This document shows, piece by piece, positions 1 to 64,000 of a DNA stretch of 64,000 nt. The notes beneath the pieces are model-generated. The model saw nothing but the letters and a program-made list of their open reading frames with translations, was not told the origin of the DNA and did no database searches. The first letter of the stretch is position 1. Each line of letters starts with the position of its first letter. The position numbers and the translations under genes were made by a program. Source of the DNA: Bacteroidaceae bacterium (GTDB lineage: Bacteria; Bacteroidota; Bacteroidia; Bacteroidales; Bacteroidaceae); contig JAFUAH010000006.1 in NCBI GenBank assembly GCA_017464345.1, forward strand, positions 62,001 through 126,000, in the 5' to 3' direction.

Positions 1-2
1 GT

Positions 3-356
3 TGGCGGAGGATTTGCCCCCCCCATCCGCTGTGGCTCATAGTGGTGTTGTACGCCGTGCGTGCCCTCATCGGTGCAAGTCTGGTAAATGTGCTTTTTGC
101 CGTTCCGCTGATATTACTTTTTATTCAGGCCCGGCTACCGCATTGGGCAGAGGCCACGCTGCGCTTTTTCGGCAAGTATTCCGTGTTTATATGGCTTACG
201 CACACGTTCTATGCCTACTATTTCTTCCACGACGAACTCTATGGCTTGTGCTATCCCCTGCCCATGTACGTCACCCTTGTGGTTGTATCCCTGCTTACGG
301 CCATGTTGCTCTACCGCTTGTATAATCTGCTCTCAAACCTCCTTCGCCGCCCATGA
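3..356 (+). CDS. Acyltransferase-3-like membrane protein, C-terminal part (cut by window edge)
   Basis: The frame is open from the left edge to the stop at 354-356, so only the last ~117 residues are seen. They contain hydrophobic segments typical of the end of acyltransferase-3 (OafA/NodX type) membrane proteins, with the motif 'FGKYSVFIWLTHTF', which resembles the conserved GxxSxxIyLxH near the C-terminus of that family. Such enzymes O-acylate surface sugars using cytoplasmic acyl-CoA. The stop overlaps the ATG of the next gene (ATGA), so the two are translationally coupled, consistent with a capsule or exopolysaccharide cluster extending to the left. The catalytic N-terminal histidine region lies outside the window, so the assignment rests on the C-terminal topology only. 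Confidence 0.6.
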   Translation, partial: WRRICPPHPLWLIVVLYAVRALIGASLVNVLFAVPLILLFIQARLPHWAEATLRFFGKYSVFIWLTHTFYAYYFFHDELYGLCYPLPMYVTLVVVSLLTAMLLYRLYNLLSNLLRRP

Positions 357-1246
357 AACGCCATGCCTATCTTATCATAGCCCACAACGAGCCAGAGGTG
401 CTGGAGACGCTTCTGCACATGCTTGATGTGGAGTGGAACGACATCTATCTGCACATTGACAAGCGCAGCGACTGGCTCCGGAAGAAAGTGGAGGCAGATG
501 TGTCCCTGTCGCGTGCCCGTCTGTTCATCCTGTCCAACCCCATAAAGGTCTATTGGGGCCACGTCACGCAGATAAAGGTGGAAATCCTGTTGCTGAAAGA
601 AGCTGCCGCCAATGGGCCGTATGCCTATTACCATCTCTTGTCGGGGTGCGACATGCCCATCAAGTCACCACGTGAAATCTATGATTTCTTTGAATTGCAC
701 CGGGGCCGGGAATTTCTGGGCTTCTGGAACAGTGAGCGCGACCAAAGCGATGCCATGCGTAAGGCCCGTTATTACTATGTATTCAACCGATATAAGGAAC
801 GTGCTAACCGTTTCCAGCATATACTGACCACACCGCTCCGGAACATCTTGCTCGACATTCAGAAAATCATCGGTGTCAATCGTCTTCGTGGGACTATCCG
901 CAAGGGCTTCAACTGGTTTAGTATCACGGAGGACTTTTGCCGTTATTTGCTCGCCCATGAACGAGATATATGGAAAATATTTCGCTATACCTTGTGTGGC
1001 GATGAACTTTTCATGCAGACCTTCATCTGGGACTCTCCCTTCCGTGAGAACCTGTTTGATACAGAGGATGCGCAGCGTGGTTCCATGCGGGCTATTGACT
1101 GGCAGCGCGGCAGCCCCTACGTGTGGCGGGCCGAGGATGTAGATTATCTCATTGGCAGTCCCTACCTTTTTGCTCGCAAATTCTCTTCTGTCCACATGGA
1201 TGCAGTGGAAGATGTGAAGAACAGAGTGGAGGCAGACACATTTTAG
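353..1246 (+). CDS. Core-2/I-branching beta-1,6-GlcNAc-transferase-like glycosyltransferase (GT14)
   Basis: A protein of 297 residues. The N-terminus 'HAYLIIAHNEPEVLETLL' followed by 'DIYLHIDKRS' is the typical start of bacterial GT14-like (core-2/I-branching) transferases, and the middle contains 'YYHLLSGCDMPIKS', the family's conserved 'LSGxDxP' block. The C-terminal third has 'CGDELFMQTF', matching the conserved D-E-x-F region near the active site. It probably adds a sugar to an extracellular polysaccharide or glycan; donor and acceptor cannot be read from the sequence. The start overlaps the preceding acyltransferase stop by 4 bp. The gene ends inside a strong terminator hairpin whose loop carries the stop codon. 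Confidence 0.75.
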   Translation: MKRHAYLIIAHNEPEVLETLLHMLDVEWNDIYLHIDKRSDWLRKKVEADVSLSRARLFILSNPIKVYWGHVTQIKVEILLLKEAAANGPYAYYHLLSGCDMPIKSPREIYDFFELHRGREFLGFWNSERDQSDAMRKARYYYVFNRYKERANRFQHILTTPLRNILLDIQKIIGVNRLRGTIRKGFNWFSITEDFCRYLLAHERDIWKIFRYTLCGDELFMQTFIWDSPFRENLFDTEDAQRGSMRAIDWQRGSPYVWRAEDVDYLIGSPYLFARKFSSVHMDAVEDVKNRVEADTF

Positions 1247-1267
1247 GTGTCTGCCTCCACTCTGTTT
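1220..1267. terminator. Hairpin terminator spanning the glycosyltransferase stop codon
   Basis: A perfect 20-bp stem (1220-1239 with 1247-1266) encloses a 7-nt loop 'attttag' that contains the TAG stop of the upstream gene, followed by T residues. It lies between convergent genes and could also end alaS transcription on the other strand. Confidence 0.8.
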
Positions 1268-1287
1268 ATTTCAGGGTCGTTACGGGT

Positions 1288-3987
1288 TCAGGCTGTCAGC
1301 AGCTCCACCAGCTTTTCTACGGCTGAGATAAGACCCTCGGGATTCTTGCCACCGGCCGTGGCGAAGTGGGGCTGGCCACCGCCACCGCCCTGGATGAGCT
1401 GTGCGGCCTCGCGGATGTTCTTGCCGATGTTCACGCCCTGCTGCACCAGCGTGTCGCTGGCGGCAGCGGTGAGCATGGGCTTGCCCTCGTTCAGGCTGCC
1501 GATGACCACGAGTGCGTTCTCCACCTCGGCACGCAGCTGGAAGGCGATGTTCTTCACAAACTCGGGAGCGAGGGGTACCACTGCCTTCATCACGCAGATG
1601 CCGCCGACGTCAGTAGCCTTCTCTTTCATCGACTGCTTCAGCTGCTGGGCCTTTTCCTTCATGCTGGCCTCTATCTGCGCCTTCAGTTGCTGATTCTCAC
1701 CGAGGAATTTCTCAATGGCACCTTGCAAGTCGGGCGTGTTGTTGAAGAGGTGGCGCAGTTCCGTGACAGTGTCGCTCACCTGGTAGAGCATTTCCTCCAC
1801 TTTTTGGCCCGTGATGGCCTCGATGCGGCGCACGCCAGCGGCTACGCTGCTTTCGCTGAGTATTTTCACCATGCCCAGCTGGCCTGTGCTCTTGGCGTGG
1901 CAACCGCCGCAGAACTCTACGCTGTCGCCGAACTGCACGACGCGCACGTGGTCGCCGTACTTCTCGCCGAAGAGGGCGATGGCACCGAGCTTTTTAGCCT
2001 CCTCGATGGGCATGTCGCGGTGGTCTTGCAGGGGAATGTTTTCGCGAATCTTTGTGTTCACCAGCCGTTCCACCTGGCGCAGCTCATCGTCGGTGACCTT
2101 CTGGAAATGCGAGAAGTCGAAGCGCAGGTAGTCGGGTGTCACGAGCGAGCCCTTCTGCTCCACGTGTGTGCCCAGCACCTGGCGCAGGGCTTGGTCCAGC
2201 AGGTGAGTGGCCGTGTGGTTGGCTTCGCTGGCATGGCGCAAATCGACATCCACGCAGGCCATGAAGGGGGCCTCGGGCTGCTTCGGCAGCGTCTTGGTGA
2301 TGTGTACCGTCAGTCCGTTCTCCGACTTGGTGTCGATGACCTCTATCGTCTCGTTCTCACTCACGAGCACGCCGCGGTCGCCCACCTGTCCGCCCTTTTC
2401 AGCATAGAAGGGGGTCTGGTCGAGCACCAGCTGATAGTATGTTTGCTTCTTCTGCACCACTTGGCGGTAGCGCATGATGTGGCACTCGCTTTCGGTCATA
2501 TCCCAACCCAAGAATTTAGTTGAAAGTTGAGAGTTAAGAGTTGAAAGTTGGGCTTCGCCGTTATTGTCAGTTTGCTCCTCGCCGGAGGCTAAACTTTCAA
2601 CTTTCAACTTTAAACTTTCAACTTCCACCCAGTCGTCGGCCTCCACCTTGGCGGCGTTGCGGGCGCGGTCCTTCTGCTTTTGCATCTCTACGTTGAAGCC
2701 CTCTTCATCGACGGTCAGTCCGTTTTCACGGCAGATTAGTTCTGTCAGGTCGAGGGGGAAACCGTAGGTGTCGAAGAGCGTGAAGGCCCGTTCGCCGTCG
2801 ATGACGGTCTTGCCCTGCTTCTTGGTCTCCTGCATGACGCCGTCCAACAGGCGGATACCCGTCTCCAATGTGCGCAGGAAGCTGTCTTCCTCCTCCTTCA
2901 TCACCTTCGAGATGAGCTCGCGCTGTGCAGAGAGCTCGGGGTATGTCTCGCCCATCTCCTGGATGAGCACGGGCAGCAGGCGGTAGATGAAGGCCTCTTT
3001 CTGTCCGAGGAACGTGTAGGCATAGCGAACGGCGCGGCGCAGGATGCGGCGAATGACATAGCCTGCCTTGGCATTGCCGGGCAGTTGTCCGTCGGCGATG
3101 GAGAAAGCGATGGTGCGCAAGTGGTCGGCCACAACGCGCATGGCCACGTCGGTCTCCTTCTTCTCTCCGTACTTCATGCCGGCGATGTCACCGATAGCCT
3201 TAATGATGGGTTGGAATACGTCGGTATCGTAGTTCGACTGCTTGCCTTGTATGGCGCGTACCAGTCGCTCGAAGCCCATGCCCGTGTCGATGACGTTCAT
3301 CGAGAGGGGTTCGAGGTGGCCGTCGGCCTTGCGCTCGAACTGCATGAAGACGATGTTCCATATCTCGATGACCTGTGGGTCGTCCTTGTTTACCAGTTCG
3401 CGTCCGGGCACCTTGGCCTTCTCCTCGGCAGAGCGGCTGTCGAGGTGAATCTCGGAGCAAGGGCCGCAAGGCCCCGTATCGCCCATCTCCCAGAAGTTGT
3501 CGTGCTTGTTGCCGTTGATGATGTGGTCGGCGGGCACGTGCTTCAGCCAGAAGGAGGCGGCCTCGTCGTCGCGGCTCAGGTTCTCTTCGGGCGAGCCCTC
3601 GAACACAGTTACATAGAGGTCGGCGGGATTAAGTTTCAGCACGTCCACCAGATACTCCCAGGCCATGTCGATGGCACCCTCCTTGAAGTAGTCGCCGAAC
3701 GACCAGTTGCCCAGCATCTCGAACATGGTATGGTGATAGGTGTCGTGGCCTACTTCCTCCAGGTCGTTGTGCTTACCGCTGACGCGGAGGCACTTCTGTG
3801 AGTCGGCACGGCGGCGGGGTTCCGGGTCGCGCTGCCCCAGGATGATGTCTTTCCACTGGTTCATGCCGGCGTTGGTGAACATCAGTGTGGGGTCGTCCTT
3901 CACGACCATGGGGGCCGAGGGGACGATGACGTGTCCCTTCGATTCAAAGAATTTTTTGAACGAATTACGTATTTCGTTAGCTGTCAT
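1288..3987 (-). CDS. alaS: Alanine--tRNA ligase with a repeat-derived insertion
   Basis: A protein of 899 residues that charges tRNA-Ala with alanine in the cytoplasm. The class II catalytic core is at residues ~1-450 ('[16 protein letters not shown]', 'GRxN-like' blocks and '[17 protein letters not shown]'). The editing domain carries the metal motif 'HTATHLL' near 590 and 'CGGCH' near 694, followed by the C-terminal coiled-coil/C-Ala region. It is slightly longer than E. coli AlaRS (876). The excess is explained by ~37 residues (about 454-490) of low-complexity sequence '[10 protein letters not shown]...[10 protein letters not shown]', encoded by two complementary 7-nt repeat arrays between the aminoacylation and editing domains. 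The divergent gene is a MerR regulator; a TACCTTTG element lies 38-45 bp upstream of the start. Confidence 0.97.
2518..2626 (-). repeat. Two complementary 7-nt repeat arrays inside alaS, able to form a hairpin
   Basis: On the plus strand, 2518-2552 reads as five degenerate copies of AGTTGAA/AGTTGAG. Positions 2591-2626 read as copies of the reverse complement (ACTTTCA, CTTTCAA). The arms are ~38 nt apart, so the mRNA can fold into a long imperfect hairpin. The frame stays open through both arms and they encode residues ~454-490. Confidence 0.85.
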
Positions 3988-4024
3988 TGTTATGATATTT
4001 ATAAAAGATTTCAGAATTCGCTTG

Positions 4025-4032
4025 CAAAGGTA
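4025..4032 (-). promoter_or_regulatory. -7 element of the alaS promoter
   Basis: TACCTTTG on the minus strand matches the Bacteroidetes -7 consensus TAnnTTTG and lies ~40 bp upstream of the alaS start. Confidence 0.6.
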
Positions 4033-4044
4033 ATTTGTTTTCCT

Positions 4045-4052
4045 TACTTTTG
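4045..4052 (+). promoter_or_regulatory. -7 element of the MerR-family gene promoter
   Basis: TACTTTTG on the plus strand, with TTGC at 4022-4025 about 19 bp upstream as a -33 element. It is back to back with the alaS promoter, so the two promoters share a ~110-bp region. Confidence 0.6.
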
Positions 4053-4115
4053 CAAAGAATTTGGATATTATTACTATTGTAATAAAGTGAATCGTCCCAT
4101 TTAATAAAGCGAATC

Positions 4116-4463
4116 ATGCCTTTGAATCCGAATAAGAACTTGAAGAAGTACTTTGCCATTGGCGAGGTCGCAGAGATGTTTGGTGTCACGGAGACCCTGT
4201 TACGCTATTGGGAAAAGGAGTTCCCCAGCATTCAGCCCCGCAAGAGCGGACGCAATGTGCGTCAGTACACGCAGGAGGATATCGACGAAATCCGTGTCAT
4301 CCATAATCTGGTGAAGGTAAGGGGTATGAAACTGGCTGCTGCCCGTGAGGCCATTGCCAAGAACCATGGGCGGGAAAATTCGACCACGGAACTGATGGAA
4401 CGCCTGCAGCAGATACGTGCCGAGCTTGTTGGCATCAAGAAGGAACTGGAGAATCTGGTGTGA
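4116..4463 (+). CDS. Small MerR-family transcriptional regulator
   Basis: A protein of 115 residues consisting almost entirely of a MerR winged-helix domain: 'YFAIGEVAEMFGVTETLLRYWEKEF' (helix-turn-helix) followed by 'RNVRQYTQEDIDEIRVIHNLV', then a short dimerisation helix 'ELMERLQQIRAELVGIKKELENL'. There is no effector or metal-binding C-terminal domain, as is usual for the short MerR proteins of Bacteroidales. It is likely a cytoplasmic DNA-binding dimer; its target is unknown. It is divergent from alaS and ends at a strong bidirectional terminator. The leader between the predicted transcription start and the ATG is ~55 nt. Confidence 0.88.
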   Translation: MPLNPNKNLKKYFAIGEVAEMFGVTETLLRYWEKEFPSIQPRKSGRNVRQYTQEDIDEIRVIHNLVKVRGMKLAAAREAIAKNHGRENSTTELMERLQQIRAELVGIKKELENLV

Positions 4464-4481
4464 AACTTCAGCCATGAGAAA

Positions 4482-4527
4482 CGGGAAAGCCCCGTCTGGC
4501 TTCGTCGAGCCAGGCGGGGCTTTCCCG
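4482..4527. terminator. Bidirectional terminator between the MerR gene and relA/spoT
   Basis: A 20-bp stem with one G-U pair (4482-4501 with 4508-4527), 'CGGGAAAGCCCCG' in one arm and its complement in the other, and a six-nt loop. It lies between convergent stops at 4463 and 4561. Confidence 0.85.
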
Positions 4528-4560
4528 TGTGCTTACGAGACTGGGGCATCCTTTGTGTGC

Positions 4561-6819
4561 CTACGAGACGCGTGTGACCAGTTTGATTTCGTCAATCTTC
4601 TTCAGGTCGCGACAGATGATGCGCACGTCCTCCACATCGTGCACGCTTAGGTTTATTTCTCCCTGGAATATGCCATCGTGTGTCTCGATGGTGAGCTTGT
4701 GCATGTTCACGTTGAGCTGTTTGGACAGTATGCCAGCTATCTGGTAGAGGACTCCCATGTGGTCTATGCCCTCGATGCGTATGGTGGCGGGGAAGTAGAG
4801 ACGCTTGTGTGTGTCCCATTTGGCGGCCAGGATATGATTGCCGTCGGTCGTTTTCAACTTGTTGGCCACGGGGCATTGGCGCTTGTGTATGGTGATGCGG
4901 TTTTTGTCGTCGAAGTAGCCTAACACGTCGTCGCCTGGTATGGGGTGGCAGCAGTCACCGATGATGTAATGGCCGATGCTTTCCTCGTTCAGAATGAGCG
5001 GTTTCTTACGGTCTATCTTGGTCAATGGGGTAGGGGCTAGTAGCAGATTGCTGTCGTCGCTGTTGCGCTTGAACAGTTTCTTGAGGTAGCGGCTCCAGTA
5101 TTTTGAATTCTTTTTCTCTTGCAGGTGCTGCAAGTCGGTATCCCCAGGCACTATGCGCCCCATGCCGATGGCGGCATACAGCTGTTCGCGGTTCTTCAGT
5201 TGGTGCAGATTGCACAGTTTGTCCACGTTCATGCTGCTGGGTTCCATGTCTGCCTTGCGGAAGAAGTCGTTCAGTATCTTTTCGCCCTCTTTCTGCTTTT
5301 CGCGGTCTTCGCGGCGCAGTATGGCCTGTATCTTGTTCTGGGCCTTGGCCGTGGTGACGAACTTCAGCCACTCACGTTGTACCTGTGGTTCCTTTGAAGT
5401 CAGAATCTCTATTTGGTCTCCCCCCTTCAGCACGTAGTTGAGCGATACCAGTGTATGGTTCACCTTTGCACCGATGCAGTGAGTGCCCACAAAGGTGTGG
5501 ATAGTGAAGGCAAAGTCGAGTGCCGTGCTTCCGACGGGCATTTGCTTTACGTCACCCTTCGGAGTGAGCACGAAGAGTTCATTACTGTAGAGATTGAGTT
5601 TGATGGTGTCCAGGAAGTCCATGCCGCTGGGCTGTGGGTCGTCCAGGATTTCCTTGATGGTCTGCAGCCATTTGTCCAGTTCGCTTTCGCTCTCTTCACT
5701 GGTTTTCTCGCCATCCTTGTACTTCCAGTGTGCAGCAAAGCCCTGTTCCGCTATTTCGTCCATGCGCTCAGTGCGTATCTGCACTTCTATCCACTTTCCG
5801 GCTTTGCTCATCAGAGTGGTGTGTACGGCCTGGTAGCCATTACTCTTGGGGTGGCTGAGCCAGTTGCGGAAGCGGTCAGGATGGGCCGTGTAGGGTTTGG
5901 ACACGTAGGCGTAGACCTGCATGCACTCTCCTTCCTCGTCGTTGGGATCCTTGGGTTTGAAGATGATGCGTACGGCCAGAATGTCGTAGACATCCTCGAA
6001 GGACAAGTGCTTAGTGACCATCTTCTTCCAGATAGAGTAAGGGCGCTTGATGCGGGCTTTGATGGTGTAGTCGATGCCGTGCTTGTCCAGTTCTGCACGG
6101 ATGGGGCCGATGAAGTCTGTATAGATACTTTGCAGGTTGGCATCCACTTCGGCCAGTCTTTGCTTGATGAGGGCGCACTCTTCGGGGTGTTCGTAACTGA
6201 AACTGAGGTCTTCCAGTTCTTCCTTTATTTTGTTCAGTCCCAGTCGGTAGGCCAGTGGGGCGTAGATGCTCAGGGTCTCGCCGGCTATCTTGTATTGCTT
6301 GTGGGGGAGTTGGCTGCCCAAGGTGCGCATATTGTGCAGGCGGTCGGAAATCTTGATGAGGATGACCCGGATGTCGTCGCTCATGGTCAGCAGGAGTTTC
6401 TTGAAGTTCTCCACTTGTGACGATGTGCGGTCGCCGAAGATGCCTCCCGAAATCTTGGTCAGTCCGTCCACAATTTGTGCGATTTTCGGACCGAAAATGT
6501 TCTCTATGTCTTCTACCGTGTAGTCGGTGTCCTCCACCACGTCGTGGAGCAGTGCCGAGCAGATGCTGGTGCTTCCCAGCCCGATTTCCTCACTGGCTAT
6601 CTGTGCTACAGCGATAGGATGCATGATGTAGGGTTCGCCCGATAGTCGGCGGACACCCTCGTGAGCCTTGCGGGCAAAGTTGAAGGCCTTTGTGATGATG
6701 TCTACCTTCTTGCGGTGGTGACTTTTCAGATAGGTATCCAGCAGATGCTGGAACGCTTCGTTCACCATGCGTTCGTCCTCTTGCTCTCGTATGTTCTGCT
6801 CGTCCATAATCGTGCCCAT
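4561..6819 (-). CDS. Bifunctional (p)ppGpp synthetase/hydrolase, RelA/SpoT family
   Basis: A protein of 752 residues of the long RSH type, controlling the stringent response. An HD hydrolase domain near the N-terminus has 'LLHDVVEDTDY' at about 91-101, so hydrolase activity is likely. It is followed by a synthetase domain with 'RIKRPYSIWKKM' (~260), a TGS domain (~410-470, 'VFVLTPKGDVKQMPVGSTALDFA'-type block) and a C-terminal ACT domain. Length matches E. coli SpoT/RelA (~700-745). Two starts are possible, at 6819 or at the internal ATG 12 bp downstream ('MDEQN'). It is followed by mltD-like, DUF5683, parB and parA genes on the same strand, so it may be the distal gene of that run, although a GC-rich palindrome intervenes at 6846-6866. 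Confidence 0.95.
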   Translation of the reverse strand: MGTIMDEQNIREQEDERMVNEAFQHLLDTYLKSHHRKKVDIITKAFNFARKAHEGVRRLSGEPYIMHPIAVAQIASEEIGLGSTSICSALLHDVVEDTDYTVEDIENIFGPKIAQIVDGLTKISGGIFGDRTSSQVENFKKLLLTMSDDIRVILIKISDRLHNMRTLGSQLPHKQYKIAGETLSIYAPLAYRLGLNKIKEELEDLSFSYEHPEECALIKQRLAEVDANLQSIYTDFIGPIRAELDKHGIDYTIKARIKRPYSIWKKMVTKHLSFEDVYDILAVRIIFKPKDPNDEEGECMQVYAYVSKPYTAHPDRFRNWLSHPKSNGYQAVHTTLMSKAGKWIEVQIRTERMDEIAEQGFAAHWKYKDGEKTSEESESELDKWLQTIKEILDDPQPSGMDFLDTIKLNLYSNELFVLTPKGDVKQMPVGSTALDFAFTIHTFVGTHCIGAKVNHTLVSLNYVLKGGDQIEILTSKEPQVQREWLKFVTTAKAQNKIQAILRREDREKQKEGEKILNDFFRKADMEPSSMNVDKLCNLHQLKNREQLYAAIGMGRIVPGDTDLQHLQEKKNSKYWSRYLKKLFKRNSDDSNLLLAPTPLTKIDRKKPLILNEESIGHYIIGDCCHPIPGDDVLGYFDDKNRITIHKRQCPVANKLKTTDGNHILAAKWDTHKRLYFPATIRIEGIDHMGVLYQIAGILSKQLNVNMHKLTIETHDGIFQGEINLSVHDVEDVRIICRDLKKIDEIKLVTRVS

Positions 6820-6845
6820 TTCGTGTTATTGTCATTTCTGCGGAC

Positions 6846-6866
6846 GTACATGGGGGGTACGCCCCT
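6846..6866. repeat. GGGGNGTACGCCCC palindrome (dispersed family)
   Basis: A near-perfect palindrome around GTAC in the gap between two co-directional genes. Related sequences occur at 14819-14838 (TAGGGGCATGCCCCTA, perfect), 14893-14905 (half site) and 46932-46948. It could act as a weak terminator or as part of a small dispersed repeat family. Confidence 0.5.
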
Positions 6867-6875
6867 ATGGTGTTG

Positions 6876-8177
6876 TCATCGTACTCTCAGTTTCTGTCCG
6901 GCGCGTATGTTGGTGCCACGCATTCCGTTCAGACGCTTCAGTGCGCTCACCGAGGTGTGGTTTCTGCGTGCGATGGCCCCCAGCGTGTCGCCAGGGCGGA
7001 CGGTGATGCTCTTTCCGCCTCTGCTTTGTCGGCTTGAGGTTTGTCGGCCCCTGTTCGGGGATACTGTGGAGCTGGAGGCGACCACTTCCTTCTCTTTTTT
7101 GCTGAAGAGTTCGCTGGCTCTGTGAGCGTAGAGCGAATCTCCGGCTTCAATGAAGGCTCCGATGGTCTCTGCTGGCATGCGTATGGCCAGAGGGCGGGCA
7201 TCCCCCGGCACAAGTGTCGTGCGATACTGAGGGTTCAGTGCCCGCAGTTCTTCTATGCTGATGTTGCAGAGCTCGTGAATTTGCTCAAATCTTACGTCAC
7301 GATTGACCATGATGGTGTCGGTGCCGGCCGGCAGGCGTGTGTTCACGGGGCAGATGTTGTGTTCGCAGTAGTAGGTCATGATATAGTTGGCGGCGATGAA
7401 GGCCGGCACGTAGCCTCGGGTCTCTGCTGGCAGATAGGGGTAGATGGTCCAGTAGTCTTTGGAGCCGTCGGCACGTTTGATGGCCTTCAGCACGTTTTGT
7501 GGGCCGCAGTTGTAGGAGGCGATGGCCAGCGTCCAGTCGCCGAAGATGTCGTAGAGGTCCTTCAGGTAGCGGGCGGCGGCGTACGACGACTTGATGGGGT
7601 CGCGCCGTTCGTCGATGAGGCTCGTTATCTCCAGCCCATACTGTTTACCGGTGGCTGGCATGAACTGCCATAGTCCTGCGGCTCCCACCCGACTTGTGGC
7701 ACCTGGGTTCAGGGCGCTCTCGATGATGGGCAGATACTTCAGTTCCAGGGGCATTTGGTAGGTCTCCAGAGCTTCTTCAAAGATGGGGAAGTAGAAGTTG
7801 CTGGCTCCCAGCATGACGGCAACGGAGCGGCGTAGCCGGTTACTGTACTGGTCGATGAACTTCCTGACCACTTCGTTGTAGGGCATGTCGATGACGTTGG
7901 GCAGGTGGCTTAGCCGGGCAATGTATTCCTCCTTCGTGTAGGTGGGATTTTCATTGTTCGTCTCGCAATCCTCGTTGAAGGAAGTGTAGGTCTTCGTGTG
8001 CCATTCCCGCAGCAGGCTGTCCAGTTCGTTGCTCATCATGCCTTCGGGCAGTCCTATTTCTTCGGTCTTTCCCGTTTTGTCGTCCACAACGGATATTTCG
8101 CTTTGCGCCGTGGTGCAGAGCGGCAGGATGAGTAACAATGCGGCAGTAAGTGTCGTTCGTATGTTCATAATGGTCAT
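6876..8177 (-). CDS. LysM-containing membrane-bound lytic murein transglycosylase (MltD-like)
   Basis: A protein of 433 residues with a signal peptide ('TTLTAALLLILPLCTTAQS'). The SLT (lysozyme-like) domain carries the catalytic Glu in 'LPIIESALNPGATSRVG' near residue 154, followed by 'AAGLWQFMPATGKQYGL' and 'SYNCGP'. A single LysM peptidoglycan-binding domain occupies the last ~45 residues ('TVRPGDTLGAIARRNHTSV...RAGQKLRV'). It cleaves peptidoglycan glycan strands non-hydrolytically in the periplasm. Translation could start at 8177 or, with a more typical signal peptide, at 8168. It lies 42 bp downstream of the DUF5683 gene on the same strand, probably in one operon. Confidence 0.9.
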   Translation of the reverse strand: MTIMNIRTTLTAALLLILPLCTTAQSEISVVDDKTGKTEEIGLPEGMMSNELDSLLREWHTKTYTSFNEDCETNNENPTYTKEEYIARLSHLPNVIDMPYNEVVRKFIDQYSNRLRRSVAVMLGASNFYFPIFEEALETYQMPLELKYLPIIESALNPGATSRVGAAGLWQFMPATGKQYGLEITSLIDERRDPIKSSYAAARYLKDLYDIFGDWTLAIASYNCGPQNVLKAIKRADGSKDYWTIYPYLPAETRGYVPAFIAANYIMTYYCEHNICPVNTRLPAGTDTIMVNRDVRFEQIHELCNISIEELRALNPQYRTTLVPGDARPLAIRMPAETIGAFIEAGDSLYAHRASELFSKKEKEVVASSSTVSPNRGRQTSSRQSRGGKSITVRPGDTLGAIARRNHTSVSALKRLNGMRGTNIRAGQKLRVR

Positions 8178-8219
8178 TCGTTATTCGGAGACGCACCGGT
8201 GAGTGTCGTTCCTACGGCA

Positions 8220-8906
8220 TTAAAAACTGATGTTGCACGACAGCCCATAGGCCTTTTGCCTTTGGCTGTGTGTGTAGGGCATGCCCGTGCTGATGACGGC
8301 AGGCTCCAGATGGATGCTCAGGTCGCGACTGATGTCGAAGGTGGAAAGTTCGGCATCCACGTAAGCATCGATGACAGATATCAGATACACCCCGGCGAAG
8401 GCAAAGATGCTCATGTCGCGATACTTCCGGAAGTGGTCTTTCTTGTTCTTGAATATTGTCTTGAAGCGGTCTTCCTTGCCCGTGATGTCGTATCCCATGG
8501 GCAACATGCCCTCGTAACTTTTCGTGTTCGGGTCGTCGTCCATGATGTCCAGATAAGCCTGTGAGTAGTCCCTGAGCATCTGACCGTTCCAGGTCAGGGC
8601 GTAGGCACATCCCAGGAATCCGCCATAGACGATGGGCAGTTTCCACAGCTTGCGGTTGTACATTTGTCCTGCCCCCGGGAAGACCAGTGCCAGCCACATG
8701 GAGCGTATCGGGTCGGGCTGGAAGTTGGCCATGCCCCTGCGCTTCGATTTGGAAGGTAACAATTTGTCTACGAGGTTGGTGTCTATGACTATGGTGTCAG
8801 GCACCGACCGCAGGGTGTCGGGCACTTGCGACCGGGCAGGGCTGCACCACAGGACGGCCAGGCACAGGGCGAGCATGAGGCTGTATGTGGTGCCCTGTGT
8901 CCTCAA
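8220..8906 (-). CDS. DUF5683 family envelope protein
   Basis: A protein of 228 residues with a signal peptide ('YSLMLALCLAVLWCSPARS'). The central part resembles DUF5683: 'SMWLALVFPGAGQMYNRKLWKLPIVYGGFLGC', i.e. 'PGxGQxYNrkxWKxP' followed by 'GGfxgcaYaltwN', then a membrane segment 'DMSIFAFAGVYLISVIDAYVDA'. The function is unknown; in Bacteroidales such genes usually sit near parAB and lytic transglycosylases, as here. The only start giving a full signal peptide is TTG at 8904-8906, which overlaps the parB stop (TTGA), implying coupled translation. An internal ATG eleven codons in is the alternative. Confidence 0.8.
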   Translation of the reverse strand: MRTQGTTYSLMLALCLAVLWCSPARSQVPDTLRSVPDTIVIDTNLVDKLLPSKSKRRGMANFQPDPIRSMWLALVFPGAGQMYNRKLWKLPIVYGGFLGCAYALTWNGQMLRDYSQAYLDIMDDDPNTKSYEGMLPMGYDITGKEDRFKTIFKNKKDHFRKYRDMSIFAFAGVYLISVIDAYVDAELSTFDISRDLSIHLEPAVISTGMPYTHSQRQKAYGLSCNISF

Positions 8907-9796
8907 TTTTTCAGTCGGTCAAAGAGGTCTATGATGCGTTCCAGCTCCTTTTCGTTGGCAAAGGGGATACTGATTTTTCCCTTCCCCTTGTCGCTGTATG
9001 TCAGTTGAACGGAGGTCTGGAAGAAGGAGGACAGGGCCTCCTTCAGCGCGTTGAATTCGGAGGGCATGCTTCCGCTTTTCCCTTTGAGGCGTTTGCCGCC
9101 GGTGCTGACGGTGTCGCCGTGTACCAGGTCCTTCACCATCTGTTCCACCTTGCGTACGCTCATGCCGGTTCGCTGCACTTCGTCGTAGACCTTCAGCTGC
9201 AGTGCCGGGTCGTCCAGTGTCAGTAGGGCGCGTGCGTGGCCCATGTCGATGGTGCGGTTCTTGAGCCCCATCTGTATCTGGGCCGGCAGTTTCAGCAGTC
9301 GCAGATAGTTGGTGACGGTGGTGCGATTTTTGCCCACGCGTTCGCTCAGTCTCTCCTGTGTCAGGTCATATTGTTCGATGAGGTGCTGGTAGGCCAGTGC
9401 TATTTCCATCGAGTTCAGGTTCTCGCGCTGTATGTTCTCCACCAGGGCCATCTCCATCATGTTTTCGTCGTCCACGGTGCGGATGTATGCCGGGATGGTG
9501 GTGAGCCCGGCCATCTGGCTGGCCCGCCAGCGGCGCTCTCCGGCGATGATGACGAAGGTGCCGTCGCCCATGTCGCGAACGGTGATGGGCTGTATGATGC
9601 CGATTTCGCGTATGCTGTCGGCCAGTTCTTGGAGGGCGGTTTCGTCAAACTCGCGCCGGGGCTGGTTAGGATTGGCCTGTATGTCTGCAATTCTGATTTC
9701 GTTGATGCTGGATGAACCTCCGGTGTGCACTTCTTCGGTGCGCATCAGGGCATCCAGTCCCCGGCCCAAGGCCGGATATTTCTTATGTACTGCCAT
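8903..9796 (-). CDS. parB: ParB/Spo0J chromosome-partitioning CTPase/DNA-binding protein
   Basis: A protein of 297 residues. It begins with the 'ALGRGLDALM' box typical of chromosomal ParB, then the N-terminal CTP-binding domain with 'IQPITVRDMG' and 'IIAGERRWRAS' (~85), then the parS-reading helix-turn-helix ('LTQERLSERVGKNRTTVTNY', ~135-155) and a C-terminal dimerisation region ending 'IPFANEKELERIIDLFDRL'. It loads as a clamp at parS and works with ParA in origin segregation. The gene follows parA on the same strand after a ~90-bp gap carrying 8-nt repeats. A convincing parS site was not found in the window. Confidence 0.95.
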   Translation of the reverse strand: MAVHKKYPALGRGLDALMRTEEVHTGGSSSINEIRIADIQANPNQPRREFDETALQELADSIREIGIIQPITVRDMGDGTFVIIAGERRWRASQMAGLTTIPAYIRTVDDENMMEMALVENIQRENLNSMEIALAYQHLIEQYDLTQERLSERVGKNRTTVTNYLRLLKLPAQIQMGLKNRTIDMGHARALLTLDDPALQLKVYDEVQRTGMSVRKVEQMVKDLVHGDTVSTGGKRLKGKSGSMPSEFNALKEALSSFFQTSVQLTYSDKGKGKISIPFANEKELERIIDLFDRLKN

Positions 9797-9903
9797 TAGT
9801 TTTCAATTTTGAATTCTATTCGACTTTTGTCATGACTCGGCCATCCGTGCAAGCCCGATGGCTCTCGCTGCTCCAAAAGTTCAATTTTCAACTCTCAACT
9901 TTC
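9797..9903 (-). repeat. TTCAACTTT-type degenerate repeats in the parA-parB gap
   Basis: The gap holds 'TTTTCAATTTTGAATTC' near parB and 'TTCAATTTTCAACTCTCAAC' at the parA end (9878-9900), the latter providing the parA stop codon. Nothing else is recognisable in this ~90-bp gap. Confidence 0.6.
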
Positions 9904-10655
9904 TTTACCAGTTCTTTAGCCAGTTCCAGATAGTCGCGGGCACCGGTGGAGTCGGCATCGTAGAGGATGACGGGCATACCGTGTCCCGGGGCCTCGCCCA
10001 ACTTCACGTTGCGCTGGATGACGGTTTTGAATACCAGCTCCTGGAAGTGGCGTTTCACCTCGTCGTAGACCTGGTTGGCCAGGCGCAGCCGCTTGTCGTA
10101 CATGGTCAGCAGGAACCCCTCGATTTCCAGTGCCGGGTTCAGTTTCACCTTGATGATGCGGATGGTGTTCAGCAGTTTGCTCAGCCCTTCCAGGGCGAAG
10201 TATTCACACTGTACGGGTATGATGACCGAGTCGGCTGCCGTCAGGGCGTTTACGGTGATGAGGCCCAGCGAGGGGGAGCAGTCGATGAGTATGTAGTCGT
10301 ACTCTTCGCGTATCTCCTTCAGCATTTTGCTCATCACCTTTTCGCGATTGGGGCGCTGCAGCATCTCCACTTCCACGCCCACCAGGTCGATGTGCGAGGG
10401 GATGATGTCCAGCCCGTCGATGTCAGTGGTGTAGATGGCTTCGCGCACGTCCACGCCATCGATGAGGCAATTGTAGAACGATGTGTCGATTTGGGAAATG
10501 TCCACGCCCACGCCCGAAGAAGCGTTGGCCTGTGGGTCGGCATCGATGAGGAGCACTTTCTTCTCCAGTGTGGCCAGCGAGGCGGCCAGATTCATGCTTG
10601 TGGTGGTCTTGCCCACACCTCCCTTTTGGTTTGCTAATGCGATGATTTTTGCCAT
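9888..10655 (-). CDS. parA: ParA/Soj chromosome-partitioning ATPase
   Basis: A protein of 255 residues of the short, chromosomal ParA type without an N-terminal DNA-binding domain. It has the deviant Walker A 'KGGVGKTTT' (~11-19), Walker A' '[12 protein letters not shown]' and Walker B '[12 protein letters not shown]'. It binds the nucleoid as an ATP dimer and drives origin segregation with ParB. The last codons and the stop ('GAAAGTTGA') fall within an AACTTTCAACTCTC-type repeat array in the gap to parB. A TATCTTTG promoter element lies ~30 bp upstream of the start, and surE diverges from the same ~147-bp region. Confidence 0.95.
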
Positions 10656-10684
10656 TAGGCTTCTTTGACTTGATTATTCACGTG

Positions 10685-10692
10685 CAAAGATA
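10685..10692 (-). promoter_or_regulatory. -7 element of the parA promoter
   Basis: TATCTTTG on the minus strand, followed by GCACGTG, ~30 bp upstream of the parA ATG. It matches TAnnTTTG. Confidence 0.6.
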
Positions 10693-10740
10693 CAACTTTT
10701 CTGCTCATTATCCTCATTTTATGAGGAAAGAATGCCAAAA

Positions 10741-10776
10741 GTGTTGATAACTTAACATTTTTGTTGATAACTTAAC
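10741..10776. promoter_or_regulatory. Tandem 15-bp direct repeat overlapping the surE -33 region (possible operator)
   Basis: GTTGATAACTTAACA occurs twice, at 10743-10757 and 10763-10777, separated by five T residues. Together they span the place expected for the surE -33 element. Exact tandem repeats here suggest a regulator-binding site shared by the divergent parA and surE promoters; the regulator is unknown. Confidence 0.45.
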
Positions 10777-10786
10777 ACTTTTTTAC

Positions 10787-10794
10787 TACTTTTG
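10787..10794 (+). promoter_or_regulatory. -7 element of the surE promoter; near-leaderless transcript
   Basis: TACTTTTG with TTG at 10764-10766 about 20 bp upstream. The expected transcription start is within a few bases of the ATG at 10803, so the mRNA would be leaderless or nearly so. Confidence 0.6.
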
Positions 10795-10802
10795 CACCCG
10801 CT

Positions 10803-11570
10803 ATGGAACGAAAACTCATACTCATTACCAATGACGACGGCGTGCAGGCCCAGGGCATCAACGAGCTTTCCCGGCTCATGCTCACGCTGGGCGATGTCAT
10901 CGTCGTGGCACCCGATTCGGCCCGTTCGGGTGCAGCTGCGGCCATCACGTGCACCCAGGCCGTCACTTTGCGCCACCGTGTGGATTTGGAGCAGGACCAC
11001 CTCACCGTATATGCTTGTTCGGGCACTCCAGTGGATTGTGTCAAACTGGCGCTGGAGCAGGTGTGCCCCCGTCGGCCCGACCTCCTGGTCTCGGGCATCA
11101 ACCACGGCGACAATGCCTCTTGCAGCATCCACTACAGCGGCACCATGGGAGCCGTCTTCGAGGGCTGCATGAAGGGCGTCCCCTCGGTAGGCTACAGCCT
11201 GCGCACCCTCAGCCACCATTGCGACTTCTCGCCCTACGCTGCCGACATCGTGCGCATTGCCGACTTTGTGCTTCAGCAGGGGCTGCCCCAGGATGTCTGC
11301 CTGAATGTCAATTTCCCCGAAGTGGCCCGTCTGGCCGGTATGCGTGTCTGCCGCATGGGCCGCGGCCGCTGGGTGCAGGAGTGGATTTCGGCCAACAATC
11401 CCCGTGGCATGAACGCCTTTTGGCTCACAGGACGTTTTCTCAACCAGGAGCCCCACAACGAGGACACCGACTACTGGGCTCTGGACCACGGCTATGGCTC
11501 CATCACCCCCATCAAGCTCGACATGACCGACTACGAATCCCTCCCCCTCCTGGCTCCCCTCAACTTTTAA
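10803..11570 (+). CDS. surE: 5'/3'-nucleotidase SurE
   Basis: A protein of 255 residues. The N-terminal 'ILITNDDGVQAQGI' (residues 6-19) holds the acidic metal-binding NDDG motif. It is followed by 'VVAPDSARSGAAAAIT' and 'SGINHGDNAS', both standard SurE active-site segments. SurE dephosphorylates nucleoside monophosphates in the cytoplasm using a divalent metal. The length is normal for the family. It is followed at 36 bp by lpxB on the same strand; the stop codon lies in an 8-nt repeat array that also supplies the lpxB start. Confidence 0.95.
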   Translation: MERKLILITNDDGVQAQGINELSRLMLTLGDVIVVAPDSARSGAAAAITCTQAVTLRHRVDLEQDHLTVYACSGTPVDCVKLALEQVCPRRPDLLVSGINHGDNASCSIHYSGTMGAVFEGCMKGVPSVGYSLRTLSHHCDFSPYAADIVRIADFVLQQGLPQDVCLNVNFPEVARLAGMRVCRMGRGRWVQEWISANNPRGMNAFWLTGRFLNQEPHNEDTDYWALDHGYGSITPIKLDMTDYESLPLLAPLNF

Positions 11571-11609
11571 CTTTTCAACTTTTCAATTTTTTTCAACTTT
11601 TCAACTTTG
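11561..11609 (+). repeat. AACTTTTC 8-nt repeat array joining surE stop to lpxB start
   Basis: About six copies of AACTTTTC/AACTTTTA. The surE TAA stop (11568-11570) and the lpxB TTG start (11607-11609) are both formed from repeat units. Confidence 0.8.
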
Positions 11610-12755
11610 AAGTATTTCCTCATAGCCGGCGAGGCCAGCGGCGACCTCCACGCCTCCCACCTCATGCAGTCTCTCCGTCAGTGCGATGCGCAGGCCGAGT
11701 TCCGCTGCATCGGGGGCGACCTCATGGCGGCCCAGGGCGGCCACCTCGTGCGCCACTACAGCACCCTGGCCTACATGGGCATACTGCCCGTCATTGCCCA
11801 TCTGCCCACCATCCTGCGTGGCATGAGGGAGTGCCGCAGCGACATCCTCCGTTGGCAGCCCGATACTCTCATTCTTGTCGATTATCCGGGCTTCAATCTC
11901 AGCATGGCCAAGTACATCCGTCGCCATGCCCCCGGAGTGAAGATTTTTTATTACATTTCTCCAAAGATTTGGGCCTGGAAGGAGTGGCGCATCCGCGACA
12001 TCCGTGCCAACATCGACCAGCTCTACAGCATCCTCCCCTTCGAGGTCGATTATTTTCGCCAGCGCCACCGCTACGACATCCGCTACGTCGGCAATCCCAC
12101 CCTGGACGAAGTTTCGGACTTCGAGGCTCACCATCCGGCAGATTTTTCCCATTTCATCGAAGAAAACCATCTTCCTGACCGCCCCGTCATCGCCCTCCTG
12201 GCCGGCAGCCGGCAACAGGAGATTCGCGACAACCTCTCCCGTATGCTCCGTGCAGCGGCTCCCGTGGCTACTGACTACCAGCTCGTCGTGGCAGGTGCAC
12301 CGGGCATTGAACCCTCGTTTTATGCCCAATTCATCGATGCCGAGTCCTCCGTACGCGTCCTTTATGGCCAGACCTACCCCCTCTTGCAGCACGCCACGGC
12401 CGCTCTCGTCACCAGTGGCACGGCTACACTGGAGACCGCCCTGTTCCGTGTCCCGCAGGTTGTCTGCTACTACATCGGCTGGGGAAAATTTATTTCCTTC
12501 ATGCGCCGTCTGGTGCTGAAAATTCCTTACATTTCGCTGGTCAATCTCATTGCCGACCGCGAGGTCGTTCCCGAACTCGTGGCCGATGGCATGACGGTGG
12601 AAAATGTCCGTCGCCACCTCCAGTCCATCCTTCCCGGCGGTTCCCGTCGCGCCCCCATGCTCCGCGACTATGAAGACGTGGCCCTACGCCTGGGCCAGCC
12701 CGGTGCCCCCCAGCGTGCAGCCGACCATATGTTCGCCACGCTGCACGGAGGGTGA
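11607..12755 (+). CDS. lpxB: Lipid-A-disaccharide synthase
   Basis: A protein of 382 residues that condenses UDP-2,3-diacylglucosamine with lipid X to give the lipid A disaccharide at the inner membrane. Motifs: 'GEASGDLHASHL' at the N-terminus, 'VDYPGFN' in the middle, 'YYISPKIWAWKEWR' and the GT19 donor-site 'ALLAGSRQQEIRDN', then 'SGTATLETAL'. The normal family length is ~375-380. The only start that retains 'MKYFLIAGEASGD' is a TTG inside the preceding repeat array. This is unusual and worth confirming, but the protein would otherwise lose its first beta strand. Confidence 0.93.
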   Translation: MKYFLIAGEASGDLHASHLMQSLRQCDAQAEFRCIGGDLMAAQGGHLVRHYSTLAYMGILPVIAHLPTILRGMRECRSDILRWQPDTLILVDYPGFNLSMAKYIRRHAPGVKIFYYISPKIWAWKEWRIRDIRANIDQLYSILPFEVDYFRQRHRYDIRYVGNPTLDEVSDFEAHHPADFSHFIEENHLPDRPVIALLAGSRQQEIRDNLSRMLRAAAPVATDYQLVVAGAPGIEPSFYAQFIDAESSVRVLYGQTYPLLQHATAALVTSGTATLETALFRVPQVVCYYIGWGKFISFMRRLVLKIPYISLVNLIADREVVPELVADGMTVENVRRHLQSILPGGSRRAPMLRDYEDVALRLGQPGAPQRAADHMFATLHGG

Positions 12756-12819
12756 TGTCCTTTTCTTCCCTGGGGGTAAAAATATTCGGTAATATTAAAT
12801 ATAATTTATAAAAAATATA

Positions 12820-12827
12820 TATCTTTG
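12820..12827 (+). promoter_or_regulatory. -7 element of the hipBA promoter
   Basis: TATCTTTG in a very AT-rich stretch (12790-12845), 26 bp upstream of the antitoxin ATG. Confidence 0.6.
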
Positions 12828-12852
12828 CAATTATATTTTAATTTACAGCGGC

Positions 12853-13173
12853 ATGGCAAAGAATACTTTGGGGAATAGACTCCCCCGAAAGCTGGCTCAA
12901 AACCTGCAAATCGTAGGCGAGCAAATACGCATGGCGCGGTTGCGCCGCAACCTTTCGTTGGAGCAAGTGGCCGAACGAGCCTCTTGTTCTCTGCCCACCC
13001 TGATGGGGGTTGAACGGGGCAAACCCACGGTCTCCATGGGCATTTATCTGAGAGTTCTCTATGCCCTCCAGCTCGATGCTGATATTCTCCTTCTGGCAAA
13101 GGACGACGACTTGGGGCGTTCCATCCAGGATATGCAACTTCGCCCGCGTGAACGGGCATCTAAGAAGGCCTGA
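12853..13173 (+). CDS. HipB-like XRE-family antitoxin/repressor
   Basis: A protein of 106 residues with one XRE helix-turn-helix: 'IRMARLRRNLSLEQVAERAS' then 'CSLPTLMGVERGKPTVSMG' and a short C-terminal tail ('LLLAKDDDLGRSIQDMQL'). It resembles HipB (88 residues), which neutralises HipA and represses the shared operon by binding operators near the promoter. It ends 4 bp before the hipA start, so the two genes are coupled. The name is by analogy and context; the C-terminal tail is longer than in E. coli HipB. Confidence 0.82.
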   Translation: MAKNTLGNRLPRKLAQNLQIVGEQIRMARLRRNLSLEQVAERASCSLPTLMGVERGKPTVSMGIYLRVLYALQLDADILLLAKDDDLGRSIQDMQLRPRERASKKA

Positions 13174-13177
13174 GCCT

Positions 13178-14428
13178 ATGCAGGAACTCTACGTATATGC
13201 CGATTTCGATTGGCTTCCGCAGCCGGAGTTTGTCGGTATGTTGGTTTATCAGGCTGGACGAGGGGATGGAACATATTCTTTCACTTTCGACAATCAGTGG
13301 CTGGCTCGTCATGGCGGAGTTGTACTGAGCGATGACTTGCGCAACTTTTCAGGTCCCCAATATGCCAAAGACCGGATTTTTGCCTGTTTCTCCGATGTCC
13401 AGCCCGACCGCTGGGGGCGGACTTTGGCCGAGCGCCGGGAGCAACTTGAGGCTCGCAGGCAGGGACGCATTCCACGCCACCTCTCCTCGTTTGATTATCT
13501 ACTTGCCATCGACGACTTTTCCCGCATGGGGGCTTTTCGTTTCAAATCGGCTCCCGACGGTGAATTTATCAACATTTTCTCTCCTCTGCAAATACCGCCA
13601 CTGGCCTCGCTGCGCGAACTCATAGATGCTGCACACAAAGTGGAAATGAGCGAGAGCAAGGATGTCTTGCCTGAAGAGAAGTGGATACGGCAATTGCTTC
13701 ATCCGGGGACTTCGTTGGGTGGTGCACGCCCGAAGGCAAGTGTGATGGACGATGACGAAAATCTGCTGATAGCAAAATTTCCTTCGCGTTCAGATAGATA
13801 TGATGTTAGCCTCTGGGAGCACTTCTGCCATCTTCTGGCGCGTCGGGCAGGTATCACCGTGGCAGAAACGCAGGTCTTGCCTACAGACGGGCGATACCAT
13901 GCCCTGCTTTCACGACGCTTCGACCGGACTTCGGAGGGGCGACGCGTCCATTTCGCCTCTTCAATGGCTCTTCTGGGGCTACGAGATGGTGCTGGAGAGA
14001 AGACGGGAAACGGATATCTCGACATCGTGGACTTCATTCTTCAGAGTGGTGGCGCTCCCCAGCACGATTTGGCTGAACTCTATCGGAGGGTAGCCTTTAA
14101 TATGTGCGTGGGGAACTGCGACGACCACTTCCGCAACCATGGTTTCCTGCTAACTTCTCGAGGGTGGGTACTGTCGCCTGCTTATGACATGAATCCCTCC
14201 TTGGGCTTGGAACATAGCCTATTAGTTACGGAATATTCCAATCATTCCGATCTTCACCAGTTGCTTCTGGCCAGTGAAAGTTACATGCTTCCCCATTCTG
14301 AGGCGCAAGCCATTATTGCCGAAGTCCGTACAGCCGTATCTACATGGCGGACGTTGGCGCAACAGTTGCGAATGTCAAAGGTGGAAACTCAGCTCTTCGC
14401 ACCGCGATTGGATTGGTCACTCAACTAA
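13178..14428 (+). CDS. HipA-like Ser/Thr kinase toxin
   Basis: A protein of 416 residues (E. coli HipA 440). The N-terminal HipA-N1-type domain runs 'YVYADFDWLPQPEFVGML'. The kinase part has 'GTSLGGARPKASV' near 177 (Gly-rich P-loop-like), 'SRRFDRTSEGRRVHFAS', the catalytic-loop segment 'CVGNCDDHFRNHGF' near 313 (family NxDDHxRNhG) and the DFG-equivalent 'SPAYDMNPS' near 333. HipA proteins phosphorylate an aminoacyl-tRNA synthetase and induce dormancy. All key residues appear intact, so it is probably active. The frame extends upstream into hipB, but the ATG at 13178, just after the hipB stop, gives the normal N-terminus. No terminator is obvious downstream. Confidence 0.88.
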   Translation: MQELYVYADFDWLPQPEFVGMLVYQAGRGDGTYSFTFDNQWLARHGGVVLSDDLRNFSGPQYAKDRIFACFSDVQPDRWGRTLAERREQLEARRQGRIPRHLSSFDYLLAIDDFSRMGAFRFKSAPDGEFINIFSPLQIPPLASLRELIDAAHKVEMSESKDVLPEEKWIRQLLHPGTSLGGARPKASVMDDDENLLIAKFPSRSDRYDVSLWEHFCHLLARRAGITVAETQVLPTDGRYHALLSRRFDRTSEGRRVHFASSMALLGLRDGAGEKTGNGYLDIVDFILQSGGAPQHDLAELYRRVAFNMCVGNCDDHFRNHGFLLTSRGWVLSPAYDMNPSLGLEHSLLVTEYSNHSDLHQLLLASESYMLPHSEAQAIIAEVRTAVSTWRTLAQQLRMSKVETQLFAPRLDWSLN

Positions 14429-15040
14429 GCGAAATCAACAGACTCTCCCTCCATTTTCCTCTATTATTTTATATATAAAGGAACGCGCATATGCGTGCGT
14501 GTGCGCACACGTAGGATAGGTCGGGGCGCAGACCCGTACAGGACAGAGGCGAATCCTATGCAGGACGGAACCGAAAGCTATGCAGGACGGAACTCCATCC
14601 TATCCGGGACGGAAGAACGGCATAGGCACAAACAACATTTATAACATCTTAGTCGGCAAATTTTACGAATGACACGAATAGGCTTTGTCTTCAACTTGTC
14701 ATATTGCTATAATATTCGCCAAATTCGATACATTCGCCGACAAAATATTATAAGCGGATAATTCATAGGAATTACGTATAAAATTATATCTTTTATGCGA
14801 AAAATAGTCGCAGACTGGCATAGGGGCATGCCCCTATACACATCCATTAATGAATTGAAAGACATATAAATATAGGACTAACGCGAACGGTTGTACGCCC
14901 CTACAAATGTTTCATCCCCATTTGGAGATTTGCGAAAAAGCGAGCGATATGGAGGCCATAACTGGAAAAGAAGCTTTGATAGGGCAAAGAACCGGTATCA
15001 ACCTGCAATTATTACCGTTTTGTTTTGCTTTTTTCGCATA
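14429..15040. other. AT-rich non-coding region after hipA
   Basis: About 0.6 kb with no convincing gene. It contains a CGCATATGCG/TGTGCGCACA palindromic stretch (14486-14512), three degenerate copies of CTATGCAGGACGGAA (~14555-14610), ATTCGCCAAATTCGATACATTCGCC-like repeats (14665-14745), a perfect TAGGGGCATGCCCCTA palindrome (14821-14836), and further low-complexity DNA up to the promoter of the next gene. It may be the scar of a mobile element or simply degenerate intergenic sequence. Confidence 0.6.
14553..14612 (+). repeat. Degenerate CTATGCAGGACGGAA direct repeats
   Basis: CTATGCAGGACGGAA occurs at about 14557 and 14578, with a degenerate third copy CTATCCGGGACGGAA near 14597. They share a ~20-bp period and are not coding. 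Confidence 0.55.
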
Positions 15041-15047
15041 AAAGATA

Positions 15048-15055
15048 TAATTTTG
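15048..15055 (+). promoter_or_regulatory. -7 element upstream of the 907-residue secreted protein
   Basis: TAATTTTG with TTTTGC ~20 bp upstream (15023-15028). The transcript would have a leader of ~65 nt containing 'ACTAACGTACTAAATAA', similar to the leaders of the paralogues at 30371 and 34144. Confidence 0.55.
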
Positions 15056-15127
15056 TGCCCGAATTGTGTCGATATACATCAATCCAAATAGCGAATGCAC
15101 GAATTTAACAACTAACGTACTAAATAA

Positions 15128-17851
15128 ATGAATATGAAAAGGAAACTACTTTCATTGGCCGTGGCACTGCTAACCACGGTTGGAATGTGGGCGTACACAA
15201 CAACTAATTTAACCAGCGATGGGTGGACGCTAGTTTCAAGCCTTACAGATATTACGGATAATGTATATGTGTTCGTTGATGCTGGTTCCAGCAACTATGC
15301 TGTTGCGCGTAGTAGTGAGAATATAACTTATAAACCAATTTACCAGAGTTTAGCGGATCCTTTCATCACGCCAGGTGAAGTTTGGACAATTGAAAGCCGT
15401 TCTGATGGCTATGCCATTCGGAACGCCGAAAGCCAGTATTATTTCAATAGTGGCAGTGCTGGATGGGATGATTCTATGGCTGATACATACGATACAGGTA
15501 GTTTCACATTTACGCTTAATGGAACCAAATATGATATAAAAGGGGTTTCAAGCGCTGGATACGTAGGTCCATGGAATAATGATGGATCTGTCGCTTCTGA
15601 CTCCGAAAACATTGCTGCTAATAAGACAAGCGCTCAAGCTCCGGGTTTTTATGTTTATAAGATGGCAAAGGCTACGTATGCTTTAAAATATATGCAGGCT
15701 TTTCCTAACCTGACGGCCCCTGTTGATATGTCTTTCTTGATTGTCAATCCCACTATATATCAAAGTAATAATGATACGAATAAATTACCGACAGGATGGT
15801 CGAAATACGTCCAAACTACAGGTAATAGCCATTTTACGGAAGCAGGTAGTGGCAATACTCAATTGGAAGCATGGCATTGGACATCAGATCTTAACGCGGA
15901 TTATTATCAACAAGTAGAGAATCTCCCAGCTGGTAAATATGCTGCCACGGCTTATGTGCATAGTCGTGATGCCGCAGTAGGCAATGTGTATATATGGAAT
16001 GAAACAAATGGAAAGGCAAAAAGTGATAGCCCTGAGGCTGGAAATGACAAATATGCTGACAGGACCACTGCCTATCTGGTTATTCCGAACAATGGCTCTG
16101 CAAATGTCGGGATGGAGGTTTCTGGTACAGCAACATGGTTTACGGCTGACAACTTCCGTCTGCAGGCTGACCCCTACGTAAGTACCCTTGCCACGGCATT
16201 GCCCGATGACGGCAGCATGGAGGCAGGACTTTGGTATTATTTTACTGTGGTAAATGATGGTACCTACAACCTTGCCGGAACCACAAACCTGTCTGATATC
16301 ATATACACAACTGGTAGCACGACAACTTTAGGTGATGCGATTAGTGCAGGTAGTACATTCTCGTCATCGCAAGTCCTCAGTGCTGGAACCTATTATGTAA
16401 GGTCTTCTTCTGCCAATTGCCTGGCTCCCAATGCTGATGTCTATACCGCAGTGACCACTGCTGTTTCAACAATAGAAGGAACCCTTGGCTTCGAAGATGG
16501 TGAATATGCCCCTTATGCGAATGTGACCATGATAACTGGTGCATTGGCCACAGCAAAAAACATAACGGAAAGTAACTATACGGACTATTCATCTATCACC
16601 CTGCAGGACTTGGTATTCGGTCTTTTGAAGTCTAGCAACTGGAATGCTAACGACGGGGAAGTGAATGCCATATTCTGGGACTATTCGGATTTGGCAGAGA
16701 ATACAGACAAAGGTGAACCTCTTGGTTGGGATTTGGCCGGAAGTTCAAGTTCGGATCCTTATTACAACACACGTATTGTAAAGAATGTGGCAAGTAATGC
16801 AGGCTTGAATGCCGTGGATGGGAAGTATGCACTTTTTACAAAGACGCATACAAACTATGGCCTAATTGATGGATATACCTTGCCGCTGAAGGCTAAGGCT
16901 TATAAACTGACCTTCAAATATGGGGCATGGAATGAACCTTCGACAACTTCCATCTATTTGACAGATCCCAGTGGAAATAGAATAAACATCAGTGGAACAT
17001 TTTCGCCAGCAGAGACAGATGGATATTCTGTCGCAGAGCATTGGTATGATTATGTTGGCTACTTCGTGGCTCCGACGACTGGAGACTATGTTATTTATCT
17101 AAATCGCGATGACCTTGTATCTCCCTTAGTCCAGCGTCAACTTGTGATGGGTAATATCGAATTGAAATCGACAAGTACATTACCCATAGGCGCAGAGCAC
17201 TACGCCCCTGGCACCTATCCCCATGTGACGCTGAGCCGTACGTTCAAGAATGACCACTGGAATACCATCTGCCTGCCGTTTGCTGTAAGTGCTTCGGACA
17301 TTGAAGGGCAGTTCTCCGAGGTGAAGGAACTGAGCAGCATCACGGTGAATGGCGAAAACGTGAGCATGAAGTTCGCGGATGCCAGTGCTATGGCGGCTGG
17401 CAAACCCTATCTGGTGAAGACTGAGGAGGACGATGTCACCACAGTGACGGCTACCAACGTCGCCATCTCGGCAAGTCCCACCGTCAGCAACACCGTTGTG
17501 ACGGACGATGACAGCAACTACACCGTCACCTACGTGGGCACGTTCTCGGGTGCGTCGCTGAATGGGGACGACAACGCCAATGCATGGGTGGTGAGCAACA
17601 GCCTGTTGTACAATGTCAATAGCAACGTCAGTGTGGGTGCTTATCGTGGTTACTTCACGGTGGATGCTGTCGGCGGTAGTGTGAAGGGTCTGAGCCTCGG
17701 CTTCGATGACCTGGAAACGGCCATAGAGGCTATCGACAATGGCGATTCGAAGATGGACGGCGACGCCATCTATAACCTGGCCGGACAGCGTGTGCAGAAG
17801 GCCACGAAGGGCCTGTACATCATCAACGGCAAGAAGGTGATGGTGAAGTAA
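15128..17851 (+). CDS. Large secreted protein with T9SS-like C-terminal tail; mosaic composition
   Basis: A protein of 907 residues with a signal peptide ('RKLLSLAVALLTTVGMWA'). The first ~650 residues are low in charge and rich in Thr, Ser, Asn and Tyr, with beta-sandwich-like segments such as 'LPAGKYAATAYVHSRDA' and 'GTATWFTADNFRLQADPY', reminiscent of carbohydrate-binding modules. The end 'NLAGQRVQKATKGLYIINGK' is the C-terminal sorting-domain tail seen in Prevotella proteins exported by the type IX system; two other proteins in the window share it. The coding DNA is AT-rich with relaxed codon use up to ~17180, then GC-rich and host-like to the end. The substrate or ligand is unknown. Start at 15128 or at the second ATG six bases later. 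Confidence 0.8.
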   Translation: MNMKRKLLSLAVALLTTVGMWAYTTTNLTSDGWTLVSSLTDITDNVYVFVDAGSSNYAVARSSENITYKPIYQSLADPFITPGEVWTIESRSDGYAIRNAESQYYFNSGSAGWDDSMADTYDTGSFTFTLNGTKYDIKGVSSAGYVGPWNNDGSVASDSENIAANKTSAQAPGFYVYKMAKATYALKYMQAFPNLTAPVDMSFLIVNPTIYQSNNDTNKLPTGWSKYVQTTGNSHFTEAGSGNTQLEAWHWTSDLNADYYQQVENLPAGKYAATAYVHSRDAAVGNVYIWNETNGKAKSDSPEAGNDKYADRTTAYLVIPNNGSANVGMEVSGTATWFTADNFRLQADPYVSTLATALPDDGSMEAGLWYYFTVVNDGTYNLAGTTNLSDIIYTTGSTTTLGDAISAGSTFSSSQVLSAGTYYVRSSSANCLAPNADVYTAVTTAVSTIEGTLGFEDGEYAPYANVTMITGALATAKNITESNYTDYSSITLQDLVFGLLKSSNWNANDGEVNAIFWDYSDLAENTDKGEPLGWDLAGSSSSDPYYNTRIVKNVASNAGLNAVDGKYALFTKTHTNYGLIDGYTLPLKAKAYKLTFKYGAWNEPSTTSIYLTDPSGNRINISGTFSPAETDGYSVAEHWYDYVGYFVAPTTGDYVIYLNRDDLVSPLVQRQLVMGNIELKSTSTLPIGAEHYAPGTYPHVTLSRTFKNDHWNTICLPFAVSASDIEGQFSEVKELSSITVNGENVSMKFADASAMAAGKPYLVKTEEDDVTTVTATNVAISASPTVSNTVVTDDDSNYTVTYVGTFSGASLNGDDNANAWVVSNSLLYNVNSNVSVGAYRGYFTVDAVGGSVKGLSLGFDDLETAIEAIDNGDSKMDGDAIYNLAGQRVQKATKGLYIINGKKVMVK

Positions 17852-17952
17852 TCGAAAAGAAAGACCAAGAGTATGCCTCGGCCTCGTCGGGAGACGACCA
17901 GCCGCAGGTTGCAGCTCGAAGTTTTAATATAAGTAAGTTAGTAGCGGTATAG

Positions 17953-17978
17953 CCCGGGGCCTCAGCGGAGGCCCCGGG
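17953..17978. terminator. GC-rich hairpin after the secreted-protein gene
   Basis: An 11-bp perfect stem CCCGGGGCCTC/GAGGCCCCGGG with an AGCG loop. It lacks a run of T residues, so termination may be incomplete and the downstream peptide gene may be co-transcribed. Confidence 0.6.
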
Positions 17979-18041
17979 GATACCCAAAAAGAAAGCAGAA
18001 AGCAAGTAAAATAGTATAACAATAAAAAGTGACAGACGACT

Positions 18042-18224
18042 ATGAAAAAGACATATATACAACCCTTGACAGAGACTTATAATCTTAACTTGGCTGGTAA
18101 CGTGATGCAAGTGCTCACGGGCTCTACGCCTTCCGGAGACCGTGTCTTGGGGAGTGGTGGCTCTACGGAGGGCAATGTGACTGACGTCGATGCCAAGGGC
18201 GACAGCGGCTGGGACATCTGGTAA
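18042..18224 (+). CDS. 60-residue peptide with conserved-looking N-terminus (unknown function)
   Basis: The peptide begins 'MKKTYIQPLTETYNLNLAGN', followed by a Gly/Ser/Asp-rich segment and a C-terminus 'DSGWDIW'. Short Prevotella and Bacteroides proteins starting MKK.Y..P.TE and ending in an acidic or aromatic tail are familiar as unnamed hypothetical proteins, but I cannot name a domain. There is no signal peptide, membrane helix or cysteine. It lies 190 bp downstream of the secreted protein on the same strand, after a hairpin, and has no clear promoter of its own. It is followed by a pair of inverted repeat arrays. The start codon is ATG with 'GTGACAGACGACT' upstream, which is not a recognisable ribosome-binding site. 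Confidence 0.6.
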   Translation: MKKTYIQPLTETYNLNLAGNVMQVLTGSTPSGDRVLGSGGSTEGNVTDVDAKGDSGWDIW

Positions 18225-18227
18225 ATA

Positions 18228-18310
18228 GGACCACGGATTACAAAGATTACACGGATTATTAGTTTTGTCTTCCGGGACTGCTAATAATCCGTGTAATCTT
18301 CGTAATCTGG
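18228..18310. repeat. Inverted pair of GGATTA-CA/CGGATTATTAG arrays (hairpin) between convergent genes
   Basis: 'CCACGGATTACAAAGATTAC' followed by 'ACGGATTATTAG' (18231-18263) is mirrored by 'CTAATAATCCGTGTAATCTT' and 'CGTAATCTGG' (18280-18311). The arms are built of GATTAC/GGATT units. It probably also serves as a terminator between the peptide gene and rhaM. Confidence 0.75.
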
Positions 18311-18314
18311 TGGC

Positions 18315-18632
18315 TCAGTCCATGTGGAAGAGTTCGGGCAGGGGGATGGTGACGGGCGAATTGTCGGGGTTCACCTCCATGATGTCGGCCATCATGTTCC
18401 ACCAGCGCTGAGTGACGGGGTCCACGTCGGTGGTGTCCTGCGAACTGCCCTCGCCCTGGCACTCCTGGTAGGCGAAGAGGATGTTGGTGTCGCGGTCCCA
18501 GTAGATGCTGTAGTTGCCCACACCCTGGTCCTTAATCATTTGTTTCAGTTCGGGCCAGATGGCGGCGTGCCGCCGCTGGTATTCGTCCTCGAAGCCTGGC
18601 TTCAGGAACATCTTGAATGCAAAGCGTTTCAT
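18315..18632 (-). CDS. rhaM: L-rhamnose mutarotase
   Basis: A protein of 105 residues, the normal length for RhaM. It has 'YQRRHAAIWPELKQMIKDQG' and 'NYSIYWDRDTNILFAYQE', including the His and Tyr of the RhaM active site, and 'WWNMMADIMEVNPDNSPV' near the end. It interconverts the alpha and beta anomers of L-rhamnose in the cytoplasm. It is the last gene of the minus-strand rhamnose operon, 64 bp after the aldolase. That gap carries both a hairpin and a short repeat array. Confidence 0.95.
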   Translation of the reverse strand: MKRFAFKMFLKPGFEDEYQRRHAAIWPELKQMIKDQGVGNYSIYWDRDTNILFAYQECQGEGSSQDTTDVDPVTQRWWNMMADIMEVNPDNSPVTIPLPELFHMD

Positions 18633-18664
18633 TTGCTAAGGAGTTAAGAAGTTTAGGAATTAAG
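18633..18664 (-). repeat. GAATTAAGAAG-type repeats in the rhaD-rhaM gap
   Basis: Degenerate copies 'AGGAGTTAAGAAG', 'TTTAGGAATTAAGAAG' fill the 30 bp between the rhaM start and the hairpin. Confidence 0.5.
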
Positions 18665-18672
18665 AAGTTGTT

Positions 18673-18693
18673 AGGGGAGCAAAGTGCTCCCCT
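18673..18693. terminator. Hairpin after rhaD stop
   Basis: A 9-bp stem AGGGGAGCA/TGCTCCCCT with a 3-nt loop. The T-rich flank is on the plus strand, so for the minus-strand operon it is more likely an mRNA-processing or stability element than a full terminator. Confidence 0.55.
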
Positions 18694-18696
18694 TTC

Positions 18697-19518
18697 TTAT
18701 TTTACTCTTGTTTTCGGCAGGTTGAATACGTCCTGCACCTCGCGCATGGCCTCGGCAGTCATGCCGTCAGGCTCGGAACCCATCGAGCGGGCACACATGT
18801 AGATGTTGGCGGCCTTGCAGAGCACGTCCGTCTGGTCGAAGGCATCCATAATGTCGGTGCCTACGGCCACGGTGCCGTGCTTCTCCCAGAGCACCACGTC
18901 GTGCGTCCGTATCTGTTCCACCGTAGCCTCGGCCAGCGACACGCTGCCGGGCAGGGCATAGGGCACGATGCCGATGCCCAGGGGGGCGAAGGCCAGTGTC
19001 TCGGGTATCATGGACCAGAGGACGCGTGTCATCTCGTCGCCCTGGAGGAAACGGCGGATGTGTGACATGGCCACGAGTTCGATGGGGTGGGTGTGGAGCG
19101 TAGCCTTGTAGGTGCTCCCTGTCTCCAGCAGCAGGTTCTGCAGGGCCAGGTGGGTGGGCAGTTCGCTGGTGGGCACGACGGGTTCGTCGGCAATGATTTC
19201 GTACGAGGCGCAGTCGTCGCAGATGCGTACGATGCTGCCGTTCTGCATGGGCCAGCGGGCCAGGTCGCGCATACGCTTTCCCGTGCCCTTGCAGTAGAAG
19301 TACTTGCCCCGTAGCTGCGGTAGCACCATGCCTATCTGCACCACGGGGGCGATGGCGGGCATTCGGTGGCACTCGTCGTCCATCAGTTCAGTCACGTTCA
19401 CGGTGATGTTGCCGCCGTTGCGCTCGGCCCATCCCTTTTGCCACAGGTAGCCGGTCACTTCGGCCACCTGGTCGATGACGGCCTTCAGCTGAGGCCGTCC
19501 GTCCAGTATACTTTTCAT
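18697..19518 (-). CDS. rhaD: L-rhamnulose-1-phosphate aldolase
   Basis: A protein of 273 residues (E. coli RhaD 274) of the class II aldolase/adducin family. It cleaves L-rhamnulose 1-phosphate to dihydroxyacetone phosphate and L-lactaldehyde. It has 'WQKGWAERNGGNITVNVTE' at the N-terminus, the zinc-binding 'ATLHTHPIELVAM' (HxH) in the middle and 'DVVLWEKHGTVAVG' carrying the third His. The gap upstream to the permease holds an 8-nt repeat array. No lactaldehyde-processing gene is in the window. Confidence 0.95.
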   Translation of the reverse strand: MKSILDGRPQLKAVIDQVAEVTGYLWQKGWAERNGGNITVNVTELMDDECHRMPAIAPVVQIGMVLPQLRGKYFYCKGTGKRMRDLARWPMQNGSIVRICDDCASYEIIADEPVVPTSELPTHLALQNLLLETGSTYKATLHTHPIELVAMSHIRRFLQGDEMTRVLWSMIPETLAFAPLGIGIVPYALPGSVSLAEATVEQIRTHDVVLWEKHGTVAVGTDIMDAFDQTDVLCKAANIYMCARSMGSEPDGMTAEAMREVQDVFNLPKTRVK

Positions 19519-19602
19519 GTTATTTCGTTATTTCGATATTTCGATATTCCGATATTTCGTGATTTCGTTATTAGGTGATTTCGTTATTTCGATATTTCGC
19601 CA
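19519..19602 (-). repeat. 8-nt repeat array (GTTATTTC/GATATTTC) in the permease-rhaD gap
   Basis: About ten units of GTTATTTC or GATATTTC fill the gap and run into the permease C-terminal codons ('YGEISK' and stop). The same unit appears in two other gaps of this operon. Confidence 0.85.
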
Positions 19603-20918
19603 TATCTCTCCTGGGTTATCTGTTCCAGCGACTTGCCGCGTGTGTCGGGCGCACCGATGACACCGACCACCAGCGAAATCGTCAGCAGGGCGATCATGCA
19701 CCAGGCAGCCAGGGTGAAGCCCTCGCCGTTCTCGCCGTAGATGAGGGTGAAGACGATGCCCCAGACAGCCGACAGGCCACGAACCGCGAAGAACATCAGT
19801 CCCTGGGCTCCGGCACGGAACTTGGCCGGGAACAGTTCGCTGCCCCACAGGGCATAGAATATCTGCACCGAGAGGCCGCCGTTGATGCCCCACAGGATGG
19901 AGAACGCCCATAGGCTGCCCATGCCGTTCACGCCGACGATGATGACCCCCCACGTGGCGAGTGCTGCCAAGAGCCCCAGCACGTAGAAGAGTTTATGTGG
20001 CAGACGGTCTATCAGGAACGACAGCACGAAGGTCACGCCCACCACGAACGTCCATCCGGCGCAGGCGAGCATGTTGGCGTATTCGTTGCTGACACCGCCT
20101 GCCGTCTCGTAGATATGGGGCTGGAAGAAGCCCATCACTGAGGCCACGAGATTCCACGTCAGGTAGATGGTGGCCAGGAATAGGGCCGTCTTGACCGCAA
20201 TCCTGTTTTGGAACAATACCTTGATGTTATCGAGAAGCCCCGTCTTCTTGCCTTGCGACTTCTGGGCCTCAAACTCAGCGCTCTCCTGCAACCCGCGCTG
20301 CAGGTTCCAGGCCACGAAGGCCACGACGAAGAGGGAGAAGAAGACCACACGCGAACTGAAGACGTTCAGGGCTTCCGTGGTGAGCCCATCTCCGCCCACG
20401 GCATGAGCCAGGCTCTCCACCCAACTGAACAGATAGCCGCCAGGGGCAAAGAGCATACCCAAGAACAGGATTAGCATCGGGCCAAAGCCCCACGACATCT
20501 GCGAGATGCAGATGTTGCGGCCGCGGTTGCTCACCTCCGAACTCTCCGAGATGTAGGTCCACGAGGCAGGAACGCCGACGCCTACGGATATGCCCGTGAT
20601 GAGGAAACCTGCCAGCAACATGGGGAAGTTCACCGACAGCATCACCAGCAGCACGCCCGTCATATAGACCAGCAGGTTGTAGGTGAAGATGAACTTGCGA
20701 CCGTACTTGTCGGCGAGGATTCCGCCGATAATGGCACCGATGGCGGCCCCCAGACAGTTTGCACTGATAAAGTTGAGCCAGCCCAGGTGCACCTCCGACA
20801 GGCCCAGATAGTTCTGCCACAGCGTCAGTCCGCTGGCTCCGGCCACGATGGCCCCGGCGTCGAGGTAATTGTTGAGCGACACGGCCAGTGTGCTCTTCAG
20901 ACTTCCATTGTTTGCCAT
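19584..20918 (-). CDS. MFS sugar transporter, probably the rhamnose permease
   Basis: A protein of 444 residues with about twelve hydrophobic segments. It has the sugar-porter-like 'GGILADKYGRKFIFTYNLL' between TM2 and TM3 (GxxxDxxGRr) and, later, 'SELFPAKFRAGAQGLMF' (PxxxRxxxxG), which resembles the PESPR-type segment of sugar porters. Its place between the isomerase and aldolase genes suggests L-rhamnose uptake, equivalent to RhaP of Bacteroides rather than E. coli RhaT. The C-terminal codons are taken from the repeat array. The substrate is inferred from context only. Confidence 0.82.
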   Translation of the reverse strand: MANNGSLKSTLAVSLNNYLDAGAIVAGASGLTLWQNYLGLSEVHLGWLNFISANCLGAAIGAIIGGILADKYGRKFIFTYNLLVYMTGVLLVMLSVNFPMLLAGFLITGISVGVGVPASWTYISESSEVSNRGRNICISQMSWGFGPMLILFLGMLFAPGGYLFSWVESLAHAVGGDGLTTEALNVFSSRVVFFSLFVVAFVAWNLQRGLQESAEFEAQKSQGKKTGLLDNIKVLFQNRIAVKTALFLATIYLTWNLVASVMGFFQPHIYETAGGVSNEYANMLACAGWTFVVGVTFVLSFLIDRLPHKLFYVLGLLAALATWGVIIVGVNGMGSLWAFSILWGINGGLSVQIFYALWGSELFPAKFRAGAQGLMFFAVRGLSAVWGIVFTLIYGENGEGFTLAAWCMIALLTISLVVGVIGAPDTRGKSLEQITQERYGEISK

Positions 20919-20925
20919 AGATTTT

Positions 20926-20978
20926 TTTTGTTATGCCGTTATTTCGTTATTTCGTTATGCCGTTATTTCGTTTTAGCG
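20926..20978 (-). repeat. 8-nt repeat array (GTTATTTC) in the isomerase-permease gap
   Basis: About five GTTATTTC/GTTATGCC units, running up to the isomerase stop. Same unit as at 19519 and 22413. Confidence 0.8.
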
Positions 20979-22403
20979 GCAGACTACGTCACACTCGATG
21001 TTCAGTATCTTGGCCACCTTCAGGATGGTGTCGATGTGGTGTCCCACGGCGGCAGCCATGTGGTGGGTGGGGCCAGCCTCGCTCCACTTGTTCACGAACT
21101 CGCGACAGGGCAGGGAGAACTTCGTGCGCATGTTCGTGTCGCCGAACATGAAGATGGGGCCCTCCTCGTTCACACCCTCGGCCACCACGAACTTGAAGAC
21201 CCCGTTCCGGTCCTGCGTGATGGCCAGATAGGTGATGGGGCCCACGGGGGGATAGAACTGCGTGAGGTAGCCGCCGCCGCTCTTGCCATGGAACACGGGC
21301 ACGATCTTCATGGTCGGTTTCCGGGCCTGCGAGATGTCGTAGTCGCCAGAACCGCTGTGGCCGATGATGCAGATGTCCTTGGGGAAGTCGATGCTGTACA
21401 TTTCGGCCAGTGTGCCGGTGCCACTGATGGTCTTCAGGATAGACATGGCCATGGCCACCTTCATGTCGCCCTCCACGGCGCAGGCCGTGTGTTGCTTGAT
21501 GAGCATGGAGAAGGCTGGGATGAGCATGGAGTCCAGCTTGCCGGCCACACCCTGTGCAAAGCCGTCGTAGTGCGAGGCTATCATGCCCAGTTGCTCGTCC
21601 TTCACCCACTGTTCGAAGGCCACTACGTAGCAGGCCATGTCCCAGACCTTTTCGATGGTGCCTCCGCCCTCGATGTCGAAGGTGTCCAGTATGTCCTCGG
21701 CCTTCTGGCGGATGGCCGTCTCGTCAGTGACGTTGTCGGCGATGGCCCACATCTTTTCCCAATCGAACTGCTTGGTATAGACGAACATGCGGTGGTAGAG
21801 GTTCGTCTCGTCGATGTAGAGGTCCATCATGCCGGGGTACGGTCGGCCTATCTGGGCAATGTTGGTATCACGGAAGCGGCGGCGCACCTGTGCGGCACGG
21901 CACCAGTCCTCTATTTCGTGCTGCACCTGCGGGTCTCCGCCTTCCACCACACCGGTGATGACGGCCGAGCGCTTGCCGGCGCGGTTCAGGTCGGCCACCA
22001 TCTCGCCGATGGCTCCGCAGGCATAGAGTTCGCCCAGCCATGTGGGTATGTCAGTCCGGGCATAGTCGGGAGCCAGTTTTTTCTGCACGTTCACGATGAC
22101 CACGGGCACGTCCAGGTCGCGCACGGCGGGCAGCATGTTGTAGGAGGTGCAGTAGGTGAGCATCTGCAGGATGACGAGGTCGACGTCGGCTGCACGGAAC
22201 TTGTCGCCGGCCGCCATGGACTGCTCCTTGGTGGTCACCATGCCGCCGTCGATGATGTCGATGGTGTCGGGCAGTGTCTGCTTGAAGGCTGCGTACTGGC
22301 TCTCGAACTCGGGCACGAGCTGCGGGAACTGGGGGAGGTAGGCCTGTAGGGCGATGGAGAACACGCCTACGCGGGCTTTGGTTTCTACTAATGGTTTTGC
22401 CAT
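20973..22403 (-). CDS. FucI/AraA-fold ketol-isomerase, candidate L-rhamnose isomerase
   Basis: A protein of 476 residues. It does not resemble classical RhaA/RhaI (TIM barrel, ~420 residues) but has the layout of the L-fucose/L-arabinose isomerase superfamily: N-terminal 'FRAADVDLVILQMLTYCTS' (substrate-handling Rossmann-like domain), 'DLNRAGKRSAVITGVVEGGD', a central acidic region and C-terminal 'CIIGHSGSGDY...VPVFHGKSGGGY' with the metal-binding His and Glu candidates. It sits between rhamnulokinase and permease genes, where rhamnose isomerase is expected, and no other isomerase is in the operon. I infer it isomerises L-rhamnose to L-rhamnulose; biochemical identity is unproven. Confidence 0.75.
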   Translation of the reverse strand: MAKPLVETKARVGVFSIALQAYLPQFPQLVPEFESQYAAFKQTLPDTIDIIDGGMVTTKEQSMAAGDKFRAADVDLVILQMLTYCTSYNMLPAVRDLDVPVVIVNVQKKLAPDYARTDIPTWLGELYACGAIGEMVADLNRAGKRSAVITGVVEGGDPQVQHEIEDWCRAAQVRRRFRDTNIAQIGRPYPGMMDLYIDETNLYHRMFVYTKQFDWEKMWAIADNVTDETAIRQKAEDILDTFDIEGGGTIEKVWDMACYVVAFEQWVKDEQLGMIASHYDGFAQGVAGKLDSMLIPAFSMLIKQHTACAVEGDMKVAMAMSILKTISGTGTLAEMYSIDFPKDICIIGHSGSGDYDISQARKPTMKIVPVFHGKSGGGYLTQFYPPVGPITYLAITQDRNGVFKFVVAEGVNEEGPIFMFGDTNMRTKFSLPCREFVNKWSEAGPTHHMAAAVGHHIDTILKVAKILNIECDVVCR

Positions 22404-22412
22404 GATGATTTA

Positions 22413-22472
22413 TTGTTTTTGCGTTATTTCGAAATTTCGATATTTCGGTATTTCGATGTTTCGTTATTCTGC
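22413..22472 (-). repeat. 8-nt repeat array (GATATTTC/GTTATTTC) in the rhaB-isomerase gap
   Basis: About seven units such as GTTATTTC, GAAATTTC, GATATTTC, GGTATTTC and GATGTTTC, ending in the rhaB stop region ('LKIAE'). Confidence 0.8.
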
Positions 22473-23972
22473 GATTTTCAGGAAACGCTTGTACGCCTCG
22501 TCCCACTCGGCAGTGTGGTGCGGCGCGTAGGTCTCCAGTTCGATGCTGCGGGCTACGATGCGGCGCATGTCGGTGAGCGAGTCCACGCCACCGGCGGCAC
22601 GCACCTGCACCAGTGTGTTGCCCAGAGCCGTGCCCTCCGAGGGTCCCGCGATGACGGGCAGTCCCGTGGCGTCGGCCGTCCATTGCATCAGGTGCACGTT
22701 CAGGCTGCCGCCCCCGATGACATGGAGCCGTCGGATGCGAAAATCGGCCATTTCTTGCTCCATTCCATTACGCAAGCGTACTGAAGAAACGATTTCACCG
22801 AGGATTTCCAGCACCTGGCGATAGCGGAGTGCCAGCGAGCGGAAGATGCAGCGCACGTAGTCGGCTGGCTGTTGCGGCTCGTCCTGTCCCGTGCGGTGGC
22901 AGTACTGGCGTATGGCCGCGGTCATGCTGTCGGGGTGGGCGAAGAGCGGGTCGTCGGGCTGTATGAGCCCCTGGAACTGCGACTGGTGGCACAGGGCGTT
23001 CAGTTCGTTCACGTCGGTGGGTACGTTGCGGAACTCCCGCCGGCAGTTTTCCAGGAGCCACAGGCCACAGATGTTCTTCAGGAAGCGCGTGGTGCCGTCC
23101 AGTCCGCCCTCGTTGGTGAAGTTGTGGCGGAAGCTATCGTCGGTGATGATGTGGCGCTGGCTCTCTATGCCCAGCAGCGACCACGTGCCGCAGGAGAGGT
23201 AGGCAAAGTCCTGGTCCTCGGCAGGCACGGCGGCCACGGCGGAGGCCGTGTCGTGACCTGCCACGCAGACCACGGGCACGGGGCCCAGTCCCGTGGCGGT
23301 TTGCACTTGTGGGGTGAGCGTGCCGGCCTGGTGGCCGGGCTGTACCAGAGGTCCGAACTGGTTGCGACGGAGGCCCAGCGCATCCAGCAGAGCCTCGTCC
23401 ATGTCGCCCGTCGCGGGGTTCAGCAGTTGGCTGGTGCTCAGCACGGTCTGTTCGCAGACGGCCTGGCCCGTGAGCATGTAGGTCAGGGCATCGGGGACAA
23501 AGAGTATCTTGTCGGCCTGCTGGAGGGCAGTGCAGCCGTCGCGGCGCAGCGTCTCCAGCTGGAAGAGCGAATTGAAGGGCATGAACTGTATGCCCGTGCG
23601 CTGGTAGAGTTCACGTGCCGGCATGTAGTCCTGGAAGAAGCGTTCCACGGCCCCGTCGGTGTGTGGGTCGCGGTAGCAGTAGGGCAGGCCCAGCAGTTGG
23701 CCGTCCGGGCCGAACAGGGCGAAGTCGCAGCCCCAGGTGTCGATGCCTATCGAGGTCAGCCGGATGCCCTCCTCGGCTACTTGGCGCAAGGCCGTCAGTA
23801 TCTCGTTGAAGAGGTGGGGCAGGTCCCAGTAGATGTGGCCCGTGAGGGGCAGTTGGGGATTCTTGAAGCGGGTGAACTCGCGCATGGTCACGCGCTCACC
23901 GTCGAAGGCGGAGAGCACCGTGCGCCCGCTGGTGGCACCCAGATCTACAGCCAGAAAATGTTTCAGTTCCAT
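22464..23972 (-). CDS. rhaB: Rhamnulokinase
   Basis: A protein of 502 residues of the FGGY carbohydrate kinase family (E. coli RhaB 489). It has 'FLAVDLGATSGRTVLSAFDG' (phosphate 1 site), 'SIGIDTWGCDFALFG', 'GIQFMPFNSLFQLETL', 'VAGHDTASAVAAVP' and 'YLSCGTWSLLGIE', which together distinguish RhaB from fuculokinase and xylulokinase. It phosphorylates L-rhamnulose to L-rhamnulose 1-phosphate. It is the first gene of the operon; a TAACTTTG element lies ~25 bp upstream. No RhaR-type AraC regulator is seen in the window. Confidence 0.93.
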   Translation of the reverse strand: MELKHFLAVDLGATSGRTVLSAFDGERVTMREFTRFKNPQLPLTGHIYWDLPHLFNEILTALRQVAEEGIRLTSIGIDTWGCDFALFGPDGQLLGLPYCYRDPHTDGAVERFFQDYMPARELYQRTGIQFMPFNSLFQLETLRRDGCTALQQADKILFVPDALTYMLTGQAVCEQTVLSTSQLLNPATGDMDEALLDALGLRRNQFGPLVQPGHQAGTLTPQVQTATGLGPVPVVCVAGHDTASAVAAVPAEDQDFAYLSCGTWSLLGIESQRHIITDDSFRHNFTNEGGLDGTTRFLKNICGLWLLENCRREFRNVPTDVNELNALCHQSQFQGLIQPDDPLFAHPDSMTAAIRQYCHRTGQDEPQQPADYVRCIFRSLALRYRQVLEILGEIVSSVRLRNGMEQEMADFRIRRLHVIGGGSLNVHLMQWTADATGLPVIAGPSEGTALGNTLVQVRAAGGVDSLTDMRRIVARSIELETYAPHHTAEWDEAYKRFLKIAE

Positions 23973-23995
23973 TTCGTTAGATTTAAGTTATGTCA

Positions 23996-24003
23996 CAAAG
24001 TTA
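23996..24003 (-). promoter_or_regulatory. -7 element of the rhamnose operon promoter
   Basis: TAACTTTG on the minus strand, ~24 bp from the rhaB ATG; no clear -33 element, as expected for an activator-dependent promoter. Confidence 0.5.
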
Positions 24004-24088
24004 GCAATTTTCCGCCATACTTCGGCTTCCTGCCCTTACTTTTTTCGTGTGCGGCTCCAGATTCTTGGGTTTGCTCTCCGTCCGGACT

Positions 24089-24184
24089 TTGCTTGTGGGT
24101 CAATTGTCCGTCAAGGCCGTCCCGCCCGAGTCGGGGCTTCGTCCCGTACGGGTTTCGCTTGACGGACAATTGACCCACAAGCAA
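24089..24184. repeat. Perfect 27-bp inverted repeat with 42-nt loop
   Basis: Arms 24089-24115 and 24158-24184 are exact reverse complements, beginning TTGCTTGTGGGTCAATTG. The loop is GC-rich and contains a smaller palindrome around CCCGTACGGG. There is no adjacent T run. Confidence 0.85.
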
Positions 24185-24256
24185 GGCCCGGGCTGACAAT
24201 GTGCCCCACCAGTGCAAAAACCTCAGGCATCCCTTGGGGCGTTGCAACTTTTTCCG

Positions 24257-24264
24257 TACTTTTG
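24257..24264 (+). promoter_or_regulatory. -7 element of the GT2/DUF4922/SpoIID gene
   Basis: TACTTTTG with TTGG at 24234-24237 about 20 bp upstream. It places the transcription start near 24271 and so supports the ATG at 24287. Confidence 0.6.
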
Positions 24265-24286
24265 TAGCAACAAACCCATCACGACC

Positions 24287-27200
24287 ATGACAAAGAGCAT
24301 AGATTGCTTCATCCCTTACGAAAGTGAGGAACAGGCCGCCCAGACGCTGGCCCAGTTGCAGGCCGACCCGAACGTCTGCGACATACACCCCCTCAGTGAG
24401 GCACCCTTCAGCACACGCGCCCTTCAGCACATCGCCGACCTCGCGCGTGCGCGTTATACTTTATTATATATGAAGACGTGGCCCCTCCAGCTGGGCTACG
24501 AGGCTCTGACTCGCCTCGTCACCATTGCTGACGACAGCGGGGCTCCCATGCTCTATGCCGACCACTACACGCTGCTCCCCGACGGTCGGCGCGAGCCGCG
24601 TCCGCTCATCGACTATCAGCTGGGAAGCGTCCGCGACGACTTTGCCATGGGCTCGCTCCTGCTCATCCGCACCGAGTGCCTGAAGGGCTACTTCCGGCAG
24701 GAGAAACTGCACTTTTACCACCATGCCGGACTCTACGACCTGCGTCTCTTTCTCTCGCGCCGGATGCTGCCGCTGCACGTCGGTGAATATCTCTACACCG
24801 AGGTGGAGACCGATACCCGGCTGAGCGGACAGAAGCAGTTCGACTACGTCGATCCGCGCAACCGCACCCGCCAGATGGAGATGGAGCGTGCCGCGACGCG
24901 CCATCTCAGGGCCATCAATGCCTATCTGGCCGCCGGCGAGTACGACCAGATTATCCTGGACCGCGAGCCGGCCCCCGTGGAGGCCTCGGTCATCATCCCC
25001 GTACGCAACCGCGTCCGCACCATCGAGGATGCCGTCCGCTCGGCCCTCTCGCAGGAGACCTCCTTCCCCTTCAACGTCATTGTCATCGACAACCACTCGA
25101 CGGACGGCACTACGGAGCTTCTGGCGAAGCTGAATGAAGAATTAAGAATGAAGAGAGAAGAATTAAGAATTAATTCTCCGTTGGTCCACATTGTCCCTGA
25201 GCGCGACGACCTCGGCATCGGCGGATGCTGGAACCTGGCCATCCACGACCCCAGGTGTGGCCGCTTCGCCGTGCAGCTGGACTCCGACGACCTCTACTCC
25301 TCGCCCCAGACCCTCCAGCGCATCGTCGATACCTTCTACCAGGAGCGGGCCGCCATGGTCATAGGTTCCTACCGCATGTGCAACTTCCAGCTGGAAACCC
25401 TGCCCCCCGGACTCATCGACCACAAGGAGTGGACCGAGGCCAACGGCCGCAACAATGCCCTGCGCATCAACGGGCTGGGTGCACCGCGCGCCTTCTTCAC
25501 CCCCGTCCTGCGCCAGATACAGATTCCGAACACCAGCTACGGCGAGGACTATGCCCTGGGCCTCATGCTCAGCCGGCGCTATCGCATAGGCCGCATCTAT
25601 GACGAACTCTACCTCTGTCGCCGCTGGGAGGGCAACAGCGACGCCGCCCTCTCCACCGATGCCGTGAACCGCAACAACCGCTACAAAGACCAGTTGCGCA
25701 CGCTGGAAATCCTGGCCCGCCAACAGCTCAATCGCCTGTGGCAGCACGAGGTAAATGCCGATGAAATCGAGGCTTTCCACGCCTCCGAGATTGCCAACTG
25801 GCCCGAGGCGGCCGAGCGCTACGCCGCTCTGGAACGGGTGGAGACCTCTCACCTCTCACCTCTCGCCTCTCACCCCTTCGAGGGGGGCCTCCTCGCCCAG
25901 TGGAACCCCGCCCGCATCGTCAGCACGGGAGCCAAGATGGACCCGAAGACCATCAGTGAGCGCCCCTGCTTCCTCTGCAACCACAACCGCCCCACCGAGC
26001 AGCACACCCTGCCCACCGAGCGGCACTACGAGATACTGCTCAACCCCTTCCCCATACTGCCTGGCCACCTGACCATACCCACGCGGCGCCACCAGCCGCA
26101 GGCCATCTTTGCCCACTTCAACACCCTGCGCCACCTGGCCTGGAACATGCCGCGCCACATCATCTTCTACAACGGCCCTGAGTGCGGAGCCTCCTGCCCC
26201 GACCACTGCCACCTGCAAGCCGGCGCACGCGGCATACTGCCCATCGAGCGCGACTGGAAGCACCTGGAGACCAACCTGACAAAACTCTACCCCGTCACCA
26301 CCCAGCAGGAGGCCGAAGTCGAAGCCTCCGGCAACCGCCCCGGTTGCGGGCTCTACATGTTGCGCGGCTGGGCCTGTCCCGTCTTCGTCATTCGCAGTAT
26401 GCCCACAGCCCCGGACAGCGTGCTCTGTCAGCGGCTCTACAATGCTCTGCCCGTGCCCGAGGGCTCGCCGGAGCCCCGCATGAACGTCATCTCGTGGCAC
26501 CAGGAGTGGGGCAATGGCCGCGACGACGAAATCGTCACCCTCGTCTTTCCGCGCCGCAAGCATCGTCCCGACTGCTACTACGCCCAGGGCGATGCCCAGC
26601 TGATGGTCAGTCCGGGTGCGCTGGACATGGGCGGACTCATCATCACGCCGCGCGAAGAGGACTTCCGCAAGCTCACGGCCGAGCGTGCCGTCAGCATCCT
26701 GCGCGAAGTGACCATGAGCGAGGAGGAACTGCAGCCGGTCATCGAGGAGGTGAAAGGTGAAGGGGGAAAAATGAAAGGTGAAGGAGTGGCTGCTTCCTCG
26801 GTACAAGAGGAAAACAATCCTTCATCCTTCACCCTTCATTCTTCACCTCAAGGCGGTGAACCCGAAGTCGCCGTCGGCATCATGACCACCGAGACACTCC
26901 ACTTCGCCCTGAACGGAGAATACCGTGCCAAGGGGCATGTAGTGACTGGCCAGCAGACGGTGAACATCGAGGACGGCGGCATACGCTGGAACGGCCAGAT
27001 CTACCACGACCTGACCCTGCGCCCACTGTCCGACGATGCCTCGTTCACACTCTTCGGGGTGACCATCGGGCGGCACTTCCACTGGGAGCGTCAGGAGGCG
27101 CAGACCTTCCGGGGGCAGTTGCGGCTGGTGGTGGACGAAGACAAGGTGGTGGCCATCAATGTCCTGCCCGTAGAGGAGTATCTGACCAGTGTCATCGGTA

Positions 27201-28135
27201 GCGAGATGAAGGAAACTTCACCACTGGAGTATCTGAAGGCCTCGGCCATCATCAGCCGTTCGTGGCTGTTGGCACAGATGGAGCGTCGCCGCAAAGGGCA
27301 GGGACAGAACTTCTTCCAGTTCAAGAAGACCGACACCGAACTCGTCCGTTGGCACGACCAGGAGGAACACACCATCTTCGACGTCTGTGCCGACGACCAC
27401 TGTCAGCGCTATCAGGGTATCACACGGGCGGCCAATGCCCAGGTGGCTGAGGCCATACGCCAGACGCGTGGAGAAATCCTGACCTACGACGGCCATGTCT
27501 GCGACACACGTTTCGGAAAGTGTTGCGGAGGCATGACCAACGACTACGAAAACTGCTGGGAAAACACGCCACACCCCTATCTGCACGCAGTGGAGGATCC
27601 CTACTGCCACACTGAGAATCGCGAACTGCTCTCCTCCATACTCAACGACTACGACCAGGAGACCACCGACTTCTATCGCTGGACGCAGTCCTACACACAA
27701 GAGGAACTCCATGACATCGTCACCGAGCGTCTGGGGCACGACTTAGGCCCCATCCTGCGCCTGGAGGATGTGGAGCGTGGGCGCAGTGGCCATCTGGTGC
27801 GCCTGAAGATTGTGGGCACGGAGGGCGAGTTCACCATTGGCAAGGAACTGGAAATCCGGCGCACCCTCAGTCGCAGCCATCTCTTCTCCTCCAACTTCAC
27901 GGTGGAGACCGAATTTTCTGAGTCCTCCGACAATCCGGAGCATTCGGGGAACTCCGAGTCCTCCGCATCCTCAAAAAAAATCCCCACCCGCTTCATCCTT
28001 CACGGCCGTGGCTGGGGCCACGGGGTGGGACTGTGCCAGGTGGGTGCTGCTGTGATGGCCTCTCAGGGTCATGCCTATGCCGACATACTCCGCCATTACT
28101 ACGACGGAGCGCACATCTCGAAACTTTGGGATTGA
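24287..28135 (+). CDS. Three-domain protein: GT2 glycosyltransferase, DUF4922 (GalT/Ap4A-phosphorylase-like) and SpoIID/LytB domain
   Basis: A protein of 1282 residues. Residues ~230-480 are a GT-A family 2 glycosyltransferase ('[18 protein letters not shown]', 'NHSTDGT', metal site 'QLDSDD' near 331). Residues ~555-800 match DUF4922, a GalT/HIT-like nucleotidyltransferase fold: '[13 protein letters not shown]' (zinc-like Cys pair), '[17 protein letters not shown]' and the '[10 protein letters not shown]' HxHxQ near 639. Residues ~945-1270 are a SpoIID/LytB domain with '[15 protein letters not shown]' and '[15 protein letters not shown]'. SpoIID enzymes are peptidoglycan lytic transglycosylases acting on denuded glycans; no signal peptide or membrane helix is seen. 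Repeat-derived linkers separate the domains. An upstream in-frame ATG at 24212 lies before the promoter and is rejected. Confidence 0.85.
25132..25173 (+). repeat. In-frame 7-nt repeat array (GAATTAA/GAATGAA) in the GT2 domain
   Basis: Six 7-nt units (42 bp, 14 codons) encode '[14 protein letters not shown]', a loop between two strands of the glycosyltransferase domain. Confidence 0.8.
25846..25877 (+). repeat. In-frame 7-nt repeat array (CCTCTCA) at the GT2-DUF4922 boundary
   Basis: Four copies of CCTCTCA/CCTCTCG encode '[11 protein letters not shown]' just before the DUF4922 domain. Confidence 0.75.
26746..26852 (+). repeat. Complementary in-frame 7-nt arrays at the DUF4922-SpoIID boundary
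   Basis: Five units of AAGGTGA type (26750-26788) and four units of TCCTTCA/CCCTTCA type (26818-26850) are reverse complements of each other, so the mRNA can form a hairpin. They encode '[12 protein letters not shown]' and '[10 protein letters not shown]'. Confidence 0.8.
27915..27972 (+). repeat. In-frame 9-nt repeat array in the SpoIID domain
   Basis: Six degenerate 9-nt units TCCGAGTCC/TCCGACAAT encode a Ser-rich '[18 protein letters not shown]' linker before the terminal GxGxGHGVG motif. Confidence 0.75.
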
Positions 28136-28159
28136 GAGGAGAACTGGCTCCCTACCGGG

Positions 28160-28264
28160 CTAGTCTGTCTAGCTGATCTAGCCCATCTAGCCCATCTAGC
28201 CCATCTAGTCTATCTAGCCCATCTAGTCTATCTAGTCTATCTAGTCTATCTAGCCGGGCTAGCC
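28160..28264. repeat. Eleven-unit 9-bp array of CTAG[CT]C[CT]AT
   Basis: Eleven contiguous 9-bp units from 28160 to 28258, mainly CTAGCCCAT and CTAGTCTAT, plus a partial twelfth. It lies between convergent genes and supplies the last codons and the TAG stop (28246-28248, minus strand) of the UPF0104 gene. CTAG is normally a rare tetranucleotide. Confidence 0.95.
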
Positions 28265-29226
28265 TTCCTATCGGCCAGTCCTGCCACGCCTAACGCTGCC
28301 ACCAAGGCCGTCTGCACCGAGTGCACGATAAGGACAAACATTGCGCCGTCGTTACCTTCCACGCCAAAGAGCATCAGCACCGTCTTCACGGCAAAGTGCC
28401 ACGGTCCGGCCCCGTTGGGGGTGGGGACGATGACGGCAAACGTGCCCACTACGAAGGCCACCAGAGCCACCGTGGGCCCCAAGTGTTCCGTATAGGAGAA
28501 ACAATAGAAGGTGAGGTAGAAGTGCAGGTAGTACGATGCCCATATCCCCACGCTGTATAGCCAGAACAGCCCCTTCTGCCGTACACGGCGGATGCTGAGC
28601 AGTCCGTCCAGCAGGTCGTGGGCCACCTGGCGCGTGCGGTCGAAGACGTGGAGGCGGCGCAAGATGAAGTAGCCCATCCCGGTCACCACGATGCCGCTGG
28701 CCACCGTCACCAACCAGCCAGTCGGGGAGAAACGTGCCACGATGGCGTGGACCGACAAGCCCGTGCGGCCCATGAAGCGAATGAAGACAGGCACCTGCCA
28801 GACCACCGTGACGAAGGTCAGCAGCAGGATGAGTACCATGTCCACCACACGTTCCGTGACCACCGTGCCCAGCGAACGGCTCATCTTCACCCCGCCGTCG
28901 CGGGCCAGCACGCCACAGCGTAGCAACTCACCCACGCGAGGCACCACCAAGCTACTGCCATAGCTGAGAAAAATGGCCCGTACACACGACCACCGGCTGG
29001 GTCTTTCGCCCATGGGCTCCAGCACTTGGCGCCACCGGAGTCCGCGCAGCACCTGGGCCAGCACGCCAAAGGGAAAGCTCAGCAACATCCACCCCCACCG
29101 CATGTCAGTGTCCAGTGCCTGACGTATCTCCTGCCACTGAAAACCACGGTACATCCACCACAGGATGGCGGCGGCGAACGCAATCGGCAGGGCCACACGT
29201 AATACGCTATTAATTATATTTTTCAT
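28246..29226 (-). CDS. UPF0104 / lysylphosphatidylglycerol-synthase-type membrane protein
   Basis: A protein of 326 residues with about eight hydrophobic segments. It has 'QVLRGLRWRQVLEPMGERPS' after TM2, 'AIFLSYGSSLVVPRVGELLRC' (family 'NxxxPxRxGExxR'), 'RSLGTVVTERVVDMV' and C-terminal 'GTFAVIVPTPNGAGPWHFAV' (family 'PxPGGxGxxE'). This is the flippase-like half of MprF, here without a transferase domain; the substrate is unknown. The frame extends upstream to 29301, but that part is encoded by CACGAATT repeats and the start at 29226 ('MKNIINSVLRV') is better. A second member of the family is at 55609. Confidence 0.85.
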   Translation of the reverse strand: MKNIINSVLRVALPIAFAAAILWWMYRGFQWQEIRQALDTDMRWGWMLLSFPFGVLAQVLRGLRWRQVLEPMGERPSRWSCVRAIFLSYGSSLVVPRVGELLRCGVLARDGGVKMSRSLGTVVTERVVDMVLILLLTFVTVVWQVPVFIRFMGRTGLSVHAIVARFSPTGWLVTVASGIVVTGMGYFILRRLHVFDRTRQVAHDLLDGLLSIRRVRQKGLFWLYSVGIWASYYLHFYLTFYCFSYTEHLGPTVALVAFVVGTFAVIVPTPNGAGPWHFAVKTVLMLFGVEGNDGAMFVLIVHSVQTALVAALGVAGLADRKASPAR

Positions 29227-29244
29227 CTCACGCTTAATCTTAAA

Positions 29245-29395
29245 TAACCACAAAACCTTATAACCACGAATTCTTTTTAACCACGAATTCTTTTTAACCA
29301 CGAATTACACGAATTATACGAATTGTTTCCTCGGACCAACGCTTATTGCGTAGTCTAATTCGTGAAATTCGTGTAATTCGTAGTTTACTAAATCT
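29245..29395. repeat. Inverted CACGAATT/GAATTCGTG arrays upstream of the UPF0104 gene
   Basis: 'AACCACGAATTCTTTTT' is repeated (29261-29296), then 'ACCACGAATTACACGAATTA' and 'TACGAATTG' (29296-29323). After ~35 nt come complementary 'AATTCGTGAAATTCGTGTAA' and 'TTCGTAG' (29360-29385). The arms can pair, and the element separates ksgA from the UPF0104 gene. Confidence 0.8.
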
Positions 29396-30192
29396 CATTG
29401 TCTTAATGTTTCCAGTCTCTGCGTCAGTGCCACGAAGTCCGCGACGCTCAGTTGCTCGGGGCGCAGGTTGAATATCTCCTCCCGTAGCAGCACCTCTCCG
29501 TCGATGCCCAGTTCTGAGAGCAGTGGCCGGATGTTGTTGCGCAGCGTTTTGCGGCGTTGGTTGAAGGTCGTCTTCACGACGCGGCGGAACAGCCGTTCGT
29601 CACAGCCCAGGTTCGTCACCGCATTTCGCGTCAGGCGAATAACTGCCGACCGCACCTTTGGCGGTGGGTTGAACACTCCGGGCTCCACGGTGAAGAGGTA
29701 CTCCACGTCGTACCACGCCTGTACCAGTACGCTCAGTATGCCGTACGTCTTGCCCCCCGGGCGGGCCGCCATGCGCTCGGCCACCTCCTTCTGTATCATG
29801 CCCGTGCAGCAGGGAATCAGGTCCTTGTACTCCAGCATCTTGAAGAAAATCTGGCTCGATATGTTGTACGGATAGTTGCCCGTCAGCACAAACGGCCGAC
29901 CGCCGAACGTGCGTTCCAAGCGCATCGTCAGGAAGTCGTCCTCGATGATGCCCTCCTCCAGTCCGGGGAAGTGTTCGCACAGGTAGCGTACCGACTCGAA
30001 GTCTATTTCCACCACATGCAGCTCCCGCTCCTTCTGGGCCAGAAACTGCGTCATCACCCCCATGCCGGGACCAACCTCCAGGATGGGTAACCCCGGGCAA
30101 CTGTCCACAGTGTCGGCTATGCGCCGTGCCACCGACAGGTCTGTCAGGAAGTGCTGACCGAGGAACTTTTTTGGTTTCACTTTTCCTATCAT
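29395..30192 (-). CDS. rsmA: 16S rRNA dimethyladenosine transferase
   Basis: A protein of 265 residues (E. coli KsgA/RsmA 273) that dimethylates two adjacent adenines in helix 45 of 16S rRNA using SAM. It has 'KKFLGQHFLTD' at the N-terminus, motif I 'ILEVGPGMGVMTQFL' (~35), 'VVEIDFES' and the catalytic 'LTGNYPYNIS' near 107. The gene could start at 30234, but -7 elements lie between the two starts, and 30192 ('MIGKVKPKKF') gives the usual N-terminus. It is divergent from the large secreted protein at 30371. Confidence 0.95.
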   Translation of the reverse strand: MIGKVKPKKFLGQHFLTDLSVARRIADTVDSCPGLPILEVGPGMGVMTQFLAQKERELHVVEIDFESVRYLCEHFPGLEEGIIEDDFLTMRLERTFGGRPFVLTGNYPYNISSQIFFKMLEYKDLIPCCTGMIQKEVAERMAARPGGKTYGILSVLVQAWYDVEYLFTVEPGVFNPPPKVRSAVIRLTRNAVTNLGCDERLFRRVVKTTFNQRRKTLRNNIRPLLSELGIDGEVLLREEIFNLRPEQLSVADFVALTQRLETLRQ

Positions 30193-30197
30193 GCGGA

Positions 30198-30205
30198 CAA
30201 AGGTA
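30198..30205 (-). promoter_or_regulatory. -7 element of the rsmA promoter
   Basis: TACCTTTG on the minus strand, 6 bp from the ATG, so the transcript would be leaderless; an alternative TACTTTTG lies at 30219-30226. Confidence 0.5.
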
Positions 30206-30291
30206 CGACGAACCCAGACAAAAGTAGTGCACAAGGTTGTTAAAAAAAGTTAAACACCTGCCGCTATGGAGCAAACTCCGCAATTATTGCG

Positions 30292-30299
30292 TATTTTTG
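30292..30299 (+). promoter_or_regulatory. -7 element of the first large secreted paralogue
   Basis: TATTTTTG, 72 bp upstream of the ATG. The leader contains 'CTAATTACTAACTAAAAA', almost identical to the leader of the next paralogue. Confidence 0.5.
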
Positions 30300-30370
30300 T
30301 TGTGAATATGGCCAGAAAAACACAAAAGAATCAGATACAATTAACCTAATTACTAACTAAAAACAACCTT

Positions 30371-33300
30371 ATGAGAAACAGATTACTTACGCTGTTTGCC
30401 ATGGCCTTGATGGCCATTGGCATGAATGCTCAGACATGGGTGAAGCCTGTTGTCACGGGGGTGGCTGTTGAGGACCACCAAACCTCGGCCGCCCTGCTGA
30501 GCACCGAAGAGGCCAAGGACACGCTCTACGTCTACAACATTGCAGGCGAAGGCTTCCTGGGCGCAGGCAACGCATGGGGCACACAGAGCTCCATCAAGTC
30601 CACTGACCTGCCCTACTTCCTCGTTTACAGCGAGGAGAACGAGGGCTACCAGTTCTACAGCCCTGAAGCTAAGAACCAGCATCTGCTGGGCCGTGAGAGT
30701 GAGGGTAGCAACTACACTGACTACAACGGTCAGGCCGGATGGGGCATCTACTGGGCTGTGGAGAAACAGGCCAATGGCAATTACCGCATCCGTACAGCTC
30801 CCACCGATGCCACCTATGGTCGCGAAGCCCTGGGCGAGAACTACGACTACGCCTTCCTGGGATGGAGCGGCGAAGAGGGCAGCACCGTCATCAGCCCCAA
30901 CATCGACCCCGAGATGGATGGCGTCGGCGTGGAATGGGCCTTCGTGCAGCCCGAGGCATACCGCCTGCTTGCTGTCAAGCTGAAGCTCTATGCACTGTAT
31001 GAGACCATCGAGGCCGAGGATTTAGACGTGGACTACAGCGTCTACACCGAAATCTACAACGGAACCGACGTGGAGGCCCTGAATTCGGCCTTGGCAGAAC
31101 TGTCCGACCTGGTGGGCCTGGCACGTGCATACGCTGTGCTGCGCTATGGCCAGGACGGTAAGAATCCTCCCTCTGAGGATAACCCCGCTGACGGTACTCC
31201 TCTGATTAAGAACCCCAGTTTCGATGGCAATATCGACGGTTGGACGTGCACCTTCGTCAGTGGGCAGAATGCCACCAACGTGGGTTATCAGGGTTCCAGT
31301 TACACCAATGGCGACGTGACTATTAGCCAGTTCATCGAGGCTTGGACGCCAGACTTGAAGAACCCCAACTGCTCTTGGGCTGCCATCGGTGACGGCGAAC
31401 TGAGCCAGACCATGCCCAGCCTGCCCGCCGGTAAGTATAAGTTCACCTGCGATGCCATCGCCGTGGCCCAGTGGGGCAACCCCAACCCTGTCAGCGGCGT
31501 GCAGCTCTTTGCCATGGGTGGCGACATTGACAACTTCCAGGCCATCGCCACGGGCGACGGACTCCCCGAGCACTTCGAAGTGACCTTCGTCAGCACCGGT
31601 GGTAACGTGGTGCTGGGTCTGCGTACCCGCAATGCCACGGCCAACTGGATTGCAGCCGACAACTTCACCCTTACCTACTACGGCGAGGTTGAGGACGACC
31701 CCTACAAAGTGCTGCTGGATGCACGCATAGCTGAACTGGAGGTGCTGTATCCCGACCTTGATGCCATCAGGGCCAATCAAGAGGTGATCGCCGCCTTTAG
31801 TGCTGCCTTGGAAGCTGCCAAGGCTGCCACCGATGACTATCAGACCGTCATCACAAACCTGAACGAAGCCGCTGACGCACTGGCTGCATCCATCACCACC
31901 TACAAGGACATCGAAGCCTATCTGGGTGAACTGTCTGACAAGATTACCGAACTGTCCGTCACATGGCCCAACATCAGTGAGCCCTTGGGTGAAGCCTATA
32001 ACGCCCTCTATGACGCTTGGGAGAACGGTACTGCCACCGAGGCCAGCATCGAGGAGACGCGCAATACTGTAAACCAGCTCATTGCCGACTACATCAGCAA
32101 TAACGTGCAGCCTGGCGACGAAGTCACCATCCTGCTCACCAACCCCAGTTTCGACACGGGTAACCTGAATGGCTGGGAGGATAAACTCAGTTCCGGAGCC
32201 GGATTTGGTACGTACAACGGCAATGGCGAGAACAGTGCCGGCACCATGACTCCCGAATATCTGGAAGAGGTCGGTGAACCCGATCCCAGCACGTGGGGAC
32301 GCAATGCCGAAGTTTATCACAAGGCATTCGACTTCAGCCAGGTTATCAAGCAGATGCCTGCTGGTATGTACGAGTTCTCTTGCCAGGGCTTCTGGCGCGG
32401 CAAGAACGAGAGCAGCGATGACAGCGATGATACGCCCGCACAGCTCTATGCCGTCATCAATGGTGAAGAACAGGCTGCTAACCTGACCAACCTGGCGGCA
32501 GGTGCCAGTGAAGACCAATTGTACAGCAACGGCGGTGGCTGGGGTACCGATGTGGACTTCAACGGTCTCTGGGCTCCCTATTGCATGTCTGGTGCCATGT
32601 ATCACTTCCACCACAAGAACGATGGTGAGAACTACGACTACACCAGCAAACTGAACATCATCCTGACTGAGCCCGCCGACATCACCGTGGGTGTACGTAC
32701 CACCAGCAATGGTACATGGGTCATCTTCGACAATTTCCGCATCGTCTACAAGGGCTCTGATATTAGTATCTATCTCCCCCTCATCGAGGAACTCACTGCC
32801 ACTGCCTTGGCACTGGGAACGAACGACGGCGAAATCCTGACCAAGGAGGCCGAGGACGTGATTAACGATGCCGTCAATCAGGCTGCAAATGTTGCTACTG
32901 CCGAGGATTGCATCGCTGCCATCCAGGCATTGCAGAGTGCCATCGCATTCGGTCAACAGACCCTGCGCCTGACCGCTCGTCTGCAGAAGGCTGTAGACAA
33001 TATGGCCAACCGCATGGCTATGCTCCAGATTTCCAGCTCGTATGCCGGACTGGACGAGGTGCTCGGCCAGATTCAGGCCGGACTGGAGGAGGGCTTTAAC
33101 ACCAATGCAGAGGTTGAGGCCTACCTGACAAGCCTGAACAAGGAATTCACTAAGTACGTTCAGTACGACCAAATGGACGCCACTGAGACCAAACCTGCCG
33201 ACATTACTCCCGTCATCTACAACCCCAACGGTTATGACTACGATGGCACCATAGGCCTGGCTGGATGGACACTGACCGACTGCAATGCAGGCTACAGCAG

Positions 33301-33949
33301 TATCATCGAGGGTGAAGAAGCCACGGCTGAATTTTTCAACCAGACCTACGACCTCCGTCAGACCATCTACGGCCTGGCTCCTGGTTACTATCGTCTGGGT
33401 GTCAGCGGTTACTATCGCAATGGTGGTTACGCTCACGTAGAGCAGGCCATGAACGGCGAGACCGACGAAGAGGGTAACCTCATCGTTGAGGACAAGCTGG
33501 CCACCATCTTTGCCGGTGATGCCGAGACTCCGCTGCTCATCATCTCTGCTGACCTTTTGGACTACAGCGAGGCCCTCATGCAGGGACAGACCATTACCGT
33601 GAACGAAGAGACCGTCTACATCCCCAACAGCATGGACGACGGTAACGCTGCCTTCCAGAACGACTTCTACAAAAATATCCTGCAGTTCCAGGTGAAGGAG
33701 GGACAGGAGAGCGTGGAAATCGGTCTGAAGAAGACTGAGGCTGTGGCCAACGACTGGACCATGTGGGGCTACTGGACACTCAGCTATCTGGGCACCGCAC
33801 AGCCCACCGAGGATCCCACCACTGCCATCCAGGGCGTAGAGGCTGAGGCTCCCGCCGCTGCTGTCATTTACAATCTGGCAGGTCAGCGCGTGCAGAAGGC
33901 CGTCCGTGGTCTCTACATCGTAAATGGTAAAAAGGTCGTGATTAAGTGA
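30371..33949 (+). CDS. Very large secreted repeat protein with T9SS-like tail (paralogue 1)
   Basis: A protein of 1192 residues. A signal peptide ('LLTLFAMALMAIGMNAQT') is followed by a lectin-like N-terminal domain ('YNIAGEGFLGAGNAWGTQSS'), then several beta-sandwich modules with the pattern 'NPSFDGNIDGWTC', 'LPAGKYKFTCDAIA' and 'NWIAADNFTL', reminiscent of carbohydrate-binding modules, separated by Ala-rich helical segments. It ends with the sorting tail 'NLAGQRVQKAVRGLYIVNGK'. Codon use is extremely biased (GAC, AAC, CTG, ATC), which suggests high expression; the reverse strand is largely stop-free for that reason. It may be an adhesin or surface-layer component; no catalytic motif is recognised. 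Confidence 0.82.
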   Translation: MRNRLLTLFAMALMAIGMNAQTWVKPVVTGVAVEDHQTSAALLSTEEAKDTLYVYNIAGEGFLGAGNAWGTQSSIKSTDLPYFLVYSEENEGYQFYSPEAKNQHLLGRESEGSNYTDYNGQAGWGIYWAVEKQANGNYRIRTAPTDATYGREALGENYDYAFLGWSGEEGSTVISPNIDPEMDGVGVEWAFVQPEAYRLLAVKLKLYALYETIEAEDLDVDYSVYTEIYNGTDVEALNSALAELSDLVGLARAYAVLRYGQDGKNPPSEDNPADGTPLIKNPSFDGNIDGWTCTFVSGQNATNVGYQGSSYTNGDVTISQFIEAWTPDLKNPNCSWAAIGDGELSQTMPSLPAGKYKFTCDAIAVAQWGNPNPVSGVQLFAMGGDIDNFQAIATGDGLPEHFEVTFVSTGGNVVLGLRTRNATANWIAADNFTLTYYGEVEDDPYKVLLDARIAELEVLYPDLDAIRANQEVIAAFSAALEAAKAATDDYQTVITNLNEAADALAASITTYKDIEAYLGELSDKITELSVTWPNISEPLGEAYNALYDAWENGTATEASIEETRNTVNQLIADYISNNVQPGDEVTILLTNPSFDTGNLNGWEDKLSSGAGFGTYNGNGENSAGTMTPEYLEEVGEPDPSTWGRNAEVYHKAFDFSQVIKQMPAGMYEFSCQGFWRGKNESSDDSDDTPAQLYAVINGEEQAANLTNLAAGASEDQLYSNGGGWGTDVDFNGLWAPYCMSGAMYHFHHKNDGENYDYTSKLNIILTEPADITVGVRTTSNGTWVIFDNFRIVYKGSDISIYLPLIEELTATALALGTNDGEILTKEAEDVINDAVNQAANVATAEDCIAAIQALQSAIAFGQQTLRLTARLQKAVDNMANRMAMLQISSSYAGLDEVLGQIQAGLEEGFNTNAEVEAYLTSLNKEFTKYVQYDQMDATETKPADITPVIYNPNGYDYDGTIGLAGWTLTDCNAGYSSIIEGEEATAEFFNQTYDLRQTIYGLAPGYYRLGVSGYYRNGGYAHVEQAMNGETDEEGNLIVEDKLATIFAGDAETPLLIISADLLDYSEALMQGQTITVNEETVYIPNSMDDGNAAFQNDFYKNILQFQVKEGQESVEIGLKKTEAVANDWTMWGYWTLSYLGTAQPTEDPTTAIQGVEAEAPAAAVIYNLAGQRVQKAVRGLYIVNGKKVVIK

Positions 33950-34024
33950 GCGAAGACCCGAACTTGTTCGAGAACTTCCGAACGGGAACGAGCTCGAACG
34001 TAGTTCAAGGTCGTGATTAAGTGA
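33932..34024 (+). repeat. 57-bp palindromic insert flanked by 18-bp direct repeats
   Basis: AAGGTCGTGATTAAGTGA, which includes the stop codon of the preceding gene, occurs at 33932-33949 and again at 34007-34024. The 57 bp between them contain the interrupted palindrome GAACTtGTTCGAG...CTCGAACgtAGTTC (33960-34006). It looks like a small insertion with duplicated target or a duplication of the gene end. Confidence 0.75.
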
Positions 34025-34042
34025 TAATCAAGATAAATCCAT

Positions 34043-34083
34043 AAAAAAAGGCCGTGGCGTTTGTGCGTCACGGCCTTTTTTTG
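34043..34083 (+). terminator. Terminator after paralogue 1
   Basis: AAAAAAAGGCCGTG and CACGGCCTTTTTTT flank a 12-nt loop; a classical hairpin plus T run. Confidence 0.9.
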
Positions 34084-34091
34084 TAAATTTG
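34084..34091 (+). promoter_or_regulatory. -7 element of paralogue 2
   Basis: TAAATTTG directly after the terminator, ~53 bp upstream of the ATG. The leader 'TTAATTACTAACTAAAAA' matches that of paralogue 1. Confidence 0.5.
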
Positions 34092-34143
34092 TCCCCAACA
34101 ATTACATTAAATAACCTTAATTACTAACTAAAAATCCAAAACA

Positions 34144-37100
34144 ATGAGAAAAAAGTTACTTTCTCTTTTCATGATGCTACTTGCAGTGGCAGGCATGAAT
34201 GCACAGACTTGGACAGCTCCGGAAGCCCCCGCTTCTCCCTTCGAGAACGTGGACTATGAGGCTGATGGCGCCACTGCCTACTTCCTCTACAATGTAGGCA
34301 CCGGTCGCTTCCTGTCTGCTGGTAACAGCTGGGCAACGCAGATTTCTCTGGGTTCCGGTTTCGAACCCTACATGGAAATCGTGGTGGAGCCCATGACTGG
34401 CGATGATGCCGAGACCTATCCCGATGCCGTGAAACTGAAACTGAACGGCGCATTCTACTTCTCTGGTGGCAATGGCCGCACGAACTACAAGGTGGAGAAC
34501 ACCTACCTGTTCCGCGACAGCGAGACCAGCGGCTTTATTGACCACAACAATCAGGCTACCTGGTACTGGAACTTCACCAAGGCCGAGAATGGTCACTATT
34601 ACTGGCATTCAGCCTTTGGCATGAACTATGCTGATGCAGAGAACCAGTATGCACAGGGTACTGGCGACGGTGCTCCCGTAGTGTTCGACGCTACTGAGGC
34701 GGATGACAACATCGAGTGGCAGTTCGTCCCCGTCGTAGGTACGGACAAGGCTGCCGTTGCTGCACAGGTCGAGGCCGTCTTCGCCGTCTACGATGCCAAG
34801 AAGGCTCTCTACGACCTGACCGTGAAGATTGAAGAAGAGGGACTGGATGTAGACTACTCCTCGTATGCTGCTGTATACGCTGGTTCGGACATCGAAGCCC
34901 TGAAGAAGGCCTATGAGGAACTGTTCCGCGAATACATGGCGGCCCGTGTGGCTCTCGTCTTCGAAGGTGCTTCTGCCGACAATCCCGTGGATGGTACGAG
35001 CCTGCTCGTCAATCCTGCCTTCGACGCAGGTAACATCAGCGGCTGGGTTTGCACTTTCGTCAGTGGTCAGAATGCCACCAACGTGGGCTATCAGGCTAAT
35101 TCAACCTATACCAATGGCGATGTTGAGTTGAACCAGTTCATCGAGGCTTGGGCCAACTCTGCATTCAACAAGAACGTGACCTACCGTAGTGTCGGTGATG
35201 GCGAACTGAGTCAGACCGTACGCTACCTGCCTGCCGGTAAGTATAGCTTCACCTGCGATGCCATCTCCAATCAGCAGGATGGCCAAAGCGATCCTGCCAC
35301 AGGTGTTCAACTCTTCGCCACAGGCGGTGACATCGACAAGTACACCAGCATTGCCACAGGCAACGGTGCTCCCGAGCACTTTGAACTGGTATTTGCCAGC
35401 ACGGGTGGTGACCTGACGGTGGGTCTGCGCACCCGCAATGCCACGGCCAACTGGATTGCTGCTGACAACTTCACCCTCTGGTACTATGGTCCCGCCGATC
35501 CTTGGCAGACTGCACTGGAGGATGCCCTGAACGACTTCGACGAGCAATATGGCGACGTGGACGAGATACACGCACAGGCTTCCCTCAAGGAGGCTGCCAC
35601 TGTTGCCCTGGAGGCTGCCCGCGCCGAACTGGCCAAGGCTGACGGTAACTACGAGGAGGCCTACAACAACCTTGTTGCAGCTCTGGAGGCTCTGAACGCT
35701 TCGGCTAGCGACTACGCTCGTCTGAGAAGTTACATCGACACCTGGATGGACAAACTGATGAACTTGGAAGGCAAGTGGGCCGAGGTGTCTGACGGTGAAT
35801 TGGGCGACAAGATTCAGGAACTGGAGGATGCATACGAAGCAGGTTCTTACAGCAGCGAGGACATTGAGAAGGTCATCTCTGAGGACGTACTGGGCAAGGG
35901 CTATGCAGAAGGTATTGGCGAACTGGTGGAAGCCGGTGACGACCTGACCTTCCTGCTCAACAACCCTGGCTTCGAGAACGATTTCTCCGGCTGGACCATC
36001 AACAAGGGTTCCATCCAGTTTGGCGGTCGTCCCATCACCTTGGACGACGGCACCGAAATCACCAGTGGCGTGGCCGAGGTGTGGAAGGGTGCTTTCGACT
36101 TCAGCCAGACCATCTACAATATGCCTGAGGGTCTCTACACCCTGAGTGTGAAAGCCTTTGAGCGTAACGAGGATGACCAGAGCATCCGCACTACCAGCAG
36201 CGAACTCTATGCCATCGTGGCTGGTGAGACGCAGACTGTGAAGACCAAGAACATCAATGCCGATGCCACCGAGGAAGAACTCTTCCGTACTGACATGGCT
36301 GGTGCGAATGCCGTAGGTACTGAGAACGATAAGCAGAACGCCGATGGCCTCTGGATTCCCAATGGCCGTTGCGGTGCCAACGCTCACTTCTACTATGGAG
36401 GTTATGAAAACAAGTTCAACATCCTCGTGAACTCCGTCAGTGACATCGTAGTCGGTATGCGCGACGAGGCTACCAACAACTGGGTACTCTTCGACGACTT
36501 CCGCATCGTATATCAGGGTAGCGGTGCCAATGCCTACACACAGGCCATCCTGGACCTGATTGCCGAGGCTGAGAAACTGCAGAACAGTGATAATCCCGAG
36601 ACTGGCCGCGTGCTGACAGAGGAGGCTTATGACGGTCTGACCGCTGCTTGTGACAAGGGTCATGAGGTTGTAGAGAACCCCAATGCTACCAAGGACGAAT
36701 GTGTGGCCGTAATGACACTGATTCAGGATGCTATGACATTTGCCAACGAGAGCATGGATCTGACTGCTAAACTCTTCAACCAGCTTGTCATCTATCGTGA
36801 CTATCGTCAGGCTGTGGTTGCAAGTTCCGATGAGGACTTCACTGCTCTTCTTGCAGAGATTGAGAGTCGCTACTATGGCGATGCCACCTTCAAGACTAAT
36901 GCCGATGTCCAGAACTACATGGATGTGAAGTTGCCTACAGCTTACACCAAGTACGTTCAGTACGACTTCTTGGCCACGGCTTCTGAGGAAGAGCCCGCCG
37001 ACATCACTGCTGTCATCTACAACCCCGATGGCAATGGCTATGCTGCTGAGGCTGCCGTAGGTGCAGAGGGCTGGACTATCAGCAAGGGCACCATTGGCTA

Positions 37101-37791
37101 TGGCAATGGCAATAAGGAAGTTTGTGAGTTCTATGAGACCGACTTCGACATCAATCAGACCATTCTGGGCCTGGCTCCCGGTTACTACGTACTGGGTGTG
37201 CAGGGCTTCTATCGCGATGGCAATTCTGCCCGCATCGACAGCTGCCTGAACAAGGTAGAAGGCTTCGAAGAGCACAAGTATGCCCATCTGTATGCCGACG
37301 AGGTTGACACCTACATGCTGCCCGTTTCCACGGAACTGAGTGAGTTTGTAGAATGGGGCCTTGAGGGCACTGCCAAGATTACTGTGGATGGGACGGAGCT
37401 CTATGTTCCCAATACCGCAGCCTGTGCCGATGCCATTCTGAATAGTCCCGACGTTGATCAGCCCCTCTACCAGAACCTGCTTCTCTTCCAAGTGAAGGAA
37501 GGTCAGGAGAGCGTTGTCATCGGTCTGCGCAAGACTCACAATGCTAATGTGGCTGCTGACGAAGAGGCTGGCATCGAGAAGTTCGAGTACTACGACTGGA
37601 CTATCTTCGACAACTGGACACTGAAGTATCTGGGTACGAAGGCTCCGACCACCGACCCGACCACCGACATTCAGGGCGTAGAGGCTGAGGCTCCCGTAGC
37701 CGTTGCCATCTACAATCTGGCTGGCCAGCGTGTACAGAAGGCCGTCAAGGGTCTGTACATCATCAATGGTAAGAAGGTGCTGGTGAAGTAA
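34144..37791 (+). CDS. Very large secreted repeat protein with T9SS-like tail (paralogue 2)
   Basis: A protein of 1215 residues with the same order of parts as its upstream neighbour: signal peptide ('LLSLFMMLLAVAGMNAQT'), lectin-like domain ('YNVGTGRFLSAGNSWATQIS'), modules with 'NPAFDAGNISGWVCTFVSGQ' and 'NWIAADNFTLWYYG', helical Ala/Glu-rich spacers and the tail 'NLAGQRVQKAVKGLYIINGK'. Some stretches are nearly identical to paralogue 1 at DNA level, such as the segment around 35430-35480 compared with 31620-31670. The two are a tandem duplication with separate promoters. Codon bias is again very strong. Likely a surface protein; ligand unknown. Confidence 0.82.
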   Translation: MRKKLLSLFMMLLAVAGMNAQTWTAPEAPASPFENVDYEADGATAYFLYNVGTGRFLSAGNSWATQISLGSGFEPYMEIVVEPMTGDDAETYPDAVKLKLNGAFYFSGGNGRTNYKVENTYLFRDSETSGFIDHNNQATWYWNFTKAENGHYYWHSAFGMNYADAENQYAQGTGDGAPVVFDATEADDNIEWQFVPVVGTDKAAVAAQVEAVFAVYDAKKALYDLTVKIEEEGLDVDYSSYAAVYAGSDIEALKKAYEELFREYMAARVALVFEGASADNPVDGTSLLVNPAFDAGNISGWVCTFVSGQNATNVGYQANSTYTNGDVELNQFIEAWANSAFNKNVTYRSVGDGELSQTVRYLPAGKYSFTCDAISNQQDGQSDPATGVQLFATGGDIDKYTSIATGNGAPEHFELVFASTGGDLTVGLRTRNATANWIAADNFTLWYYGPADPWQTALEDALNDFDEQYGDVDEIHAQASLKEAATVALEAARAELAKADGNYEEAYNNLVAALEALNASASDYARLRSYIDTWMDKLMNLEGKWAEVSDGELGDKIQELEDAYEAGSYSSEDIEKVISEDVLGKGYAEGIGELVEAGDDLTFLLNNPGFENDFSGWTINKGSIQFGGRPITLDDGTEITSGVAEVWKGAFDFSQTIYNMPEGLYTLSVKAFERNEDDQSIRTTSSELYAIVAGETQTVKTKNINADATEEELFRTDMAGANAVGTENDKQNADGLWIPNGRCGANAHFYYGGYENKFNILVNSVSDIVVGMRDEATNNWVLFDDFRIVYQGSGANAYTQAILDLIAEAEKLQNSDNPETGRVLTEEAYDGLTAACDKGHEVVENPNATKDECVAVMTLIQDAMTFANESMDLTAKLFNQLVIYRDYRQAVVASSDEDFTALLAEIESRYYGDATFKTNADVQNYMDVKLPTAYTKYVQYDFLATASEEEPADITAVIYNPDGNGYAAEAAVGAEGWTISKGTIGYGNGNKEVCEFYETDFDINQTILGLAPGYYVLGVQGFYRDGNSARIDSCLNKVEGFEEHKYAHLYADEVDTYMLPVSTELSEFVEWGLEGTAKITVDGTELYVPNTAACADAILNSPDVDQPLYQNLLLFQVKEGQESVVIGLRKTHNANVAADEEAGIEKFEYYDWTIFDNWTLKYLGTKAPTTDPTTDIQGVEAEAPVAVAIYNLAGQRVQKAVKGLYIINGKKVLVK

Positions 37792-37805
37792 GAAAACCTC
37801 TCCCT

Positions 37806-37836
37806 AACCCCTCCCCTTTACCGGGGGGAGGGGTTT
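37806..37836. terminator. Terminator after paralogue 2
   Basis: AACCCCTCCCC/GGGGGGAGGGGTT stem with a 6-nt loop, followed by TTT. Confidence 0.75.
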
Positions 37837-37877
37837 CCCATACATGGGAGTAACTCTTGGGAGGGTATAGAATAGGG

Positions 37878-37911
37878 AAATCCCCGCTGTTCATGCGAAC
37901 GGCGGGGATTT
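37878..37911. terminator. Terminator downstream of tRNA-Leu
   Basis: A 15-bp stem with one mismatch, AAATCCCCGCTGTTC/GAACGGCGGGGATTT, and an ATGC loop; it serves the minus-strand tRNA. Confidence 0.8.
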
Positions 37912-37936
37912 CTTTGTGCCTTATAGGCCTCTTTGC

Positions 37937-38023
37937 TGGTGCCCGGAACGGGACTCGAACCCGTACGGCTGTTAGGCCAAGGGATTTTAAGTCCCTCGTG
38001 TCTACCAATTCCACCATCTGGGC
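37937..38023 (-). tRNA. tRNA-Leu (anticodon TAA)
   Basis: Read on the minus strand it begins GCCCAGATGGTGGAATTGGT, has the anticodon arm AGGGA-CTTAAAA-TCCCT with anticodon TAA, a long variable arm as expected for leucine, the T arm GGGTTCGAGTCCC and an encoded 3' CCA. One acceptor-stem pair (A-C) is mismatched. A TACCTTTG promoter element lies 14 bp upstream. Confidence 0.95.
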
Positions 38024-38036
38024 AGCCTTGTGGGTG

Positions 38037-38044
38037 CAAAGGTA
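38037..38044 (-). promoter_or_regulatory. -7 element of the tRNA-Leu promoter
   Basis: TACCTTTG on the minus strand, preceded by AATTGTC repeats where a -33 element would lie. Confidence 0.6.
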
Positions 38045-38047
38045 ATA

Positions 38048-38082
38048 AATAATTGACAATTGACAATTGATAATTGACAATT
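38048..38082 (-). repeat. 7-nt AATTGAC repeat array upstream of tRNA-Leu
   Basis: Four copies of AATTGAC/AATTGAT and a partial fifth, immediately upstream of the tRNA promoter. Confidence 0.8.
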
Positions 38083-38148
38083 ATTTTACGTTTCTTTGGC
38101 TCTATAGGTCAAAATAGGTGGTGAAAAGTGCCGTTTCTCTTCGATTAT

Positions 38149-38793
38149 TTATGGATTACTGATGGAAAGGGTATTGTTGCCGTAGTAGACGCGGTATCGG
38201 AAGAGCGGTTCGCCAGGCTCTCCCTGACAGACTTGTCCGGTGTTGTTCAGGTTGTAGGTGCGCTGGCAACGGTCGCAGTGGGCCAGTCCTCCCTCTTGCA
38301 GCGTCATGCGACGTGTGGTGGCATAGGCCTCGTAGCAGTTGCGGCAGGCCAAGTCGTAGCAGGTGACGACGCATGTGGTTTCGCCCAGTTCGGGGATGTC
38401 GGGCAGTCCGACGATGAATCCCGAGAGCCCCATGTAGAAGCCGGTGTAGCCGTCTACGGCAGCCCGGTTGGCTTCTCCTTGCGAGCCATTGGCCTTCTTG
38501 AAGTAGAATTTGCTGTTCTGTAGCCATACGGTGCACCACTCGCCTTGTGACTCGCAGGAGGTGTAGAGCTGAGAGATGCTGTTCACGGGGTTGAAGGTGA
38601 AGCGTGCGGGTCGGCGGCAATATTTGTTACTGACTAGCCCGTCCTGGCAGGCAGAGAGCAGGAACAGGAGAACTGCTTCCGCTGCGCAACTGCGGAGCAC
38701 CCGACAGACGGAGGGGCCGGAGAGAGGCCGGAGAGCCACCCTTGCAGCGCAATTGCGGAGCAACTGGCGGAGGAAAGGGGGAGTGGGTGGCAT
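38149..38793 (-). CDS. Lipoprotein with paired CxxC motifs (Rieske- or ferredoxin-like, uncertain)
   Basis: A protein of up to 214 residues. A hydrophobic segment ends in a lipobox 'LLFLLSAC' at residue 49, an unusually late position. The N-terminal part is encoded by degenerate 'TGCGCAACTGCGGAGCA'-type repeats and may not be translated; a GTG at 38700 would give a normal 18-residue lipoprotein signal. The mature part ends with 'CYDLACRNCYEA' and 'AHCDRCQRTYNLNNTG', two CxxC pairs reminiscent of small Rieske-like or zinc-ribbon lipoproteins in Bacteroidales; Rieske histidines are not obvious, so metal type is open. It lies 16 bp after argH on the same strand. Confidence 0.65.
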   Translation of the reverse strand: MPPTPPFLRQLLRNCAARVALRPLSGPSVCRVLRSCAAEAVLLFLLSACQDGLVSNKYCRRPARFTFNPVNSISQLYTSCESQGEWCTVWLQNSKFYFKKANGSQGEANRAAVDGYTGFYMGLSGFIVGLPDIPELGETTCVVTCYDLACRNCYEAYATTRRMTLQEGGLAHCDRCQRTYNLNNTGQVCQGEPGEPLFRYRVYYGNNTLSISNP

Positions 38794-38809
38794 ATATATG
38801 ATGGGTTAA

Positions 38810-40147
38810 TTATGGCTGTAACAACTGCTGTTCGGCAGATAGCACCCGGTCGAAGTCGAAACTGTCCCAAGCCTGCTGCATGAGGTCGGTTATCTGGGCT
38901 GTGCAGAGATTGCCAATGCTGCCTTCATGGGTGTGGTGCACCGTCTTGTCGGGCTTGAAGCTTCCGGCCTCGATGGCCATGCCCACCTGGCGGTAGGCAT
39001 CGCGGAAGGGCACGCCCTCGATGACAAGTCTGTTCACCTCTTCGACGCTGAACATAAGGTCGTAGCGCGGGTCGTCCAGGATGTGCTCGTTCACTTCCAT
39101 GCGGCTGATGATGTAGCTGGCCATTTGCAGGCAGTCGTGCAGTTCCTGGAAAGCCGGCAGAAACACCTCCTTGATGATTTGCAGGTCGCGGAAGTATCCG
39201 CTGGGCAGGTTGTTCATGATGAGGGTGATTTGCCCAGGCAGTGCCTGCAGTTTGTTACACTTGGCACGTGTCAGTTCGAAGACGTCGGGATTCTTCTTGT
39301 GCGGCATGATGCTGCTGCCCGTGGTGCACTCCTTGGGCAGGCGCACGAAGGCAAAGTTCTGGCTGTTGAAGAGGCAGGCATCGAAGGCCAGCTTCGAGAG
39401 CGTGCCGGCAAGCCCTGCCAGTGCGAAGGAGACGTTGCGTTCCATCTTTCCACGTCCCATCTGGGCATAGACGACGTTGTAGTCCATGGAGTCGAAGCCC
39501 AGCAGGTCGGTGGTCATTTGCCGGTTTAGGGGGAAACTGCTGCCGTAGCCTGCTGCCGAGCCCAGCGGGTTGCGGTTGGTGATGCGGTAGGCTGCCTGGA
39601 GTAGGGTCATGTCGTCCACGAGGCTTTCGGCGTATGCACCGAACCATAGGCCGAAACTCGATGGCATGGCCACCTGTAGGTGGGTATAGCCCGGCATGAG
39701 TACGTCGCGGTAGTGTTCGCTTTGCCGTTGTAGTTCGTCAAAGAGTGCCCGGACGTCGGTGGCAATGAGGTGGAGCTGGTGGCGTGTCCACAGTTTCAGG
39801 TCCAGCAGCACCTGGTCGTTTCGGCTGCGCCCCGAGTGTATCTTTTTGCCGATGTCGCCCAGCCGGCGTGTGAGCAGAAGCTCCACCTGCGAATGCACGT
39901 CCTCCACGCCCTCTTCTATCTGGAACCGCCCCTGCTCCGCATCGTGATAGATGTGGCGCAGTTCGGCGAGCAGGGTGTCCAGCTCGTTGGGCTGCAGCAG
40001 TCCGATGCTCTCCAGCATGGTAATGTGTGCCATGGAGCCCAGCACGTCGTGTTGGGCCAGATAGAGGTCAAGTTCGCGGTCCCTGCCGATGGTGAAGCAG
40101 GCTATCTCTTCGTTGATGTCGTAGCCTTTGTCCCAGAGTTTTTGCAT
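38810..40147 (-). CDS. argH: Argininosuccinate lyase
   Basis: A protein of 445 residues, the last step of arginine synthesis, splitting argininosuccinate to arginine and fumarate. It has 'SGRSRNDQVLLDLKLW' (~100), 'YTHLQVAMPSSFGLWF' and the fumarase/aspartase signature 'GSSIMPHKKNPD' near 277, with the catalytic Ser. Length is close to E. coli ArgH (457). It follows the SRPBCC and pyrE genes on the same strand; a ~40-bp gap precedes it. Confidence 0.96.
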   Translation of the reverse strand: MQKLWDKGYDINEEIACFTIGRDRELDLYLAQHDVLGSMAHITMLESIGLLQPNELDTLLAELRHIYHDAEQGRFQIEEGVEDVHSQVELLLTRRLGDIGKKIHSGRSRNDQVLLDLKLWTRHQLHLIATDVRALFDELQRQSEHYRDVLMPGYTHLQVAMPSSFGLWFGAYAESLVDDMTLLQAAYRITNRNPLGSAAGYGSSFPLNRQMTTDLLGFDSMDYNVVYAQMGRGKMERNVSFALAGLAGTLSKLAFDACLFNSQNFAFVRLPKECTTGSSIMPHKKNPDVFELTRAKCNKLQALPGQITLIMNNLPSGYFRDLQIIKEVFLPAFQELHDCLQMASYIISRMEVNEHILDDPRYDLMFSVEEVNRLVIEGVPFRDAYRQVGMAIEAGSFKPDKTVHHTHEGSIGNLCTAQITDLMQQAWDSFDFDRVLSAEQQLLQP

Positions 40148-40188
40148 ATTTGTTGGAGGTTAGAGGTCGGGGTATGGGCCATGTAGGC

Positions 40189-40671
40189 CTAATAGGGTAA
40201 CATAGCCAGAAAACTGGCCAGGTGCTCCACGCCGTCCTGCAGTTTGCCTTTGAGCATCTGTTTCAGGAAGAATTTGAGGTCGACACCGAGGGTCACTTTC
40301 ATGGCCGTCTGTGTGTCGCCGTTGGGCAGTAGCTGAATCCAGAGGTTGGCCAGTACGGGCGAGTTCTCTGTCTGGAGCTTCACCAGTTTGGGGTCTTCGC
40401 GCTCGACGATGCGCAGCGAGACGCAGCCCAAGGGGCCGGCGTCGATGGTCACGGAGTCGCGGTCGAACTGTAGTTTGGCCACCATCTCGCGCATCTTTGC
40501 CAGCTGTTCGTCGTTCACTTTGTCGCCAGCCTGCTGTCGCACCGTCTGCTCGAAGGCAGGGTCGGTCAGGCGTTCCTGTATCACGCTCAGGTTTGTCAGG
40601 TCACTGAGTTTTGCATATACGTTCCCCACGGGAGCGTATATTTTCTTTATGGTGCTTTCGTATTTGCTCAT
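40189..40671 (-). CDS. SRPBCC-family protein (START/Bet v1-like lipid-binding fold)
   Basis: A protein of 160 residues. It begins 'YESTIKKIYAPVGNVYAKLSDLTNL', the typical 'phi-x-Ss-x-h-x-ap-ve-VfxxLsDl' start of SRPBCC proteins, and ends in a long amphipathic helix 'LKFFLKQMLKGKLQDGVEHL'. No catalytic residues can be named. The stop of pyrE (40673) is 2 bp upstream of its start codon, so the two genes are translationally coupled. It is a common neighbour of pyrE in Bacteroidales; the function is unknown. Confidence 0.78.
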   Translation of the reverse strand: MSKYESTIKKIYAPVGNVYAKLSDLTNLSVIQERLTDPAFEQTVRQQAGDKVNDEQLAKMREMVAKLQFDRDSVTIDAGPLGCVSLRIVEREDPKLVKLQTENSPVLANLWIQLLPNGDTQTAMKVTLGVDLKFFLKQMLKGKLQDGVEHLASFLAMLPY

Positions 40672-40672
40672 A

Positions 40673-41305
40673 TCACTTCTTCCAGTTGGCGGGATCCTTG
40701 CGCCATTCGTTCAGCAGGGCGATGTCAGTCTCGGCGATGTAGCCGATACGCAGAGCCTCGGCCACCACGGCTTCGTAGTTGGTGAGGGTGACGAGCGTCA
40801 CCTTTGCCTCGCGGAAGGCCCGTTCAGCCTCTGCAAAACCGTAGGTGTAGGCAGCCACCATGCCGATGACGTCGCAACCGTTGTTGCGGATGGCCTCCAC
40901 GGCCTTCAGACTGCTGCCGCCCGTGGAGATGAGGTCTTCGATGACCACAACCTTCATGCCCGGGCGCAGTTCGCCCTCGATGAGGTTCTCCAGTCCGTGG
41001 TCCTTAGGTTTCGAGCGTACATACACGAAGGGCTTGCCCAGTGCGTCGGCCACCAGGGCCCCCTGCGGGATGGCGCCCGTAGCCACGCCGGCGATGGCAT
41101 CCACCTCGGGGAAGCGTTCCAGGACGATGCGGGCCGTCTCCAGCTTCACGAACGAGCGTAGTTCGGGGTAAGACAGCGTCTTGCGGTTGTCGCAGTAGAA
41201 GGGGCTCTTCCAGCCAGAGGCCCATGTGAAGGGATTGTTGGGTTGTAACTTGATGGCTTTGATGTTCAGCAACTTGGCTGCAAAGATTTTCTCTAACGTC
41301 TTCAT
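40673..41305 (-). CDS. pyrE: Orotate phosphoribosyltransferase
   Basis: A protein of 210 residues (E. coli PyrE 213) converting orotate and PRPP to OMP in pyrimidine synthesis. It has 'FTWASGWKSPFYCDNRKTLS' at the N-terminus, 'GVATGAIPQGALVADALG' and the PRPP-binding 'VVVIEDLISTGGSSLKAV' near 118. An upstream in-frame ATG at 41338 falls inside the -7 element TACCTTTG (41336-41343), so the ATG at 41305 is the start. It is the first gene of pyrE-SRPBCC-argH. Confidence 0.95.
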   Translation of the reverse strand: MKTLEKIFAAKLLNIKAIKLQPNNPFTWASGWKSPFYCDNRKTLSYPELRSFVKLETARIVLERFPEVDAIAGVATGAIPQGALVADALGKPFVYVRSKPKDHGLENLIEGELRPGMKVVVIEDLISTGGSSLKAVEAIRNNGCDVIGMVAAYTYGFAEAERAFREAKVTLVTLTNYEAVVAEALRIGYIAETDIALLNEWRKDPANWKK

Positions 41306-41335
41306 ATATAATAATAGGTTAGGGTTATCCGACTG

Positions 41336-41343
41336 CAAAGGTA
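41336..41343 (-). promoter_or_regulatory. -7 element of the pyrE promoter
   Basis: TACCTTTG on the minus strand, ~31 bp upstream of the chosen pyrE start. Confidence 0.6.
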
Positions 41344-41427
41344 CGATTAAGTGAGCGATTTCCCAAATTTATTGAAGAAAATCCGAGCCGGCCGACCTGT
41401 CACTTTCCCCAAGTATAGCAAGGATAG

Positions 41428-41495
41428 TTTAACCGGACACGAGCGTTTAATTAACCCGACGCGTCCGTTTAATTAAACGCTCGTGTCCGGTTAAA
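41428..41495. repeat. Perfect 27-bp inverted repeat between recX and pyrE
   Basis: Arms 41428-41454 and 41469-41495 are exact reverse complements (TTTAACCGGACACGAGCG and on to TTTAATTAA), with a 14-nt loop containing ACGCGT. It may terminate the prmC-recX transcript, but no clear T run follows on the minus strand. Confidence 0.85.
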
Positions 41496-41517
41496 CCCGT
41501 TTAGGACAACTTCGTCG

Positions 41518-41973
41518 TCAAAGTTCGTCGAGATTAAGGTGGGAATTAATCAATTCCGGCTCGAATCCTCTGCCAAAGAGGAAGCGCATGAGTTTTCCCC
41601 GGCGTTCGTAGTCGGACTTCCCCGTGATGGCTGGTGCCTTGCTTCGGGCCACCTTCTCCAGCGTGTCGAGGTATTCGTCCTCGGGCAGTTGGCTCAGGGC
41701 CGTGTGCCGGTCGTGTTCGCTGAGGCCCATCACGCGCAGCATCTGGTCTATCTTCACGCGCCCCCAGTGGTTGTAGCGCATCTTGTCCAAGGCGTATGCC
41801 CGGCAGAAGCGCGTTTCGTCGATGAAATGCTCTGCTATCAGACGGCTGATGATGCGCTCCTGCATCTCGGTTGGCACATCCCAGCGTCGCAGTTTCTCCT
41901 CTATTTCGCTTACGCAACATTCCCGTCGGCTGCACAAAGCCGCAGCACGTTCTAAAGCTTCTTTTTCCTCCAT
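41518..41973 (-). CDS. recX: Regulatory protein RecX
   Basis: A protein of 151 residues of the RecX family, which modulates RecA filaments. It has the three-helix repeats 'RECCVSEIEEKLRRWDVP', 'IISRLIAEHFIDETRFCRAY' and 'RYNHWGRVKIDQMLRVMGLS', matching the family's 'F.DD.RFA..y...r...G...i...L' pattern. It begins 1 bp after the prmC stop, so the two are one operon. Length is typical (~150-165). Confidence 0.9.
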   Translation of the reverse strand: MEEKEALERAAALCSRRECCVSEIEEKLRRWDVPTEMQERIISRLIAEHFIDETRFCRAYALDKMRYNHWGRVKIDQMLRVMGLSEHDRHTALSQLPEDEYLDTLEKVARSKAPAITGKSDYERRGKLMRFLFGRGFEPELINSHLNLDEL

Positions 41974-41974
41974 T

Positions 41975-42844
41975 TCATCGGTGTTTTTTAAGATTTATAG
42001 CGTGGAGCATACGGTCGCGACCATGTATGTCCTTGAGGACTTCAGCGCCAGCAAGGCCGTTTTCCTCGATTAAATGGGCCGTTTCTGCTCCCAAGGCTTC
42101 GTTGATTTCCAGCCAGAGTTGTCCTCCGTCGCAGAGGTGCTGACGGGCGAACTGGGCAATGGCACGGTAGAAGAGCAACGGGTCGGCATCCGGCACGAAC
42201 AGGGCCAGATGAGGCTCGTAGTTCAGTACGCGTTTTTCCATGGCACGGGCTTCGCTCTGGCGCACATAAGGCGGATTGGAGACGATGATGTCCCACTGGC
42301 GTTCGGTGGGGCGGGGGTGCAGGATGTCCTCCAGTTCGAAGACCACCTGTGCCTCAGGGTGGCGGCGGTCGTTTTCACGGGCTATGGCCAGGGCCGCCTC
42401 ACTCACGTCCCAGGCCGTCACCTGAGCTCCCGGCAAAGCCAGGGCGAGGGACAGGGCAATGCAGCCCGTGCCCGTGCCGATGTCCAGAATGCGGAGGGGA
42501 GCCGTATCCTGGCTGGCAGGCGGAGCAAGGCTGGCCAGCACGCGGGAGACCAGTTCTGCTGTCTCGGGGCGAGGGATGAGGGCACCGGGAGCCGCCATGA
42601 AGCGGTGACCACAGAAATCTACCGTGCCCAGGATGTACTGAATGGGTTCGTGCTGGAGTAGTCGGGAGGTAATTTCTTTGATAATCACGAGGTCATCTGC
42701 CGATAAATGATTATCTTTGTCGAGCAAAAGGTCGGTCTGCGACAGACCCAGGCACTCCTCGCACAGCCATCGGGCCATGGCACGGGCTTCGCCTTCGGGA
42801 TACACCTGGCAGAGGTCGCGGACTATCTGGTGGTAGGTTTTCAT
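41975..42844 (-). CDS. prmC: Peptide chain release factor N5-glutamine methyltransferase
   Basis: A protein of 289 residues (E. coli PrmC 277) that methylates the GGQ glutamine of release factors. It has the N-terminal helical domain, SAM motif I 'ILDIGTGTGCIALSLA' and the catalytic 'IIVSNPPYVRQSE' near 190. A TACCTTTG element lies 4 bp upstream, so the mRNA may be leaderless, and 7-nt AGTTCAA repeats fill the gap to the divergent ribD. Confidence 0.95.
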   Translation of the reverse strand: MKTYHQIVRDLCQVYPEGEARAMARWLCEECLGLSQTDLLLDKDNHLSADDLVIIKEITSRLLQHEPIQYILGTVDFCGHRFMAAPGALIPRPETAELVSRVLASLAPPASQDTAPLRILDIGTGTGCIALSLALALPGAQVTAWDVSEAALAIARENDRRHPEAQVVFELEDILHPRPTERQWDIIVSNPPYVRQSEARAMEKRVLNYEPHLALFVPDADPLLFYRAIAQFARQHLCDGGQLWLEINEALGAETAHLIEENGLAGAEVLKDIHGRDRMLHAINLKKHR

Positions 42845-42848
42845 ACTG

Positions 42849-42856
42849 CAAAGGTA
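42849..42856 (-). promoter_or_regulatory. -7 element of the prmC promoter
   Basis: TACCTTTG on the minus strand; upstream TTTGAAC repeats provide TTTG motifs at roughly -33 distances. Confidence 0.55.
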
Positions 42857-42861
42857 TAAAA

Positions 42862-42888
42862 AAGTTCAAAGTTCAAAGTTCAAAGTTA
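42862..42888 (+). repeat. 7-nt AGTTCAA repeat array between prmC and ribD
   Basis: Three perfect copies of AGTTCAA and a partial fourth, in the divergent promoter region. Confidence 0.8.
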
Positions 42889-42892
42889 TTTG

Positions 42893-43891
42893 ATGGAACA
42901 GCGTGAAATAGACGAGATGTATATGCGGCGTTGCCTGCAACTGGCACGCTGTGGCCGACCGGGGGCGGCTCCGAACCCCATGGTGGGAGCAGTGGTGGTC
43001 TGCGATGGGCGCATCATCGGCGAGGGCTATCACCGGCAGTGTGGCGGTCCTCATGCCGAGGTGAATGCCATCGCCTCGGTGAGCGAGGGCGACCAGCCAC
43101 TGCTCCGGCAGAGCACCCTCTACGTGAGCTTGGAACCCTGTGCCCATTACGGCAAGACTCCCCCCTGCGCCCAGCTCATCATCGACCGGGGCATCCCCCG
43201 TGTGGTGGTGGGCTGTCGCGACCCGTTTGCCCGTGTGGACGGGAGGGGCATCGCCATGCTCCGTGAGGCAGGGGTGGAGGTGCGTGTGGGTGTGCTGGAA
43301 CAAGAGTGCCTGTGGCTGAACCGCCGCTTCATCACCTTCCATACCCAGCACAGACCCTACATCACACTGAAATGGGCGCAGAGCGAGGACGGATACATCG
43401 ACCGTCTGCGCGAATGTGCCGACGTACCACCGGTACACTTTTCCACTCCACTTACCCAGGCCCTTGTGCACAAGTTGCGGGCCCGGAACGAGGCCATATT
43501 GGTGGGGCGCAGGACGTGGGAGCTGGACCGTCCCAGCCTGACGGTAAGGCTCTGGAACGGCAGAAACCCCATGCGTGTGGTGCTCGGGGGTGGAAAGTGG
43601 ACCATAGACGGGGCGGACGGTCGCAGCGAAACTGCGACTCAGCCGAGCGACGGTCTGATACGGGCGCTGATGGCCGAACTGTACGAGCGGGGGGTACAAA
43701 CCCTGCTGGTGGAGGGCGGAGCGCATACGCTGCAGGGCTTCATCGACGCGGGGGTGTGGGACGAAGCCCGGGTGGAGACAGCCCCCCTGATACTGGGGGA
43801 GGGCGTCCGTGCACCAGAAATCGGGGGAAAGTGTGTGAAAAAACTGTTAATTGACGGCCATTCCATCACTCATATCTATAAAAATTCTTAA
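42893..43891 (+). CDS. ribD: Bifunctional riboflavin-specific deaminase/reductase
   Basis: A protein of 332 residues catalysing the deamination and reduction steps after GTP cyclohydrolase II. The N-terminal deaminase domain has the zinc motifs 'HAEVNAI' (~53) and 'PCAHYGKTPPC' (~82). The C-terminal reductase domain has 'YITLKWAQSEDGYID' and 'LLVEGGAHTLQGFI'. Length is slightly below E. coli RibD (367), within the family range. Start is ATG at 42893; an in-frame TTG directly before it is less likely. No other rib gene is nearby. Confidence 0.95.
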   Translation: MEQREIDEMYMRRCLQLARCGRPGAAPNPMVGAVVVCDGRIIGEGYHRQCGGPHAEVNAIASVSEGDQPLLRQSTLYVSLEPCAHYGKTPPCAQLIIDRGIPRVVVGCRDPFARVDGRGIAMLREAGVEVRVGVLEQECLWLNRRFITFHTQHRPYITLKWAQSEDGYIDRLRECADVPPVHFSTPLTQALVHKLRARNEAILVGRRTWELDRPSLTVRLWNGRNPMRVVLGGGKWTIDGADGRSETATQPSDGLIRALMAELYERGVQTLLVEGGAHTLQGFIDAGVWDEARVETAPLILGEGVRAPEIGGKCVKKLLIDGHSITHIYKNS

Positions 43892-43929
43892 ATTCGGGCG
43901 TGAAGTTTCGCAGAGCCAAAAAAATGACG

Positions 43930-43937
43930 TAATTTTG
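43930..43937 (+). promoter_or_regulatory. -7 element of the DUF6242 gene
   Basis: TAATTTTG, 32 bp upstream of the ATG at 43969 and 11 bp upstream of the ATG at 43948. Confidence 0.55.
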
Positions 43938-43968
43938 TAGGCCAAAAATGAAACACGCGTACATACGT

Positions 43969-45363
43969 ATGAAAAGATACACCCACTGGTGGCTGCTTGC
44001 CCTGTGCCTGCCACTCTTCATTTCCTCCTGTTCGGATGACGAGGCTGTCGCTCTCCCGAGCGAGAACTGCTACATTTCGTCCTTCACCCTGGGCTCGCTG
44101 CAGCGAACCATCTATGGGCTGACACTGGCCGGTAACGACAGTATCTACACTTCCGTATTCTCCGGCGGAGCTTACCCCATGACCATCGACCAACGTACAG
44201 GACTGATTCAGAACACGGACTCGCTGCCCGTGCGTACTCGCGTGGACCGCGTGCTGACAACCGTCGTCTTCGACGGCGTACTAGCCTGGCGCCGAGCTGA
44301 CATCTCACAGCTGGAGGATACGACGTGGACAACCTACAGCAGTGCGGATTCCCTGGACCTGACCTCCCCTTTGCACTTCCGCGTCTATGCGGCTTCGGGC
44401 AATTCCAGCCGTACATACACGGTGCAGCTGAACGTGCATCAGCAGGACGGCGACAGTACGGTGTGGAACCGCGTGCCCACGGCATCCCCCTTGACGGGAA
44501 TGGGTGCACGCAAGGCTGTGGTTTGGGGCGGACAACTGAACATACTGGCCTTGGATGCCACCGGAGCCCTGTGCTGTGTCAGCCGCCCCTTGGACACCGT
44601 GGGTGACTGGACGACGGACATCGCCACCGGAGCCACACAGGCTGACCCCACCACCCTGCAAGTGCAGGGCGACACGCTATTCCTCAGTACGACAGACGGG
44701 CGGGTGCTCTCCAGTACCGATGCCCGTACATGGGCCACGGCCCCCTATACCACCCGCACCGGGCTGCGTCTGGTGGCTGCCAGCAACAGCCGCCTCTATG
44801 CCCTGGCCGACGGAAAGATGTGGAGCAGTGCCGGAGGCGACTGGACCGAAGAAACCCTGGACAGCGAGCCCGATTGCCTGCCTGTGGATCAGTTGCAGAG
44901 TGTCAGTTACACCTTGCGAAACGGCACACCCCGTGTGCTGCTGGTGGGACGGCGACAGCCGACTGACGACTATGCCACCCTCTGGGCCAAGGCCTGGGAG
45001 GGCGAGGGCGAGACGGCTGCCCCGTGGCAATACTATGTGCCGAACGGGGCGGACAAGTTCCGCTGCCCCATGCTTGAGAATCTCTGCATCCTGCCCTACG
45101 ACGGCGGGCTACAGGCCCTGGGCGGTCGCAGTCGCAACGGCGACTTCGTGGCCATGGCCGACATACTGCACAGTGCAGACCATGGCATCACGTGGAAGAA
45201 ATACGAGGAAGACGATATGAAGGTGGATCCCGACTTGCGGGCTGCTGCCCAGACGGCAGACTATCTGACTGCTGCCGTGGATGCCGATAACTACCTTTGG
45301 GTGGTGGTGGACACGGAGGTATGGCGCGGACGCATCAACCGACTGGGGTTTTTGAAGAACTGA
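43969..45363 (+). CDS. DUF6242 family lipoprotein
   Basis: A protein of 464 residues with a lipoprotein signal ('MKRYTHWWLLALCLPLFISS' and Cys 21). The N-terminal ~150 residues form a beta-rich domain with 'QRTIYGLTLAGNDSIYTSVF' and 'VYAASGNSSRTYTVQLNV'. The rest resembles a beta-propeller with repeated 'WTTY', 'WGGQLNIL', 'LSSTDARTW' and 'HSADHGITWKKYEE' (Asp-box-like) segments. It matches the Bacteroidales DUF6242 architecture; the function is unknown. An upstream ATG at 43948 is possible. It probably heads the cluster DUF6242-DUF6089-uppS-bamA. The stop lies at the edge of an 8-nt repeat array. Confidence 0.82.
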   Translation: MKRYTHWWLLALCLPLFISSCSDDEAVALPSENCYISSFTLGSLQRTIYGLTLAGNDSIYTSVFSGGAYPMTIDQRTGLIQNTDSLPVRTRVDRVLTTVVFDGVLAWRRADISQLEDTTWTTYSSADSLDLTSPLHFRVYAASGNSSRTYTVQLNVHQQDGDSTVWNRVPTASPLTGMGARKAVVWGGQLNILALDATGALCCVSRPLDTVGDWTTDIATGATQADPTTLQVQGDTLFLSTTDGRVLSSTDARTWATAPYTTRTGLRLVAASNSRLYALADGKMWSSAGGDWTEETLDSEPDCLPVDQLQSVSYTLRNGTPRVLLVGRRQPTDDYATLWAKAWEGEGETAAPWQYYVPNGADKFRCPMLENLCILPYDGGLQALGGRSRNGDFVAMADILHSADHGITWKKYEEDDMKVDPDLRAAAQTADYLTAAVDADNYLWVVVDTEVWRGRINRLGFLKN

Positions 45364-45420
45364 AGAGTCGAAGAATTGAAAGATTGAAGAATTGAAAGAT
45401 TGAAGAATTGAAAGATTGAA
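45361..45420 (+). repeat. 8-nt GAAGAATT/GAAAGATT array supplying the DUF6089 start
   Basis: About seven units. The stop TGA of the upstream gene and the TTG start of the next lie in the array. The same unit recurs at 49634-49682. Confidence 0.85.
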
Positions 45421-46138
45421 AAGGCTGACCCTCATACTGGCATGTTTGTTGGCAACCCTGACCCTGGAGGCTCAGGACGATGCCGATGTCTACCAGATGG
45501 AGATGGGCGGGGCACTGGGGCTGGACTTCTATCTGGGCGATGCCAACAAGCGCCCCTTCCGCCACAGCAGTGCCATGGGGGGCTTTATTGTCCGGCGGAT
45601 GTTCAATCCGCGCATGGCCCTCAAGGGCAATCTCACTATGGGGCATCTGCACGGTAACTCCAAGGGCTACTTCGTCCCCACGGATGCTGCCACACCCTCT
45701 CCGACCGGTGGAGTGCCCGTCAGTGTCAAGTTCCGGCGCAACGTCCTCGACCTGGGTGCTCAGTTCGAAATGAACTTCTGGGGCTTCAGCATGGGCGAGG
45801 CCTATAAGGGCAACAGCCGCATCACCCCATACGCCGTGGCTGGCCTGGGGCTGACGCTGGCCATGGGGGGTGGAGGTGGCACGAAGGCCGGACTGAACTG
45901 CCCCATCGGGCTGGGTGTGAAATACAAACTGAAGCGCAGGGTGAACCTTGGGGCCGAATGGACGTTCCGCTTCACCACCACAGATGCACTGGACACCAGT
46001 GGACAATGGAAGCAACTTGGCCACCCCTATGCCATCAAGAGCACGGGCTTCAAGAACAAGGACGCATACTCCTACCTGATGTTCTTCGTCACCTACGAGA
46101 TGATGCCCAAGTGCAAGACCTGCCACAATAACGACTGA
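45416..46138 (+). CDS. DUF6089 family outer-membrane beta-barrel protein
   Basis: A protein of 240 residues with a signal peptide ('[17 protein letters not shown]'). It is followed by '[17 protein letters not shown]' and alternating amphipathic strands ('[18 protein letters not shown]', '[17 protein letters not shown]', '[18 protein letters not shown]') ending '[12 protein letters not shown]'. In Bacteroidales this family sits just before uppS and bamA, as here, and probably forms a small outer-membrane barrel. The only start giving a full signal peptide is TTG at 45416, inside the repeat array. Confidence 0.85.
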
Positions 46139-46181
46139 AAGACAGAAAACAGAAACGACAAAAAGGAAATACGGAAAAGAT

Positions 46182-46934
46182 ATGAGTCTGACGGATAAAA
46201 TAGACATGCAGCGCGTCCCCGCACACGTAGCCATCATCATGGACGGAAACGGGCGCTGGGCCAAACAGCGCGGACTACCCCGGACGGCAGGTCATGCCGA
46301 GGGCGTGGAGACGGTGAAACGCATTACCACCGAAGCCACGCGTCTGGGCATCAAATACCTGACACTCTATACCTTCAGTACGGAGAACTGGAACCGGCCC
46401 GCGCCAGAGATAGAGGCTCTGATGGGGCTCATCCTGGACCACCTGGAGGAAGAGATATTCATGAAGAATAACGTGCGCTTTCGCGCCCTGGGTGGGTTGG
46501 AACTGTTACCCCCTCGTGTGCAGCAGCGCCTTGGGGAGTGCATGGAGCGCACGGCAGGCAATACGAAGATGACGATGAACGTCATGCTCAGCTATTCCTC
46601 TCGCTGGGAACTGACGCAGACCATGCGCCAGATGGCCGAAGAAGTGAAACAGGGCACCTTGCAGCCTGTGGAGATTACCGAGGAACTCATCTCCAGCCGC
46701 CTGCTCACTAACTTCATGCCCGACCCCGACCTGCTCATCCGCACCGGTGGGGAACTGCGCATCAGCAACTACCTGCTGTGGCAGTCGGCCTATTCCGAAT
46801 TTTATTTCAGTGATACCTATTGGCCCGATTTCAACGAGGAAAACCTGCAACAGGCTATTATCGACTATCAAGGACGCCAACGCCGATTCGGCAAGACCGG
46901 CGACCAAGTGGAAGACGAAAAGAAAGGGATGTAG
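46182..46934 (+). CDS. uppS: Isoprenyl transferase (undecaprenyl diphosphate synthase)
   Basis: A protein of 250 residues (E. coli UppS 253) making the C55 lipid carrier for peptidoglycan and surface glycans. It has '[20 protein letters not shown]' (catalytic Asp), '[14 protein letters not shown]' and the C-terminal '[20 protein letters not shown]' with '[12 protein letters not shown]', all family signatures. It lies 43 bp downstream of DUF6089 and 50 bp upstream of bamA. Confidence 0.97.
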
Positions 46935-46984
46935 GGGCTTACCCCCGCATACGTCCGTAACGAAGACGAGCGAAACGAAAAAGA

Positions 46985-49630
46985 ATGAAACATAAGTATC
47001 TGACATTATTGTTACTCCTCTCCCTGGGGCTGCCCACGATGCTACAAGGGCAAATCCGGGACACGAATCCTGTGGTGGACTATGGTCGCACACCCCGGGA
47101 CTACATCTTGGGAGGCATCACCGTGACGGGGGCACCGAACTACGACGACTTCTTGCTCATCGGCCTCTCGGGCTTGCAGGTGGGCGAGAAGGTGACCATC
47201 CCCGGAGACCAGGTGACCAAAGCCATCCGCCGCTTCTGGCGCAATGGGCTCTTCAGCAGTGTGGCCATCGATGTAGACAGTATCGTGCGCGATTCGGCCT
47301 ACCTCCACATCCGGCTGACACCGCGTCCGCGCATTTCGCAAATTAACTATGCGGGCGTGAAGAAGAGCGAACGCGAGGACCTGGAACAGAAATTGGGACT
47401 GGTGAAGGAGAACCAGATGACACCTAACACCATCGACCGTGCCAAAATACTGGCTAAAAAGTACTTCGATGACAAGGGCTATAAGAATGCCGAAATCACC
47501 ATCATACCCAAGGACGATGCCACGAAGCCCGACCACGTTGTCGTGGACGTGAACATTGTCAAGAAAGATAAGGTGAAGGTGAACCACATCTACATTACCG
47601 GCAACGAAAATCTGCCGGAGAAGAAAATCAAGGGTACCCTCTTTAGCAAGGGTGTGCTGAAGACCATCCACGAACGCAAGAACATGGGCAGCTGGTTCCG
47701 CTCGAAGAAGTTCGTGGATAAAAAGTACAAGGAGGCCAAAGACAATCTGATACAAAAGTATGCTCAGCTGGGCTATCGCGATGCCATCCTGCTCTCGGAC
47801 AGTGTGGTGCCCTTCGATGAACGCAGCGTGGACATCTACCTGAATGTGGAGGAAGGGCAGAAGTATTACATCCGCAATATCGAGTGGGTGGGCAACACGC
47901 TTTACAGCACCGATGCCCTGAGCCACCTGTTGCGCATGAAGAAGGGCGATGTCTACGACCAGAAACTGCTCAACGACCGTCTGTCGGGCGACGAGGATGC
48001 CATCGGTAACCTCTACTATAATAATGGTTATGTCTTCTATCAGCTCGACCCCGTGGAGACAAACATCGTGGGCGATTCGGTGGATCTGGAGATGCGCATT
48101 TTCGAGGGTACGCAGGCCCACATCAGCCACGTACGTATCATAGGTAATGACCGCGTGTACGAGAATGTGGTACGCCGCGAGTTGCGCAACAAGCCCGGCG
48201 ACCTCTTCTCTAAAGAGGCCATGGAGCGTTCCTATCGCGAGATAGCCTCCATGGGATTCTTCGACCCCGAGAGCATCGATCCCAAAGTGGAGCCCAACTA
48301 TGAGAACGGCACCGTGGACATGGCCTGGGGCCTCACCCCCAAGTCGAACGACCAGATAGAATTCTCGCTTGGCTATGGCCAGACGGGTGTCATCGGTAAG
48401 ATAGGTCTGCGCTTCTCCAATTTCTGCATAGCCAACCTGTTTAATAAGAATGCCGTTCGCCGTGGCGTCATGCCCATGGGCAATGGCGAGACCTTCAGTA
48501 TCAGTGGTCAGACTAACGGTCGTTATTATCAACAGTACAGCGTCTCGTATCTGAATCCCTGGTTTGGAGGAAAACGCCCCAATTCGTTCTCCGTCAGTGC
48601 TTTCTTTATGAAGCAGACCGATATCAGCGACAACTATTATAACTCGGCCTTCTTCCGGAACTACACCAGCAGCTACCTCTATGGTGCTGGGTACAACAAT
48701 GGGTACTACAATAACTACTACGAGAACTACTATGATCCGGATAAGTTCATCAAGATGCTGGGCGTGTCCATGGGATGGGGTAAGCGCCTCACCTGGCCAG
48801 ACGATTACTTCCAGTTCATGGCCGAACTGGCCTACACGCGCTATATGCTGAAGGGCTGGGAATACTTTCTCGTCTCCAACGGCAATTGTAACTCTCTGGC
48901 CCTGAATCTCACATTGTCGCGTACCTCCACGGACAACCAGATATTTCCCCGCCGGGGCAGTGAATTCCTGCTTTCGGGCTCTTTCACCCCCCCCTATAGT
49001 CTGTTCGACAACACGGACTATACCAATCTGGCTACCAATCCCAGTTCTGCCACCTATAACCGCGAACTGCAGGACAAATACCGCTGGATAGAGTATCATA
49101 AATGGAAGTTCAAGGCACGCACCTTCACGGCTCTCACCAAGGGCAGTAAGTGCCTGGTGCTGATGACCCGTGTGGAGTTTGGTATCCTGGGTCATTACAA
49201 TAAGCATAAGAAGAGTCCCTTCGAGACCTTCTATGTGGGTGGCGACGGCACCTCGGGCTATAGTTCCAATTATGCTACCGAGACCATAGGCCTACGAGGA
49301 TACGAGAACGGCTCCATCACCAGCATGGGCTATGGTTATGCCTACGACCGCTTCACGCTGGAGTTGCGCTATCCGCTGATGCTTGGCAACTCGGCCAACA
49401 TCTATGCACTGACTTTCCTGGAAGGTGGTAATGCATGGACCAATGTGAAGAAATTCAACCCCCTGGATATGAAACGCAGTGCGGGTCTGGGTGTCCGCAT
49501 CATCCTGCCCATGGTGGGCTTGCTCGGTATCGACTGGGCCTACGGCTTTGACAAGGTCTACGATGCCTCTGCCGGTGCCATGAAGAAGGGAGGCAGCCAG
49601 TTCCACTTCATTTTGGGACAGGAGTTCTGA
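46985..49630 (+). CDS. bamA: Outer-membrane protein assembly factor BamA
   Basis: A protein of 881 residues with a signal peptide ('LLLLLSLGLPTMLQG'). Five POTRA domains follow (e.g. 'GGITVTGAPNYDDFLLIGLS', 'INYAGVKKSEREDLEQKLGL', 'VNHIYITGNENLPEKKIKGT', 'YYIRNIEWVGNTLYSTDALS', 'ISHVRIIGNDRVYENVVRRE'), then a 16-strand barrel with an insertion rich in Tyr and Asn ('YNNGYYNNYYENYYDPDKF'). The last strand ends 'FHFILGQEF' with a terminal Phe, as expected for outer-membrane proteins. It folds barrels into the outer membrane. Three OmpH/Skp genes follow directly. Confidence 0.96.
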   Translation: MKHKYLTLLLLLSLGLPTMLQGQIRDTNPVVDYGRTPRDYILGGITVTGAPNYDDFLLIGLSGLQVGEKVTIPGDQVTKAIRRFWRNGLFSSVAIDVDSIVRDSAYLHIRLTPRPRISQINYAGVKKSEREDLEQKLGLVKENQMTPNTIDRAKILAKKYFDDKGYKNAEITIIPKDDATKPDHVVVDVNIVKKDKVKVNHIYITGNENLPEKKIKGTLFSKGVLKTIHERKNMGSWFRSKKFVDKKYKEAKDNLIQKYAQLGYRDAILLSDSVVPFDERSVDIYLNVEEGQKYYIRNIEWVGNTLYSTDALSHLLRMKKGDVYDQKLLNDRLSGDEDAIGNLYYNNGYVFYQLDPVETNIVGDSVDLEMRIFEGTQAHISHVRIIGNDRVYENVVRRELRNKPGDLFSKEAMERSYREIASMGFFDPESIDPKVEPNYENGTVDMAWGLTPKSNDQIEFSLGYGQTGVIGKIGLRFSNFCIANLFNKNAVRRGVMPMGNGETFSISGQTNGRYYQQYSVSYLNPWFGGKRPNSFSVSAFFMKQTDISDNYYNSAFFRNYTSSYLYGAGYNNGYYNNYYENYYDPDKFIKMLGVSMGWGKRLTWPDDYFQFMAELAYTRYMLKGWEYFLVSNGNCNSLALNLTLSRTSTDNQIFPRRGSEFLLSGSFTPPYSLFDNTDYTNLATNPSSATYNRELQDKYRWIEYHKWKFKARTFTALTKGSKCLVLMTRVEFGILGHYNKHKKSPFETFYVGGDGTSGYSSNYATETIGLRGYENGSITSMGYGYAYDRFTLELRYPLMLGNSANIYALTFLEGGNAWTNVKKFNPLDMKRSAGLGVRIILPMVGLLGIDWAYGFDKVYDASAGAMKKGGSQFHFILGQEF

Positions 49631-49633
49631 TGA

Positions 49634-49682
49634 GAATTGAAAGACTGAAGAATTGAAAGATTGAAGAATTGAAAGATTGAAA
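49634..49682 (+). repeat. 8-nt GAAAGATT/GAAGAATT array between bamA and the first OmpH gene
   Basis: Six units of the same kind as at 45361. They would provide an in-frame TTG start (49677), but the ATG at 49689 is preferred. Confidence 0.85.
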
Positions 49683-49688
49683 AATACT

Positions 49689-50198
49689 ATGAAACGATTT
49701 ATGATTATGCTGATGGTGGCACTGGGTGTCACATCAGCCCAGGCACAGAAGTTTGCCCTCGTAGATATGGAATACATTCTACGTAACATTCCCGCCTACG
49801 AGCGGGCCAGTGAACAACTGAACCAAGTGTCGAAGAAGTGGCAAGCCGAGGTGGATGCCCTGCAGACTGAAGCACAGACTCTGTACAAGAACTATCAGAA
49901 CGAAGCCGTCTTCCTTAGTGAGGAACAGAAGACCAAGCGGGAAGAGACTATCGTAGCCAAGGAGAAGGAAGCAGCAGAACTCAAGAAGAAGTATTTCGGT
50001 CCCGACGGCGAACTGTTCAAGAAGCGCGAAAGCTTGATGACTCCCATTCAGGATGAAATCTACAATGCCGTGAAAGACATTGCCGAGCAGAAAGGCTATG
50101 CTCTGGTACTGGACCGTGCCAGTGATGCTGGTATCATTTTTGCCTCGCCCAAGCACGATATCAGCAACGAGGTGCTGAGCAAACTGGGGTATAATTGA
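49689..50198 (+). CDS. OmpH/Skp-family periplasmic chaperone (1 of 3)
   Basis: A protein of 169 residues with a signal peptide ('MIMLMVALGVTSAQAQKF'). The mature part starts 'ALVDMEYILRNIPAYERASE' and continues as a long charged coiled coil ('WQAEVDALQTEAQTLYKNY', 'REETIVAKEKEAAELKKKY'), ending in a small beta domain 'YALVLDRASDAGIIFASP'. Skp proteins hold unfolded outer-membrane proteins for the Bam complex, in line with the bamA neighbour. Start taken as ATG 49689, since the upstream TTG is repeat DNA. Confidence 0.92.
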   Translation: MKRFMIMLMVALGVTSAQAQKFALVDMEYILRNIPAYERASEQLNQVSKKWQAEVDALQTEAQTLYKNYQNEAVFLSEEQKTKREETIVAKEKEAAELKKKYFGPDGELFKKRESLMTPIQDEIYNAVKDIAEQKGYALVLDRASDAGIIFASPKHDISNEVLSKLGYN

Positions 50199-50283
50199 GA
50201 AAGGAATAAGTCATAGGGATGCGATGCGTCGCGTCAGTCAGTGAATACGAAATAATAAACAAACAAATAAAACAATAGGAATT

Positions 50284-50790
50284 ATGAAAAAGATTTTAGT
50301 AGTGATGTTGATGCTCGCTCCCATGAGCATCTTTGCCCAGAAGTTTGCCCATTTCAATATGGCCAATGTCTTGCCTAACATGGAAGAGTACAAGACTGCC
50401 AGTGCCGAAATTCAGAAGTTGCAATCGCAGTATCAGGAAGAACTGCAGCGACTGCAGACGGAGTACCAGACGAAGGGTGAGGAGTTCCAGAAATTGCAGT
50501 CCGATGCCAGTACCGACCAGACTATCCTGCAAAGCAGAGCCCAGAACCTGCAAAAGATGGAACAGGATATCCAGGATTTCTACCAGGCTAGTCAGGAGAA
50601 CCTGCAGAAGCAACAGGCAGAGAAGATGGAGCTTATCCAGTCCAAAGTGATTGCTGCCATCAAAAAGATAGGTGAGGCAGGTGGCTACGTCTATGTGATG
50701 GATGTCTCCACGGGTGCCGTGCCTTTCATTAATGAGACGCTGAGTACCGATGTCACTGCTCAGCTAAGGACAGAACTTGGCATCAAGTAA
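50284..50790 (+). CDS. OmpH/Skp-family periplasmic chaperone (2 of 3)
   Basis: A protein of 168 residues. It has a signal peptide ('KILVVMLMLAPMSIFAQKF') and mature start 'AHFNMANVLPNMEEYKTASA', then a Gln-rich coiled coil ('IQKLQSQYQEELQRLQTEYQ') and C-terminal 'GYVYVMDVSTGAVPFINETL'. It is related to its two neighbours but clearly diverged from them. The preceding gap (50199-50283) holds a short 'GCGATGCGTCGCG' palindromic stretch and no promoter I can recognise. Confidence 0.92.
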   Translation: MKKILVVMLMLAPMSIFAQKFAHFNMANVLPNMEEYKTASAEIQKLQSQYQEELQRLQTEYQTKGEEFQKLQSDASTDQTILQSRAQNLQKMEQDIQDFYQASQENLQKQQAEKMELIQSKVIAAIKKIGEAGGYVYVMDVSTGAVPFINETLSTDVTAQLRTELGIK

Positions 50791-50816
50791 AACTAAAACA
50801 GGAGATAAGAGTTGCT

Positions 50817-51398
50817 ATGAAACGCATATTGTTGATTCTCTTTACAGTACTCTCACCTTTTTTCGCTTGCTTCTCGCCGCTTTCCGCCCAACTGAAGTTT
50901 GGCTACATCAGTTACGACAGTGTGCTGCATCAGATGCCGGAATATGCCCAGGCCAAGCAGAACCTACAGACCCTCCGCGAGAAATACGACCAAGAGGCTA
51001 CGCGCGGGGAGGAAGAGTTCCAGCGCAAGTTCTCTGACTTCCTGCAGGGGCAAAAGGAATTTCCCGAAAACATTCTCGTGAAGCGCCAGGCAGAGTTGCA
51101 AAGTCTCATGGAGGCGGGCATCAAGTTCCGCCAGGAGGCTCGTCAGTTGCTGCGGAAAGCCGAACAGGACATGCTGGTGGACGTGCGTGCCCGGTTGAAC
51201 GAGGTCATCTGTGCAGTGGGGGTTGAGTCGGGTTATGCCTACATTATTAATATAGATGGCGACGCCTGCCCTTTCATCAGTCCCATGCTGGGGGATGATG
51301 TCACCCAGCTGGTGCTCCATCGTCTGGGTATCGAGACTCCGCAGCCTCAGCTAGAACCCGTCATCACGGAACCGATGTCGGAGACGGAAGAAAAGTAA
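50817..51398 (+). CDS. OmpH/Skp-family periplasmic chaperone (3 of 3)
   Basis: A protein of 193 residues. It has a signal peptide ('LLILFTVLSPFFACFSPLSA'), mature start 'LKFGYISYDSVLHQMPEYAQ', then a coiled coil ('LQTLREKYDQEATRGEEEFQ', 'FRQEARQLLRKAEQDMLVDV') and 'GYAYIINIDGDACPFISPML'. It has a longer acidic C-terminal tail than the other two. It ends 18 bp before murI. Confidence 0.9.
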   Translation: MKRILLILFTVLSPFFACFSPLSAQLKFGYISYDSVLHQMPEYAQAKQNLQTLREKYDQEATRGEEEFQRKFSDFLQGQKEFPENILVKRQAELQSLMEAGIKFRQEARQLLRKAEQDMLVDVRARLNEVICAVGVESGYAYIINIDGDACPFISPMLGDDVTQLVLHRLGIETPQPQLEPVITEPMSETEEK

Positions 51399-51415
51399 GT
51401 CATAACCCTGGGGAA

Positions 51416-52339
51416 ATGACGAAAGAAGAGGAAGTACGGAGGGTGCACGACGGAACCTTGCCGACGCAGCCTGGTCCTATTGGGGTGTTCGATTCGGGAT
51501 ATGGTGGGCTCACCATCCTGAGCCGGATACAGCGGTTGATGCCAGGCTATGATTATCTCTACCTGGGCGACAATGCCCGAGCGCCGTATGGTACGCGCTC
51601 CTTCGAGGTAGTCTACGAGTTCACGCTGCAGGCCGTTCGTCGTCTGTTCGGCATGGGATGTCACTTGGTCATCCTGGCTTGCAACACCGCCTCGGCCAAG
51701 GCCCTGCGCACCATACAGCAGACCGACCTTCCCCACATCGACCCTTCGCGCCGTGTCTTGGGCATTATTCGCCCTACGGCCGAGTGCATTGGAAACATTA
51801 CCCAGACACGCCACATCGGCATATTTGCTACGCCTGGTACCATACGCAGCCGGACGTATGAGATAGAGATTGCCAAGCTTCACCCCGACATCCACGTTAC
51901 GGGTCAGGCCTGTCCCATGTGGGTGCCTTTAATAGAAAATGGAGAGTGTGACGGGCCTGGAGCAGACTATTTCGTGCAGAAGTACATCGATCAGTTGCTC
52001 CATTGTGACCCAGACATTGATGCTGTCATTCTCGGATGTACGCACTACCCCCTGCTGCTGGAAAAACTGCAGCGCTATGCTCCGTCCCATGTACGGCTGG
52101 TGCCCCAGGGCGACTACGTGGCCCACAGTTTGCAGGACTATCTTCACCGCCATCCTGACATGGAATGTCGCATCACCCGGGGCGGTACCACGCGCTACTT
52201 CACAACCGAACATCCTGGAACCTTTGATGAGAAGGCTACGCTTTTTCTCGGGCGTAACGTGCAGGCTGAACGCATCCTGCTCGACCCTGCTGCCCCAGAC
52301 GTATCGCCTTCCCTCAGCCCGGCCCCTCTCTTCCCCTAA
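51416..52339 (+). CDS. murI: Glutamate racemase
   Basis: A protein of 307 residues making D-glutamate for peptidoglycan. It has 'PIGVFDSGYGGLTILSRIQR', the two catalytic cysteines in 'LACNTASAKAL' (~88) and 'LGCTHYPLLLEKL' (~206), and 'RAPYGTRS'. It is slightly longer than E. coli MurI (285), mainly from an N-terminal extension 'MTKEEEVRRVHDGTLPTQ' and a C-terminal tail. It lies between the OmpH genes and rlmN on the same strand; 13 bp separate it from rlmN. Confidence 0.95.
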   Translation: MTKEEEVRRVHDGTLPTQPGPIGVFDSGYGGLTILSRIQRLMPGYDYLYLGDNARAPYGTRSFEVVYEFTLQAVRRLFGMGCHLVILACNTASAKALRTIQQTDLPHIDPSRRVLGIIRPTAECIGNITQTRHIGIFATPGTIRSRTYEIEIAKLHPDIHVTGQACPMWVPLIENGECDGPGADYFVQKYIDQLLHCDPDIDAVILGCTHYPLLLEKLQRYAPSHVRLVPQGDYVAHSLQDYLHRHPDMECRITRGGTTRYFTTEHPGTFDEKATLFLGRNVQAERILLDPAAPDVSPSLSPAPLFP

Positions 52340-52352
52340 AAAGAACAGCCCG

Positions 52353-53363
52353 ATGGAGAATCTGCTGGGAAAGGATATCAACGAACTGCGCCAGGTGGCG
52401 GCCCTTGTGGGTCTGCCGCCCTTTGCGGCCAAACAGATGGCAGGCTGGCTCTATGCCCGTGGGGTTGAGACCATCGACGAGATGACCAACATCTCCCTTG
52501 CCGCCCGTCAGCGCCTGCAGCAAGATTTCCGTGTGGGGCGGTCATCTCCCGTGGATGCCCAGCATTCAGCGGATGGGACCATAAAATACCTCTATAGCAC
52601 TGAAGGCGGCCATTTCATCGAGACGGTCTATATCCCCGACGGCGACCGCGCCACGCTGTGTGTATCCTCTCAGGTGGGCTGTAAGATGGGCTGCCGCTTC
52701 TGCATGACGGGGCGTCAGGGTTTCGATGGACAGCTCTCTGCTACTGATATTCTGAACCAAGTCTACAGCCTGCCCGAGCGTGACCGTTTGACCAACATCG
52801 TCTTCATGGGGCAGGGTGAACCCTTCGACAATCTGGATGCAGTGCTTCGGGCTACACAGTTGCTCATGGCCGATTATGGATGGGGTTGGAGTCCTCGTCG
52901 CATTACGGTCAGCACCGTGGGGCTGCGCAAGGGCATGGAGCGTTTCCTACATGAAAGCCCTTGCCACTTGGCCGTATCCCTTCACAATCCCTTCCCTGGG
53001 GAGCGTCGCGAGATGATGCCAGCGGAACGGGCCTTCTCGTTGACGGAATTCCTGTCCCTGCTGGCCCGTGAGGATTGGACCCATCAGCGCCGTCTATCCT
53101 TCGAATACATCGTTTTCGGCGGTTTGAACGACACCCCCCGTCATGCCCGTGAGTTAGCCCGCCTCTTGTCACCGCTGCACTGTCGGGTTAATCTCATCCG
53201 TTTCCACGACATCCCCGATTCGCCCTATCACAAGGCCGACGAGACCACCATGGAGTGGCTGCGCGACTATCTGACGCGCCACGGCATCACCGCCACCATT
53301 CGTGCCAGCCGGGGCGAGGACATCATGGCTGCCTGCGGACTTTTATCGACATTGAAAAAATGA
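52353..53363 (+). CDS. rlmN: Dual-specificity 23S rRNA/tRNA (adenine-C2) methyltransferase
   Basis: A protein of 336 residues, a radical-SAM enzyme methylating A2503 of 23S rRNA and A37 of some tRNAs. The N-terminal HhH-like domain has 'PFAAKQMAGWLYARGVETID'. The cluster motif 'CKMGCRFC' (CxxxCxxC, ~109) is followed by 'NIVFMGQGEPFDNLD', and the C-terminal 'IRASRGEDIMAACG' carries the methyl-carrying Cys. A much longer in-frame extension runs back into murI, but ATG 52353 just after the murI stop gives the normal family length. The stop codon is part of an 8-nt repeat. Confidence 0.96.
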   Translation: MENLLGKDINELRQVAALVGLPPFAAKQMAGWLYARGVETIDEMTNISLAARQRLQQDFRVGRSSPVDAQHSADGTIKYLYSTEGGHFIETVYIPDGDRATLCVSSQVGCKMGCRFCMTGRQGFDGQLSATDILNQVYSLPERDRLTNIVFMGQGEPFDNLDAVLRATQLLMADYGWGWSPRRITVSTVGLRKGMERFLHESPCHLAVSLHNPFPGERREMMPAERAFSLTEFLSLLAREDWTHQRRLSFEYIVFGGLNDTPRHARELARLLSPLHCRVNLIRFHDIPDSPYHKADETTMEWLRDYLTRHGITATIRASRGEDIMAACGLLSTLKK

Positions 53364-53385
53364 GAGAATGAGAAAATGAGAAAGT
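53352..53385 (+). repeat. 8-nt GAGAAAAT array joining rlmN stop and DUF4837 start
   Basis: Units GAAAAAAT, GAGAGAAT, GAGAAAAT and a partial fourth. They provide the rlmN TGA (53361-53363) and the ATG of the next gene (53376). Confidence 0.8.
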
Positions 53386-54434
53386 TATTGTTTTGCATAG
53401 TGACAGTGCTGATGGTCGTGAGTTGTAAGGACGGCCATCTCGCCATGCCCCAGGCCAGCGGACGGCCCTATGAGGTGCTGGTGGTGATGGATCCTGTCGC
53501 TTGGGAGGCCCCCGAGGGGCGTGCCCTCTTCGATGTGCTGGACACCAACGTGCCCGGCCTTCCGCAGCCCGAGCGCTCGTTCTATATCTCCCAGGTCGCA
53601 CCAGAGGATATGAACCGCACGCTCAGCATCTTCCGCAATATCATCGAAGTACACATCGACCCCACACAGTTCACGACCACGCGCATGAAATTCGTCCGCA
53701 ACGAGTATGCCGAGGGGCAGGTCGTCCTGTACATCAACAGCGATTCTCCGCAGTCCTTTGCCCAGCATGTTACGGAGCATCGGCAGGACATCATCGACTT
53801 CTTTACCAAGATGGAAATCAACCGCCTGTGCAAGGACCTGGAACGGAGATATTCCAAGCTGACCTACGATCTGGTCAAGGAAATCTTCGGCTGTGAGTGG
53901 CATGCACCCGAGGAACTGAAAAACTTCAAGCGGGGCAAGGATTTCCTCTGGACCACGAACAATACGGCCACTGGGATGGTCAGCATAGTCATGTACAGCT
54001 ACCCATACGAAGGGCCGGAGACCTTCAATAAACAATACGTCCTGCACAAGCGCGACTCGGTGATGCGTGTCAATCTGCCAGGCTCCGAGCCCGACATGTA
54101 CGTGCAGACTGACACTGCCTTCACCGAAGTGCGCCCTATCGTCGTCCACCACAAGTATGCCATGGAAGCTCGTGGCCTGTGGTACATGCGCAACGATGCT
54201 ATGGGCGGGCCCTTCGTCAGCCATTCGCGGGTGGATACCGAGAATAATCGCGTCATCGTGGTGGAGGGCTTCGTCTTTGCCCCCGAGAAGATGAAGCGCG
54301 GCCTCATGCGACGCATGGAGGGTTCGCTCTATATGCTCCGCCTGCCCGAGGAACTGAAGGACGAGGAGCAAGAGGACGAGGAGGAGACCAACCTGGAGGA
54401 GGAAGCCTCCCCTGCCACCCCTGCCGCCTCATAG
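53376..54434 (+). CDS. DUF4837 family lipoprotein
   Basis: A protein of 352 residues with a lipoprotein signal ('MRKLLFCIVTVLMVVSC', Cys 17). The mature start 'MPQASGRPYEVLVVMDPVAW' and following 'LPQPERSFYISQVAPEDMNR', 'IFRNIIEVHIDPTQFT' and 'WYMRNDAMGGPFVSHSRVDT' match DUF4837 of Bacteroidales. It ends in an acidic tail ('DEEQEDEEETNLEEEASP'). The function is unknown. It lies 13 bp after rlmN and 58 bp before pdxA. Confidence 0.88.
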   Translation: MRKLLFCIVTVLMVVSCKDGHLAMPQASGRPYEVLVVMDPVAWEAPEGRALFDVLDTNVPGLPQPERSFYISQVAPEDMNRTLSIFRNIIEVHIDPTQFTTTRMKFVRNEYAEGQVVLYINSDSPQSFAQHVTEHRQDIIDFFTKMEINRLCKDLERRYSKLTYDLVKEIFGCEWHAPEELKNFKRGKDFLWTTNNTATGMVSIVMYSYPYEGPETFNKQYVLHKRDSVMRVNLPGSEPDMYVQTDTAFTEVRPIVVHHKYAMEARGLWYMRNDAMGGPFVSHSRVDTENNRVIVVEGFVFAPEKMKRGLMRRMEGSLYMLRLPEELKDEEQEDEEETNLEEEASPATPAAS

Positions 54435-54435
54435 T

Positions 54436-54489
54436 CCCCGAATACCCTAAACTCCCTAAGAATCCCAAAACTCCTAATAAATCCCATAA
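54436..54489 (+). repeat. 9-10-nt CCCTAAACT-type array before pdxA
   Basis: About six degenerate units beginning CCC or CCT (CCCTAAACT, CCCTAAGAAT, CCCAAAACT, CCTAATAAAT, CCCATAATTC) fill the gap. Confidence 0.65.
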
Positions 54490-54492
54490 TTC

Positions 54493-55587
54493 ATGGAACC
54501 ACAAGAACGCATACGTATAGGTATCACCCAGGGTGATACCAACGGGGTGGGCTACGAAGTGATACTGAAGACTTTCGCCGAACCCACTATCCTTGAACTC
54601 TGCACCCCCATCGTCTACGGTAATCCGCGCATTGCCACCTACCACCGCAAGGGTATGAACCTGACGACCAACTTCTCATCGGTGCAGGATGCCGCTGAGG
54701 CCCAGCCCGACCACCTGAACATGGTGGTGGTGGACGATGAGGAAGTGAAGATAGACATGGGCATCCCCTCGCCTGAGGCCGGGCTGCAGGCCCTGAAGTC
54801 GCTGGAACGGGCACTGAAGGACTACCGTGAGGGCAAGATAGACGTGCTGGTGACAGCTCCCATCAACAAGCATACGATACAGAGCCCCGGCTTCCGTTTT
54901 CCGGGCCATACGGAGTACATCCAGGCTCAAGTGGGGGAGGGCAGTGAAGCGCTGATGGTGCTCATGAACGAGCGCATCCGTGTGGCTTTGGTCACCACCC
55001 ACCTGCCCATCAGCGAGGTGCCGCAGGCCATCACGCAGGAGACCATCCTCTCCAAGCTTCGCATTCTCCACCAGTCGCTCTGTCGCGACTTTGCCCTCTC
55101 TGCTCCGCGCATTGCCGTCCTGGCACTCAACCCCCATGCTGGGGACGACGGGCTACTGGGCACCGAGGAGCAGAACATCATCTCTCCGGCCATCCAGCAG
55201 GCCATTGCAGAGGGCATCCCGGCTTTCGGCCCATACGCAGCCGACGGCTTCTTCGGAGCCCGTACCTATGAACACTACGATGCCGTCCTGGCCATGTATC
55301 ACGACCAGGGGCTGACAGCTTTCAAGGCCCTGGCCATGGACGACGGCGTGAACTACACCGCCGGACTGCCCATTGTGCGTACCAGTCCCGACCATGGCAC
55401 GGCCTACGACATCGCGGGCAAGGGCGTGGCCGACGAGAACTCCTTCCGTCAGGCTCTCTTCACGGCCATCGACATCTGGCGTAACCGCATCCACTACGAC
55501 GAGGCCTGCCAGAGCCCGTTGCCCAAACTCTTCCATGACCGTCGCGAGGACGACCGCCGGCCGCCTCGTCGCCCTACGGAACAGTAA
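54493..55587 (+). CDS. pdxA: 4-hydroxythreonine-4-phosphate dehydrogenase
   Basis: A protein of 364 residues (E. coli PdxA 329), an NAD-dependent step of the DXP-dependent pyridoxal phosphate route. It has 'IRIGITQGDTNGVGYEVILK' at the N-terminus, 'VLVTAPINKHTIQSPGF' with a metal-binding His (~126), 'AMYHDQGLTAFKAL' (~268) and 'IVRTSPDHGTAYDIAGKG'. The extra length is in a ~20-residue loop after 'SSVQDAAEAQ' and a charged C-terminal tail. It is followed 21 bp later by a UPF0104 gene. Confidence 0.95.
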   Translation: MEPQERIRIGITQGDTNGVGYEVILKTFAEPTILELCTPIVYGNPRIATYHRKGMNLTTNFSSVQDAAEAQPDHLNMVVVDDEEVKIDMGIPSPEAGLQALKSLERALKDYREGKIDVLVTAPINKHTIQSPGFRFPGHTEYIQAQVGEGSEALMVLMNERIRVALVTTHLPISEVPQAITQETILSKLRILHQSLCRDFALSAPRIAVLALNPHAGDDGLLGTEEQNIISPAIQQAIAEGIPAFGPYAADGFFGARTYEHYDAVLAMYHDQGLTAFKALAMDDGVNYTAGLPIVRTSPDHGTAYDIAGKGVADENSFRQALFTAIDIWRNRIHYDEACQSPLPKLFHDRREDDRRPPRRPTEQ

Positions 55588-55608
55588 TTGCATAACCCAC
55601 CACTCCGT

Positions 55609-56604
55609 ATGTCCCGTTTCCGGAATATATTCCTCTGGATAGGCGTGGTGGCAGTGGCTGTCATGCTGCTCACGTTCGATATGTCGTGGAAGGAACTCTG
55701 CCACCACGTGCGCCAGTCCGGGGTGTGGCTACCTGCCGCCATACTGCTGTGGCTACCAATATATATAATAAACGCGCGTGCGTGGCAACTCATCGTAAAC
55801 GATGGTGAGACTCGTCCCGTCGGCTTCTGGCGCATCTTTAAGTATACCATTTCCGGTTACGCCCTCAACAGTGTCACCCCTGTGGGACTGCTTGGGGGCG
55901 AACCTTATCGTATCATGGAACTATCGCCCCTCGTGGGGCGGGCCAAAGCGGCCAGCAGTGTCATCCTCTATGCCATGATGCACATCTTCTCCCACTTCTG
56001 TTTTTGGCTCTTCAGCGTCGGCCTCTTCCTGTGTCGCTATGGCCATGCTCTGTCGTGGCCCCTGGCTGCCGTGCTGGGGCTGATACTGCTGTTCTGCCTG
56101 GTCGGAGTCTATGTCTTTCTGGTCAGCTATCGCCATGGGCTTGTCCTGCGACTGTTGAGTTTCCTGGGTCGCTGGCCCCTTGTCGGGGCGTATGTCCGTC
56201 GGCAGGCTGATCGCCATGCCGAGGGCATTCGGGAGGTCGATGAGCAGATAGCCGCCCTCCATGCCCAACGTCGCACCACCTTCTATTGCAGCCTCTCTCT
56301 GGAGTTCGTGGCCCGCATGTTGGGCTGCTTGGAGTTGCAGTTCATCCTCTTTGCCCTCACCCGCGAGGTTTCCTATTGGGACTGTGTGCTCATGCAGGCC
56401 TTCGCCAGTCTCTTTGCCAACCTCTTCTTCTTCATCCCCATGCAGATGGGCACCAAGGAGGGCGGCTTGGCCTTGGTCACTGAGTGCCTGCACATCAGCG
56501 GGGCCTACGGTGTACTGACGGGCTTAGTCACGCGCCTGCGTGAACTCTTCTGGATAGCCGTCGGGCTCCTGCTGATACGGATTGGGAATAAAAGTAAGGC
56601 TTAA
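55609..56604 (+). CDS. UPF0104 / lysylphosphatidylglycerol-synthase-type membrane protein (second copy)
   Basis: A protein of 331 residues with ~8 membrane segments. It begins 'FRNIFLWIGVVAVAVMLL', then 'VGFWRIFKYTISGYALNSVT' and 'PVGLLGGEPYRIMEL' (family 'P-x-x-x-G-E'), ending with 'IPMQMGTKEGGLALV' ('P-x-x-x-G-x-x-E-G') and 'RLRELFWIAVGLLLI'. It belongs to the same broad family as the gene at 28246, but sequence similarity is low, so substrates may differ. ATG 55609 is preferred over an in-frame TTG just after the pdxA stop. Confidence 0.83.
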   Translation: MSRFRNIFLWIGVVAVAVMLLTFDMSWKELCHHVRQSGVWLPAAILLWLPIYIINARAWQLIVNDGETRPVGFWRIFKYTISGYALNSVTPVGLLGGEPYRIMELSPLVGRAKAASSVILYAMMHIFSHFCFWLFSVGLFLCRYGHALSWPLAAVLGLILLFCLVGVYVFLVSYRHGLVLRLLSFLGRWPLVGAYVRRQADRHAEGIREVDEQIAALHAQRRTTFYCSLSLEFVARMLGCLELQFILFALTREVSYWDCVLMQAFASLFANLFFFIPMQMGTKEGGLALVTECLHISGAYGVLTGLVTRLRELFWIAVGLLLIRIGNKSKA

Positions 56605-56627
56605 AAAAGGTATTTTGCCCGCAAGAC

Positions 56628-56662
56628 TCATAATTTTTAATTTTTAATTTTTAATTTTCAAT
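56628..56662 (+). repeat. 7-nt AATTTTT array upstream of tRNA-Ser
   Basis: Four to five AATTTTT units end directly before the tRNA promoter, as at the tRNA-Leu gene. Confidence 0.75.
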
Positions 56663-56671
56663 TAATTGTTG

Positions 56672-56679
56672 TATCTTTG
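56672..56679 (+). promoter_or_regulatory. -7 element of the tRNA-Ser promoter
   Basis: TATCTTTG; the transcript would start near 56686 and include a ~65-nt 5' leader ahead of the tRNA. Confidence 0.6.
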
Positions 56680-56752
56680 CACCGCTTTTGCGGGATACGA
56701 CCTTCCGCAGGAGTATGGAAAGTTATAAGTAAGCCTCTCGCAAGAGAGCATC

Positions 56753-56840
56753 GGAGAGATGGTAGAGTGGTCGATTACACCGGTCTTGAAAACCGGCGTG
56801 CTGAGAGGCACCGGGGGTTCGAATCCCTCTCTCTCCGCCA
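56753..56840 (+). tRNA. tRNA-Ser (anticodon TGA)
   Basis: It begins GGAGAGATGGTAGAGTGGTC, has the anticodon arm CCGGT-CTTGAAA-ACCGG with anticodon TGA, a long variable arm, the T arm GGGGGTTCGAATCCC and the 3' end TCTCTCCG plus encoded CCA. The acceptor stem is fully paired. Confidence 0.96.
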
Positions 56841-56842
56841 GG

Positions 56843-56882
56843 GAACAAGGAACCCGCTGATTCTTCAGCGGGTTCCTTGTTC
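56843..56882 (+). terminator. Terminator after tRNA-Ser
   Basis: An 18-bp perfect stem GAACAAGGAACCCGCTGA/TCAGCGGGTTCCTTGTTC with a TTCT loop. Confidence 0.9.
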
Positions 56883-57041
56883 TTTATGATTGTCCGCCTG
56901 TCGTCCCTGCAGGCGTTTCATGTGCTGTTGAAAAATATTGACATGAATGCCATCCTTCCGTCGGGCCCGTCCGTGGTGTCTTCACCAAAGGCGAGACCTC
57001 GCTTGTTTTTTTGTGTTTTATGGCCTAAAAATGATAAATTC
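56883..57041. other. Non-coding gap before the fimbrial operon
   Basis: No gene is recognised. A short GCGAG/CTCGC hairpin followed by a T run (56992-57010, plus strand) looks like a weak terminator, perhaps ending a small RNA; nothing else is visible. Confidence 0.4.
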
Positions 57042-57073
57042 TTTGCATAATTGACTAAATAGTCGTAATTTTG
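57042..57073 (+). promoter_or_regulatory. Promoter of the fimbrial operon
   Basis: TTTG at 57042-57045 and TAATTTTG at 57066-57073, spaced by 20 bp, a good match to the Bacteroidetes -33/-7 consensus. No comparable promoter is seen closer to the fimbrillin gene, so this one probably drives all three plus-strand genes. Confidence 0.65.
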
Positions 57074-57135
57074 CATCGCTGATACAAACTGGGATAATCT
57101 GGCCTGCAGAAATGGAGGCAGGATTTGAATGAGAT

Positions 57136-58812
57136 GTGAAGCGTCTATTAGGTGTCATATTACTAACGCTACTCACCCTCGGACTGAGGGCTGCAGTGGC
57201 AGATTCGTTGACGGCCAGTGAAGTGCGGCTGATTCATGATGCTGATTCAGTGCAACTGAGGCTGCAACTGCATCTCCCCGACCGGCGTTCCATCGGGAAG
57301 AAAGACCTCGTATTGGTCTACCCGCGCTTGGTCAATGGTGCAGACAGTCTGGACTTGCCTTCAGTAGGCGTGTATGGACGCATACCATGGTTGTTCGCTG
57401 TGCGCAGTGGGATATTCCTATTCCAGGGAACGTCCGACGTTGCGCTCCGCTCCAGTAAAATAGGGCGGGAGGGTGTGTGTGCCTACAGTCGCAACGTGGC
57501 CTATGAATCCTGGATGGAGGGAGCCGAAGTGAAGCTTGTCTCTGTCCGTTTGACTTGTTGTGGCGATGTCGCCGACACCCGTTCCTATCGCATCCTCCGC
57601 CGGCAGGAGGTCACTTATCCCCCCTACACCGTCTACCACACGCGCACGGCCACGGCCACAGGCACGTCGCACGTGGATTTTATAGTGAACCGCATAGAGC
57701 TTCGCCGAGACTATCATGACAACTGGCGCGAACTGGACCAGATCAGTCGTCTCATCGACTCCATACAGCAGTTGCCCAACAGCCATATCGACACCATCGC
57801 CCTGCATGGCTACGCTTCGCCCGAAGGCCCCTGGCGGCGCAACGTCTATCTGGCCCGCAATCGTGTCCGCGCACTGGCCCGCTATTTGGCCGACTTCCAC
57901 CAGTTGGATCCCTCCATCATCTCCCTCCGCTCCACACCTGAGGACTGGGCGGGCCTGCGGCGTTTTGTGGAGCAGTCCTCTCTGCCCCATCGCGACGAGA
58001 TGCTGCGCGTCATCGGCGACACCATAGCCGAACCAGACCCCGACCGTCGCCTGAACATCCTCAAGCAGCAGTACCCCGACGACTACCAGGTCATCTGGGC
58101 TCAGAGCCTGCCCTACCTTCGCCACACCGACTACACCATACATTATACGCTGGCGGACAGCGTGCCCGAGACTGTTCCCGGGCGCACCGAGGCCCAGTTG
58201 CCCCAGGTGGAGGCCCAGCCCATCACGCCGGCAGAGCAGTTCCCGCCCCTGCGCCCGCTCTTTGCTGTCAAGACCAATCTTCTGCTGGACGCTGCCCTGT
58301 GGCCCAACGTCGAGGCCGAAGTTCCCTTTGGGCGCAATGCCAACTGGAGTGTCATGGCCGAGTGGGGCAGTCCTTGGTATGTCTGGCATCACAACTCACG
58401 CGCTTATCAGATACTCAATGTCGGGTTGGAGGTACGCCGCTGGCTTGGTCGTTGCTATCCCTGCCGTCCCGTCCTCTCGGGGGGCTTTGTCGGGCTCTAT
58501 GCCGCAGCTGGCAAGTACGACCTGGAGTGGGACTCCAACGGCAAGCAGGGCGAATACTTCTCCGCTGGCATCTCCGGTGGCTATAGTTGGCCCGTGCGTC
58601 CCTGTCTCAACATCGAGTTTTCCGGCTCCGTGGGCATTCTCTTCGGTCCCCAGCGCCACTACCATGGCGAGTTCCAGGACACCCACCTCATCTGGAAGCA
58701 CTTCGATGGACTGATATACGGTGGTCCCACCCAGCTCAAGGTCTCACTCGTATGGCTCCTGCCCCGCAAGTGGTTCGGGCTCGACCGGAAAGGAGGTGTC
58801 GTATGGTACTAA
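57136..58812 (+). CDS. DUF3868/OmpA-like/DUF3575 fimbrial-operon outer-membrane protein
   Basis: A protein of 558 residues with a signal peptide ('LLGVILLTLLTLGLRAAVA'). The N-terminal domain (~20-150) resembles DUF3868 ('RLQLHLPDRRSIGKKDLVLV'). Residues ~188-275 resemble an OmpA peptidoglycan-binding domain ('IELRRDYHDNW', 'ALHGYASPEGPWRRNVYLAR', 'NRVRALARYLAD'). Residues ~375-558 form a DUF3575 barrel-like domain ('FAVKTNLLLDAALWPNVEAE', ending 'LLPRKWFGLDRKGGVVWY'). Such proteins are found in Bacteroidales FimA/Mfa1-type fimbrial operons and may anchor or regulate the fimbria. Start is GTG (57136); the nearest ATG is out of frame. The stop overlaps the next gene. Confidence 0.85.
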   Translation: MKRLLGVILLTLLTLGLRAAVADSLTASEVRLIHDADSVQLRLQLHLPDRRSIGKKDLVLVYPRLVNGADSLDLPSVGVYGRIPWLFAVRSGIFLFQGTSDVALRSSKIGREGVCAYSRNVAYESWMEGAEVKLVSVRLTCCGDVADTRSYRILRRQEVTYPPYTVYHTRTATATGTSHVDFIVNRIELRRDYHDNWRELDQISRLIDSIQQLPNSHIDTIALHGYASPEGPWRRNVYLARNRVRALARYLADFHQLDPSIISLRSTPEDWAGLRRFVEQSSLPHRDEMLRVIGDTIAEPDPDRRLNILKQQYPDDYQVIWAQSLPYLRHTDYTIHYTLADSVPETVPGRTEAQLPQVEAQPITPAEQFPPLRPLFAVKTNLLLDAALWPNVEAEVPFGRNANWSVMAEWGSPWYVWHHNSRAYQILNVGLEVRRWLGRCYPCRPVLSGGFVGLYAAAGKYDLEWDSNGKQGEYFSAGISGGYSWPVRPCLNIEFSGSVGILFGPQRHYHGEFQDTHLIWKHFDGLIYGGPTQLKVSLVWLLPRKWFGLDRKGGVVWY

Positions 58813-59927
58813 GGCGCATGAAGGGTATGGGGATTGTAGGTCTTATGGGACTTATAGGACTTATGGGTCCTATGGGGCTGATAGGGCTGTTGCTTGGCAG
58901 CTGCGACCGCCGTCCGCTGGAGGTCTATTACATGGATCAGGCCCGCATCGTCCTGCATGTCGATTGGATGAGCCAGTTCGGCTACCATCCCAATGCCATG
59001 ACCGTCCACCTCTATGATGACACGGGCCGTCTCTGCCGCAGCTTCTCCACCAACGACGTCGATTCCGTACCCCTCTCCCTCTCCGTCGGGCGCTACCGTA
59101 TGATAGTCTTCAACGGCGACCTTGACATCTTCACCAGCTTTGGCTTCGAGGATGTCGCCGACTTCGACCTCTTCCGCACCGTGGCCCGCGAGAACACGCG
59201 CTACCGTGTGCGCCTCTGGGACCGTGCCTCACGCTACACTTGGGAACCCGACGAAGTGCTGGGCTGCGCAGTCGATTCCTTTGAGGTCACCGAGGATATG
59301 CTCGACCGCCAGCTAAAGTTCGTCAGCTACCACCAGCGCAACGATGCACACGGCCAGACCGCCATCTATCGTCTGGACGAGGTGGTCCACCCCTTGCAGA
59401 CCATGATACACGTGCGTGTCCATGTCAATGGCTTGCAGAACATGTACGGACTGGAAGCCAGCCTCGACGGCATGGCCGATGGCTGCTCCATGGCCCAGAC
59501 CTGGCGCAATACCACCGACTGCAGTGTGCTCTACCAGAAGTGGGGCTTCTACTTCGACAGCGACGTCTCGCCCCACGGATGGGTGGACCTGGACATTGCC
59601 ACCTGGGGCGAGCCCCACGGCAAGGAACTGCCGGAATGGCGCGACAGCACCGACAATGTCCTGCGCATGAACTTCACCCTGCGCAATGATACCACCCTCT
59701 ACTTCGAGTTCAACGTCGGTCACCTCATCGAGTACCGCGACCCACAGCGCGACCCGGCACGGCTGACACCGCCCGACGTACTGCGCCACCTCTATCTGGA
59801 GATAAACCGCGAAATACCCCTTCTGCCCGACGTGCTGCCAGACCCTGATAAGGAAACCGGCGCAGGCTTCGATGCCTACGTCGATCCCTGGGACTACGGT
59901 GGCGAGGTGGATTTGGGAACATTCTGA
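58803..59927 (+). CDS. FimB/Mfa2-type (DUF5119-like) fimbrial anchor lipoprotein
   Basis: A protein of 374 residues. The lipoprotein signal is built from a 9-nt DNA repeat giving a three-residue repeat 'GLMGLIGLMGPMGLIGLLLG' ending at the lipobox Cys ('LLLGSC'). The mature part starts 'DRRPLEVYYMDQARIVLHVD' and has 'MTVHLYDDTGRLCRSFSTND' and 'VGRYRMIVFNGDLD', the beta-sandwich pattern of FimB/Mfa2/DUF5119 proteins. Such lipoproteins anchor the fimbria and limit its length. ATG 58803 overlaps the preceding stop by 10 bp; 58818 is an alternative. It lies between the OmpA-like gene and fimbrillin. Confidence 0.8.
   Translation: MVLRRMKGMGIVGLMGLIGLMGPMGLIGLLLGSCDRRPLEVYYMDQARIVLHVDWMSQFGYHPNAMTVHLYDDTGRLCRSFSTNDVDSVPLSLSVGRYRMIVFNGDLDIFTSFGFEDVADFDLFRTVARENTRYRVRLWDRASRYTWEPDEVLGCAVDSFEVTEDMLDRQLKFVSYHQRNDAHGQTAIYRLDEVVHPLQTMIHVRVHVNGLQNMYGLEASLDGMADGCSMAQTWRNTTDCSVLYQKWGFYFDSDVSPHGWVDLDIATWGEPHGKELPEWRDSTDNVLRMNFTLRNDTTLYFEFNVGHLIEYRDPQRDPARLTPPDVLRHLYLEINREIPLLPDVLPDPDKETGAGFDAYVDPWDYGGEVDLGTF
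58829..58884 (+). repeat. 9-nt repeat array encoding the lipoprotein signal peptide
   Basis: Six 9-nt units TAGGTCTTA, TGGGACTTA, TAGGACTTA, TGGGTCCTA, TGGGGCTGA, TAGGGCTG, in frame, encode six G-[LP]-[MIL] triplets that make up the hydrophobic core of the signal peptide. Confidence 0.9.
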
Positions 59928-60129
59928 AAATGAGAAAATGAGAGAATGAGAAATACCAAACCTAATAGACAAACAAATAAAGAGAGAAAAAGAAAGATTA
60001 TTCATTAAAAAGATATTACGACGAACCAGACAGTAACACAATGCACAGCGGCGTACTACGCGTATGTCCAATCCCCAAACAGAAAACCAACAACTCACAA
60101 AATTATCATTAATTAAAAACAAAAACAAA
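59928..60129 (+). promoter_or_regulatory. Leader between anchor and fimbrillin genes
   Basis: About 200 bp. It starts with three 8-nt units of GAGAAAAT type (59930-59953), then AT-rich sequence with 'AATTATCATTAATTAAAAAC' just before the ATG. No TAnnTTTG element is found, so fimbrillin is probably transcribed from the operon promoter; this is the fixed, outside flank of the invertible segment. Confidence 0.5.
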
Positions 60130-61644
60130 ATGAAAAAATCGCAATTTATCGCAGTTGCCGCCGCCCTCGTGGCCATGGCCAGCTGCACGACGAGTGACGA
60201 AGTCTTCGAGGGCCTGAACCTCGCAGAGCAAGCCACCCAGGAGAATGCCATCAACTTTGGCACGTATATGGGTGAAAGTAAACAAACACGTGCAGGAACC
60301 CAAGGACTTATTACCACAGACCAGCTGAAAACTGGAACTCATGCAGCTGATGGCTTTGGTGTATTCGCGTATTACACAGGGAGTGACACTTATCAAGATG
60401 CAACTTCTTATGCTGTCAAGACTGATGGCTCAACAGGTCAATCAGCATTAGCACCGAACTTTATGTATAATCAGCAAGTAAAATGGAATTCGAGTCTGAC
60501 GGGTTATATCTCTCAATGGGAGTATACTCCGCTAAAATACTGGCCAAACGAAGTTCAGAATGGTGCTGTTGATGACCAAACTAGTCCTGCTGCAACTACG
60601 ACAAATGGGAATGGTGGACATCTCTCCTTCTTTGCCTATGCTCCGTATGTGTCTTCAGCTTCTGGTTCTGAGGGTATTACGGTTATGACGGCCAATTCGG
60701 ATGAAAGTGATCCCATTCTTACTTACGTGGTACCGGCTAGTGGTGCTAATGCAGTCGATCTCTTATGGGGTACTCTTGGTAGTGCTAGCGAAAATGTGGT
60801 GGGTGGTGCAAACAGTGGCGTTGCTTATTTGGCAGATGGAACCAATTACCAGCAATCCATTTTGCCCTCATACACTATGAACGCCGACCTGACGAAGCAG
60901 AAGACCGATGGAAAGGTTGATTTCGCATTTAAACATGCGCTTGCAAAAGTGGGTGGTAGCGGTACTGGTATGCAAATAGTTCTAGATTTGGATGACCAAA
61001 AAGGGGCATTAACTGGCGGAACTAAAGCGGATGGCACTAAGGTTACCGTCAAGAGCATCACGATTGCAGCCAAAGCTAAATCCGCAGTAAGTGGAACTGA
61101 TGTATATTATCAGACAAATATGACGGGAAACTTCAATTTGGCTACAGGTCGTTGGGGCATTACCAGCTCTACGGGTACTGCTGCCAGCGCGGCAACCACG
61201 ACCTACGTTATCAATCAAAGTGGCACAGGTACTAATGTCGCAGGAACACTGACTACAAGTATTGCAGAACCAGCTTCTGCACCTGCAAAGACAGAAGACG
61301 GTTTTGATGGTTTGCCTGTTGGTGTACTTGCTTCTTCTGCTACAAATGTGTTTTCCGCAGAAGCCGCTCCGCTTGTATTTATCCCTGGTAGTTATCCAGA
61401 GTTGACCGTTACGGTGGATTATATCGTGAGAACCTTGGATACAAATCTGGCAAACAAATATTCTGAAGTGGAACAAGCCATCACGAGAACTATAACTTTT
61501 GGTAGTGCTGTAGAATTGAACAAGAGATATAGTCTTGTCATCCACCTTGGCCTGACTAGTGTGAAATTCGATGCTTCTGTTAGCGATTGGGATGAAGATG
61601 GTGGTTCGGCAACGACCATTTACCTCCCAATTAACGTAGATTAA
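60130..61644 (+). CDS. Fimbrillin-family (Mfa1/FimA-like) major pilin, expressed copy
   Basis: A protein of 504 residues. A lipoprotein signal 'FIAVAAALVAMASC' (Cys 19) is followed by a propeptide and 'SKQTRAGTQG' with Arg54, the probable cleavage site of an Arg-specific protease (FimA of Porphyromonas is cut similarly at Arg46). The mature part has the fimbrillin pattern 'WEYTPLKYWPN', 'LSFFAYAPYV', 'VDFAFKHALAKV' and ends 'SLVIHLGLTSVKFDASVSDW' and 'TIYLPINVD', with the C-terminal strand used in polymerisation. The first 137 bp after the start are identical to the silent copy on the other strand; after this the DNA becomes AT-rich. It follows the OmpA-like and anchor genes. Confidence 0.9.
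   Translation: MKKSQFIAVAAALVAMASCTTSDEVFEGLNLAEQATQENAINFGTYMGESKQTRAGTQGLITTDQLKTGTHAADGFGVFAYYTGSDTYQDATSYAVKTDGSTGQSALAPNFMYNQQVKWNSSLTGYISQWEYTPLKYWPNEVQNGAVDDQTSPAATTTNGNGGHLSFFAYAPYVSSASGSEGITVMTANSDESDPILTYVVPASGANAVDLLWGTLGSASENVVGGANSGVAYLADGTNYQQSILPSYTMNADLTKQKTDGKVDFAFKHALAKVGGSGTGMQIVLDLDDQKGALTGGTKADGTKVTVKSITIAAKAKSAVSGTDVYYQTNMTGNFNLATGRWGITSSTGTAASAATTTYVINQSGTGTNVAGTLTTSIAEPASAPAKTEDGFDGLPVGVLASSATNVFSAEAAPLVFIPGSYPELTVTVDYIVRTLDTNLANKYSEVEQAITRTITFGSAVELNKRYSLVIHLGLTSVKFDASVSDWDEDGGSATTIYLPINVD
60134..60270 (+). repeat. 137-bp perfect inverted repeat, left copy
   Basis: Positions 60134-60270 are identical, base for base, to the reverse complement of 63182-63318. The repeat covers codons 2-47 of the expressed fimbrillin (signal peptide and most of the propeptide) but not the start codon. 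Confidence 0.97.
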
Positions 61645-61661
61645 TTCAGTCATAAACTATA

Positions 61662-61700
61662 TTAAAAGAGCCGAACCCCATCGGGGCCCGGCTCTTTTAA
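61662..61700. terminator. Bidirectional terminator between the two fimbrillin frames
   Basis: TTAAAAGAGCCG ... CGGCTCTTTTAA enclosing CCCC-ATC-GGGG. It lies at the centre of the invertible segment, 18 bp after one stop and 21 bp from the other, so either orientation would have a terminator. Confidence 0.9.
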
Positions 61701-61720
61701 TAGTTTAGATGAATATCGGA

Positions 61721-63316
61721 TTATTGAACGTTGATGGGGAGGTAAACATTTTGCTGATCTTCAGCATCAATCGTTTCATTATTATTATTGTCATAAGGTT
61801 CCCAGTTGCTCACAGTAGCAGTGAACTTCACGCTAGTTAAGCCCAAGTGAATAAGCAAATTGTACTGCTTGTTAAGCTGTACCTTGTTTGCGAAATTGAT
61901 AGTTTTCTTCACTGTCTGGGACACATTGGAATATTTGTCAGCAAGATTTGCATCCTTGGTGCGAACAACGTAGGTTATCTCCACTTCCAGTTCAGGGAAT
62001 GTACCGGGGATGAAGACCAAGGGGTTAGCTTCGTTTTGATAAACATTTTTTGCAGTAGTAGTCTGCACGCCAGCAGGCAGTCCATTCCAGCCCGCTTCTG
62101 TGGTGGCAGGTGCTGTGGTGGGTTCTGCTATTGTAGTATTTAACTGACAATCTGGAGCACTCCCTGCCGTAGTGATGTTGTGGGTCATTTCAGCCTTGCC
62201 CGTGCCGTCTGTGATGTTTGTTGCTGTAGCAACATCTATCGTCCACTGACCTGTGGCCAAGTCAAGTACACCTTGGTTGCCTGCTTCTGTCAGATACTTA
62301 TCGGCAGTGGCATCGCCATTTGTATCCACCTTAGAACGAGCCTTGATGTTGATGGCAGAAACCGTCACTTTGGTTTCAGCATTATTGTACGTGCCACCCG
62401 ATTCGGAGCCATCTGCATTGTCTACATCGAGGATTATCTGTAAACCGCTGCCTGTAAAGCTGCCGCTTTCAGAGCCGCCAACCTTAGCCAGTGCATGCTT
62501 AAATGCAAATTCAACCTTGCCTTCCGTCTTCATTTTGGTGAGATTGGCATTCACCTTGAAAGGACGGTCTGCCCACTCCGTCGAACCTGTCGGATTCAAG
62601 GCAATATAGTCACCAGGCTGTCCCACAGACCCTGTTTGAGCCTTATAACCATTCGTTCCTGCAGTACCCCAAAGCAGATCAACAACGGCCCCCGTCGATG
62701 GCATCTTGTAGGTAATGGTTGGGTTACCTTCAGCGTTTGCTGCAGACATCGCCGTGATACCTGTTGACCCTACAGTTTCCACATAAGGAGCGTATGCAAA
62801 GAAACTAACCTTGCCACCTACAGAACCTTCGGCAGCCGGACTCTGGTCGTCTGCAGTGCTATTGCCGTTAGGCCAGTACTTGACAGGGGTATAACTCCAC
62901 GCTGGAGTAGCGTCATCCGTACCCACAATACGCTGGTTGTACATAAAATTAGGCTTTGTGGCACTTGCCTGATCTGATGTAAGGTCGGTGGTAGGAGTTC
63001 CAGAGAGGGCTGTAGATGGAGTCTTACCACTTGCAACAGTTCCTAAATAATCCTTTTCCACGGTGTAATGAGCGAATACGCCAAAGCCCCGCTTCTGTGC
63101 CAGGGCTTGAGCTGAGGTGATAGAACCTGTGACACCGCCATTGACAGCATCAGCTATTGCGCGTGTCTGCTGGCTGCCACTCATATACGTGCCAAAGTTG
63201 ATGGCATTCTCCTGGGTGGCTTGCTCTGCGAGGTTCAGGCCCTCGAAGACTTCGTCACTCGTCGTGCAGCTGGCCATGGCCACGAGGGCGGCGGCAACTG
63301 CGATAAATTGCGATTT
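61721..63316 (-). CDS. Silent fimbrillin cassette without start codon
   Basis: An open frame of 531 codons on the minus strand, beginning 'KSQFIAVAAALVAMASC' and identical to the expressed fimbrillin through codon 47, then diverging ('SGSQQTRAIADAV...'). It has the same fimbrillin pattern ('WSYTPVKYWPN', 'SFFAYAPYV', 'EFAFKHALAKV', C-terminal 'LLIHLGLTSVKFTATVSNWE' and 'VYLPINVQ'). It has no ATG, GTG or TTG at its head: the codons just upstream of AAA-TCG are TAA TAA. It also lacks a promoter. An internal GTG would lose the signal peptide. It is therefore a storage copy, activated by inversion. Confidence 0.88.
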   Translation of the reverse strand, partial: KSQFIAVAAALVAMASCTTSDEVFEGLNLAEQATQENAINFGTYMSGSQQTRAIADAVNGGVTGSITSAQALAQKRGFGVFAHYTVEKDYLGTVASGKTPSTALSGTPTTDLTSDQASATKPNFMYNQRIVGTDDATPAWSYTPVKYWPNGNSTADDQSPAAEGSVGGKVSFFAYAPYVETVGSTGITAMSAANAEGNPTITYKMPSTGAVVDLLWGTAGTNGYKAQTGSVGQPGDYIALNPTGSTEWADRPFKVNANLTKMKTEGKVEFAFKHALAKVGGSESGSFTGSGLQIILDVDNADGSESGGTYNNAETKVTVSAINIKARSKVDTNGDATADKYLTEAGNQGVLDLATGQWTIDVATATNITDGTGKAEMTHNITTAGSAPDCQLNTTIAEPTTAPATTEAGWNGLPAGVQTTTAKNVYQNEANPLVFIPGTFPELEVEITYVVRTKDANLADKYSNVSQTVKKTINFANKVQLNKQYNLLIHLGLTSVKFTATVSNWEPYDNNNNETIDAEDQQNVYLPINVQ

Positions 63317-63318
63317 TT
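63182..63318 (-). repeat. 137-bp perfect inverted repeat, right copy
   Basis: Reverse complement of 60134-60270 with no mismatch. It begins right after two TAA codons on the minus strand and ends one base before the sequences diverge (ATG-G versus ATG-A). Confidence 0.97.
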
Positions 63319-63459
63319 ATTATTCTAATTTCTGGATTAAATTATTCTAATTATGCTAATTTCTTTCCTAACACGAATTGCCATGAATTAGACACAAATT
63401 ATTCACGAATTTTTATTATTCATGTTAGTGGATAAATCACTATTTTGCGGAGTGGATGC
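63319..63459. other. AT-rich spacer between the silent cassette and the recombinase
   Basis: 141 bp of AT-rich sequence with degenerate 'AATTATTCT', 'AATTTCTGG', 'AATTATGCT' units (63318-63362) and 'CACGAATTGCCATGAATTAG' to 'CACAAATTATTCACGAATTT' (63368-63410). No gene is visible; it may hold recombinase-binding sites or remnants of further cassettes. Confidence 0.5.
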
Positions 63460-64000
63460 TCAACTGATGAATTTCCGATGCGACAGTTTGACATTGTTCT
63501 GGCTCACCATGGCGTAGTGTAGCGTCGTGTCTATCTTAGTGTGGCCCAAAAGGCGTTGCACCTGTTCGATGGGCATCCCCTTGTCGATGGCCATCGTGGC
63601 CATGGTGCGACGGAATTTATGGGGGTGCACTTTGCCAATGTTGGCCCGCCGTCCCAGTTGGCGCAGACGGAGTTCTATCGCACTGATGCTCAGACGGGAA
63701 TGGGGATGGGCCAACGTCACAAAAAGCGCAGGGCATACATCGGTCCGCTGGTCTAGATAACGAAGCAGGTGTATTTTTGTGCGAGCATTAAAATACACCT
63801 GACGCTCTTTGTCTCCCTTTCCGAAGACCACACATTGGCGTTCATGGAAATCGATGTCCGAACGATTCAGTTTCACCAATTCCCCCACACGCATTCCAGT
63901 AGATGCCAGTAGGTCAATAAGGGCAACGTCGCGCAATTCCGTGCAACTGTCACGAAGGCGTTCCAATTGCTCGTCGCTTATCACCTCACGGACTTGTTTC
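63460..64000 (-). CDS. Tyrosine recombinase, C-terminal catalytic part (cut by window edge)
   Basis: About 180 residues are visible; the frame is open through the right edge. All catalytic residues of the XerC/XerD-type family are present: Arg in 'LLASTGMRVGELVKLN', Lys in 'VFGKGDKERQVYF', 'HPHKFRRTMATMAI' (HxxR), 'VQRLLGHTKIDTTL' and the nucleophile Tyr in 'LHYAMVSQNNV'. The core-binding N-terminal domain lies outside. It is transcribed toward the silent fimbrillin cassette and ends 141 bp from the inverted repeat, which makes it the prime candidate for the invertase. It could also be an integrase of a mobile element beyond the edge. Confidence 0.9.
   Translation of the reverse strand, partial: KQVREVISDEQLERLRDSCTELRDVALIDLLASTGMRVGELVKLNRSDIDFHERQCVVFGKGDKERQVYFNARTKIHLLRYLDQRTDVCPALFVTLAHPHSRLSISAIELRLRQLGRRANIGKVHPHKFRRTMATMAIDKGMPIEQVQRLLGHTKIDTTLHYAMVSQNNVKLSHRKFIS

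What the first reader, a model, noticed from the sequence alone, without database searches (positions are those of the whole stretch)
60130..64000. Invertible fimbrillin locus: one expressed pilin, one silent cassette, perfect 137-bp inverted repeat, adjacent tyrosine recombinase
The two fimbrillin frames face each other and share an exact 137-bp inverted repeat (60134-60270, 63182-63318). The right copy has no start codon. Crossing over inside the repeat inverts 2.9 kb and puts the other pilin body, in frame, behind the single start codon and operon promoter. A tyrosine recombinase with all catalytic residues lies 141 bp outside. Invertible surface genes with local recombinases are known in Bacteroides, but I know of no description of pilin-body exchange of this layout.
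Basis: partly seen in the sequence, partly recalled or inferred. Interest (0 to 1): 0.95.

Follow-up and report, generated by a model that had tools for sequence, protein, structure and literature searches.

The report
Pilin body-swapping invertible DNA switch
This bacterium carries two different pilus-protein genes facing each other, only one of which has a start codon for the full protein, and the recombinase gene beside them, of a kind otherwise found next to DNA-restriction genes, would likely flip the DNA between them and so change which pilus protein the cell makes.

Summary
Two facing type V pilin genes (49% identical) share an exact 137-bp inverted repeat (60134-60270 / 63182-63318). 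The right copy has a stop codon directly before the repeat and no start codon for a full leader. A complete tyrosine recombinase ends 141 bp outside.

New here: this recombinase family otherwise sits beside hsdS (restriction-specificity) genes. All 10 other loci found with it carry 1-4 copies of a 14-bp core, TAAATNNNAATTTA (26 seen, 0.17 expected). A 13-bp form, AAATCGCAATTTA, stands at the outer edge of both pilin arms, in the same codon phase, and nowhere else in the window. A crossover there would put the other body behind the one ATG and exchange the whole mature pilin.

Among homologous pilins, leader and body are unlinked: 106 of 6,697 pairs with bodies at most 55% identical share leaders at least 90% identical; no body window does. 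A second inverted pilin pair was found in another genome, without the core.

No inverted state was seen directly; one database protein hints at it. Pilin inversion is known in Moraxella and hsdS inversion widely; the combination was not found in the searches made. New variant of a known kind.

The parts
57042..57073 (+). Bacteroides-type promoter-like sequence (TTTG-N20-TAATTTTG) before the pilus operon
   Evidence: Pattern match, (consensus recalled); 7 matches in the 64-kb window, the only plus-strand one in 56500-64000; none inside the invertible segment
57136..58812 (+). First gene of the pilus operon (DUF3575, OmpA-like)
   Evidence: PF12099 E 4.7e-24; the same gene order stands before a pilin in L130
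58587..59927 (+). Likely anchor pilin gene (DUF5119); true start probably 58818, where a lipoprotein-like signal begins
   Evidence: ORF; PF17145 E 1.8e-21 on 58701-59924; start read; role as anchor inferred from gene order
60130..61644 (+). Pilin gene in the expressed slot (504 aa)
60134..60270 (+). Left arm of the exact 137-bp inverted repeat (codon 2 to the propeptide)
60136..60148 (+). Left copy of the likely recombination core AAATCGCAATTTA
   Evidence: one of only two matches in 64 kb
61660..61702 (.). Stem-loop with flanking A and T runs between the two convergent genes (likely shared terminator)
   Evidence: pair I7; sequence
61721..63316 (-). Silent pilin cassette without start codon for a full leader (530 aa readable from 63313)
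63182..63318 (-). Right arm of the exact 137-bp inverted repeat
63304..63316 (-). Right copy of the likely recombination core AAATCGCAATTTA
63317..63319 (-). Stop codon TAA directly before the silent cassette
63460..64000 (-). Tyrosine recombinase of the hsdS-associated family (continues to about 64623 outside the window)
   Evidence: PF00589 E 1.4e-32; full ORF; relatives

Best explanation
The 3.2-kb segment between two inverted copies of a 13-bp sequence, one at the start of each of two facing pilin genes, is likely flipped by the tyrosine recombinase encoded next to it, which would place either of the two pilin bodies behind the single start codon. Shown by sequence: the two frames, the exact repeat, the single start codon for a full leader, the intact recombinase, the matching reading phase of the core in both arms, and the same core (but for one base) in each of the 10 other loci found with this recombinase family. 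Inferred: that the recombinase acts on this core, that inversion happens in the cell, and that both products are assembled. The crossover would fall at codons 3-7, so the expression site supplies the promoter and the first codons, and each cassette supplies signal peptide, lipobox, propeptide and mature pilin. The shared leader ends at the expected arginine processing site (QTR/A), so the mature stalk pilin would be exchanged whole while export and processing signals stay the same. The recombinase and its core appear to have been taken over from a type I restriction system, where relatives flank hsdS segments with the same core.
For: Exact 137-bp inverted repeat between frames of 49% identity. 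Core AAATCGCAATTTA in both arms, same codon phase; only two matches to AAATNNNAATTTA in 64 kb against 0.03 expected, and 1.1e-3 expected per arm under a local AT-rich model. Independent definition of the core: in 5 of 6 hsdS regions (bounds set by me) the longest string repeated at least four times (three in L143) on both strands is, or in L141 contains, TAAATNNNAATTTA. It occurs in 10 of 10 other recombinase loci, 26 copies against 0.17 expected. The central triplet is the same within 8 of the 9 loci with two or more copies and takes four forms among those eight, as expected for a crossover region. HsdS-like ORF within 1.5 kb in 9 of these 10 loci, and about 2.5 kb away in the tenth, whose recombinase is broken into two frames. 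In a 61-sequence tree the window's recombinase lies inside the group that holds all sampled hsdS-neighbouring and HsdS-fused ones; of the eight nodes on its path six have support 0.88-0.99 and two 0.57 and 0.38. Silent body intact and predicted to fold as a type V pilin. Protein database: of the 164 pilin homologues listed by two searches (best 120 each), only the two window bodies start at the lipobox methionine. The right body does so on this contig, where it is silent (P0001); the left body is recorded so on three contigs, as I read the table, the longest 171,666 bp and thus not this one (P0035), as expected if it lies in the silent slot there. Second case of facing pilin bodies with a 141-bp exact inverted repeat: L077.
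Against: No read or contig showing the inverted junction was seen; P0035 is indirect, since a gene caller can pick an internal start for other reasons and the contig itself could not be fetched. The pilin core has A where all 26 other copies have T at the first position. A 17-bp weight matrix from hsdS sites ranked two other window positions (60114 minus, 63431 plus) above the left pilin core and a third (38062 plus) above the right one; the best score inside the 137-bp arm proper, where that 17-mer is cut off, was reached by 85 of 5,000 or 374 of 5,000 random sequences. L006 gave no core in the de novo test, and its locus's two copies differ in the triplet (L136). An exact copy of the 13-mer also lies in this genome at C13:10121 beside an intergenic repeat like the one flanking the right arm, so the right arm's core could have come with that repeat. 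The nearest tree neighbours are mostly unfused proteins of unknown gene context (8 of 11). Most relatives with similar pilins show neither the repeat nor this recombinase. L077 lacks the core, and its genome has no close relative of the recombinase (best E 2.2e-18).
Confidence: 0.75

Rival explanations
1. The repeat inverts, but by general homologous recombination or another recombinase-independent route across 137 bp, and the neighbouring recombinase is a bystander.
For: 137 bp of exact identity is long. In pneumococcal spnIII, switching is only partly controlled by the local recombinase and goes on without it and without RecA (passages of PMC6620402).
Against: The recombinase family's core, but for one base, stands at the edge of both arms, and the recombinase is intact beside them. 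At E 1e-40 it is absent from 148 of the 149 other genomes searched as relatives, so its place here is not a genus-wide background.
Confidence: 0.12
2. The locus is a frozen duplication: a second pilin gene with a copied leader, kept identical by gene conversion or recent duplication, that no longer or never inverts. The silent copy is a decaying or donor gene.
For: Only one orientation is in the assembly. Leader sharing is common in the family and may arise without inversion; tandem same-strand pilins occur in relatives.
Against: The silent body is an intact 530-aa frame with a predicted pilin fold. The repeat begins two bases before the core and at no gene boundary. P0035 fits the opposite orientation.
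Confidence: 0.1
3. The recombinase flips its own gene or mobilises the AATTCGTG-type repeats around it, and the pilin repeat is unrelated.
For: The recombinase lies inside a second inverted repeat (L003 5313-5456 against 6720-6941; 113 nt at 96%), with a core-like sequence in its arms (63431).
Against: These arms are members of a dispersed intergenic repeat and, by my reading, differ from the family core at two positions, whereas the pilin arms differ at one. The pilin repeat is exact over 137 bp.
Confidence: 0.08

Closest known systems
Moraxella bovis / M. lacunata pilin inversion (Marrs 1988, 1990; piv)
   Same: A site-specific inversion system switches between two pilin genes (passages of PMC4073114 and PMC5903667; finer layout recalled)
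   Different: Type IV pilins and Piv, an IS110-type recombinase (both recalled); here type V pilins of Bacteroidota, a tyrosine recombinase and another core
hsdS-inverting type I restriction loci with a local tyrosine recombinase (pneumococcal cod/spnIII with PsrA/CreX; Bacteroidales loci found here)
   Same: Tyrosine recombinase beside coding segments flanked by short inverted cores; the pneumococcal IR1 is 15 bp and PsrA acts on it together with its upstream sequence (abstract and passages of PMC7096588). The window's recombinase groups with the Bacteroidales hsdS-associated ones and shares their core but for one base
   Different: The target is a pilin, not hsdS, and the crossover point would be in the first codons
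Bacteroides surface-protein and SusCD inversions (Tsr recombinases; [quoted passage not shown]
   Same: Bacteroidota, tyrosine recombinases, surface products, larger segments moved into an expression locus (passages of PMC12632263)
   Different: In the passages seen, fimbrillin appears as a gene near promoter-bearing invertons (PMC11892184), not as an exchanged body
Mycoplasma Vpma lipoprotein switching (XerC recombinase)
   Same: Site-specific inversions activate one of several lipoprotein genes by promoter addition (passages of PMC11868660)
   Different: Other phylum and other protein family; no pilus
R64 PilV shufflon (recalled)
   Same: Tyrosine recombinase exchanges pilin segments at short repeats
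   Different: There the C-terminal tip segment varies behind a constant body; here the constant part is the N-terminal leader and the whole mature protein varies

Membership tests
Type V pilin (FimA/Mfa1-like) of Bacteroidota | Lipoprotein signal with lipobox cysteine and arginine processing site | tested here: met
   C19 and R54 invariant in 18 aligned sequences, the two window bodies included; in 73 sequences C19 invariant, R54 nearly so; cleavage itself not tested
Type V pilin (FimA/Mfa1-like) of Bacteroidota | Type V pilin fold | tested here: met
Type V pilin (FimA/Mfa1-like) of Bacteroidota | Fimbrillin family model (PF13149) | tested here: inconclusive
   8 of 18 members of A1 match; the two window bodies do not
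Type V pilin (FimA/Mfa1-like) of Bacteroidota | Assembly into a pilus | not testable with these tools
   No experiment
hsdS-associated tyrosine recombinase family of Bacteroidales | Sequence kinship and catalytic residues | tested here: met
   61-67% identity over matched parts to the 7 other hits of the order search; inside the family in the tree; R, K, HxxR, H, Y present
hsdS-associated tyrosine recombinase family of Bacteroidales | Core TAAATNNNAATTTA in inverted copies beside the gene | tested here: inconclusive
   13-bp form AAATCGCAATTTA in both pilin arms; the outermost base is A where the 26 family copies have T
hsdS-associated tyrosine recombinase family of Bacteroidales | HsdS gene next to the recombinase | tested here: not met
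   Neighbours are the pilin cassette and a giant protein, and no HsdS-like frame was found in L003; 10 of 10 other loci have one within 3 kb
Moraxella-type pilin inversion system | Two pilin genes between inverted repeats, one with the expression signals | tested here: met
   inversion itself not observed
Moraxella-type pilin inversion system | Piv-type recombinase | tested here: not met
   PF00589 tyrosine recombinase
Invertible-promoter switch (fim, capsule loci) | Promoter inside the invertible segment | tested here: not met
   No match to TTTG-N17..22-TAnnTTTG or the looser TTG form on either strand of 60130-63330; other promoter types were not sought

The most novel reading that the evidence does not exclude
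A restriction-specificity shuffling recombinase, carrying its 14-bp site with it, has been re-used to shuffle pilins. The window is one instance of a wider body-exchange system in which Bacteroidales stalk pilins are interchangeable cassettes behind shared leaders, so that one pilus operon can show several antigenically different stalks, and the same recombinase may serve other coding modules wherever its core is planted.
Probability: 0.4. Interest if true: 0.85.

Novelty: new variant of a known kind. Interest (0 to 1): 0.72.

Why it matters
If true, type V pili of Bacteroidota would have a switch of the stalk protein itself, not only of its promoter or its tip. It would also show how a recombinase of a defence system can be re-used: a short core placed in the first codons of a gene is enough to make the rest of the gene a cassette. 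The core TAAATNNNAATTTA gives a search string for further targets of this recombinase family, and the unlinking of leader and body among the homologues turns pilin diversity in these bacteria into a testable recombination question.

Tried and rejected
P0035 is the only trace, and it rests on my reading of the contig columns of the protein table.

Relatives: 139 genus genomes gave 18 with a pilin match at E 1e-20, the window's own included; 399 family genomes gave 9 at E 1e-60, the own included. Of 56 loci scanned for repeats of at least 50 bp and 85% (12 from own and genus genomes, 44 from named genomes, several of them the same stretch as one another), only the window's locus and L077 join two pilin frames by an inverted repeat. 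L072 with L130 looked at first like a branch point inside the leader, because two contigs of one genome share a 55-mer in the signal peptide; since C15 runs on into one body without a break, I do not count it.

L077: the repeat has no signal peptide in the pilin frame and no core, and its genome has no close relative of the recombinase. It is a second inverted pilin pair but not the same switch. G343 has both a close relative of the recombinase and two pilins, but its pilins are in tandem on one strand and its recombinase sits beside an HsdS-like frame on another contig.

The leader/body test used 124 of 164 listed homologues (those with a recognisable lipobox and FGT-R border; 40 dropped), and the pair counts leave out the two window bodies: 122 sequences, 7,381 pairs. 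A first count on 126 of 164 gave 270 pairs with leader at least 85% identical, 211 of them with body below 60%.

The 17-bp weight-matrix test did not rank the pilin cores first; it is told under evidence against. I replaced it by exact counts of the 13- and 14-bp cores. In the 55 fetched pilin loci that do not hold this recombinase the 14-mer has 0 matches and the 13-mer 3 in 970 kb.

Both are on inversions that alter genes, by their titles, and may list pilin cases; I saw only their titles in reference lists. The statement that the combination was not found rests on the search listings and passages of seven papers.

Full report
WHAT IS THERE. The window is bases 62001-126000 of contig C27 (191,104 bp) of a draft genome of 1.9 Mb, 61% complete. 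The host is thus probably a Prevotella-type Bacteroidales; its own name and source are not given. At the right end of the window stands a pilus operon: a DUF3575/OmpA-like gene, a DUF5119 gene that is likely the anchor pilin, and a stalk-pilin gene at 60130-61644. An operon of like order precedes a homologous pilin in another genome (L130 with L072; read from the translations). After the pilin follow a stem-loop (61660-61702), a second pilin frame on the other strand (63316 down to 61721) and, 141 bp beyond its repeat, a tyrosine recombinase gene that the window cuts but the contig holds in full.

THE RECOMBINASE. It is a PF00589 protein that aligns to XerC-like, XerA and XerD structures with the catalytic residues in place (residue roles recalled). 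It is rare: one of 149 other genomes searched as relatives has a match at E 1e-40, 7 of 392 others in the order at E 1e-90, one new genome with two loci in the class search, and G343 among seven genomes tested by handle. Of these 10 other loci, 9 have an HsdS-like frame within 1.5 kb; the tenth (G869), whose recombinase is broken into two frames, has one about 2.5 kb away. Of the 120 best database proteins, the window's own included, 77 carry an HsdS-like part in the same protein (my own profile, E 1e-5; the search scored only the 7,998 candidates that share most words). In a tree of 61 sequences (18 of the 77 fused and 22 of the 42 other listed homologues drawn at random, 9 of the 10 loci, 11 distant recombinases) the window's protein lies inside the group of hsdS-associated ones, with none of the distant recombinases on its path of eight nodes; six nodes have support 0.88-0.99, two only 0.57 and 0.38, and its closest clade of 12 holds 3 fused and 8 unfused proteins of unknown context. 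The window's locus is the only one of the 11 with a pilin beside the recombinase.

THE SITE. Comparing the pilin repeat with repeats in six hsdS loci, the best match fell on the same bases of the pilin arm in four of them (L140-L143). Taken from the hsdS regions alone, the longest string that recurs on both strands is or contains TAAATNNNAATTTA in 5 of 6 (L006 gave none). It is present in all 10 other recombinase loci, 26 copies against 0.17 expected. The three central bases are the same within 8 of the 9 loci that have two or more copies and take four forms among these eight, as a strand-exchange region should. The copies lie in different coding contexts and in both directions, so protein conservation alone does not explain them. 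The pilin arms carry AAATCGCAATTTA at 60136-60148 and 63304-63316, two bases in from the outer edge of the repeat. These are the only matches to AAATNNNAATTTA in the window (0.03 expected). The core lies in the same codon phase in both arms, so exchange there keeps the frame. The pilin form departs from the family core in its first base. A wider weight matrix gave a less clear result, which is told under evidence against. The same 13-mer occurs once more in the genome, at C13:10121, beside an intergenic repeat.

IS THE FLIP SEEN? Not directly. The protein database offers one trace. The silent right body is recorded from its lipobox methionine (P0001, on this contig). The left body is recorded with the same kind of start on three contigs, as I read the table, the longest 171,666 bp, so not on this contig (P0035). 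Breaking this contig at either arm would give pieces of about 122-125 or 66-69 kb, so that contig is not simply a broken copy. Among the 164 listed homologues no other protein starts there (144 have a full leader, 3 a short signal, 15 no lipobox near the start). This is what the inverted arrangement predicts, but other reasons for an internal start cannot be excluded.

A WIDER PATTERN. Among 122 homologues, 6,697 of 7,381 pairs have bodies at most 55% identical. Of these, 106 pairs share leaders at least 90% identical and 35 at least 95%; none of nine body windows reaches 90% in any such pair, although the mean leader identity (0.46) is below that of three body windows (0.52, 0.56, 0.58). 33 of the 122 proteins take part at the 95% level. 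Leaders and bodies are thus re-assorted among these proteins, by inversion or by conversion between paralogues; the test does not tell which. A second inverted pilin pair, L077 (Prevotella sp. RGIG3761, roe deer), fills a 3,506-bp contig whose two ends are a 141-bp exact inverted repeat. It lacks the core and the signal peptide, so it is kin in layout only.

WHAT IT WORKS LIKE, AND WHAT IT IS. It works like the Moraxella pilin switch, in which inversion switches between two pilin genes (passages). By descent the recombinase is not Piv but groups with hsdS-associated tyrosine recombinases, and the core agrees with theirs but for one base. In the pneumococcal hsdS locus a 15-bp repeat with its upstream sequence is the target of the local tyrosine recombinase (passages of PMC7096588), which makes a 13-14-bp core plausible. 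Switching there also goes on without the local recombinase and without RecA (passages of PMC6620402), which keeps the recombinase-independent rival alive.

JUDGEMENT. I rate it a new variant of a known kind: pilin inversion and hsdS inversion are both known; a type V pilin exchanged by an hsdS-type recombinase was not found in the searches listed under Tried and rejected. Two papers on gene-altering inversions could not be read.

Noticed in passing
L003 5313-5456 and 6720-6941 (window 63313-63456 and beyond): The recombinase gene lies inside a second inverted repeat (113 nt at 96%) made of AATTCGTG-type intergenic repeats with core-like ends; the repeats are dispersed in the genome (C13, C20, C8, C7).
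   Followed up: partly
G000:C13:9919-10133 (L059 5919-6133): A copy of that intergenic repeat ends on an exact AAATCGCAATTTA, the same 13-mer as in the pilin arms, between a Fic-like and an AraC-like gene (names by my reading of the translations).
   Followed up: partly
G000:C13:5980 and 6783 (L059 1980, 2783): A RhuM-like frame (name by my reading) lies between two direct copies of AAATCGGAATTTA, the exact core form seen in one hsdS locus (L141); possibly a trace of a former site-flanked cassette.
   Followed up: partly
L077 1-3506 (JAFTFC010000137.1): A whole contig made of two facing pilin bodies with a 141-bp exact terminal inverted repeat; the repeat has no signal peptide in frame.
   Followed up: partly
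P0167, P0169, P0170 and others: HsdS and recombinase in one reading frame are common among the recombinase's homologues (77 of the 120 listed).
   Followed up: partly
L003 7161-18998: A giant, probably secreted protein (over 3,946 aa, with repeated modules) follows the recombinase on the plus strand with its own promoter-like sequence at 7022.
   Followed up: no
window 31226-33950 and 35029-37792: Two neighbouring copies of a long stretch, about 3.8 kb apart, about 75-84% alike in the matched pieces.
   Followed up: no
window 19491-19620, 20902-20983, 22395-22484, 45340-45438, 49617-49699: Runs of degenerate 8-bp units (TTTCGATA- and AAGATTGA-like).
   Followed up: no
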